Below are positions 1 through 37,284 of a stretch of DNA of 37,284 nucleotides, in pieces. Origin of the DNA: a virus. The notes beneath the pieces are model-generated. The model was not told the origin of the DNA. It saw only the letters and a program-made list of their open reading frames with translations, and made no database searches. Position numbers and translations under genes: made by a program. The stretch's first letter is position 1. Each line of letters begins with the position of its first letter. Where the stretch lies: the IMG/VR virus record IMGVR_UViG_3300031851_000067, positions 1-37,284 of that record; one strand, 5' to 3'.

Positions 1-147
1 TATATTATTATCTTTTATAAATTCTTTTAAGTCAAACAAATCATTTATATTAAAACCTAAGTAAGTTGTATTATTAAATTTTAGTTTTTTATATTTAAGT
101 AGTTTACTTTTATAATGATTAGTTTTTAAGTGTTTTAAATTTGACAT
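1..147 (-). CDS. partial leftward gene, hypothetical protein (N-terminal 49 residues)
   Basis: A leftward reading frame starts at an ATG (complement of 145-147) and stays open for 49 codons to the left edge, so only the N-terminus is visible. The protein begins MSNLKHLKTNHYKS, is rich in Lys, Asn and Leu, and shows no motif I recognise. It is the only leftward gene supported here and diverges from the long rightward block, so it probably starts the opposite (early or replication) transcription arm of the phage. In such AT-rich DNA a 49-codon open frame is only moderate evidence; the well-placed ATG and divergent position favour a real gene. Confidence 0.55.
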   Translation of the reverse strand, partial: MSNLKHLKTNHYKSKLLKYKKLKFNNTTYLGFNINDLFDLKEFIKDNNI

Positions 148-172
148 AGTTTATATTTTAATTACACTTATA

Positions 173-325
173 TTATCACATTGTTATAAGATTTGTAACG
201 TATATTATATAATAAAATAATAAAAATATACCTTTTTATAAATTTATGTAATATATATTATATAAAGTAACTAAATACAATAACAATACAAAGAAATTAA
301 ATAAACTTTAATAATAATGTGATAA
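173..325. repeat. separated 10-bp inverted repeat
   Basis: TTATCACATT at 173-182 is exactly complementary to AATGTGATAA at 316-325. The arms flank about 130 bases of very AT-rich DNA just upstream of the leftward gene. It could be an operator pair or part of an origin, but ten-base matches occur by chance in DNA of this composition. Confidence 0.35.
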
Positions 326-423
326 ATGTTATTAATTAATAATAATAATGTAAACGTGTATAAAACAATTGTATAATATGTGAATATACTTAATAAAATT
401 CACTAATATAATAAATATAATTA

Positions 424-439
424 ATAATGTTTACATTAT
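424..439. repeat. 16-bp palindrome
   Basis: ATAATGT, a TT centre and ACATTAT form a perfect 16-base palindrome. Its position in the divergent intergenic region suits a dimeric repressor or activator site. No regulator is visible in the window to pair with it. Confidence 0.35.
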
Positions 440-466
440 ATGTAGTATTTAGTTAATATTACTAAC

Positions 467-540
467 AATAATGCAATGATCTATGTAATGTATTGAAAAT
501 TAAGCAAGTATATACTGATAATAATGCATAGATCTATACA
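467..540. repeat. imperfect direct repeat upstream of the late block
   Basis: Two similar segments, 467-489 and 520-540, share AATAATGCA and GATCTAT at an offset of 53 bases. The second contains the palindrome ATAGATCTAT at 528-537. They lie 130-200 bases before the first rightward gene, a reasonable place for regulator binding. The function is inferred from position only. Confidence 0.35.
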
Positions 541-665
541 AAACACTGTAAATAGTACAATACATAGTGGCATAGGTTGTGAATATGGCTTTAAAATTAA
601 GGTTTTATTGTCAAATACGTAATGCAACCCATTACCTCTATATATCTTAATAAAAATAATTTGAT

Positions 666-806
666 ATGGCAAGACACACGGTAAATGGTTTGTCTCCTTT
701 AACAAGGAAAGACAAATGCTATTATAAAGTAAAGAGACAGTACAAGGTATTCCCTTCGGCTTATGCTTCAGGGGCTATTGCTAAATGTAGAAAGAGAGGG
801 GGCTAA
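666..806 (+). CDS. small basic cysteine-containing phage protein
   Basis: A 46-residue basic protein with two cysteines (Cys18, Cys41). Its core, KVFPSAYASGAIAKCRK (residues 27-43), resembles a short motif (KVWPSAYASGxxVKCRK) that I recall from many uncultured marine and crAss-like phages, where it occurs near structural genes. No enzyme activity is suggested. With its Lys/Arg content and tiny size, a DNA-binding or virion cargo role is plausible but inferred. It is the first supported rightward gene. Its stop overlaps the next start as TAATG at 804-808, which supports the reading frame and translational coupling. No Shine-Dalgarno site precedes it. Confidence 0.75.
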   Translation: MARHTVNGLSPLTRKDKCYYKVKRQYKVFPSAYASGAIAKCRKRGG

Positions 807-1219
807 TGGCATTACCTAAAAATGGAGTAGCCCGTGAGATTCGCCACTATGTTGGCAGTTTATTTATATTCCTTTTAATTATATTCATCGTATTTAGTTT
901 AATGCGATACCCAGTACTAGAAACAAACAAAGAAGTCGTTATGATGCTCATAGGTACACTTGCCGCATCTATAGGGCTTGTCGTTAGCACAATCACAGGC
1001 GCTAAGCCAGATGACGTTAACGCACTTAAATCAGACATCGAAAAGAAACAATTACAAATAGACCATCTTACTAAAGGTAAGGATGATCTAGAGTCAATGA
1101 TCATAAGCTTGCAAAAGCAGATGCTAGACAACCAAGACGATGTAATGGATAAGATTATACTTAAAGCGGCCCTTGATTATGATGACCGCGCACAGGCAAA
1201 AGAAATACTAAAAGAATAA
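806..1219 (+). CDS. membrane protein with two transmembrane helices and a coiled coil (holin-like)
   Basis: This 137-residue protein has two hydrophobic helices, about residues 15-33 and 45-63, joined by a short polar loop. A charged heptad-rich stretch follows at about 70-112 (LKSDIEKKQLQIDHLTKG and onward) that should form a coiled coil. The topology suits an inner-membrane protein with a soluble oligomerising tail. Small phage proteins of this shape are often holins, antiholins or spanin-like proteins, so a lysis role is possible. However, the clear holin and peptidase lie 15 kb away at 16208-17120, so the role stays open. It is coupled to the upstream gene by TAATG. Confidence 0.65.
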   Translation: MALPKNGVAREIRHYVGSLFIFLLIIFIVFSLMRYPVLETNKEVVMMLIGTLAASIGLVVSTITGAKPDDVNALKSDIEKKQLQIDHLTKGKDDLESMIISLQKQMLDNQDDVMDKIILKAALDYDDRAQAKEILKE

Positions 1220-1220
1220 T

Positions 1221-1346
1221 ATGGCATTAACACAAGTATCATCAGACGTAGTAGATTCGTCTATAGCAAAAATAGTTACACTGACGCAATCAGCGTATGA
1301 TGCGCTTAGCTCATACGATTCTTCTACATTATATATAACAACATAG
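1221..1346 (+). CDS. short tail-associated protein fragment-like
   Basis: A 41-residue acidic protein starts one base after the upstream stop and ends three bases before the next start. Its middle, KIVTLTQSAYDAL, followed by Ser/Asp-rich residues and STLYITT at the end, resembles the short TQAxYDAL...DxxTLYxIT segment found in many phage tail-fibre and upper-tail proteins. Here that segment forms nearly the whole protein. It lies next to a Gly-rich fibre gene, so it probably belongs to the same appendage. It may be a stand-alone module or the remnant of a longer fibre gene. Confidence 0.65.
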   Translation: MALTQVSSDVVDSSIAKIVTLTQSAYDALSSYDSSTLYITT

Positions 1347-1349
1347 ATT

Positions 1350-2360
1350 ATGGCAATATACCTAGGAGCAGCACAATTAGATGGTGGTGGTAGTGGTGGA
1401 GGTGGAGGTGGCCTTCCTGAAACACAAGTATTTACGTCTTCTGCAGTATGGACTGTGCCTCAAAAAATAATAGATGAGATCGCGAGCGAAGGTCATGCAG
1501 AGGTGGGGTTGCTGATGGTGGGCGGTGGGTCTACTCAAACTACAGCGTCTGATTCTGCCACCAGATCAGGGGAGGTGGTTCAAGAATATTACCAGTTAAC
1601 AGCTAATGACTATGATGATCCAACCGCTGCAACACCTCAAATAACAGTAACAGTAGGAGCTGCCGGAGGACTTACAGGAATAACAGAAGTCGGTGATGCT
1701 AATGCGCCATCGGCATTGGATAATATAACACAAAACAACAGCTTTTCGGACACTAATTCTGGTAGTGGTGTTACACTAACACTAGCTACTACCACTCAAA
1801 CAGTAGCTAACAATCAGTATATAGCAAAAAATGGCTCAGGTAATCCAGCAATAACTAGGGCTAGAATAACTAGCTTTACTCCCTACAGTGGAACATATAC
1901 CGCATCTGGTAACGGATTAACTATTACTACGACTGGAGGAACTGTATTATCAGATACAGGAAGCTTAGGCACTAAAGACATACAGTGGGAAGATGATGAT
2001 CCCGCGTATCTTACCTCAATACGTTTCCAATGGCAAAGGTTTTCATCATATGTAAGCGTTACCGCTACTTGGAATGGAACTGGATGGACTTGGTCTCGCA
2101 GCGGTGGGGATGCTAATTCTAATGCTGCCTCTGCTAGCTTTGGGTTTGCGATAGATTATGGGGTAACTGGTGGAATAACCAGTGCAAAAAAAGCTAGAGA
2201 AGGTTCAAGTTCTGAATATACAGAATTTTTAAGTAATCCATATTCAAGAGATGGATATGGAGGGGGTTATGGTAAAAACACACAACATGGAACGCCTTTA
2301 TATTTGTCTGAGAGTTTAGGCTCGCCAGGTCAGGGTGGTTACTTACAAATATTTTTCTAA
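1350..2360 (+). CDS. glycine-rich tail fibre / adhesin
   Basis: A 336-residue protein. The N-terminus has an 11-residue run of Gly and Ser (about 13-21), then FTSSAVWTVP, a motif common in phage Gly-rich adhesins. The middle is Ser/Thr/Asn/Gly-rich, as in beta-structured fibres. The C-terminus is also Gly-rich (YGGGYGK, then SPGQGGYLQIFF), like the tips of Gly-rich adhesins in which turns pack as polyglycine helices and hydrophobic residues close the end. It probably binds the host surface at a fibre tip. It ends in a TAATG overlap with a small accessory gene, like adhesin/accessory pairs elsewhere. Family assignment is by motif. Confidence 0.7.
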   Translation: MAIYLGAAQLDGGGSGGGGGGLPETQVFTSSAVWTVPQKIIDEIASEGHAEVGLLMVGGGSTQTTASDSATRSGEVVQEYYQLTANDYDDPTAATPQITVTVGAAGGLTGITEVGDANAPSALDNITQNNSFSDTNSGSGVTLTLATTTQTVANNQYIAKNGSGNPAITRARITSFTPYSGTYTASGNGLTITTTGGTVLSDTGSLGTKDIQWEDDDPAYLTSIRFQWQRFSSYVSVTATWNGTGWTWSRSGGDANSNAASASFGFAIDYGVTGGITSAKKAREGSSSEYTEFLSNPYSRDGYGGGYGKNTQHGTPLYLSESLGSPGQGGYLQIFF

Positions 2361-2506
2361 TGGAAATAGCACTAATTAAAGAAGGAGTAGTAGTTAATAG
2401 AGTAATGGTTAATTCTGTAGAAATGGCGCAAGCAATTTTTCCTGGCTATACAGCTATAGAAGACAACTCTAGAAGCTATAACATAGGTGATAACTATCAA
2501 AATTAA
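2360..2506 (+). CDS. small fibre-associated protein
   Basis: A 48-residue protein coupled by TAATG on both sides (2358-2362 and 2504-2508). It begins MEIALIKEGVVVNRV and ends SYNIGDNYQN. The pattern IALIKxGxVxNxxxxxS, then FPGY and a late IGDxY, is seen in short phage proteins encoded just after tail fibres and at the ends of fibre-assembly proteins. A role as an accessory or assembly factor of the upstream Gly-rich fibre is therefore reasonable but unproven. The two overlapping junctions strongly support it as a real gene despite its size. Confidence 0.65.
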   Translation: MEIALIKEGVVVNRVMVNSVEMAQAIFPGYTAIEDNSRSYNIGDNYQN

Positions 2507-2778
2507 TGGCAGTACGCAAAACTAAAAAAGGAGCAAATCTTAAACGCTGGTTTAAAGAAAAGTGGACCGACGAGAAAGGCAATCCTTGTGGTTCTGCTAA
2601 ACGCAAAGGTGTAAAGAAGTGTAGGCCTTCTAAACGTATATCAGGTAAGACAGTTAAAACCTGGGGTGAAATGAGTAGCTCTGAAAAACGTAAGGCTGTT
2701 GCACAGAAGAAGCGTGTAGGCATGGGTAAACGTGCACCACAAATAAGAAGAAAGAAAACAAAACGTAAAAAGAAATAA
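2506..2778 (+). CDS. small highly basic DNA-binding-like protein
   Basis: A 90-residue protein with about one third Lys/Arg and a fully charged C-terminus (RRKKTKRKKK). The N-terminal part (WFKEKWTDEKGNPCGSAKR, about 14-32) and Cys-Arg-Pro-Ser near residue 39 form a two-cysteine block. TWGEMSSSEKRKAV (about 50-63) follows. I recall closely related short proteins in other marine phages and in large eukaryotic DNA viruses, with no assigned function. Composition suggests nucleic-acid binding or packaging inside the virion. It starts a run of six such tiny genes before the chaperonin operon and is coupled upstream by TAATG. Confidence 0.75.
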   Translation: MAVRKTKKGANLKRWFKEKWTDEKGNPCGSAKRKGVKKCRPSKRISGKTVKTWGEMSSSEKRKAVAQKKRVGMGKRAPQIRRKKTKRKKK

Positions 2779-2780
2779 TT

Positions 2781-2900
2781 ATGGGTAAAAAAGGAACAAC
2801 TGTAATGCCTGGCGTTTATGCTAAGCTAAAAGGCAGAACTGAATCATCGAAACTATTGGGGCTTAAGAAAAAGTCACCTATTAAAAAATACATGAAATAA
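2781..2900 (+). CDS. basic microprotein
   Basis: A 39-residue protein with about 30 percent Lys/Arg (MGKKGTTVMPG at the start, KKKSPIKKYMK at the end). It starts two bases after the upstream stop, and its own stop overlaps the next start as TAATG (2898-2902). Nothing in it identifies a function. Composition and position suggest a nucleic-acid-binding or virion-packaged protein like its neighbours. Confidence 0.6.
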   Translation: MGKKGTTVMPGVYAKLKGRTESSKLLGLKKKSPIKKYMK

Positions 2901-3127
2901 TGTACGGGCCTATTAAAAAAGTAGCTAAAAAAAGCGGCTATACAGAAAATAACGCGGAACCCAATGGATTAACTCCAAACCAAGAAAAAAATTTATCCCC
3001 AGAATTAAAAAGTGCAATTAAAGAAAAAAAAGGTTTTATGAGGTATGCTGATGGTTCTGTGCCAACAGAAATGTCAGATCCACTTCCAAGATTCTGTGGA
3101 GGAACATCAAAACCATATAAAAAATAA
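2900..3127 (+). CDS. small hypothetical protein
   Basis: A 75-residue, mildly basic protein with an Asn/Lys-rich N-terminal half and a C-terminal region containing GFMRYADGSVP, a single cysteine (FCGG) and a Lys-rich end. No family is recognised. It is less basic than its neighbours and predicted to be largely disordered from its Pro, Gly, Asn and Lys content. The TAATG overlap with the preceding gene and the tight cluster support it as real. Confidence 0.6.
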   Translation: MYGPIKKVAKKSGYTENNAEPNGLTPNQEKNLSPELKSAIKEKKGFMRYADGSVPTEMSDPLPRFCGGTSKPYKK

Positions 3128-3131
3128 TATT

Positions 3132-3215
3132 ATGTCAGAAGAAAAAAAAGTAGTAAAAAAAGAAAAAGTACAAAAGCCTAAGCCGGCACCAAAACCTTAC
3201 GTAGACGTAAGATAA
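3132..3215 (+). CDS. 27-residue Lys/Pro-rich microprotein
   Basis: A 27-codon frame beginning MSEEKKVVKKEKVQ and continuing with Lys-Pro repeats to YVDVR. It starts four bases after the upstream stop, and its stop forms a TAATG overlap with the next start (3213-3217). Without it the cluster would have an 87-base gap, unlike the rest of this packed region. The low-complexity Lys/Pro sequence resembles a histone-tail-like peptide. Function unknown. Confidence 0.5.
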   Translation: MSEEKKVVKKEKVQKPKPAPKPYVDVR

Positions 3216-3454
3216 TGCCGCAAAAATTATCTCCTGCGGCCCGTAAAAGAAAAGCGGCCCGTGACCTTGCATATGCTAAAACTCCCCGGCGTCGAGCTAT
3301 GAAGGCGGAGAATCAAAGAAAAAGACGCAGTGCACTTAAAAGGGGATTGAATATACAGGGTAAAGATTATGACCACAATAAAAAGAAGTTTGTACCAGTT
3401 AAAACAAACAGAGGTGGTTATGGCAAAGGTACTAAAAAATACAACACAAAATGA
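3215..3454 (+). CDS. small highly basic protein
   Basis: A 79-residue protein with over one third Lys/Arg. It starts MPQKLSPAARKRKAARDLAY, continues with RRRAMKAENQRKRR and ends in a Gly/Lys/Thr/Asn-rich tail. The N-terminal half should form an amphipathic basic helix. Small proteins with the start LSPAARKRKAxRD occur in other uncultured phages, without known function. Nucleic-acid binding is the natural inference. The gene is coupled by TAATG upstream and ends in an ATGA overlap (3451-3454) with the next gene. Confidence 0.7.
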   Translation: MPQKLSPAARKRKAARDLAYAKTPRRRAMKAENQRKRRSALKRGLNIQGKDYDHNKKKFVPVKTNRGGYGKGTKKYNTK

Positions 3455-3795
3455 AACCATTTACTAATAAGTTTGCTAGCTGCAGTTGCGGCGCAACACC
3501 TTTAGCAAGAAGAAAGTCAAATGCTCCTTCTCGTAAAAAGTCTAAAGGCTACTATGCTAAAGTAAAGTCCGGAAGCGGTACTGGTTCTAAAGCAGGTGGC
3601 GGAATGACCTCTAGAGGCGTAGCTAAATATAGAAAAGACAATCCGGGGTCAAAGCTTAAGACAGCCGTGACAACTGCACCCTCAAAACTTAAAAGGGGTA
3701 GTAAAGCCTGGAAGCGTAGAAAATCATTTTGTGCCAGATCGAGAAGCTGGAAGTCAGAGCGTGGTAAAGCAGCACGCCGTAAATGGAACTGCTAA
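3451..3795 (+). CDS. basic protein with C-terminal KSFCAR...WNC motif
   Basis: A 114-residue protein, very rich in Lys, Arg and Ser. The N-terminus has a Cys cluster (ASCSCG). The C-terminal half carries GMTSRGVAKYRKDNPGSKL, then TTAPSKLKRGSKAWKRR, KSFCARSRSW and a final RRKWNC. This block with the FCAR and WNC cysteines is a recognisable small domain, probably the one Pfam lists as a DUF6321-type domain, found in phages and large eukaryotic DNA viruses. The paired cysteines suggest a disulphide or metal site. DNA binding or virion packaging is inferred from composition. It is the last small basic gene before the chaperonin operon. Confidence 0.75.
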   Translation: MKPFTNKFASCSCGATPLARRKSNAPSRKKSKGYYAKVKSGSGTGSKAGGGMTSRGVAKYRKDNPGSKLKTAVTTAPSKLKRGSKAWKRRKSFCARSRSWKSERGKAARRKWNC

Positions 3796-3810
3796 TATAA
3801 CTTATATCAA

Positions 3811-3829
3811 TCAAATCAAATTAAATTAA
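3811..3829 (+). promoter_or_regulatory. A/T-rich translation leader of groEL (no Shine-Dalgarno)
   Basis: The 34-base gap before the GroEL start contains no AGGAGG-like element. It ends in TCAAATTAAATTAA directly before ATG. Bacteroidota ribosomes rarely use Shine-Dalgarno pairing and favour A/T-rich leaders, so this probably serves as the ribosome loading site. Similar TTAAATTAAATG leaders precede 16208, 17131 and 28049. Confidence 0.5.
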
Positions 3830-5428
3830 ATGGCAATACAATTCGGATCGCCTAAAATAGTTAAAGAACTTAGCTTCGGTACAGATGCTAAGCAAAAACT
3901 AATAGACGGCATTAATAAACTAGCAAAAGCGGTAGGTAGTACACTCGGTGCATCAGGAAGAACGGTAGTTCTTGAAGATGACTTTGGTAACCCACACGTG
4001 ACTAAAGACGGGGTTACTGTAGCAAACTACATTAATTTAGAAGACCCAGTAGAAAACCTGGGTGTTACTATGCTTAAGCAAGCTTCTCGCCAAACTGCAT
4101 CTAAAGCAGGTGATGGCACAACAACCTCAACAGTATTAGCGCAAGCTATAATTCACAACTACTTTAATCAAAAGGGAGAAGAATATTCTTTTAGAGATAT
4201 TAAAAATGGTGTTTCAGCTTTTGCAAAGCATACTATAAAAGAATTAGAAAAAAGAAGTGTTCCCGTTGATGATAAAAGATTAAACCAAGTTTCTAGAATA
4301 TCAGCCAATAATGACACTGAGCTTGGTGACTTCATAGCAGAAGCATTTAAGTCTGCGGGAGATAACGGAGTGGTTACAATGGAAACCTCACCGTCAAATG
4401 AAACATACATAGATGTAGTAGATGGAACCCATATTAATGCTACATCGAAAAGTATACACTTCTATACTAATAGAGAAAAAGAAGTAAGTGAACTAGACAA
4501 GCCATTAGTATTCTTATGCGCGTCTGAAGTAACTAATATAAGAAGAATACAAACAATACTGGAGCATGCGATCAAGTCCAATAGATCGTTATTGCTTATT
4601 GCCCCTTGCGAACAGCAGGTAGTGTCAGCTTTAGCGATGAATCACGTAAAGGGCAATATTAAGTGTAATATCATAGATCCTCCGTCGTTTGGGCTGAAGC
4701 GTAAGGACATACTGGATGATATTGCCCTTCTAACGGGTGCTACTGTTATTGATGAGAACTTAGGTGACTCATTAGACAACATCACCCCAGAAGTGTTAGG
4801 ACAAGCCGATAAGGCTATCATAGATAATGATGGTACTACTCTTGCTATTAAAGAAGTATCACAAGAAGTTACAGAACGCGTAGATTATTTAAAAGCGCAG
4901 TTAGACGAAGAAGAGCACCATGTAATGCGCCCTCATATCGAAAACCGACTGGCGATATTGTCAGGTGGAGTTTCTATAGTGTATGTAGGTGGAGATACAG
5001 ATGTTGAAGTTTCAGAAAAGAAAGATAGAGTTGACGATGCTATACACGCCGTAAGGGCCGCTAAGAAGGAAGGCATACTTCCAGGTGGTGGTTCTGCGCT
5101 TGTTCATGCGGCAAACTCTGATTGGCAAATGAAACTTAACCCCGGTGAGCTTAAAGGTGTAAGTATATTGAAACAATCTTTATACGCACCTTTTTTACTT
5201 ATACTGAGTAATGCAGGATTAAATTCAGCGGAGTATACTGGATTAGGTAAATGGGGGAACGGTGTAGACGTCATAGATGGCAAAATCAAAGATATGCGCA
5301 AAGCGGGTATTATTGATCCTCTTCTTGTTACTAAGTCAGCGCTTCAAAACGCTATATCTGTAGCTACTACTATTCTTTCAACTGATTGTGTAATTTCAAA
5401 CGTAAGAGAAAATGAAGGCAATAGGTAG
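3830..5428 (+). CDS. groEL: phage-encoded chaperonin GroEL (Hsp60)
   Basis: A 532-residue group I chaperonin, close to the 548 of the bacterial form. Conserved features include VTKDGVTVA (58-66) and the nucleotide motif GDGTTT (94-99, Asp95 matching the phosphate/Mg-binding Asp). The apical domain contains SFGLKRKDILDDIALLTG, followed by the hydrolysis Asp in RVDDAI (Asp402/403) and PGGGSAL (418-424). The C-terminus lacks the usual Gly-Gly-Met tail. GroEL rings fold substrate proteins in an ATP-driven cycle with GroES, whose gene overlaps the end of this one. Its place among tail and fibre genes suggests the clients are abundant virion proteins. Sequence is divergent but catalytic positions look intact, so it is probably active. 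Confidence 0.95.
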   Translation: MAIQFGSPKIVKELSFGTDAKQKLIDGINKLAKAVGSTLGASGRTVVLEDDFGNPHVTKDGVTVANYINLEDPVENLGVTMLKQASRQTASKAGDGTTTSTVLAQAIIHNYFNQKGEEYSFRDIKNGVSAFAKHTIKELEKRSVPVDDKRLNQVSRISANNDTELGDFIAEAFKSAGDNGVVTMETSPSNETYIDVVDGTHINATSKSIHFYTNREKEVSELDKPLVFLCASEVTNIRRIQTILEHAIKSNRSLLLIAPCEQQVVSALAMNHVKGNIKCNIIDPPSFGLKRKDILDDIALLTGATVIDENLGDSLDNITPEVLGQADKAIIDNDGTTLAIKEVSQEVTERVDYLKAQLDEEEHHVMRPHIENRLAILSGGVSIVYVGGDTDVEVSEKKDRVDDAIHAVRAAKKEGILPGGGSALVHAANSDWQMKLNPGELKGVSILKQSLYAPFLLILSNAGLNSAEYTGLGKWGNGVDVIDGKIKDMRKAGIIDPLLVTKSALQNAISVATTILSTDCVISNVRENEGNR

Positions 5429-5672
5429 ATACATTATTATTTCTGAAATAAAAGAAGACATAAAGAAAACAGACGGTGGGCTGCTACTTGCAGAAAACCA
5501 CCGCGAAGATATAAGATACCGCACTGCAGATGTTATTTCTGTAGGTACAGCGGTAGAGGGTGTAAATGTAAATGACAAAATATATTATGACAGACATGCT
5601 GGACATAATATAGAAATTGGTAAAGATATTTATAAAGTTATACAAGAGCAAGATGTTATAATAGTATTGTAA
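5412..5672 (+). CDS. groES: phage-encoded co-chaperonin GroES (Cpn10)
   Basis: An 86-residue Cpn10, about ten residues shorter than typical GroES. The order of elements is that of the family: MKAIGRYIIISEI strand, a mobile loop with GGLLLAE (22-28) that should contact GroEL, DVISVGTAV strand (about 40-48), VNDKIYYDRH and the closing YKVIQEQDVIIVL. The start lies 17 bases inside the GroEL gene in another frame, so translation is coupled and stoichiometry probably linked. The stop overlaps the next start as TAATG. The order groEL-groES is reversed relative to the common bacterial groES-groEL operon. Confidence 0.93.
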   Translation: MKAIGRYIIISEIKEDIKKTDGGLLLAENHREDIRYRTADVISVGTAVEGVNVNDKIYYDRHAGHNIEIGKDIYKVIQEQDVIIVL

Positions 5673-6118
5673 TGGATAGAAGCGATTTTTTAGAGCGAGG
5701 CGAACTAAAAGTTGACTTTCTTAAATATTACAGGCTTGTGTCTCGCTGGGCTTGTAAAGAAAACAATATATCAATATCAGATTTAGAATTGTTATTTTAT
5801 TTAGACCCCATCAAATACTTTACTATAAAAGACTTTCAAAACGGTACCATGTACTACCATTGGGATAGGCAAAGATTTTATCGTTTACAGAGAGAAGAGT
5901 GGGTAGAAAAGATACATAAAGGTAACGGCCGTTTAGGCGATCACAATAAATACAAAGTATCTTTCAAAGGCAAAAGACTTATTAATAGAATATATAAAAT
6001 ATTAATAGGCGAAGAAGATATGCCTTTATCTGCTAAACGCGGTTTTGGAAAACGCAAGACTTATGTGGATAAAGTATATTCAAACGCAATAGATAAATTT
6101 AACAAAGATAAATTATAA
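5672..6118 (+). CDS. conserved phage protein, possible winged-helix fold
   Basis: A 148-residue basic protein. The segment from about residue 18 to 110 alternates predicted helices (LVSRWACKENN, ISDLELLFYL, RQRFYRLQREEWVEKIHK) with a short hairpin-like stretch before YKVSFKGKRLINRIYKIL. That is the layout of a MarR-like winged helix followed by a dimerising helix. The C-terminus is basic (KRGFGKRKTYVDKVYSNAI). It might be a phage transcription regulator or DNA-binding structural factor. It is coupled to GroES by TAATG and its stop abuts the next start (TAAATG). The fold assignment is tentative. Confidence 0.55.
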   Translation: MDRSDFLERGELKVDFLKYYRLVSRWACKENNISISDLELLFYLDPIKYFTIKDFQNGTMYYHWDRQRFYRLQREEWVEKIHKGNGRLGDHNKYKVSFKGKRLINRIYKILIGEEDMPLSAKRGFGKRKTYVDKVYSNAIDKFNKDKL

Positions 6119-9100
6119 ATGGCTAGAATATCAACGTACGATCAGGACAGCACTCTAAATAAGCTAGACAAAGTAGTTGGTACTGACAGTGCTACTGGTG
6201 CTACTAAGAATTATACTATTCAGTCTTTAATGGGCCTTGTTAATGCCGAAGACTTAATTGATGTTTTCGATGGCGTTTCTTACACTTTTAAAAGCTTTGA
6301 CCATTACTCAACAAACCCAAGAGGTATTATAAGCCTCAACACAGGTACTGCAGTTACTTCACCATTTAGTGGCATAAGCCGACTATATATATCTGCATTA
6401 GATAAGCAAGGCAATTCTGTAGGAGACTATTTAGATGATACGGTAAATAGTTTTATTAGAATAGTACAAAAAAGCAATATTAATGCATATGGCGTTTTTG
6501 AAGTAAGAGACGTAACAAATTATGAAAACGGAGCTTATAAACTTTTAACTGTAATTTCTCGTACTGAAAACGGCAACATAATAGCAAATGAAGATTATTT
6601 TATTTCTAATTATTCTGCTGTATTTGATCAAGACTTTTCTGATGATTCTGTAACAGAGTTTAGCGATGTTACAAGCGCTGGTTCTGGACAGATCATAACT
6701 AATGCTGAAAGAACAAGTTTAAATAACTTTACAGCTAATGGATTGCTACATACAGACGTAGTAGATAATGTAACGTCTACAGCTGCTGATGTACCTTTGT
6801 CTGCTAATCAAGGTAAAATATTAAAAGATTTAATAAACAGCATTAATACACTTTTAACAAGTGATAATGTTGATTTAGATAGCCTGCAAGAGGTTGTAGA
6901 CTATATAGAAGCCAATAAAGATACTTTAGATAATTTAGGTATAAGCAATATATCTGGACTTCAAGCGGCTTTAGATGCAAAACAAAATACAGAGGCTGGT
7001 AAAGGTTTATCGGCTAATGATTTTACCACGGCTTTACTTACTAAATTAAATGGTATAGCTGCTGGAGCGCAAGTAAATGTAAAACCTAATTGGACAGCAG
7101 GTGCGGGTACAGATGCGGAAATATTAAACAAACCGTCTGACTTAACAAACCTAACTCTTTATAGTGTAACTAACCTTAACGACGTTACATCAGCTGGTTC
7201 GGGCGCTATTATAACCTCTGCAGAAAGAACTAAATTAACAGGAATTGCAGCAGGCGCTGAGGTAAACGTGCAGGCTGATTGGAATGAAGCTAGTTCTTCA
7301 GCTGATTCTTTTATTCAAAATAAACCTTCATTAGCTCCGTCTAATGCGGAACAAAATGTTCAGTCCGACTTTAATGAAACTGATACAAATAGTGATGCGT
7401 TTATTTTAAATAAACCAAACTTAACTTTAAAAGCGGACAAAACGACTACAATAGAAGTTGTAGGAACTGCTAACGAAATTGTAGTAGCTCCATTGGGCGC
7501 GCAAGACTTATCAACAAATAGAACATTTGCGGTAGGTTTACCAAATGATGTAACCATTGGTGAAGATTTAAAAGTTAACGAAACCATTGAACTGGTAAAC
7601 GCTCAATCCTCAACCCCTGCTTTTGATAATGGTATATATTACACTACTGAAGATGGGCACGATACTTTACATTTCCGGTATCACGGTCACGATTTAAGTA
7701 TTGATTACTTAACTGAAAACATACCGACTGGAATATTAAACGGAGGTGTACTGTCTACAAATACATCCACGACATTTGACGTTGCAGCTGGGGATGGTGT
7801 TATTAATATACTTAACAAAGATAATTCTGACCCGCATCCAGAAATTAAAAAAGTTTCGTGGTCTGCCACAACAGTCACGCATACTTTAGGCAACGCAGGC
7901 GATGCTAATCAATTAAACACATGGGTATATGTTGATTCTTCTGGGAATATCCAGCAGACTTTAACCACGCCCTCTCCTGCTTTATGGAGAAGCAATATAG
8001 TACTGGGGTCTGTAATACACTCTAGTAACGCAATTAGGTTTGTAAAAACATTCCCTAGACCATCTTATTCAAATGGCAATACGTTTGCAGAGTTTGTAGA
8101 AATATTTGGTCCATTAAAAAAATCAGGGCATTTACTTACTGTAAATAGCACGAATACGCTGGCGCTTGATAGAGCAGCCGGTATTTCTTTTGGAGTCGGT
8201 AGAAATTACCAAATAGACGCAGAAGAGCCTAACTTAGTTTCCGATGGAGCAACCACTCCCGCATTCCACAGATATTCCAGTACAGCTTCGGGCTTTACAA
8301 AAGACGATGGAACAGCAGGCGCGGGGTATACATCAATAGATCCTACAAAATACGACAATAGCGGAACTTTAACAACCGCTTCAGCTGGCCAATATACTGC
8401 GCAAAGATTATTTCATTTTCCTAATAATACAAATGTAATAGTCGCATATTATGGTAAAGCCGAGTACGCTAGTATTGATGATGCTGAAAAAAATTACTTA
8501 TTAGAAGATTTTCAAGAAGCAGACAATACTTCTAGCCAAGCTATATATCTTGGTGCGCTAATAGTAAAGGGTAATGCTACAGATTTAGGTAATTCTTCTC
8601 AAGCTAAAATATTAACCGGTGGTATATTTAGAAGTTTATCAGCTACTAATTTAGGTGGAGTTGCTATAGATTCTGCAATAAACGACCTAACCGACGTAAA
8701 TATAACAAGTGTAGCCAATGATGAAATATTACAATATAATAGTTCAACCGGAAATTGGGAAAACCAAGCCGTTATATCAGGAACTGGCGTAGCTAACAAA
8801 ATAGCTATTTGGTCAGGGGCGAGCGCACTTACCCAAGACACTAACCTGCACTGGGATACAACTAATGACAGGCTAGGGATTGGGACTTCGAGTCCTACAA
8901 GTGCTTTGCATATATCTGATACAACACCGGAAATATATTTAGAAGATTCAAACAATACTGCTGATGCTAAACTTTTAGCTAATAATGGTAATCTTGGTTT
9001 ATTTTCAGATGTAAACAATGAGCACGCTTCATCTATTATATATTTTAATGTAGATGGAAGTGAAAAAATGCGCATAGACTCTTCTGGCAAAGTAGGAATA

Positions 9101-10558
9101 GGGACTACGAATCCACAAGAAGCCTTGGATGTTATTGGATTTATACAATCGGACTCTATTATAGTTGATCAAAATAGCTTATTTATAAATTCTAATCAGA
9201 GTCCTAATGTAGGAATGGGTACAAATTCCCCTAGTGAAAGATTAGATGTATTAGGGGTGGTAAAGGCAACAGGTCTTAAGGTTAATAACAATACTATTTA
9301 TGTAGCTAACTCTGGCACAAATGTAGGAATAGGTACTACTAGCCCTTCGGTTTCTCTTGATATTAGTGATACAGATGCTATTCAAGTTCCAGCGGGAACT
9401 ACAGCACAAAGACCTACTGCTGCAAACGGTATGCTAAGGTATAATTCTGAGGATGCTCAATTTGAAGGTTATGCAGATGGTGCTTGGGGCGCAATAGCGG
9501 GCTCGGGCGGTGGAAGTGGAGAAATAGTAAAACAAACGTTTAGCGGTACTGGATCTCAAACTACATTCACGTTGGCTAACACAATTGCGGATATTGATAA
9601 TATATCTGTATATGTAAGTGGTGTTTATCAATACCCATCAAACTATACGGTAAATGGCACAGATGTTACATTTAACGCGGGTTCAATCCCCGCATCGGGT
9701 ACAAATAATGTGCATTTTATTCACACCACAACTGTCGCAAATCTAACAGAAGTCGGTTCTGTATTTGTGGACCAGTTCACAGGCGACGGCACGGCAACAC
9801 AATTTTCTGCATTAAGCATCGCGCCTACAAGCGAAAATAATACAGATGTATATATAGACGGTGTATATCAGCAGAAAAATGCTTATGGCATTGCTGGTAC
9901 AGCAATTACATTTAGTGATCCACCAGATGCTGGGGCCTATATAGAGGTTAAAACAATGGGTACTATTGCCCCTGCTGCTGTTAATGCTGTAACTACAAGT
10001 TTAGTTTCAGATTCATTTACAGCCACTGCAGATCAAACTAGTTTTACTTTAACAAATGGTACACCAAGCGCAAAAGAGCTTACAATGGTCTTTGTACAGG
10101 GCGTATATCAAGCTAAAGCAAATTACAGCTTACTAACTAACCCTACTAGAATAGTATTAACAGAAGGCGCTGAAGTTGGTGAAACAGTTGAAGTAATATC
10201 TGTATCAGGCGCAAACTTAACAACAAGCCCTGTAGCAAGTGTTAACGGTCAAACAGGAGCCGTAACTTTTGATACATATACAGCACCGACTGTATATGTA
10301 ATAAATACAAACACAACAGCTGCTGCAAATTCAGTTTATGTTTTAACAGCCAACCTTACGCTAACACTACCGGCTAGTCCAAGTTCAGGTGACTCTATAA
10401 AGATTTCAAATAGATCTGGAGTTGCAACTTGTGTACTCGCAAGGAATGGTAGTAATATAATGGGTAGCGCATCTGATTTAACATTAGATACAGCATCTGC
10501 AAGCTTTGAATTAATATACTCTGACGCAACAAACGGCTGGGTAATAATAGGACAATAA
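6119..10558 (+). CDS. large modular tail fibre protein
   Basis: A 1479-residue fibre. The N-terminus (DSTLNKLDKVVGTDSATG) probably anchors it to the virion. Repeated blocks DVTSAGSGxIITxAERTxL (about 182 and 355), NxxADWNE...FIQNKPSL and ILNKPxxL follow, as in many phage shaft regions. Around 920-1075 are four GxGTxxPxxxLDI/V turns typical of phage and trimeric-adhesin shafts. Three repeats of about 80 residues (1150-1385) contain VYVSGVYQ, VYIDGVYQ and VFVQGVYQ. The last 100 residues, with LTLTLPASPSSGDSIKI and GWVIIGQ, resemble a fibre-tip domain. It should assemble as a trimer and bind the host surface. It is followed, one base later, by three paralogous fibre genes. Confidence 0.85.
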   Translation: MARISTYDQDSTLNKLDKVVGTDSATGATKNYTIQSLMGLVNAEDLIDVFDGVSYTFKSFDHYSTNPRGIISLNTGTAVTSPFSGISRLYISALDKQGNSVGDYLDDTVNSFIRIVQKSNINAYGVFEVRDVTNYENGAYKLLTVISRTENGNIIANEDYFISNYSAVFDQDFSDDSVTEFSDVTSAGSGQIITNAERTSLNNFTANGLLHTDVVDNVTSTAADVPLSANQGKILKDLINSINTLLTSDNVDLDSLQEVVDYIEANKDTLDNLGISNISGLQAALDAKQNTEAGKGLSANDFTTALLTKLNGIAAGAQVNVKPNWTAGAGTDAEILNKPSDLTNLTLYSVTNLNDVTSAGSGAIITSAERTKLTGIAAGAEVNVQADWNEASSSADSFIQNKPSLAPSNAEQNVQSDFNETDTNSDAFILNKPNLTLKADKTTTIEVVGTANEIVVAPLGAQDLSTNRTFAVGLPNDVTIGEDLKVNETIELVNAQSSTPAFDNGIYYTTEDGHDTLHFRYHGHDLSIDYLTENIPTGILNGGVLSTNTSTTFDVAAGDGVINILNKDNSDPHPEIKKVSWSATTVTHTLGNAGDANQLNTWVYVDSSGNIQQTLTTPSPALWRSNIVLGSVIHSSNAIRFVKTFPRPSYSNGNTFAEFVEIFGPLKKSGHLLTVNSTNTLALDRAAGISFGVGRNYQIDAEEPNLVSDGATTPAFHRYSSTASGFTKDDGTAGAGYTSIDPTKYDNSGTLTTASAGQYTAQRLFHFPNNTNVIVAYYGKAEYASIDDAEKNYLLEDFQEADNTSSQAIYLGALIVKGNATDLGNSSQAKILTGGIFRSLSATNLGGVAIDSAINDLTDVNITSVANDEILQYNSSTGNWENQAVISGTGVANKIAIWSGASALTQDTNLHWDTTNDRLGIGTSSPTSALHISDTTPEIYLEDSNNTADAKLLANNGNLGLFSDVNNEHASSIIYFNVDGSEKMRIDSSGKVGIGTTNPQEALDVIGFIQSDSIIVDQNSLFINSNQSPNVGMGTNSPSERLDVLGVVKATGLKVNNNTIYVANSGTNVGIGTTSPSVSLDISDTDAIQVPAGTTAQRPTAANGMLRYNSEDAQFEGYADGAWGAIAGSGGGSGEIVKQTFSGTGSQTTFTLANTIADIDNISVYVSGVYQYPSNYTVNGTDVTFNAGSIPASGTNNVHFIHTTTVANLTEVGSVFVDQFTGDGTATQFSALSIAPTSENNTDVYIDGVYQQKNAYGIAGTAITFSDPPDAGAYIEVKTMGTIAPAAVNAVTTSLVSDSFTATADQTSFTLTNGTPSAKELTMVFVQGVYQAKANYSLLTNPTRIVLTEGAEVGETVEVISVSGANLTTSPVASVNGQTGAVTFDTYTAPTVYVINTNTTAAANSVYVLTANLTLTLPASPSSGDSIKISNRSGVATCVLARNGSNIMGSASDLTLDTASASFELIYSDATNGWVIIGQ

Positions 10559-10559
10559 T

Positions 10560-11144
10560 ATGGGTAATCTAACGGATTCATTTCCAGCGGCTTCGTCTAG
10601 CAACGTATTAGAAATAATACAAGGCTCGGCTGACGGGAGAAGTATAACCGTTGGTTCTGGAGCCTATACTTTAGAAAACGTTACAACTTATACGAATAGC
10701 ACCACTAGTTATCAAAAAATACCAGGCAGTTTAATAGCTTATACTCCACCTGCAGAAGCAAGATCAGTTTTATATAAATTTGATTTTAAATGGCATTCTA
10801 TTGGGTCTTCTGGAATTTCTCATTTTTATGTAGATGTTGATGGTACTAGAATAACAAATTCAAATAAAACTTTTTCTGAAAACTATTCGGGAAACCACGT
10901 CCACACTCACGGCGGAAGGAACGATAGTATATATTGGGTTTTTGATTTAACAGTAAGTTCAGATAACGCTGCTAATGGAGAATTTTCAAGCTGGACTTCT
11001 AATAAAACAATACAAACAAAGTTTAGAAGATATAATAGTATTTATGGCGTTGCCGCTAATTATAATAGATATTATAATGGGGGTAACGCAGCGGGCAACG
11101 ATGCTTATACTATACCTTCATTAACAATAATAGCTTTAAAATAA
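10560..11144 (+). CDS. fibre-tip paralogue 1
   Basis: A 194-residue protein, the first of three tandem paralogues. It starts MGNLTDSFPAASSSNVLEII, continues with a DGRSITV strand, YTPPAEARSVLYKF, WVFDLTVSSDNAANGEFSSW and ends SLTIIALK. The alternation of short polar and hydrophobic runs suggests a beta-sandwich. The His/Gly-rich loop (GNHVHTHGGR, about 111-120) stands at a similar place in all three copies and might bind metal or sugar. No signal peptide or catalytic motif is present. It is probably an adhesion tip or accessory of the upstream fibre. Confidence 0.7.
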   Translation: MGNLTDSFPAASSSNVLEIIQGSADGRSITVGSGAYTLENVTTYTNSTTSYQKIPGSLIAYTPPAEARSVLYKFDFKWHSIGSSGISHFYVDVDGTRITNSNKTFSENYSGNHVHTHGGRNDSIYWVFDLTVSSDNAANGEFSSWTSNKTIQTKFRRYNSIYGVAANYNRYYNGGNAAGNDAYTIPSLTIIALK

Positions 11145-11740
11145 TGGGTAATTTAACAGATTTATTTCCAGCCCCCGCTTCTAATTCAATATTAGAAACC
11201 TTAGTTGGGGTTGCAGACGGAAGGTCTGTTACAGTACCTTCTGGAACTTACACGTTTGGTAACGTTACGGCAAGACAAACTTTAAGTACAAGTTATACTG
11301 ATGTAACAGGAAGCAGTATTACATATACACCTCCTGCAGAAGCAAATTATGTTTCTTATAAGTTTTTTTACAAGTCTGATTCTCGCGATATAAATTACGG
11401 GTCATCTGGAATACACAATATTGCTTTGTATTTAGACGGAACCCGAGTTGCTCGCGCACAAAAAAGCGTAGCTGGCAATTACAGTGGCAGCCACTCTAAT
11501 AATCACGCATCATTTACACAATATGTAGAATTTGTTTTTGATTTAACAGCATACAGCGATGATATATCAAACGGGAAGCTCGCGGGGTGGACAACCGCTA
11601 AAGAAATAAAAGTAATGGCAAGAGATCATAATTCTCCATATTATAGAGCTACCATTCATACAAATATTTGGAGAGATGGAACTGCTGCTGGGGAATTTAC
11701 TTATTATCAGCCTATAATTAAAATAACAGCATTTAAATAA
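11144..11740 (+). CDS. fibre-tip paralogue 2
   Basis: A 198-residue protein with the same framework as its neighbours: MGNLTDLFPAPASNSILETL at the start, DGRSVTVPSGTYTFGN, YTPPAEANYVSYKF, FVFDLTAYSDDISNGKLAGW, then IKITAFK at the end. The His/Ser-rich loop (NYSGSHSNNHASF) corresponds to the His-rich loop of paralogue 1. Its start overlaps the upstream stop (TAATG) and its stop overlaps the next start, so all three copies are translated together. It differs from its neighbours mainly in the loops, consistent with different ligand choice. Confidence 0.7.
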   Translation: MGNLTDLFPAPASNSILETLVGVADGRSVTVPSGTYTFGNVTARQTLSTSYTDVTGSSITYTPPAEANYVSYKFFYKSDSRDINYGSSGIHNIALYLDGTRVARAQKSVAGNYSGSHSNNHASFTQYVEFVFDLTAYSDDISNGKLAGWTTAKEIKVMARDHNSPYYRATIHTNIWRDGTAAGEFTYYQPIIKITAFK

Positions 11741-12315
11741 TGAGTAACTTTACAGATTTATTTCCGGCAGTTTCTTCTAATAATGTTTTAGAAATGATAT
11801 GCGGTATTGGTGATGGCCGAACTGTACATGGGGTTACTAACAGCTATACTATGGGAACGGCCTCTGCGATAGAGTTAACCACAAGTTACCAGGATATGCA
11901 GGGTAGCTCTATAGACTATATATTACCCGATGGCGCTAATTATGTGCACTATGAATATATTGTTAAATGGGCGGCAAGGGATTACAGCGGAATATGTAAC
12001 TGGAGATTATATTTTGACGGGTACGAAGTAAATAGTGCGTTTGTTTCTAACGCGAGTAGTTTCGGAAGCAGCAATCACGGGCACCATTTAGTTTATATAA
12101 ATTGGGTTTTTGATTTAACAGTTAGTACTACAGATTACACGGACGGAAAAATATTAAAATCTGATTGGACAGGCGCTAAAAATATAAAAGTAATGGCAAG
12201 AGAACATACTTCAACTTATGATGCACGAGCCCACTGGACTACTTGGCGGGATGGCAGTACCTCTGGGTACCCATTTTTAGATGTTCCTTTATTAACAGTA
12301 ACAGCATATTCATAA
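11740..12315 (+). CDS. fibre-tip paralogue 3
   Basis: A 191-residue protein, the most diverged of the three copies. It keeps MSNFTDLFPAVSSNNVLEMI, GIGDGRTVHGV, DYILPDGANYVHYEYIVKW, a His-rich loop (SSNHGHHLVY, about 108-117), NWVFDLTVSTTDYTDGKIL and IKVMAREHTS. The YTPPAEA segment of copies 1 and 2 is replaced by YILPDGA. The shared order shows descent by tandem duplication. It ends three bases before the next gene. Confidence 0.7.
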   Translation: MSNFTDLFPAVSSNNVLEMICGIGDGRTVHGVTNSYTMGTASAIELTTSYQDMQGSSIDYILPDGANYVHYEYIVKWAARDYSGICNWRLYFDGYEVNSAFVSNASSFGSSNHGHHLVYINWVFDLTVSTTDYTDGKILKSDWTGAKNIKVMAREHTSTYDARAHWTTWRDGSTSGYPFLDVPLLTVTAYS

Positions 12316-12318
12316 ATC

Positions 12319-12621
12319 ATGATTTCATATACATATCAAATATTGTCGCTAAAAAAACATAACGATAATTTTTTAAACAATATAAAAAGTTTTAAAATAC
12401 GTATTACCGGTACAGAGGGCGGCGAATCGCATTATGTAGATGATGAAATATTATTAGACATGCCTTCTGAAGGTTCTTTTATAGAATACCAAGAGTTAAC
12501 AGAAGAAAATTTAGTTAACTGGTATAAAGACGGTATAAGAGAAAATTTTGCTCAAAGCGAAATACAACAAAAATTTAATTTAAATAAAGGTACTGAAACA
12601 ATTAGTTTTCCCTGGTTATGA
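12319..12621 (+). CDS. small fibre-associated protein (DUF7936-like)
   Basis: A 100-residue acidic protein. It has an N-terminal strand-rich half (SYTYQILSL, KSFKIRITGTEGG) then FIEYQELTEENLVNWYKDGI, a low-complexity Gln/Lys-rich helix and a terminal SFPWL. The late LTEExxxxWxxxxI and Pro-Trp near the end recall a short domain (probably DUF7936) found in many phage tail-fibre regions. The family call is from memory. Its stop overlaps the next start as ATGA (12618-12621). Confidence 0.6.
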   Translation: MISYTYQILSLKKHNDNFLNNIKSFKIRITGTEGGESHYVDDEILLDMPSEGSFIEYQELTEENLVNWYKDGIRENFAQSEIQQKFNLNKGTETISFPWL

Positions 12622-15600
12622 TAGGAACATCACAATTAATTAATACGTTTTCACGTCCGTGTTTTACAGATACGACAGATATATTTAAAGACGGAAGTGG
12701 AGTAGCCCTGCATGGTTTAGATTATGATGCTTCAGATGCTGGGGGTGCTTCAGGTAAATTTGGTGAAGCTGCTATATTTAATGGGAGTAGTTCTGTTGTA
12801 ACAATAAATAGTACTTTTGATTTTAGTTCAAGTTTTTCAATTTCAATGTGGTTCAACGCTGATACTTTACCTTCCGGTACTTATATACCATTGTTTTTTA
12901 CAGATGGGTATGGAGGACCTAGCTCAGATTATGGAATTGCTTTATATTTATACGGTAATACTATAAAACCATGGATAGACAGGCAAGGTACATATACTAA
13001 CATTTTTACAGCAGGAACGCTGTCTACAGGCACGTGGTATCATGTAGTGCTAAATAGAGACTATAATTCTAAGTGGGAATTGTTTTTAAATGGCTTATCT
13101 CTAGGAACTTATACAGGAGTTGGTTTAACTGATAACTACACTCCCAGTTCTTTTAGTACAATAGGAAAGCATTCTACTGCTAGTATGTGGTTTGACGGAA
13201 AAATAGACCAAGTAAGAATATTTAATACAGCGCCTATACAATCTCAAGTTACCCAATTATTTCAAGAAAACAGTTCAACTGTAGGTACACATTTATTTGG
13301 GTGTGTTGCAAACTATAATCTTGATGGTAGTGCAAAAGAGTCTATGGGTACCACGGCTTATGATGGTACAGAAACAGATATAACATATAGATATGACGGA
13401 ACCCCGACAGCAGTAGACTTCGGCGTTGGAGGCAAATCAAACTATGGCGCAAGGTTTAATGGAAGTAGTAGTTATATAAACCTTCCAAATTTAGGTACAG
13501 ATTTGTCAGGTTCAAATACAAGAACTTTATCAGCTTGGGTAAAGCTTGATTCAAACCCTTCTGTTTATTCTGCGGTTGTATCTTATGGTGGGGCTGGGAG
13601 TTTGCAAAGTTTTGGTATATATATGTCAAGTACAGGCACACCAAGAATAAGTTATTATAATTTAAATTGGGATACAAGTACATCCTTAACTTTGGGTAAT
13701 TGGTATCATATAGTTGGTATATATAAAGGTGGAAATGTTGAAACATCAACTAATACAGAATTATATATTAATGGACAAATACAAACATTAACTATAACAA
13801 ATAGTCTCAATTTGACAGGCGCAATTAATACATCTAATACAAATTATGCTATTGGTTATTATAGAGCAAGTCCAAGTGGGTCTTATTTTAATGGTGACAT
13901 AGACCAAGTAAGGGTATTCAACAAAGCGTTATCATCTGCAGAAGTTGGTAAACTTTATGGTAATGGTGCAGGAGAAATAGCTTGTGCTTATACATCTACT
14001 ACAGGCATAGTAAACTATCCTTCAGATACTACACCAGTCGCTTATTACAAACTTGACAACAGTTCAGAAGACTATTCTACTGGAGGTAACGATGGAACAG
14101 CCACGAACGTTGAGTATAAGTTTGGAAGGTATGGTCAAGCTGCGGTGTTTAATGGGAGTAGTAGTGCTATTGTATTGCCAAATGATATTCTAGATACAAG
14201 TGAACATTCTATTTCTTTATGGTTCAATTTAGATGACACGAATGGTATACAGACTGTTCTTGAAATGGATTATGAAAATAGAATTTTATTTAGGGCAGTT
14301 TCAACTGATAGTAATTTAGCTTATATAGGAAGTGTTGGATATTTTGACCACGGAATTCCTTTTTCTGCTGGTCAGTGGTATCATTTAGTAATTACTTTTA
14401 GTGCAGGTAATCCTTTTAAAATTTATGTAGATGGTGTGTTATCTTATACAGGAGCAAATTCAAACATTAAATCGCAAGATAATGATAATATTTTAGGCGC
14501 AAGCAATAGTTCAGGTGCTAATGGAGTGGATGGCAAGATTGACCAAGTACGCATCTATTCAACTGCCCTTACAAGTAGTCAAGTAACCGAACTATACAAC
14601 GAAAAGCCTGAAGTAGATACATCTAACTTTAAGGCTGTATTGTATGAGGGGAATGGTGGAACTCAATATATTTCTAATGTAGGAATGGACTTGGAAACTG
14701 ATGGCGGTTTAGTTTGGATAAAGAACAGAGACGTTGCTGATGCTCACGTTTGGTTTGATTCTGTAAGGGGAGCAACAAAATATATAATGAGTAATTTACC
14801 AGCACTTGAAACTACACAGGCTAATACTTTAGACTCATTTGAGGCTAATGGTTTCTTTTTAGGTTCTGACCCAACAGGTGGTGCTATGAATGCCAACAAC
14901 GAAAGTTATGTTAGCTGGGTATGGAAAGGCGGCGGAGAGGCAGTCCAAAATAATGATGGTACTATTCAAGGTGCTAATTGTATGGTTTCTGCTAATACAG
15001 AAGCGGGGTTTAGTATTGTGAAGTATACAGGAAATAGTACTGCAGGGGCAACAGTAGGACACGGACTTTCTTCTGCTCCCGACTTAATTATAGTTAAACT
15101 TTTAGATTCAACTAAAGATTGGTATGTGTTTTCTGAACTATTAGGACAAAGTGGTGGCGAATATCAATACCTTGAGCTTAATACAAACGATGATGCAACA
15201 ACATTTGTTTCACAAGAGGTTTGGAATGGAGATTTGCCCACATCGGATTTATTCACACTTACAGGGGGTAGTGCTGATAATTTAACCAATAATGACTATA
15301 TAGCCTATTGTTGGCATTCAGTTGCAGGTTATAGTAAGATAGGGAGTTATCAGGGGAATGCAGGAACTAAAACCATATATACAACAGATGATGATACATC
15401 AACAGGAAGTGGAGGTTTTGAACCATCTTTTGTCTTAATGAAAAATTTTGAAGATGAAACCAATTCGCATTGGGTTGTTTTAGATAATGCAAGAAGTACG
15501 ACTAATCCAAGAGAAGATGAATTGTATCCTGGTCTACCCAATGCAAACCAAGACCTTAATAGGCAAGTTAACTTTGTGTCTAATGGTTTTCAATTGACAA

Positions 15601-15656
15601 GTAGTTCGTACGCTAATAGAAGTGGTATAGATTATATATATATGGCATTTAAATAA
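12618..15656 (+). CDS. lectin-like tail protein with three LamG-type domains
   Basis: A 1012-residue protein. Three concanavalin A-like (LamG/laminin-G type 3) domains occur at about residues 50-215, 235-450 and 470-660. Each has FSISMWF- or LSAWVKL-like strands, WYHxV, a YxNG or YVDG turn and a closing DGKIDQVRIF-like strand with GDIDQVRVF and GKIDQVRIY as variants. The C-terminal third (from about 680) contains SYVSWVWKGGG, MVSANTEAGFSIVKYTG (about 787-803), HGLSSAPDLIIVK and a final YIYMAFK, matching a common phage tail-tip domain. LamG folds bind glycans, so receptor or capsule binding is likely. It starts inside the upstream stop and ends in a TAATG overlap. Confidence 0.85.
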   Translation: MIGTSQLINTFSRPCFTDTTDIFKDGSGVALHGLDYDASDAGGASGKFGEAAIFNGSSSVVTINSTFDFSSSFSISMWFNADTLPSGTYIPLFFTDGYGGPSSDYGIALYLYGNTIKPWIDRQGTYTNIFTAGTLSTGTWYHVVLNRDYNSKWELFLNGLSLGTYTGVGLTDNYTPSSFSTIGKHSTASMWFDGKIDQVRIFNTAPIQSQVTQLFQENSSTVGTHLFGCVANYNLDGSAKESMGTTAYDGTETDITYRYDGTPTAVDFGVGGKSNYGARFNGSSSYINLPNLGTDLSGSNTRTLSAWVKLDSNPSVYSAVVSYGGAGSLQSFGIYMSSTGTPRISYYNLNWDTSTSLTLGNWYHIVGIYKGGNVETSTNTELYINGQIQTLTITNSLNLTGAINTSNTNYAIGYYRASPSGSYFNGDIDQVRVFNKALSSAEVGKLYGNGAGEIACAYTSTTGIVNYPSDTTPVAYYKLDNSSEDYSTGGNDGTATNVEYKFGRYGQAAVFNGSSSAIVLPNDILDTSEHSISLWFNLDDTNGIQTVLEMDYENRILFRAVSTDSNLAYIGSVGYFDHGIPFSAGQWYHLVITFSAGNPFKIYVDGVLSYTGANSNIKSQDNDNILGASNSSGANGVDGKIDQVRIYSTALTSSQVTELYNEKPEVDTSNFKAVLYEGNGGTQYISNVGMDLETDGGLVWIKNRDVADAHVWFDSVRGATKYIMSNLPALETTQANTLDSFEANGFFLGSDPTGGAMNANNESYVSWVWKGGGEAVQNNDGTIQGANCMVSANTEAGFSIVKYTGNSTAGATVGHGLSSAPDLIIVKLLDSTKDWYVFSELLGQSGGEYQYLELNTNDDATTFVSQEVWNGDLPTSDLFTLTGGSADNLTNNDYIAYCWHSVAGYSKIGSYQGNAGTKTIYTTDDDTSTGSGGFEPSFVLMKNFEDETNSHWVVLDNARSTTNPREDELYPGLPNANQDLNRQVNFVSNGFQLTSSSYANRSGIDYIYMAFK

Positions 15657-15830
15657 TGAAGAAACTATTTTTTATACTACTTAGTACATTCACATTTGCA
15701 CAACAAGATATATATGGGTTATGTGGAGAAAATATAATGGATTTGAATACAGATGGTTTTCAATTAAAAACATCAAGTTCATCAAAAAAACGGACTTAAT
15801 AAAGTTTTTATATATATAGCTTTTAAATAA
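15656..15830 (+). pseudogene. frameshifted fibre-tip remnant behind a signal-peptide-like start
   Basis: A frame starts at 15656 (TAATG overlap) with MKKLFFILLSTFTFAQQ, which looks like a cleavable signal peptide, and stops at 15799 after 47 residues. Its C-terminal part, DLNTDGFQLKTSSSSKK, resembles the end of the upstream lectin-like protein (DLNRQVNFVSNGFQLTSSS). The sequence after an A7 run (15784-15790) continues in another frame as GLNKVFIYIAFK to a stop at 15828-15830, again like the upstream end YIYMAFK. Removing one A would join both parts. It is therefore most likely a truncated fibre-tip copy with a one-base indel, or an indel error in the sequence. A signal peptide on a phage fibre would be odd. 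Confidence 0.6.
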
Positions 15831-15834
15831 AATT

Positions 15835-16185
15835 ATGGCTTTAACAAAAATAACATCGGGTGTTATAGCACCAGAATTTACAACCTCGGCAAATTTAGTG
15901 TCAGGCACATCCGTATCTGTTGATTGGAATAGTGCTCAAATATTTAGAATAACTCCAAACCATGCAGTAACCTTTTCTTTTACAGATTATAAAATTGGTA
16001 TGGTAAAAATTATTGTAGCTACTGGAGCAGGTGGTAGCAACACCCTTACTTTTCCGGCAGAGGCAATTAAATTAAGTGGAGACTACGATGATACTTCCGC
16101 CGCTAAAAACTTTATTCAAATAGTATGCACAGATGATGATGGTACTCCTGAGTTTTTTTATACAATATCTCAGCAAGCTACTTAG
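15835..16185 (+). CDS. small tail-tip/fibre protein
   Basis: A 116-residue protein beginning MALTKITSGVIAPEFTTSAN, a start seen in many phage short tail-tip proteins. Alternating polar and hydrophobic strands follow (VTFSFTDYKIGMVKIIVATG, NTLTFPAEAIKLSG) and it ends YTISQQAT. The last half resembles the C-terminal domain of fibre proteins where a folded strand set caps a trimer. No enzyme motif is present. It closes the adhesion module and precedes the lysis genes. Confidence 0.7.
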   Translation: MALTKITSGVIAPEFTTSANLVSGTSVSVDWNSAQIFRITPNHAVTFSFTDYKIGMVKIIVATGAGGSNTLTFPAEAIKLSGDYDDTSAAKNFIQIVCTDDDGTPEFFYTISQQAT

Positions 16186-16190
16186 AGTAA

Positions 16191-16207
16191 TATTTAAATT
16201 AAATTAA
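16191..16207 (+). promoter_or_regulatory. A/T-rich leader before the holin gene
   Basis: TTTAAATTAAATTAA directly precedes the holin ATG, with no Shine-Dalgarno element. The same TTAAATTAAATG string precedes groEL, which suggests a shared ribosome-loading element at genes that are not coupled to the one upstream. Confidence 0.45.
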
Positions 16208-16621
16208 ATGGCTAAAAAACGTTTTAAAGACACCGGCGTTGGGAAGTTTTTATTAGAAAAGATTCCTAACGTCGTAGGTGCAATAGCTGGTGATACACCA
16301 GTTGGTTCAGTAATACAAGCTATTATCGGAGGATCTGATATGTCAGAAGCTGATAAAAAAATTGCACTTAAAAAATTAGATATTGAAAGAGCGGAAATAG
16401 ACGGCACAACTAAGCGTTGGGTTGCAGATGCAACTTCAGGGTCTTGGCTTGCAGCTAATGTACGTCCTTTGACTTTAGTGTTTTTAACAGTAAGCTATGT
16501 AGCTGGATGGTATATGGGTTATCCATTAGATTCAATTACAGGTTTACTTACTATTGTTATTGGTGGCTACTTCGGCTCGCGAGGTGTAGAAAAAGTATTT
16601 GGAAATAGTAAACACAAATAA
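16208..16621 (+). CDS. 3TM-type holin
   Basis: A 137-residue protein matching the three-transmembrane phage/GTA holin family. The N-terminal helix (VGAIAGDTPVGSVIQAIIGG, about 23-42) precedes a charged segment (MSEADKKIALKKLDIERAEID) and RWVADATSGSWLAANVRPLT (about 70-89), the family's signature region. Two hydrophobic helices follow (LVFLTVSYVAGWYM and LLTIVIGGYFG), then the typical SRGVEK end. Holins form inner-membrane lesions that admit or time the lytic enzyme. The gene leads a three-gene lysis group with a small membrane protein and an M15 peptidase, each coupled by overlap. Confidence 0.85.
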   Translation: MAKKRFKDTGVGKFLLEKIPNVVGAIAGDTPVGSVIQAIIGGSDMSEADKKIALKKLDIERAEIDGTTKRWVADATSGSWLAANVRPLTLVFLTVSYVAGWYMGYPLDSITGLLTIVIGGYFGSRGVEKVFGNSKHK

Positions 16622-16779
16622 TGAGCGACTTGAAAATTTACGGCATAAACGTCGGAGCGGTGGCATTTTCAGCCATGCCTAACATTAACCCCACTTTGCA
16701 AACCGTAGTATTGGTTATGACAATAATATACACTGGGATGAATATTTATATAAAATTAAAAGATAGAAATAAAAAATGA
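16621..16779 (+). CDS. small membrane protein in lysis group
   Basis: A 52-residue protein with a hydrophobic start (INVGAVAFSAM) and one clear transmembrane helix (LQTVVLVMTIIYTGMNIYI, about 26-44), followed by a basic tail (KLKDRNKK). By the positive-inside rule the C-terminus should be cytoplasmic. It sits between holin and peptidase with TAATG at its start and ATGA at its end (16776-16779). It may be a second holin, an antiholin or a spanin-like component. Confidence 0.7.
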   Translation: MSDLKIYGINVGAVAFSAMPNINPTLQTVVLVMTIIYTGMNIYIKLKDRNKK

Positions 16780-17120
16780 AATATTTCGAAGAATCTGAAT
16801 TTAGTGAATTTAATAAAATGGATCCAGCACTTTTAGTTATGTTAGATGACTTAAGGGAAGCATATGGTTATCCAGTTAAATTAACATCAACTTATAGAAG
16901 CCCTGATCATCCAATAGAAGCTAAGAAATCTAAGCCAGGAGAGCATGCTTATGGAGCTGCAGTTGATATTGCATGTATGGGCGGTGAGGCAACCTTTAAG
17001 TTGGTTAAAGCAGCTATTGAGACAGGATTCACTCGTATAGGTATTTCAAGAAAAAGTAATTTTGTGCACGTAGGAATTGGTTATCCAGGAGCTCCTGAAA
17101 CTACTATATGGACATACTAA
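16776..17120 (+). CDS. M15-family peptidase, probable endolysin (cell-wall D-Ala-specific)
   Basis: A 114-residue single-domain peptidase, similar to the M15A/Peptidase_M15_3 group. It has TSTYRSPDHP (37-46), the zinc motif HAYGAAVDIA (57-66; His57 and Asp64) and NFVHVGIG with the third ligand His98. These enzymes cut D-alanyl bonds in peptidoglycan cross-links or stem peptides. It has no signal peptide or binding domain, which suits holin-dependent export. The length is near that of compact phage M15 domains. Its start overlaps the small membrane protein gene. Confidence 0.87.
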   Translation: MKYFEESEFSEFNKMDPALLVMLDDLREAYGYPVKLTSTYRSPDHPIEAKKSKPGEHAYGAAVDIACMGGEATFKLVKAAIETGFTRIGISRKSNFVHVGIGYPGAPETTIWTY

Positions 17121-17130
17121 AATAAATTAA

Positions 17131-17349
17131 ATGAAATTAATTAGAAAAATCAGCATAGGTCAAGACTATAAAAATGAAGCTATGCATTATTCGGTAGGCC
17201 AGGAAGTTTACGGAGGCCACAAAATTTGCGACATAATTGAACAAGAAGGTTCTTTTCAGATATACATTGAAAAGAAAGGTTCGCAATTGCCTTGGAAACA
17301 TTTTAATAAAAACATGGCTGTGTCTATAGAATACAATCTAGATTATTAA
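17131..17349 (+). CDS. small conserved phage protein
   Basis: A 72-residue protein with MKLIRKISIGQDYKNEAMHY, VGQEVYGGHKICDI, and PWKHFNKNMAVSIEYNLDY at the end. The pattern is of a short antiparallel beta domain, and I recall similar proteins in uncultured marine phages beside the terminase region. No function is known. It is preceded by an A/T-rich leader (AAATAAATTAA) and its TAA stop directly abuts the next ATG. Confidence 0.65.
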   Translation: MKLIRKISIGQDYKNEAMHYSVGQEVYGGHKICDIIEQEGSFQIYIEKKGSQLPWKHFNKNMAVSIEYNLDY

Positions 17350-17937
17350 ATGAAGTCATTATACAATTATATTATATCAACGAATGACAGATACAATAAC
17401 AAAACATCTGTCGAAGGCAAAGAGCTTATATTAAATACTGAAATTACAGAACGAGATTACGAGTTTGTAAATCGAATAGGTACAGTAATAAGTGCGCCTA
17501 TAAATATTAAAACCCCTATAAAAGCAGGTGACCAAGTTATAATACATCATAATGTATTTAGAAGGTGGTACGATGTTAGAGGTAAAGAAAGAAATTCAGG
17601 TAATTATATAGACGAAAACAGATACTCAGTATCACCCGACCAGTTGTTTGCTTACAAACAAAATGGTGAGTGGCATTGTCCAAATATGTACTGTTTTGTG
17701 AAACCTTTAGAAAACGAAGACATATGGAGCGCTGAGAGTGAACAAAAACTTTTAGGAGTGCTTACATATACTAACGACTATTTAAGCTCGTTAGGGCTGT
17801 CCTGTGGAGATATCGTGGGGTTTACACCAGAATCTGAATACGAGTTTAACATAGATGATAAAAAATTATATAGAATTTTATCAACGGAAATAACTATCAA
17901 CTATGGACATAAAAAAGAAACGCAAACTTATTCTTAA
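17350..17937 (+). CDS. putative double GroES-like beta-barrel protein
   Basis: A 195-residue protein with two segments that each follow the Cpn10 pattern. Segment 1 (about 1-103): LYNYIISTN, IGTVISAPINI (43-53), AGDQVIIHHN (59-68) and DQLFAY. Segment 2 (about 113-186): CFVKPL, LGVLTY, CGDIVGFTP (152-160) and FNIDDKKLYRILSTEI. In GroES the equivalent parts are the opening strand, the G-x-V-x-x-V strand, V-GD-V-x-F and the closing Y-x-I-x-x-D strand. The mobile loop is not obvious, so it may be a scaffold-like barrel rather than a chaperonin lid. It lies next to the packaging block. Tentative. Confidence 0.55.
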   Translation: MKSLYNYIISTNDRYNNKTSVEGKELILNTEITERDYEFVNRIGTVISAPINIKTPIKAGDQVIIHHNVFRRWYDVRGKERNSGNYIDENRYSVSPDQLFAYKQNGEWHCPNMYCFVKPLENEDIWSAESEQKLLGVLTYTNDYLSSLGLSCGDIVGFTPESEYEFNIDDKKLYRILSTEITINYGHKKETQTYS

Positions 17938-18163
17938 TGCTGCAGAAAATTCAATTGATGAATTAATAAAAGTAATGAATAAGAGAATGGATCCAGATGA
18001 ACTAGATCCAGAAAAAGTAAAAATATCAGCCTCAGCTTATAGGCTTGCAATGGAAGACGCTATTGCGCTTTTACAAAGAGTAGAGGAAATGAACGAAATG
18101 ATGAACGAATCACCTAAAGATGCTAAAGATAGTTTCTATGGTGTAGAAAACAGAGTCAAGTAA
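17903..18163 (+). CDS. small acidic helical protein, candidate small terminase
   Basis: An 86-residue, mostly helical protein (KKRKLILNAAENSIDELIKVMN, then AYRLAMEDAIALLQRVEEMNEMMNE). Its place directly before the large terminase, with a TAATG overlap (18161-18165), fits a small terminase subunit, which would recognise DNA and regulate cutting. There is no clear helix-turn-helix, so the call is from context and size. It starts 35 bases inside the upstream gene in another frame. Confidence 0.5.
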   Translation: MDIKKKRKLILNAAENSIDELIKVMNKRMDPDELDPEKVKISASAYRLAMEDAIALLQRVEEMNEMMNESPKDAKDSFYGVENRVK

Positions 18164-20400
18164 TGTACAAACAAAGTTTATATGCTATACACTCTGCGCA
18201 TTTGTCTACTAAAAATGTAAAAAGAAACAACAAGCTAAAAAATTACAAGTACGGTTATAATGACGATCTTGATTGTGTAGTAATAAGTAAAAATGGAACT
18301 ATAGGTGAAATTTTTGAAGTACAAGGGTTGCGTATTGCACTACCTGCAATACCAAAAGAAGTATATTCAAATAGCGAAAAACCTGAAGATCAAGTTTTTA
18401 AGCAAACCTTAAAACCCACTACACTATCAAAAATTAAATCAATACATGATTTTCAATTATATCCAGATGAAATTAAAGAAAAGTATTACGAATATATTAA
18501 TTCAGAGTTTGATTGTCGCAGTGATGGCTACTGGTTTATGTGCAACGGCACAGCAACCTACATTACAGGAACGCATTACATGTACCTTAACTGGACAAAA
18601 ATTGATGTTGGTGCACCTGAGTTCAGACAATCAAATAAAATATTCTTTTATTTTTGGGAGGCTTGCAAAGCAGATTACAGATGTTATGGAATGTGCTACC
18701 TCAAAAATAGACGGAGTGGCTTCTCCTTTATGGCAAGCGCAGAAACAGTTAATCAGGCTACAACATCAAAAGATGCAAGATTTGGAGTATTATCCAAAAG
18801 CGGTAGTGACGCAAAAAAAATGTTTACCGACAAGATTGTACCTATATCAATTAACTACCCGTTCTTCTTTAAACCAATACAAGATGGGATGGAAAGACCT
18901 AAAACAGAACTTTCTTACAAAATACCATCTAAAAGGCTTACAAGAAATTCACTCAAAGCAACTGATCAAAACGAAGTACAGGTTGGGGAAGGATTGGACA
19001 CTACGATTGACTGGAAGAACACAGGAGACAACTCTTATGATGGTGAAAAACTAAAACTACTAGTTCATGATGAATCTGGTAAATGGGAAAAACCCGATAA
19101 TATATTAAATAACTGGCGTGTTACTAAAACCTGTTTAAGGCTAGGAGCGAAAGTTGTTGGTAAGTGCATGATGGGTTCTACATCAAATGCTCTAGACAAA
19201 GGTGGTAATAACTTTAAAAAATTATATAATGATTCAAAAGTTGAAAACCGAAACCGCAATGGGCAGACTGCTAGTGGACTATACTCTTTGTTCATACCTA
19301 TGGAGTGGAACTATGAAGGATTCATCAATAAATATGGATTTCCTGTATTCGATAGCCCAGAAAAACCTATTGAAGGAATCGACGGGGAGCTTATCAGGCA
19401 TGGAGTTATCGATCATTGGGAGAATGAAGCAGATGGACTCAAAGGGAATAATGATGCTTTAAATGAATTTTATAGACAGTTTCCAAGAAGCGAAAAGCAT
19501 GCTTTCAGAGATGAAATAGAAAAGTCTTTATTCAATTTAAATAAAATATACGAACAAATAGATTTTAATGAAGAAATGACCCTAAATGGCTACGTAACTC
19601 GCGGATCATTTAATTGGAAAAATGGGGTTAAAGATTCTTTAGTACAATTTAATCCAAATAAAACTGGTCGATTTAAATTGTCATGGATTCCGCCAGTTGA
19701 AATGCAAAATAATATAATAGTAAAAAACGGTATTAAATACCCAGGCAATAAAGATTTAGGTGCCTTTGGTTGTGATAGCTATGATATTAGTGGGACAACT
19801 GATGGCAGCGGATCTAATGGCGCGCTTCACGGGCTTACTACATTTAGTATGCTTTCAGATGTACCGTCTAGTCAATTCTTTTTAGAATATGTTGCTAGAC
19901 CACAAACAGCTGAAATATTTTTTGAAGATGTACTTATGGCAATGATATTTTACGGTATGCCAATACTTGCTGAAAATAATAAACCTAGATTATTATATCA
20001 TATTAAGAGAAGAGGTTATAGAGGATATTCAATGAATAGACCCGATAGACCTAGAAATAAATTATCTGTAACAGAAAAGGAATTAGGTGGTATACCTAAT
20101 ACCTCAGAAGATATAAGACAAGCCCATGCGGCTGCAATCGAAAGCTATATTGAAACTCATGTTGGGTTAAAAGAAAATGGAGATTGCGGTAGAATGTACT
20201 TTCAAAGAACATTAGAAGACTGGGCCAAATTTGATATTAATAAAAGAACAAAGTTCGATGCGTCTATAAGTTCCGGTCTTGCTATCATGGCATGTCAAAG
20301 ACATTTATATGGATCTAAAACCGCAAGAGAGGTTAAAAAAATAGACTTTGGTTTTTCAAAATATAACAACCAAGGTTCAAAAAGTAAAATAATACAATAG
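18163..20400 (+). CDS. terL: terminase large subunit
   Basis: A 745-residue packaging motor protein. The N-terminal region has YWFMCNGTATYITGTHYMYL, typical of crAss-like and related Bacteroidota phage terminases. The Walker A region is KNRRSGFS (181-188), a non-standard form lacking the usual GKS/T. Walker B is LKLLVHDES (297-305, with Asp303-Glu304) and the C-motif MGSTS (337-341). The nuclease half begins with GCDSYD (536-541, Asp538 and Asp541) and continues with the metal-site region (FFEDVLMAMIFYGMP) and HIKRRGYRG. It should pump and cut phage DNA. The long chain suits this lineage. It is coupled to the upstream small gene, and the portal follows after 3 bases. Confidence 0.9.
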   Translation: MYKQSLYAIHSAHLSTKNVKRNNKLKNYKYGYNDDLDCVVISKNGTIGEIFEVQGLRIALPAIPKEVYSNSEKPEDQVFKQTLKPTTLSKIKSIHDFQLYPDEIKEKYYEYINSEFDCRSDGYWFMCNGTATYITGTHYMYLNWTKIDVGAPEFRQSNKIFFYFWEACKADYRCYGMCYLKNRRSGFSFMASAETVNQATTSKDARFGVLSKSGSDAKKMFTDKIVPISINYPFFFKPIQDGMERPKTELSYKIPSKRLTRNSLKATDQNEVQVGEGLDTTIDWKNTGDNSYDGEKLKLLVHDESGKWEKPDNILNNWRVTKTCLRLGAKVVGKCMMGSTSNALDKGGNNFKKLYNDSKVENRNRNGQTASGLYSLFIPMEWNYEGFINKYGFPVFDSPEKPIEGIDGELIRHGVIDHWENEADGLKGNNDALNEFYRQFPRSEKHAFRDEIEKSLFNLNKIYEQIDFNEEMTLNGYVTRGSFNWKNGVKDSLVQFNPNKTGRFKLSWIPPVEMQNNIIVKNGIKYPGNKDLGAFGCDSYDISGTTDGSGSNGALHGLTTFSMLSDVPSSQFFLEYVARPQTAEIFFEDVLMAMIFYGMPILAENNKPRLLYHIKRRGYRGYSMNRPDRPRNKLSVTEKELGGIPNTSEDIRQAHAAAIESYIETHVGLKENGDCGRMYFQRTLEDWAKFDINKRTKFDASISSGLAIMACQRHLYGSKTAREVKKIDFGFSKYNNQGSKSKIIQ

Positions 20401-20403
20401 AAA

Positions 20404-22788
20404 ATGGCAGAAGCTACAGGACAAGTTACCCAATTTCCCAGCCAATCGGTTGACGATGCTACAAAGAGTAGCAAAGACTACGGAATGGAAGTGGCTCGGG
20501 GTATACAAAACGAATGGTTTAGGAAATCATCTGGCACGGGAAGATTCGTTCAAAATCAACGAGACTTTCATAAACTAAGGTTATATGCCAGAGGCGAGCA
20601 ATCTGTTCAGAAATATAAAGATGAGTTTTCTGTAAACGGAGATTTATCTTATCTTAATTTAGACTGGAAACCAGTACCAATTATACCTAAGTTTGTAGAT
20701 ATAGTTGTAAACGGTATGCAAGACAGGTTATTTACTATAAAAGCTTTTGCTCAAGATCCTACGTCTGTAAAAGAAAGAACAAATTTTGTAGAGCTCATGG
20801 AAGAAGATATGAGCACACAAGATATACTGAAGGAAATTGATAATTCTTTAGGTATAAACGTTAGAAACTTTAGTGAAGATCAAGTGCCTTCCAATACGGA
20901 AGAACTTGAACTATATATGCAGTTAAATTACAAGCAAGGCATAGAGATAGCTGAAGAGCAAGCTATAGATAATGTCTTTAAAAGAAATAGTTACGAAGAG
21001 CTAAAGAAAAGAATAGATTACGATCAAACAGTTTTAGGTATTTCTGCAGCTAAACATACTTTTAACAATACAGACGGTATAAAGCTAGATTATGTTGATC
21101 CTTCTAATTTAGTTTATTCTTATACAGAAGATCCAAATTTTCAAGATGTATATTATTTTGGCGAAATAAAGCAAATAAAAACCAACGAGCTTAAAAAGCA
21201 ATTTCCCAGCTTATCAAATGAAGAATTTGATGACACAGTTAAAAAATCAAGTAATTATAATAATTACGATTATGCTACTGTAGAAAAAGACGATAATTAT
21301 GATTCTAATACATTAACTGTATTATATTTTAATTGGAAAACTTGGGAAAATAGTGTATATAAAATAAAAGAAACGTCTACAGGTGCTAAAAAAGCAATTA
21401 AAAAAGACGACAAGTTTAACCCACCTAAAGATCAAAGAACTCGTTTTGAAAGAGTAGCTCAAGCTAGAGAAACAATATATGAGGGAGTGATGGTACTAGG
21501 AGCTAATAAGCTTCTTAAGTGGGAAAAAGCAACTAATATGGTGCGCCCTGATTCTAATGCCAATAAGGTAATGATGAATTATGTTGTTAGCGCTCCCAGA
21601 ATGTACAAAGGCAAAATTGAAAGTTTAGTAAGCAGGATGGTTACTTATGCTGATTTAATTCAGCTTACGCATTTAAAATTACAGCAAGTAATTCAAAGAA
21701 TGACACCATCTGGTGTTTATTTAGATGCTGATGGCTTAGCCGAAATAGATTTAGGCAATGGAACAAGTTATAATCCTCAAGAGGCTTTAAACTTATATTT
21801 TCAGACTGGTTCCGTTATAGGAAGATCAATGACAGTTGACGGGGACATGAACCCTGGTAAAATACCAATACAGGAGCTGCCAGGTGGTGGTGGTCAACAG
21901 TCCGCATTACTTATACAAGCGTATAATTATTATTTAAACATGATACGCGATGTAACAGGATTAAATGAAGCTAGAGACGGATCAGATCCAGATCAGTATG
22001 CTTTGGTTGGAGTGCAAAAGCTTGCTGCTGCAAATTCTAATACAGCAACTAGACATATATTGCACAGTTCACTTTATATTACAACAACACTTGCAGAAGC
22101 AATAGCGGTTAGGATTAAAGACGTACTTGAATTTCATCCACAAAGAGACGCTATGATAACAAGCATTGGTAGGTTTAGCGTAGGCTCATTAAAAGAAATG
22201 GAAAATTTGCATCTGCATGATTTTGGTATATTTTTAGAGCTAGACCCCGACGAAGACGAAAAGCAATTGGTAGAAGCTAATATACAAATGGCATTGTCTA
22301 GAGACCAAATACTTTTAGAAGATGTTATTGATATCAGACAAATAAAAAATATTAAATTAGCTAATCAATTACTAAAATATAGAAGGGTTAAGAAGCAAGC
22401 TGCTGATCAATTAAAAGCTGAAAGAAATATTGCGGCACAATCGCAAGCCAATGCTCAGGCCGCTCAATCCGCTGAACTAGCCAAAGCTCAGGCGGAAACA
22501 ATTAAGGTTGAGTCAAGAATGAAGTTAGCCGAAGCACAATCTAATTTTGATGTTAAAACAATGCAAGCTGAAGCTAATACAAAAAGAGAGCTTATGCAGT
22601 TTGAGTTTGATTTAAATATGAAGCTTAAAGAGATGGAGCTTAACGCTAAAAAAGAAATAGCTAATGGTAAAACAACCTTAGCTGATATAACAGGTCCGCC
22701 ATCATCCGCTAAACCTCAAAAATCATTTGAGTCAAGCGGGAACGATGTTTTAGGTGGCATAGACCTTAGTAGGTTTGAACCTAAATAA
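20404..22788 (+). CDS. portal protein
   Basis: A 794-residue protein directly after the large terminase. The N-terminal region (WKPVPIIPKFVDIVVNGMQD, about 91-110) and FTIKAFAQDP match portals of crAss-like and other Bacteroidota phages. The middle has RMTPSGVYLDADG and ELPGGGGQQSALLIQAYNYYL (segment of the stem/clip region). The C-terminal part (about 665-770) is an Ala/Gln/Glu/Lys-rich coiled coil, which would sit as the long barrel or internal helices. Portals form the dodecameric ring through which DNA passes. No metal or enzyme motif. Confidence 0.88.
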   Translation: MAEATGQVTQFPSQSVDDATKSSKDYGMEVARGIQNEWFRKSSGTGRFVQNQRDFHKLRLYARGEQSVQKYKDEFSVNGDLSYLNLDWKPVPIIPKFVDIVVNGMQDRLFTIKAFAQDPTSVKERTNFVELMEEDMSTQDILKEIDNSLGINVRNFSEDQVPSNTEELELYMQLNYKQGIEIAEEQAIDNVFKRNSYEELKKRIDYDQTVLGISAAKHTFNNTDGIKLDYVDPSNLVYSYTEDPNFQDVYYFGEIKQIKTNELKKQFPSLSNEEFDDTVKKSSNYNNYDYATVEKDDNYDSNTLTVLYFNWKTWENSVYKIKETSTGAKKAIKKDDKFNPPKDQRTRFERVAQARETIYEGVMVLGANKLLKWEKATNMVRPDSNANKVMMNYVVSAPRMYKGKIESLVSRMVTYADLIQLTHLKLQQVIQRMTPSGVYLDADGLAEIDLGNGTSYNPQEALNLYFQTGSVIGRSMTVDGDMNPGKIPIQELPGGGGQQSALLIQAYNYYLNMIRDVTGLNEARDGSDPDQYALVGVQKLAAANSNTATRHILHSSLYITTTLAEAIAVRIKDVLEFHPQRDAMITSIGRFSVGSLKEMENLHLHDFGIFLELDPDEDEKQLVEANIQMALSRDQILLEDVIDIRQIKNIKLANQLLKYRRVKKQAADQLKAERNIAAQSQANAQAAQSAELAKAQAETIKVESRMKLAEAQSNFDVKTMQAEANTKRELMQFEFDLNMKLKEMELNAKKEIANGKTTLADITGPPSSAKPQKSFESSGNDVLGGIDLSRFEPK

Positions 22789-22818
22789 AAATTATTAACT
22801 ATTATATATTATTAAATT

Positions 22819-24045
22819 ATGGCAGAATGGAAAATTAAAGGTGCTGCTGAAGACGTTGAACAAAAGTCAGCACGACAACAAGAACAAGCTGTTCTAGACA
22901 AAGCAGTTGAAGAAGGTAAGATTGAACCAGAAGCCGCGGGCAAAGAGGTTGATGAAGTACCGAAAATTAACTTAGACGAATTAAACAAAGAAAAAGATGC
23001 CGTTCAAGAGCGAGAAGCAGAGGAAGTTCCTGTGGAAGATGCACCCGGAGATAGCAAAAAAGTGGAGCAAGAAGTACAAGAACAAACTGAAGCCAAAGAA
23101 ACAGAGGAGCAAGACTCGCCGCTCGAGCTCATTAAAGACGAAGAGAAAGCGGTAGAAACTAACCAGCCTAAAGTAGACGAAAGAGCTGCTCGAGTAAACG
23201 AACAACCTAAACCTGCTGAACCCGAAGTTGTACTTCCGGAAAATGTAGACAAGCTTGTTAAGTTTATGGAAGAAACAGGCGGTAGTGTTGAAGACTTTGT
23301 TTTATTAAATAGAGACCTATCAAAATACAATGATGGAGATTTATTGCGAGAATATTATAAACAATCTAAACCTTGGGATTCACAAGAAGTATCTGAATAT
23401 ATGGAAGATAATTTTTCATATAGCGAAGAAGACGATGACCCAAGAGAAATCCGCTCTAAGAAAAGAGCATTTAAAGAAGAGCTATTTAATGCTAAAAAGT
23501 TTTTGGAAGGAAACAAAGAGAAATATTATGCTGACCTCAAGTTGAAGAAGCAAACAGATATTCCTCAGGAGTACAAAGAGGCTTTAGAGTATTACAATAC
23601 ATATCAACAGAACGCTGAATCAAGCAAACAACTTACTGAAAGTTTTTTACAAAAAACAGATAATGTGTTTAGTCAAGATTTTAAAGGTTTTGATTTCCAA
23701 GTTGGAGACAATAAATACCGCTATAAAGTCAATAATGTTAATGATACAAAAACACAACAATCTGATATTAATAATTTTGTAAAAGAATTTTTAGGCGACA
23801 ATGGCCAAATTAGTGACGCTAAGGGTTACCATAAAGCATTGTTTACTGCAAGAAATGCAGATAAGCTAGCTGAACATTTTTATGAGCAGGGCCGTGCCGA
23901 TGCTCTTCGCCAATCCGCAAAGGATGCTAAAAATATAAACATGGACCCAAGGCAAGAAGGTGTTATTAAAACAGCTTCAGGTCAAAAGTTTAAAGTTGTT
24001 TCGGGCGACTCTAGTTCTAAACTGAGAATGAAACTAAAACAATAA
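22819..24045 (+). CDS. putative head scaffolding protein
   Basis: A 408-residue, strongly acidic protein between portal and major capsid protein, the usual place for a scaffold. Residues 8-135 are a low-complexity Glu/Lys/Gln/Val/Pro stretch likely to be disordered. The middle has NDGDLLREYYKQSKPWDS and YMEDNFSYSEEDDD, followed by basic and helical segments (about 200-260). The C-terminus ends KLRMKLKQ, a basic tail that could bind the capsid protein. No protease motif was found, so it may be removed by another enzyme or stay in the head. The function is inferred from place and composition. Confidence 0.65.
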   Translation: MAEWKIKGAAEDVEQKSARQQEQAVLDKAVEEGKIEPEAAGKEVDEVPKINLDELNKEKDAVQEREAEEVPVEDAPGDSKKVEQEVQEQTEAKETEEQDSPLELIKDEEKAVETNQPKVDERAARVNEQPKPAEPEVVLPENVDKLVKFMEETGGSVEDFVLLNRDLSKYNDGDLLREYYKQSKPWDSQEVSEYMEDNFSYSEEDDDPREIRSKKRAFKEELFNAKKFLEGNKEKYYADLKLKKQTDIPQEYKEALEYYNTYQQNAESSKQLTESFLQKTDNVFSQDFKGFDFQVGDNKYRYKVNNVNDTKTQQSDINNFVKEFLGDNGQISDAKGYHKALFTARNADKLAEHFYEQGRADALRQSAKDAKNINMDPRQEGVIKTASGQKFKVVSGDSSSKLRMKLKQ

Positions 24046-24062
24046 CTTAAAAATTTATTACA

Positions 24063-25535
24063 ATGGCTATATCAACTGGCATTGAAAACTTAACCCCTTC
24101 ATCTAGCAAGGGATCATTATTTCAAGGTAATTATATTACCGATTTCGATTTTACAAAACAATTTTTACCTGATGTATACGAAAAAGAAGCTGAGATCTAC
24201 GGAAACCGTTCTATCTCTTCTTTTCTGCGTATGGTATCAGCTGAAATGCCTTCCACTTCTGATGAAATCAGATGGATTGAGCAAGGAAGACTACACACGC
24301 GTTACGACAACGTAGCTATTGGTACTGCTAGTGGTACTGGAGAATCTATATTTACAGTTACTTTTGCTGCTAAGCCTGACGGCACTGCTTATGCTGCAGG
24401 AGACGCTCCTGTTGTTAGAGCTGGACAAACCATTATGGTACAAGGACTAACTTCTGGAGGTCTTGCTACTGGACCCGTAGTTAAAGGTGTTGTTACTGTT
24501 GCTGGAGCTGCCGCCGCTGGTGATACTGGAACTTTTACTGCTGTTGCTTATACAGCTGCTGACTGGACAGGTGTTACAGGTGCCGCTTCTTACGCAAAAG
24601 CAAACGTACTAGTATACGGTTCTGAGTTTGCTAAAGGTACCGACGGAATGGTTGGATCTTTGGATTCTGACTACAGCTCTTATACTAACAAGCCTATTAT
24701 CCTAAAAGATAACTACGCTATCAATGGATCTGACACTGCTCAGATTGGCTGGATTGAAGTTACTTCTGAAAATGGTGCTTCTGGTTACCTATGGTATCTA
24801 AAGTCTGAGCATGAAACTAGACTAAGATTTGAAGATTACCTAGAAATGTCTATGGTAGAGTCAGTAAAGAAAACTGGCACTGCCGGTACAGCTGCTGCAA
24901 ACTACACTGGATCTGAAGGTTTCTTTGCTGCGCTAGAAGCGAGAGGTAATGTATATGACGGACTATCTTCAGACTTAACCACCGGCGGGACTGGCAGCAC
25001 TCCATCTTTTGCTGGTTTTGATAACATCCTTAAGCAACTAGATAAAAATGGAGCTATTGAAGAAAATATGATTTATAGCAATAGAGCTTTATCTCTAGCT
25101 ATTGATGATGTATTGGCTTCTAAAAATTCTTATGGAGCAGGTGGTACTTCTTACGGAGTGTTTAATAATTCTGAAGATATGGCCCTAAACCTAGGATTCT
25201 CTGGATTTAGAAGAGGTGCTTATGATTTTTATAAGACTGACTGGAAATATCTAAATGATTTTGCTACAAGAGGCGGATTTGGTGATGTTGAAGGAACTAT
25301 TATTCCTGCAGGTACATCTACTGTATATGATCAGGATCTAGGTAAAAATATCAAAAGACCATTTTTACACGTACGTTATCGTTCTTCTGAAACTGATGAC
25401 AGAAAAATGAAAACTTGGATTACTGGATCAGTAGGGGGTGCATACACTTCTAGCTTGGACGAAATGAGAGTTAACTTCTTATCTGAAAGATGTTTGATTA
25501 CTCAAGGAGCCAACAACTTCTTCTTATTGAAGTAG
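24063..25535 (+). CDS. major capsid protein (HK97-fold, crAss-like type)
   Basis: A 490-residue protein, the size of crAss-like capsid proteins. The N-terminal region FLPDVYEKEAEIYGNRSISS (about 35-54), then FLRMVSAEMPSTSDEI and EQGRLH, matches the conserved start of that family as I recall it. A Gly/Ala-rich insertion-like region follows at about 78-185. Next are YGSEFAKGTDGMVGS, NYAINGSDTAQIGWIEV and SGYLWYLKSEHETRLRFEDY, conserved in the same family. The C-terminus has VRYRSSETDDRKMKTW. Leucine is coded by CTA in 16 of 32 positions by hand count, against 4 of 28 in the next gene. A terminator-like hairpin follows. Confidence 0.93.
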   Translation: MAISTGIENLTPSSSKGSLFQGNYITDFDFTKQFLPDVYEKEAEIYGNRSISSFLRMVSAEMPSTSDEIRWIEQGRLHTRYDNVAIGTASGTGESIFTVTFAAKPDGTAYAAGDAPVVRAGQTIMVQGLTSGGLATGPVVKGVVTVAGAAAAGDTGTFTAVAYTAADWTGVTGAASYAKANVLVYGSEFAKGTDGMVGSLDSDYSSYTNKPIILKDNYAINGSDTAQIGWIEVTSENGASGYLWYLKSEHETRLRFEDYLEMSMVESVKKTGTAGTAAANYTGSEGFFAALEARGNVYDGLSSDLTTGGTGSTPSFAGFDNILKQLDKNGAIEENMIYSNRALSLAIDDVLASKNSYGAGGTSYGVFNNSEDMALNLGFSGFRRGAYDFYKTDWKYLNDFATRGGFGDVEGTIIPAGTSTVYDQDLGKNIKRPFLHVRYRSSETDDRKMKTWITGSVGGAYTSSLDEMRVNFLSERCLITQGANNFFLLK

Positions 25536-25545
25536 TAAATTAATA

Positions 25546-25578
25546 TAGCAGAGGGTGGTTACGGCCACCCTTTAGCTA
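25546..25578 (+). terminator. hairpin terminator after the capsid gene
   Basis: AGGGTGG (25552-25558), a TTACGG loop and CCACCCT (25565-25571) form a perfect 7-bp GC-rich stem, extended by TAGC/GCTA at the ends with small mismatches. The T-run behind it is weak (TTATCTTATT). It begins 11 bases after the capsid stop and could end or stabilise the capsid mRNA. Confidence 0.75.
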
Positions 25579-25598
25579 TTATCTTATTAAATTATATT

Positions 25599-26324
25599 AT
25601 GAAAAATTGGGAAATAAAAGACAGAACATACGTTCTTAAGAACGGGATGTCTCCGTTAACATACAAAATTAAAAGTACAGGTTTATTGCACTTTGATGAA
25701 GAAAAAGCAATTAACAGGGAAATAAGATATGCTGATAATCAAAAGTCATTATTTATTGACGAACAAGATGGTTTTGCACAACTTAAACATATAGTATTCC
25801 GAGATGGAGTGCTTATGGTTTCTAGAACACAACCTTTACTACAACAATTATTATCATTATATCATCCTGATAGACTAAATTTATGGGAAGAAATTGACAA
25901 CGTAAAAGAAGCTGTTGATGATATAAGTATTATAGAATTAGAATTAGAAGCATTAAAATTAGTGCAAGAGCTTGATGTTGAGCATCTTGAAGCTATACTT
26001 AGAACTGAAATTGGTTCTGATGTAACAACAATGTCTTCTAAAGAAATAAAAAGAGATTGTTATTTGTTTGCTAAAAGCGAACCAGAACTATTTATTGAAG
26101 TAGCAAAAGACGAAGATATTAAACTTCGTAACTTAGCTAATAGATGCGTAGAAGCTGGTATTGTTAAACTAACAGATGATAATACAGTATTTAAGTGGAG
26201 CACAAATGGGAAGAAAATTATGACTGTACCATTTGATGAACATCCATATGCAGCGTTTGCTAGATTCTTAAAGACAGATGAAGGTGTAGACGTTATGAAA
26301 GCTATTGAAAAGAAACTTTCATAA
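25599..26324 (+). CDS. conserved head/connector-region protein
   Basis: A 241-residue protein. The N-terminal part has VLKNGMSPLTYKIKS and HFDEEKAINREIRYADNQKS (about 32-51), followed by FIDEQDG and IVFRDGVLMV. The middle is helical and acidic (DISIIELELEALKLVQEL). The end includes FDEHPYAAFARFLKTDEG. I recall similar proteins beside capsid genes of marine phages, all of unknown role. It may be a capsid-completion or connector factor. It lies between two hairpins (25546-25578 and 26332-26359), so it may be expressed separately from its neighbours. Confidence 0.6.
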   Translation: MKNWEIKDRTYVLKNGMSPLTYKIKSTGLLHFDEEKAINREIRYADNQKSLFIDEQDGFAQLKHIVFRDGVLMVSRTQPLLQQLLSLYHPDRLNLWEEIDNVKEAVDDISIIELELEALKLVQELDVEHLEAILRTEIGSDVTTMSSKEIKRDCYLFAKSEPELFIEVAKDEDIKLRNLANRCVEAGIVKLTDDNTVFKWSTNGKKIMTVPFDEHPYAAFARFLKTDEGVDVMKAIEKKLS

Positions 26325-26331
26325 AATACTA

Positions 26332-26359
26332 GGTTATAGTTATTTGTTTAACTATAACC
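26332..26359 (+). terminator. 11-bp perfect stem-loop between head and connector genes
   Basis: GGTTATAGTTA (26332-26342), a TTTGTT loop and TAACTATAACC (26349-26359) pair perfectly. It lies 8 bases after a stop and 22 before the next start. There is no T-run, so it may be a processing or stabilising element rather than a true terminator. Confidence 0.55.
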
Positions 26360-26380
26360 ATCTAATAAATAAAAACAATA

Positions 26381-27085
26381 ATGGTAAGCATAGACAACGT
26401 TTATAAAACAGTATTAAACATACTTAATAAAGAAAATAGAGGTTATATTACGCCAAGGGAATTTAATTCACTAGCTAACCAGGCTCAAAATGAAATTTTT
26501 GAAGGTTACTTTTCCTTAAGAAACTATGTTGTTTCCAATGATTCCGACTATTCGGATATTAGAAAAAACGTAGAAGAAAAAATAGCTTTATTTGAAAATG
26601 AAGAAACAATAGACGTTGGTACTTTTTCTAACGCAGCAGGCAACACTACTTCAAGCTATTATGCTTACCCTACGAATTTTTATAGGCTAGGAACAGTATC
26701 AGCGAATGCTATACACGCTACAGAAGTTTCAAGTCAACAGATATTATATCTCAACAGGGCTCCGCTAACTAAACCGACTGTAAGCAATCCCGTTTACGTT
26801 AGGCACGAAGGAGGCGTAGTACTTTACCCAGGGACTGGAATAACAAGTTTGCTTATAAACTATATTAGAAAGCCAAACACTCCTAATTGGGTTGGGGGTA
26901 CTGCTAACGGGCAAGTTGTTGCTAGCACAACAGATGCAGCTTATCAAAATTTTGAGCTACATGCTTCAGAAGAGTCTGAACTTGTGGTCAAAGTGTTAGC
27001 CTATGCCGGTGTAATAATAAGAGCTGCAGATATAACTCAAGCTGCAACAGCTAAAGAACAACAAATTATACAATCTGAACGATAA
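26381..27085 (+). CDS. head-tail connector/ring protein 1 (putative)
   Basis: A 234-residue protein beginning MVSIDNVYKTVLNILNKENR, then GYITPREFNSLANQAQNEIF (about 23-42). That pattern occurs in a protein encoded after the capsid in crAss-like and other marine phages, thought to form a connector or tail ring. The middle is beta-rich (YYAYPTNFYRLGTV, NPVYVRHEGGVVLYPG) and the end is helical and charged. No enzyme motif. Its stop forms TAATG with the next gene, suggesting a matched partner. The ring role is from position and similarity by memory. Confidence 0.65.
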   Translation: MVSIDNVYKTVLNILNKENRGYITPREFNSLANQAQNEIFEGYFSLRNYVVSNDSDYSDIRKNVEEKIALFENEETIDVGTFSNAAGNTTSSYYAYPTNFYRLGTVSANAIHATEVSSQQILYLNRAPLTKPTVSNPVYVRHEGGVVLYPGTGITSLLINYIRKPNTPNWVGGTANGQVVASTTDAAYQNFELHASEESELVVKVLAYAGVIIRAADITQAATAKEQQIIQSER

Positions 27086-28038
27086 TGGCAGAATCAAAAA
27101 AAATATATACTAGTCAAGGATATTATGCAGACTTTGAAAATGACGTTGCTAATACGCCGGCTGATTTTAAAGGGTTAGGATATTACAGCAGAACAAGTTT
27201 AGAGGACGTTATAAATAACTTTATTGTTGCTTATATTGGTGAAGACAAAGCTCTTTCTAAAGTGCCAAGGTATGAAGTGGACTTTTGGGCCCAGAGAGGT
27301 ATGCAAGAGTTTAGCTACGATATATTGCATAGCGAAAAAAGTGTTGAAATAGAACTTGGTGATGCTTTGCAATTTCCGCTGCCTCAAGATTATGTTAACT
27401 ATGTAAAAGTTTCGCATGTAGGCAATGATGGGCGTAAAAACGTTTTACTTCCAGTAAGAACAGCTGGAAACCCTTCAACCCCAATACTACAAGACGGAAA
27501 TCATAACTTTTTGTATGATGGAGATGGAGAGGTACAAACAGCTGATCAATCCACTTCTACCGACAGGTTTCAAGATCCTAATAATCCTGCTAATAGGGCT
27601 CAATCAGCTCAAGATTACTATAACAATAATTATAACGACGATAATTTTTCTTATTTTAATAAAAGATATGGTAGTAACCCAGAAAACATGACTGGCGCTG
27701 GCACATTTTTTATAGATACAGTAAGAGGTATTGTGTTCTTTGATGGAACATTTGCGGGAAGGCCTGACAATTTAATTGTTTTAGACTATATTTCTGATGG
27801 CATTGCTGATAACGGAGATCTATCTAAGGTTTATGTGCCAAAGCTCGCTGAGGATGCTTTATATGCTTATATGCTATATAATTTGTCAAAGCTAAGACCT
27901 TCAAGCGCGCAGCTAGCTCCTTTATATAAAAAAGAAGCAAGTGCTAAAATAAGAAATACAAAAATAAGACTTTCAAACTATAAATCCGAAGAAATGGCTC
28001 AAGTATTACGAGGCAAGGCTAAATGGATTAAACATTAA
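27085..28038 (+). CDS. head-tail connector/ring or tail-tubular protein 2 (putative)
   Basis: A 317-residue protein. It has an N-terminal helical region (LEDVINNFIVAYIGEDKALSK, in part; RYEVDFWAQRGMQEFSYDI), then a beta-rich centre (ALQFPLPQDYVNYVKVSHVG), an Asn/Asp-rich linker (about 170-205) and FFIDTVRGIVFFDGTFAGRP. The end has PKLAEDALYAYMLYNLSKLR and a basic tail. The order after ring protein 1 and the shape suggest a second ring/tail-tube component, as in the conserved structural block of crAss-like phages. The start is coupled to ring protein 1 by TAATG. Confidence 0.65.
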   Translation: MAESKKIYTSQGYYADFENDVANTPADFKGLGYYSRTSLEDVINNFIVAYIGEDKALSKVPRYEVDFWAQRGMQEFSYDILHSEKSVEIELGDALQFPLPQDYVNYVKVSHVGNDGRKNVLLPVRTAGNPSTPILQDGNHNFLYDGDGEVQTADQSTSTDRFQDPNNPANRAQSAQDYYNNNYNDDNFSYFNKRYGSNPENMTGAGTFFIDTVRGIVFFDGTFAGRPDNLIVLDYISDGIADNGDLSKVYVPKLAEDALYAYMLYNLSKLRPSSAQLAPLYKKEASAKIRNTKIRLSNYKSEEMAQVLRGKAKWIKH

Positions 28039-28048
28039 ATAAAATTAA

Positions 28049-30841
28049 ATGGCGGAAAGCAAAAGAACATTCCAAGCCGCAAGGATGGATAAAGACATAG
28101 ACGATAGGTTATTAAAATCAGGACAATATAGAGATGGTCTTAATATATCTATTGACACGTCTGAAGATGCTAACGTAGGTGCCGTAGAAAACCTCAAAGG
28201 AAATGAATTGATATTAAATCAAGACATTTATGGGTTGTCTTCTGCTACAAATCCAAATGCAAAAGTAGTAGGTAGCTACTCTCACCCTGAAGAAGAAAAA
28301 ATTTATTATTTCGTTACAGGTGATAAGGCAGATGGTATTTTTGAACACGACATTAAAGCTAATAAAGTAAACACTATAGTTATAGATAGCTTAGTACCAA
28401 ATTTAGCAGACACTAAGGAAATTAAATGTAGTGATATTTCAGCAGCGGGGTATATTGCACAAGATGGAACCATATCTGTTAGTTCTAAATTAGGTGATAC
28501 AAAGGTTACAACTAATAAATTTGCTGTAAATGCTACTGGGTCAGGGGTTCCTAAGTCAATTACTACAGAAACAGAAGTACCTAGTATATATAAAAACGGA
28601 GGGGATAAAGTGGTTTGTACAATAGAAGCAATTCAACCTTCTATTACCGCTCCGGATGTTGTAACTAAAGGCCCAAGCAATATAACTGATGTTTCCGCAA
28701 AAGTAAATGGATTTTTAACAAACGACAGTGTAAATGTTACTTCTCAGGGGTTTTATTATGGATATAAAACAGACGGTAGTATTTTAACACTAGATGAATT
28801 AAAAAATGGTGGCACGGGTGTTACTAGGTACACTATAACAATTTCATCTCCTAATATAAAAAATGATTTTAGCGGTGATTTAGTAAATTTAATTGCAGAC
28901 AAACAGATTAGCTATGCCGCATTTGCTACAAATGCTGTAGGTACTACTGACGGCGAAATAAAAAATCTAACAACTGCGAGTACGATATATTCAATAACAG
29001 GCTTAGGATTCAACAATACTTCTATAAGTAATTTAGGTGGGGTTGAAGTTTTTGAAGTTACAGGAACACCTGGTGCAACTTATACGCTGGCTGGTTCTTC
29101 CGGCAGCGGTAGCGATGGTGCTACCCCCCCATCTGGCACACACACAATTGGTAGTAGTGGATCAAATGCACACAGTATAACAATATCAGCACAAACAACG
29201 GGAGCATCGGCAAGGAATCCTGCTGTAAGTGTAATTGTTTCTGGTAGTACAGTTTTTTTACCTATAAACTTGACGTCTTTTGACACTATATCACAGGCTG
29301 CAGGAGCTGCACAAACATACACGTATACATTAAATTTAGCAAGCGCTGCTGGTAATAATGCTACGTTAAAAACAACACCGTTTGAAAACGGGGCAGCGTA
29401 TACTGTATTCAGTATAACAGAAGTAGCGGGATATTCTAATACGGCTGAGGAGACATTTTATATATTCCCCGATGCGGGTTGGCAATATGATCAGGCTCCT
29501 GTACTTATATCAGGACTGCCTAGCTGGGCCTCGGTACTAGTCGTTGGGTTTGATCAAACAAATTCAGCGGGTCACACATATTTAGAAATTGCAATAAATA
29601 TAAATAATACACCTTCAAATAACGATACAGCAAGTGCAACAGTAACTGCACCAGCACGTCAAGTAACAACAGCATGGTCGCAAGGGCTTTGGGAGTCAAC
29701 AGCTAATCCTTCTTTAGATAGAAGCCCCACTGCGGATAGTGGTTTTGTTATTTACGGTACTGGTACTTTTGATAAAAATAGTGCTGGGTATCAAAATCAT
29801 CTTACAGACACTATTACAGCGAGTAACGATCAATTTTTTGATGGAGTAAACTCTACTACTAGTGATAGCAGTTACGGCGGAGATTTAATAAACACAGTAA
29901 TAACACCAGATAATGGAACATATCCTTCAAGCGAAAACGGCACTGTTGATTTAGACTTTACAGTTACCATACCATCTAGTACAAGAAAAAGTAATATTTA
30001 TACACAAAGACCTATTAGTGTAGATTTTGCTGGAGGCTCTTCTAGTCTAGTTATAACTAGTGGTGCATATACAAGCACAGCGGGCGTAAGCCACTTTGGC
30101 GGAACTAAAATCTTTAGAGTTACTGGAGATATAGGGGCCACTTATAGGCTTAGAGGCGTTTTTACTTCTGGCAATGGAACTTATACACTAAACAGTTCGC
30201 CTTTTGATCACAGTCTATCTGTAGGGGCTAACGCCGCATGTAATGCGGGTAGTAGAACTATAAGTACAACTCTAACGCCTACTGGCTCTACGGTTTTACA
30301 AGGCGGTGCGGCAGAATTTGCGTCTAGCTCCTTACAAGCAACAGCGGGTAATGTATCTTGGGCTCCTAGCACTATAACCGTTTCAGGTAGTCTTACACAT
30401 ACAAACCCTGGAAGTACTATAGTTACAATAGGTGGAGTAAATTATTTTACCCCAGGCGCTAACTTTACAGCTACACTTACAGTTAGCGGCTATCAACAAA
30501 GTCCGAACAGGGGCGACTATGTCCCATTTACTCAAATCCAAAGCGGAGGATTAGGGGGTGTTCAGCAAAATGGATTTAATACCACCAACGCCGCTGAGGG
30601 TGCCCATTCGGGTTCAGGAAATATGAGTTATAGCAACGGGGGTTGGTTTTCGGGCAATTGGCCAAATCCAAAAAATATAAATGGAAGTTATAGTATTAAT
30701 GTAACCTTAGGGGGAGGTACTAATTATGCTTCTATGAGGTATCAACTTTTTTCTGGGGCGCCGATTAACGCTCACAACTATGATCCCTGTGTTACCTCTT
30801 GGAATGGCATTAAAGTTTGGAGTGGATATACATACCCATAA
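28049..30841 (+). CDS. large tail protein, N-terminal third of a split stabilisation-type protein
   Basis: A 930-residue protein. Residues 1-115 contain FQAARMDKDIDDRLLKSGQY, YRDGLNISID, EDANVGAVENLKGNELI and PEEEKIYYFVTG, the recognisable start of the large tail (stabilisation) protein of crAss-like phages. After that the chain turns Thr/Ser/Gly-rich. A fibronectin-III-like module lies at about 215-310 (TDVSAKVNGFLTNDSVNVTS, GFYYGYKTDG, ISYAAFATNAVGTT). The remainder is Ig-like beta structure with repeated short strands. An A/T-rich leader (AAATAAAATTAA) precedes the start. It should be part of the short tail, with outward domains that may add stability or adhesion. Confidence 0.75.
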   Translation: MAESKRTFQAARMDKDIDDRLLKSGQYRDGLNISIDTSEDANVGAVENLKGNELILNQDIYGLSSATNPNAKVVGSYSHPEEEKIYYFVTGDKADGIFEHDIKANKVNTIVIDSLVPNLADTKEIKCSDISAAGYIAQDGTISVSSKLGDTKVTTNKFAVNATGSGVPKSITTETEVPSIYKNGGDKVVCTIEAIQPSITAPDVVTKGPSNITDVSAKVNGFLTNDSVNVTSQGFYYGYKTDGSILTLDELKNGGTGVTRYTITISSPNIKNDFSGDLVNLIADKQISYAAFATNAVGTTDGEIKNLTTASTIYSITGLGFNNTSISNLGGVEVFEVTGTPGATYTLAGSSGSGSDGATPPSGTHTIGSSGSNAHSITISAQTTGASARNPAVSVIVSGSTVFLPINLTSFDTISQAAGAAQTYTYTLNLASAAGNNATLKTTPFENGAAYTVFSITEVAGYSNTAEETFYIFPDAGWQYDQAPVLISGLPSWASVLVVGFDQTNSAGHTYLEIAININNTPSNNDTASATVTAPARQVTTAWSQGLWESTANPSLDRSPTADSGFVIYGTGTFDKNSAGYQNHLTDTITASNDQFFDGVNSTTSDSSYGGDLINTVITPDNGTYPSSENGTVDLDFTVTIPSSTRKSNIYTQRPISVDFAGGSSSLVITSGAYTSTAGVSHFGGTKIFRVTGDIGATYRLRGVFTSGNGTYTLNSSPFDHSLSVGANAACNAGSRTISTTLTPTGSTVLQGGAAEFASSSLQATAGNVSWAPSTITVSGSLTHTNPGSTIVTIGGVNYFTPGANFTATLTVSGYQQSPNRGDYVPFTQIQSGGLGGVQQNGFNTTNAAEGAHSGSGNMSYSNGGWFSGNWPNPKNINGSYSINVTLGGGTNYASMRYQLFSGAPINAHNYDPCVTSWNGIKVWSGYTYP

Positions 30842-30874
30842 TAAATAGCTAGAATATAATAATATTAAACAAAT

Positions 30875-33800
30875 ATGGCAAGCAAAATATTAAATTTTAG
30901 CCCAGATAGGTTAATTACGGGCATCAACATAGTAGATAACATGATGTTCTATGTAGACAACCAGAATGAGCCTAAAAAAATAAATATTGAAAAATTTAGA
31001 GGGGATGCTACTGAAGGTGAATTTAAAGAAATACCTGTTGATCATTCTACTGGAACTACATATATTTATAATAGACCTTTTGAAGAAAGAGATATAACTG
31101 TAATAAAGGATCATCCAATTAATTCTATTAACACTGTTAAATATACAGAAAACTTCGGACCTGAAGAAGAAGATTTATCAATAGAAGAGGTTGAAGCTGG
31201 TGATTCTAACGGGATAGATGAGAATGGTGATGTTATTGAAGACATTGCACAAGGTATTGCAGATATGCAGTTTATGGCTAGCTTTACTTATAAAACACAA
31301 TTTCAAGGTGTTTTATACAAAGGTAACGGCACATTAACTGAAGCTGGTTTTATTTGGTCTCACAGCGAAAGCTCATTAGAGGGGTTAATAAACGGCGTAG
31401 GAAATACTTCCTATAAAATAGAAGCCGATGATATTGGTTCGGGAAATAATACTGTAATTATAAATAAAATAATACAATCTACGGATTCGTCTAGCCCTAC
31501 TTATGATGCTAATTTAACGCCTGGAGATATATATGTAGTTTCTTTTGGTAAGAAAAAAGGACTTGATTCTAGATTTTATAGTGAGGTAAGAAAAGCTAAA
31601 ATAAAAGTTGACACTGTTAGCTGCACTGCTCCCAGCGGATTATCATCTTCATTTGAAATTGTTGGGAATGATGTAAACTTTACCGCTAATTTAGAAGATG
31701 ATGGCGGGGAGCAAATTATTCAATCTGGGTTTTATATATCTAGTGGAGCTGTTAACAATAATGACGGTGCCCCCACTATACAAGAGCTTGTAGACGAAGG
31801 TATAAAAATTTTAGCTAGCGCCGAGTCTGATTTAGAAAGAATAACGGCAAGTACTGGAGTAGCTCCTAATAAAATATTTTACTATATTCCTTTTGTTACA
31901 ACTAAATGTGGCACCGTATACGGTAACTCTTTAACTTTAGTGGATACAGTAGATACCGGTGAAGTTGAAAATAAAGGCGAGAAAAAAATAGCCGTTTCCA
32001 CCTTACAAGCGGGAGCAGCCTCCGGGGGAGACTATGGTTATGATGGAGATATTGTTGCAGGGTTTGCGTTGGGGCATATTAGCGAAAATAATCAGCCTAA
32101 TGGTAACCCAAAAATAGCGGAAGTTGGTTTTTATATTGACACAAGTGGCTTAACTAAAGAAGAAATAATAACCTCCACATTTACAAACAATTCTGCAAAT
32201 GGTGGTAAAACAATTAAATACCCAGCTTCATCAACCACCCTTACGCCTAATGTGCATAAAGATGGATTGGATGGAGGGGATGATTTAGAGCCAAACGATT
32301 TTAATTATGACAAAGGGGGTAGTTTTTATTTAAGCACAAAAAATAAAATTGCTTATGCTCCGAATCAAGAGTATAGTGTAATAGCTTACGCTATTGACGA
32401 AGAGGGAAATGAAAGCATAGGAAAAATTATAACAGTAGTTTCTTCTGGAAAATCAACTGGACCTAAAAACGTTCCATTAACCCCTGCAGAAGAGCCACAT
32501 TGGTCTTCTGTTTATTCCGGAACTGAGCCCTCTTTTAGCGTGGCTAATAGAGAATACTTTTTTAAAGATGAAACAACAGCTGGGTCGATAGACACCGATG
32601 GTATTAGAACCGGATTAGTAAGCGCAGACATAGATGTTCTTAGCTTAGGTGATATTATTACTTATAATGTTAATTCTGACGGAACTTATACGACCGAAGG
32701 TGGTATAAATGATATAGGTTTTGTTTTTTCTGCGCCAGTAACCAACGAAGAAATTAGTGGGGTTAACGCTCAAACAGGAATTTTTGGTGTGCCGCACTGG
32801 GAGGTGTACAACAACGGCACTAGCATTCCTAAAACAGTAGACCCTGATAATACTTTTAGAGTTGTTGTAGGTAAAGATGATTTTACATTTACCCAACGCT
32901 ATACTGATGAAGGAAATCCAATACCAGGTGGCGGAACATATGAATTAGATAACCCTGTAGAATTATACAAAATGACAAAAGAAATGTATAATTCTTTGGT
33001 AGAAAACGGATATAATCCTAGTGCATTAAATTTAACTTATACTCCGTTTATAGTTGACCATACAAACCGAATACATTACGGGCATACGCAATACGTAGCA
33101 GGCCCAAGAAATAATTTTAACCCTACCCAAGATATTTCAGAGCTAGGAAAAAATTATCCACAGCGGGGTATCTTAGGAGCCGCGCCTATTATTAACGAAA
33201 ATTCAAACTCTAAAACAATAAATGATATTACTGATACAACTGCAACTTTGTTGGGTAAGTTATCAAACCATGGCAAGCCTGTTTCAGAATTTGGATATTA
33301 TATTTCAAATACAAAACCTTCAAATGTAACCGTAAATAGCAACGGGCATAGCGAAGGTTTAGACACCTGGGCGGCGACTGCTACAAAAGTTGTGGCAACA
33401 AATTTAACAACAGCACAAGCAAATGCGCATATAAATCAAAGCGTAAACCCATTTATAGATTTTGAAGTTGATGTTACAGGATTAACGGCTGAAACAGAAT
33501 ATTATATTGTACCTTTTTCAAAACCAGTCCAGACAACGTCAAACATAGGAGCAGAAGGCCCAGAGAATGATGGGCAAAGCTTAAAAGAATTTGTAAATAG
33601 AACTAAATACGGTTCTATTAAAGATTTTTTTACAAATAAAGCAGCTTTAACATCAGTAGACGTTGAACCAGATGTTGTGATATTAGACATATCTAAAAAT
33701 CAAGACTTAACAAAAACAAGTGTTAATCTTACTGGCGCTGCTGTTAAAAAATCAGGTAATTACGCTATAACTAAAGTTGGGTTTTACGCAAAGCCCGCTA

Positions 33801-34903
33801 CTGAATTTTCAAATCCATTTTCAGATCAGGCTGGTAATGCAGCTACTATGGCAAGCTCTACAAATAGACTTGAAAAAGAAATTATTTTAAATAATCCTTT
33901 TGATTCAGAAGTAAACGAAGAAGATGAATTTAAAGCGGAATTAATAGGTATTGATACTGTAGAATATTACGTAGCTTCATTTGTAGAAACAAATACTAAC
34001 GGAAATATTGAAACTTTTATTTCAGATTACATATCTGTAGATAATTCAGTAAATGCTTCAATAAATCCATCTTTATTGGTAAAAAGTTTTCGTATCGTAG
34101 GAACAACAGGTGGCTATAACTACAAAAAATACCACCAAGACAGAGTTGAATTAAGTTTTGAAAATGAACATCTAAGAGCACAAATAATAAACTATGGATT
34201 TTATTATTTAGCTAATGATTCTTTAAATCAACCTAGTGATTCTGCAGAGTTTATGGAAGAATATAATTCCCCTAGCACAGGCACTGTTACGGCTGTAGAA
34301 TCAAGTAGCGGTTCCCCTATTTATGTTAATCAATCATACTCTACTAAGTGGGATAGGTTTACTCCTGAGGTAATTGCTGACCGGGATGCTGGCTTTAGTA
34401 GATATTACGTTTTGGCGTTTTTTGAAACGGTTGATAACAAGTTTGTTTTTTCAAACGTTGATCAGGTACATAGGCCAAAGCCTTTTAATTTTTCTACGCC
34501 TTACCATGACCTTGCTAATCTTTGGACAAATTCAATATTTTCAGTAAATAAACTTGAGTTTGGTAGCATGAGGGGTAGCAGTACAATCTATGAGCTAACA
34601 TTAATGGTTGTGAATACTACAATGATATTACCACAACGTCAAGCTAGTAGGGTAGAAGTTGGTATTAATTCAGCTGCTATACCAAATGGAGATTATGAAA
34701 TAAAAACCAAAAAAATCAGTGGAAGTAACCAAGTAACAGCATTTCCTGGAAAGATTATTAAGGAATCATATGGTATACGTATTCACGTAATGAAACCACA
34801 AGCTAACTTTGGCGGAATGCGAAGTTTTTGGGAAATTTGCTTAGTTAAACCAGGTGGGGGGCAAGAAGTAATCTATGATGTTCTTCCTATAGACATTAAT
34901 TAA
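30875..34903 (+). CDS. giant tail protein, middle third with about seven FN3-like modules
   Basis: A 1342-residue protein. Residues 1-85 hold ILNFSPDRLITGINIVDNMM, FYVDNQNEPKKINIEKFRGD and RPFEERDITVIKDH, which in related phages directly continue the preceding protein. The rest is an array of about seven diverged fibronectin-III-like modules. Each has a GFYIS/GFxY-type strand followed by Y-Y/V-x-x-F/Y, at about residues 155, 285, 417, 613, 806, 968 and 1107. Examples: ITDTTATLLGKLSNHGKPVS then GYYISNTKP, and AITKVGFYAKPAT. No enzyme motif or transmembrane region. It probably forms large outward domains of the tail. Confidence 0.75.
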   Translation: MASKILNFSPDRLITGINIVDNMMFYVDNQNEPKKINIEKFRGDATEGEFKEIPVDHSTGTTYIYNRPFEERDITVIKDHPINSINTVKYTENFGPEEEDLSIEEVEAGDSNGIDENGDVIEDIAQGIADMQFMASFTYKTQFQGVLYKGNGTLTEAGFIWSHSESSLEGLINGVGNTSYKIEADDIGSGNNTVIINKIIQSTDSSSPTYDANLTPGDIYVVSFGKKKGLDSRFYSEVRKAKIKVDTVSCTAPSGLSSSFEIVGNDVNFTANLEDDGGEQIIQSGFYISSGAVNNNDGAPTIQELVDEGIKILASAESDLERITASTGVAPNKIFYYIPFVTTKCGTVYGNSLTLVDTVDTGEVENKGEKKIAVSTLQAGAASGGDYGYDGDIVAGFALGHISENNQPNGNPKIAEVGFYIDTSGLTKEEIITSTFTNNSANGGKTIKYPASSTTLTPNVHKDGLDGGDDLEPNDFNYDKGGSFYLSTKNKIAYAPNQEYSVIAYAIDEEGNESIGKIITVVSSGKSTGPKNVPLTPAEEPHWSSVYSGTEPSFSVANREYFFKDETTAGSIDTDGIRTGLVSADIDVLSLGDIITYNVNSDGTYTTEGGINDIGFVFSAPVTNEEISGVNAQTGIFGVPHWEVYNNGTSIPKTVDPDNTFRVVVGKDDFTFTQRYTDEGNPIPGGGTYELDNPVELYKMTKEMYNSLVENGYNPSALNLTYTPFIVDHTNRIHYGHTQYVAGPRNNFNPTQDISELGKNYPQRGILGAAPIINENSNSKTINDITDTTATLLGKLSNHGKPVSEFGYYISNTKPSNVTVNSNGHSEGLDTWAATATKVVATNLTTAQANAHINQSVNPFIDFEVDVTGLTAETEYYIVPFSKPVQTTSNIGAEGPENDGQSLKEFVNRTKYGSIKDFFTNKAALTSVDVEPDVVILDISKNQDLTKTSVNLTGAAVKKSGNYAITKVGFYAKPATEFSNPFSDQAGNAATMASSTNRLEKEIILNNPFDSEVNEEDEFKAELIGIDTVEYYVASFVETNTNGNIETFISDYISVDNSVNASINPSLLVKSFRIVGTTGGYNYKKYHQDRVELSFENEHLRAQIINYGFYYLANDSLNQPSDSAEFMEEYNSPSTGTVTAVESSSGSPIYVNQSYSTKWDRFTPEVIADRDAGFSRYYVLAFFETVDNKFVFSNVDQVHRPKPFNFSTPYHDLANLWTNSIFSVNKLEFGSMRGSSTIYELTLMVVNTTMILPQRQASRVEVGINSAAIPNGDYEIKTKKISGSNQVTAFPGKIIKESYGIRIHVMKPQANFGGMRSFWEICLVKPGGGQEVIYDVLPIDIN

Positions 34904-34909
34904 TTATAC

Positions 34910-37284
34910 ATGGCAGAAAAAATAAAACCTTTTGAAAAAATATTCCCCTATATAAGCTATAGGTGGAAATATGACGACGGTGAATACTCGCCTTATGCTC
35001 CATTTACGGAAGTGCAGTTTGTATCTAAATCTATAGACTCTGTTAATGATAGATATGAAAAAGGGTTTAATATTTTCATGGTTAACGACATTGAAAATAT
35101 AGTATTAAATAATATTCCAAAAGGAAGAGAAGATGTTGTTGCCGTGGATGTCCTATACACAGAGTCTATATCCTCTACGGTATATATATTAAAGACCGTT
35201 GAGTTAGATCCTGGCGATAGGGGAAATGGATTTTTAAATCCTATCATAATATCTAAAAGAGCTTTAGGTATTGCTTTACCAGATTCTGAATTGACTAGGC
35301 AATTTGATAGTGTTCCTTTAACGGCTAAAGCCCAAGAATTTACCGCAAATAGATTAATGTATGGAAATTACTTAACTAAGTTTGATCAGGGTAAAAACGA
35401 CTTAGGCGGTGATGGATTTAAAATAACTACTGGAATTGCAAAATTTCAAGATCCTATTTCAGGGCCGTCTGTAAAAACAAGCAGAACCTATGATGTGGGG
35501 GTTGTTTATATGGATAAATACGGAAGACAAGGCGGTCTATTATCTCAGAAAGCAGGTTCTGGAGATAGTTCAGGTTCTTCTTTAATAAAAACTAAATTTA
35601 CATATGATGCAAGAGTAAAGCTTGCCGCTAGAATTAACAGCGACGCCCCACCTTGGGCTGTTCATTATAAATATTATATAAAAGACGTTTCTACGGACTT
35701 TTATAACATGACCGCTTTTAATACTTACTTAGACGGTGAAAGTGGAGATGATGAATCGGCTAATGTTTACTTACAATTTGACTCTAAAGACAGGAATAAA
35801 ATAACAGAAGATTCTTTTTTAATTCCAAGAAGAGACAAAATGAATCTAGCTAACCCTAATGGGTCTGTTATAACTGAGCTATCTAGAGTGCCGGTATTGG
35901 CTATTGAAAACGAAGCTCCTGATGTTGTTAAAGGACAGGTTAACGAAAGAGTAGTGGTGCCTATAAATCTTAGTATTGTAGATGAAATGGGTCAAATAAT
36001 GGATCACACCTCTAATTTCGGCGATGGCAATGATTACAGGCAAAGTCCAAATCATTCTACCGTAATAGGTGATACTGAAATTGCTATAGGCGACACTAAT
36101 AATGGTTTTGGGATTATTATATCAAAATTAAATTCGTATATAAAAGAACAAGACCCTACTGCCTCTACAGTTTTTGAAATAGGGCAAGGTATAGTGAGCA
36201 CGCAACTAACTGATCAAATTATAGATGTAAGTGGCTATGGAGAGCGATTAGTAGCTAGGTTTGAGTCTAGTAATCCAGATGATTATAATACAGATCTTTG
36301 CTTAGTTGATTCGATTAGATTCACTACTAACGATAGCGTTAAAAAAAGAAATGTTTTAATATTTACTATTTCAACTAGATTAGACGACAATGGTAGCCCC
36401 CTGACGGTAGCATCTGCTGTTCCAGGATTAAGTAAGGGAGGCCATCAAATGGGTGGGGGAACAATTACAGAAGACTTTAAATTTTATAAGCTAGGTTTAT
36501 CAGAAACTGGACAGAAAAAACTAAAAGGTTCTTTTTTCGTAAAAGTTCCAAGAAGAACAGATGCTGATTCTTTTCCATCACTTCCTATAGGTCAAACAGA
36601 GTTAGATGAAAGAGGTGATATTGAGGAATTAAAATTTATAGATTTTGAAACAGAAGCTGGAGATGATTCTAATTTAAATTTATATTGGGAAGCTTCTAAA
36701 GTATTTTCAATAGAAAATGATCATGGTAAAGATAACGTTATACCTTGGACAAACTGTATAGCTACTTTGGGTGGACAAACACAAGAATCAAGTGCTACAA
36801 TACCAAATAAAATATATTTAGAGTCAATAAAAATACAAGATAAATTTAATTCTACATCTTTAGTAAAAGGTATTAGAGTAAATACACCAGAAGCTAATTA
36901 TGCTCAAGAGCGTAGAGAACACGGCTTAATATTTTCGGGCTTATATAATTCTAGGACAGGTATCAATGAACTAAATAAATTTAATTTAGCAGACGGAATA
37001 ACTAAAGAACTAGAGCCTAATTATGCGGGCATTCAAAAGCTGCATGCTTTAGATACTAATTTATTAGCTTTTTGCGAAGATAAAGTATTTAAGATATTAG
37101 CTGACAAAGACGCGTTGTTTAATGCTGACGAAGGCGTTAATGTAACCGCAACAAATTTAGTTTTAGGGCAAGCGATGGCTTATCAAGGTGACTACGGAAT
37201 AAGTACACACCCAGAATCTTTTGCTTATTTTGGTAATAATATATATTTTACTGATGCAAAAAGGGGTGTTGTAATGCAGCTCAC
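34910..37284 (+). CDS. tail stabilisation-type protein, last third (partial at right edge)
   Basis: A frame starts at 34910, six bases after the upstream stop, and stays open for 791 codons to the edge. The beginning, FEKIFPYISYRWKYDDGEYS then PYAPFTEVQF, and the last visible block, HPESFAYFGNNIYFTDAKRG, are family motifs of the large crAss-like stabilisation protein. Between them the chain is beta-rich with DVGVVYMDKYGRQGG and PPWAVHYKYYI. In related phages these motifs follow the segments in the two preceding genes within one chain. The C-terminus lies outside the window. Confidence 0.78.
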   Translation, partial: MAEKIKPFEKIFPYISYRWKYDDGEYSPYAPFTEVQFVSKSIDSVNDRYEKGFNIFMVNDIENIVLNNIPKGREDVVAVDVLYTESISSTVYILKTVELDPGDRGNGFLNPIIISKRALGIALPDSELTRQFDSVPLTAKAQEFTANRLMYGNYLTKFDQGKNDLGGDGFKITTGIAKFQDPISGPSVKTSRTYDVGVVYMDKYGRQGGLLSQKAGSGDSSGSSLIKTKFTYDARVKLAARINSDAPPWAVHYKYYIKDVSTDFYNMTAFNTYLDGESGDDESANVYLQFDSKDRNKITEDSFLIPRRDKMNLANPNGSVITELSRVPVLAIENEAPDVVKGQVNERVVVPINLSIVDEMGQIMDHTSNFGDGNDYRQSPNHSTVIGDTEIAIGDTNNGFGIIISKLNSYIKEQDPTASTVFEIGQGIVSTQLTDQIIDVSGYGERLVARFESSNPDDYNTDLCLVDSIRFTTNDSVKKRNVLIFTISTRLDDNGSPLTVASAVPGLSKGGHQMGGGTITEDFKFYKLGLSETGQKKLKGSFFVKVPRRTDADSFPSLPIGQTELDERGDIEELKFIDFETEAGDDSNLNLYWEASKVFSIENDHGKDNVIPWTNCIATLGGQTQESSATIPNKIYLESIKIQDKFNSTSLVKGIRVNTPEANYAQERREHGLIFSGLYNSRTGINELNKFNLADGITKELEPNYAGIQKLHALDTNLLAFCEDKVFKILADKDALFNADEGVNVTATNLVLGQAMAYQGDYGISTHPESFAYFGNNIYFTDAKRGVVMQL

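Follow-up and report, generated by a model that had tools for sequence, protein, structure and literature searches.

The muzzle protein is highly conserved in crAss-like phages, in which it is believed to keep the genome sealed in until infection. Muzzle is its structural name (PMC10172136), tail stabilisation protein being the older one (PMC7886860). In crAss001 it is gp44, one chain of 1371 aa that forms a hexamer with a seven-bladed propeller at the tail tip, whereas the split muzzle described below is known from sequence; Ig-like domain 1 of gp44 (residues 163-292) lies between blades 2 and 3, and length variation of the protein has been ascribed to insertion into IG2 and the crass domain (PMC10172136). 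The closest annotated single-chain relatives of the locus under study are gp097 of Cellulophaga phage phi38:1, one chain of 1324 aa, and the corresponding protein of the Flavobacterium elemo phages (PHROG_14478). How, then, does a protein of this kind come to be spread over three genes?

The window analysed, which is the whole IMG/VR virus record IMGVR_UViG_3300031851_000067 (37,284 bp), carries three co-directional ORFs on its plus strand: gene 1 (28049-30841, 930 aa), gene 2 (30875-34903, 1342 aa) and gene 3 (34910-37284), which is truncated by the record end after 791 aa and measures 1044 aa at full length in the close relative L001. Directly upstream, on the same strand and ordered as in intact relatives, lie two tail genes (26381-28038; phrog_14543 and phrog_13977, and synteny) that probably encode ring/adaptor proteins; following these, downstream of the TerL, portal and capsid genes, the three genes occupy the position of a muzzle gene. 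The preliminary description of this DNA had placed three consecutive genes at 28049-37284, had quoted five peptides from them and had proposed that the gene ends rebuild one familiar chain. The ORFs are there, each of the five peptides is found (at residues 5-20 and 42-55 of gene 1, 16-35 of gene 2, and 15-27 and 768-786 of gene 3), and the profile and BLASTP matches to the three products are contiguous and not due to chance. In calling the chain the 'stabilisation protein' of crAss-like phages it named the right family, though by the older annotation and not by the structural name.

Against PHROG_14478, a structural-protein profile of 1474 aa, gene 1 residues 5-122 match positions 2-114 (E 1.8e-18) and a 125-aa N-terminal fragment of gene 2 matches positions 109-161 (E 0.005), full-length gene 2 giving no match to this profile; gene 3 is found at E 4.5e-72, with its best stretch at positions 861-1074. 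The same order emerges from BLASTP with phi38:1 gp097, residues 1-107 of which fall on gene 1, 108-160 on gene 2, and 196-481 and 816-1030 on gene 3. The gene 2 stretch is also clearly aligned by intact relatives such as L016 (49% over 43 aa, 4e-11), and beyond residue 48 gene 2 stays in register with intact muzzles (E 1e-4 to 4e-7). Four core HMMs used for typing loci (A for gene 1, B for gene 2, C1 and C2 for gene 3) are complete and in order across the three genes: A 1-113 in gene 1, B 1-45 at gene 2 residues 2-46 (E 1.9e-26), and C1 1-317 and C2 1-174 in gene 3; the C-terminus of the muzzle, missing here where the record ends, is present in L001. By these matches, the core of one family is shown to run in sequence through three genes, each with a start and a stop of its own, and no loss is detected from gene 1 to gene 3. 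The preliminary description had reckoned its idea lost if the genes matched separate, non-contiguous families or were each a full-length member; instead all three align with adjoining parts of a single family, and no one of them is a full-length member. The trait of a standard muzzle that is absent is the single polypeptide chain, its place being taken by three ORFs with their own stops and starts.

At the level of Pfam families, PF25731 (crAss_MUZ) matches gene 1 with 22.4 bits, under the cutoff of 27, and PF25729 (crAss_MUZ_C) is found at residues 904-944 of L001 gene 3 with 26.0 bits (E 1.3e-5), just under its cutoff of 27. PF25729 is matched by intact relatives, and the intact L016 passes the cutoffs of both families, spanning break 1 continuously in PF25731 (residues 7-159 = profile 5-149; family E 8.9e-15). 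The core also resides in one gene, at the same genomic place, in phi38:1, elemo, phi19:3 and other phages. A PDB sequence search with two intact muzzles returned no muzzle, and an NCBIfam search returned no matches. Judged by sequence, then, the three genes together are a crAss-type muzzle protein, and a split variant rather than a standard member.

Where has the chain been cut? The MAFFT alignment with crAss001 gp44, phi38:1, elemo and L016 puts break 1 near gp44 residues 107/110 and break 2 near 175/183, both positions being approximate. Taken with the published limits of Ig-like domain 1 of gp44, these positions would set break 1 approximately where propeller blade 1 gives way to blade 2, and break 2 approximately after the first strand of Ig-like domain 1. 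The gene 1 core (residues 1-114, 28049-28390) would thus comprise the N-terminal strands and blade 1, as indicated by HMM A, by omega and by the structural model, in which strands at 72-78, 84-90, 94-101 and 106-114 form a four-stranded blade-like unit (pLDDT ~62). The gene 2 core (residues 2-81, 30878-31117) would hold, by the same alignment, the strands of blade 2 together with DITVIKDHP, presumed to be the first strand of Ig-like domain 1, and gene 3, by PHROG_14478 and HMMs C1 and C2, the rest of that domain and the remaining muzzle core. The similarity to gp44 itself is weak (E 2e-4 for A and 1.6e-7 for C2), and gp44 sat in the training set of B; the AlphaFold model of gene 3, built from 12 sequences, has a mean pLDDT of 38.

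Past the core, gene 1 continues for ~816 aa and gene 2 for 1250-1296 aa, close to the figures of about 815 and 1250 residues given at the outset. The accompanying picture of extensions attached at each break needs amending: they are present, but on the upstream fragment only and not on both sides. In gene 1, residues 124-312 (28418-28984) are modelled as confident Ig/FN3-type folds (pLDDT mostly 76-94), namely an Ig/FN3-like domain followed by an FN3-type domain (200-312), and residues 199-311 match gp130 FN3 (Z 11.8, rmsd 2.0 A, 93 residues); the Foldseek and VIA searches with this model mainly probed residues 124-416, so that only their Ig/FN3-type matches were informative and the lack of propeller matches carries no weight. 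The gene 2 extension is made up of about seven units of roughly 110-215 aa each (31265-34450), which when compared with each other by hhalign proved mutually related in the case of r1, r2, r3 and r5 (92-95%) and unrelated in that of r4; r2 is in addition related to the gene 1 FN3 domain (90%), and Pfam fn3 matches the extension weakly only (E 0.23). The distal part of the gene 1 extension (28985-30838; no confident structure prediction) belongs, by alignment and by HMMs of two module types, to type A, which is shared with L001-L003 and L009, type B being found in L004, L010, L012, L013, L049 and others. With type B, and not with type A, goes a gene of 69-84 aa of unknown family between genes 1 and 2 (L004:5577-5825, with equivalents in L010, L012, L013, L049-L051, L053, L054 and L056). 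Since L009 (type A) and L013 (type B) are sisters on the muzzle tree, it is suggested that the distal modules have been exchanged between phages. Purifying selection acts on all parts of the split genes, with omega reaching 0.11 in the gene 1 core (pairs with measurable divergence), 0.13 in the gene 2 core (close pairs; 0.26 in the most distant pair) and 0.07-0.55 in the extensions. These comparisons show each upstream fragment bearing a faster-evolving C-terminal extension that is predicted to be rich in Ig/FN3-like domains; a search of 50,697 records of named phages gave no match to the extensions.

The preliminary description had proposed looking for the same split in relatives, and it recurs there. 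Some 130 loci were gathered by scans that took as query gene 3, the core of gene 1 or an alignment of the tail gene upstream, the last of which samples independently of the muzzle; the break or breaks occur in 20 other distinct IMG/VR contigs (in 19 of them all three genes can be seen, while one ends after gene 2), and A-B-C1-C2 lies in one ORF at 68 loci. The complete genome MW202828, which among named records has the closest terminase (61.5%), has an intact muzzle. Gene 3 of the split contigs is as little as ~51% identical to that of this record, and the split state is therefore not a recent accident. L058 and two near-identical contigs (three samples) have gene 1 separate and B, C1 and C2 in one ORF. 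Six longer records, none of them known to be complete, each have one copy of A, B and C and no second muzzle. A scan of genome contigs yielded a single contig, L143 (PBPJ01000015.1), with the gene 2/gene 3 break; it is filed under a Candidatus Woesearchaeota MAG from the Red Sea and is probably phage DNA placed in the wrong bin.

In phylogenies built from the core segments the three-gene loci group as one clade (FastTree 1.0; aLRT 97.1), L058, with break 1 only, is its sister (FastTree 1.0; aLRT 100 for the joint clade), and intact single-chain muzzles surround the whole. The tree of the upstream tail gene recovers the same joint clade at 93.3, the inner three-gene clade being weak there (40.8). 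The breaks are thus shown to be inherited, and since L058 is sister to the three-gene clade, the most likely order by parsimony is a stepwise one, with break 1 arising before break 2. The intact muzzles around the clade, the sister with break 1 alone and the completeness of A, B, C1 and C2 together support gene fission, so that the original proposal of a tail protein divided by fission gains backing from phylogeny as well as gene order. A separate clade of 11 contigs (L085, L094, L102, L106, L108, L117-L120, L126 and L133) encodes its muzzle in two genes, the single break being at a third site that separates C1 from C2 in the IG2/crass-domain region; its supports are 0.93 and 87.5, and it is recovered in the upstream-gene tree at support 0. 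Splitting would accordingly seem to have occurred more than once. Within the three-gene clade, L005-L007 have one more break, inside the gene 1 extension, which forms two ORFs of 208 and 369-376 aa (L005:3815-5573, L006:3830-5588, L007:3694-5473) parted by TAA and a short A/T-rich linker, the second opening with an ATG of its own, and up to five genes cover the region in these contigs. The muzzle of Maribacter phage Panino (L036, PP540027.1) is annotated as two genes through a frameshift at ~11260-11290; phi38:1 residues 2-951 and 951-1322 are matched gap-free in two frames, and a sequencing error rather than fission is a possible cause.

Why should the chain have parted at these points? The break sites are shown to carry insertions in intact relatives too: of the 98 loci whose A and B share a chain, 18 have at least 50 extra aa at break 1, the intact loci L137-L141, a group retrieved by an L058 query, have ~100 residues there within their single chain, and at break 2 the spacing varies between 36 and 1491 aa. 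In all three-gene loci the core starts as early as residue 2 of gene 2 and residues 7-8 of gene 3, the extra sequence being always C-terminal on the upstream gene of each break. The simplest history would be that a loop took up an insertion, at the downstream edge of which a stop and a new start then arose. That the insert became the extension is inferred only from its position, the extensions showing no homology to the inserts of intact relatives at E 0.001.

The reading that we favour, with a probability of about 0.75, is that of a crAss-type muzzle, i.e. the nozzle or gate of the tail tip, which has undergone fission at two sites and whose three chains assemble together while their extensions serve as free arms. 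Blade 1 and the N-terminal strands would come from gene 1; gene 2 would add blade 2 as well as the first strand of Ig-like domain 1, gene 3 would supply everything else, and the chains would come together in trans in each of the six propeller subunits closing the channel. That all three belong to one muzzle subunit is argued because the cores are complete and constrained, their order is conserved and the six longer records hold no second copy. With the core link cut, the inserted domains would become free C-terminal arms at the tail tip, able to lengthen and be swapped without disturbing the gate, and would probably make host-surface contacts; their outward display is inferred from fold type and evolutionary rate. 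We also lean, less firmly, towards a broader proposition, namely that the gate propeller takes its blades from three polypeptides and that fission at insertion loops is recurrent (in at least two lineages and at three muzzle sites), each time freeing exchangeable arms at the tail tip.

It is conceivable, by contrast, that genes 1 and 2 encode separate tail-tip or receptor-binding proteins for which the muzzle piece is only an anchor, gene 3 alone closing a smaller propeller. The extensions make up most of both proteins (~88% of gene 1 and 93-97% of gene 2) and evolve fast, as this would predict; yet constraint is strongest in the cores of genes 1 and 2, from which no core HMM position is missing, and gene 3, the core of which starts at residue 7-8, lacks the A and B segments and has no N-terminal replacement, so that we regard the idea as unlikely. 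Could the chain instead be rejoined after expression, by self-splicing introns, inteins or readthrough of stop codons? Some gut crAss-like phages do commonly carry introns and inteins (PMC7886860), and all three genes share one frame in this record and in L001. In most relatives, however, the frames differ, and junction 1 (30839-30874, +) consists of a TAA followed by several more in-frame stops and an A/T-rich leader before the ATG, while at junction 2 (34901-34909, +) the TAA is followed by 6 nt and the ATG of gene 3. Moreover, this record and seven relatives have no Rfam match, the tested genes, including the gene 1 and gene 2 proteins, have no Hint/intein or homing-endonuclease domain, and the extension continues the reading frame of the core and is constrained at the protein level. 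On frames, in-frame stops, Rfam and domain searches, the intron, intein, readthrough and frameshift readings were all rejected, and rejoining is considered highly improbable.

An assembly error or a decaying gene might be suspected from the fact that the locus was found in a single metagenomic record and that a frameshifted muzzle does exist in the deposited Panino genome. Against this stand the same break or breaks in the 20 other contigs, with gene 3 down to ~51% identity, the purifying selection on all parts and the tidy junctions, every stop at the breaks of the three-gene and L058 loci being TAA, followed by A/T-rich sequence and an ATG. For the clade, the 20 contigs refute an assembly error, and as a whole this explanation retains a negligible chance.

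Several other genes of the record and its relatives deserve mention. The window encodes a full-length GroEL chaperonin (3830-5428; PHROG_5725, Pfam Cpn60), a large tail-fibre-like protein in which DUF4183 and a phage fibre repeat occur (6119-10558), and a protein combining three LamG-like lectin domains with DUF7483 (12618-15656), the last two being likely further host-contact proteins. The two upstream tail proteins vary widely in length in the intact relatives L018, L024, L025-L028 and L032 (582 aa in L025 vs 234 for one of them), and L022 holds two copies of one of them (5574-7200).

A natural three-chain muzzle reveals which parts of the protein tolerate cutting, and the existing lineages line up as a series (intact, with insertion, with one break, with two breaks, with a different break) along which a route leading from inserted domains to fission of the gene can be tested. 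It also represents a natural design in which variable surface domains are displayed on a conserved gate. For annotation, genes 1 and 2 would be labelled as unknown, and comparisons of muzzle length would go wrong for split viruses. The open literature on muzzle, nozzle, split and gene fission, which leaves most subscription papers outside its coverage, contains no description of a split muzzle, and the three-gene muzzle may accordingly be taken as a new form of a known protein of which we found no published description.

How does this form compare with those already described? With crAss001 gp44 (PF25731/PF25729; PMC10172136) it shares the core segments, their order, the gene neighbourhood and a length that varies by inserted domains; the split lineage differs in being spread over three genes and in having insertions and gene breaks also at the boundary of blade 1 with blade 2 and inside Ig-like domain 1. 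The phi38:1 and elemo proteins match genes 1-3 in order and follow the same upstream genes, but each is encoded by one gene, with little or nothing extra at break 1, while at break 2 only 36-39 aa separate B from C1. The T7 gp12 nozzle and P22 gp10 likewise form a hexameric gate at the tail end on a propeller, which for P22 is predicted only; both are single chains (PMC6702177). The nearest parallel for a propeller completed by another chain is found in Sec13/Seh1, in which an open propeller is closed by a blade of the partner via a domain invasion motif (PMC9646525). This is an analogy only, Sec13/Seh1 being unrelated eukaryotic coat proteins that receive one blade in trans, the seventh, and not two as proposed for the split muzzle.
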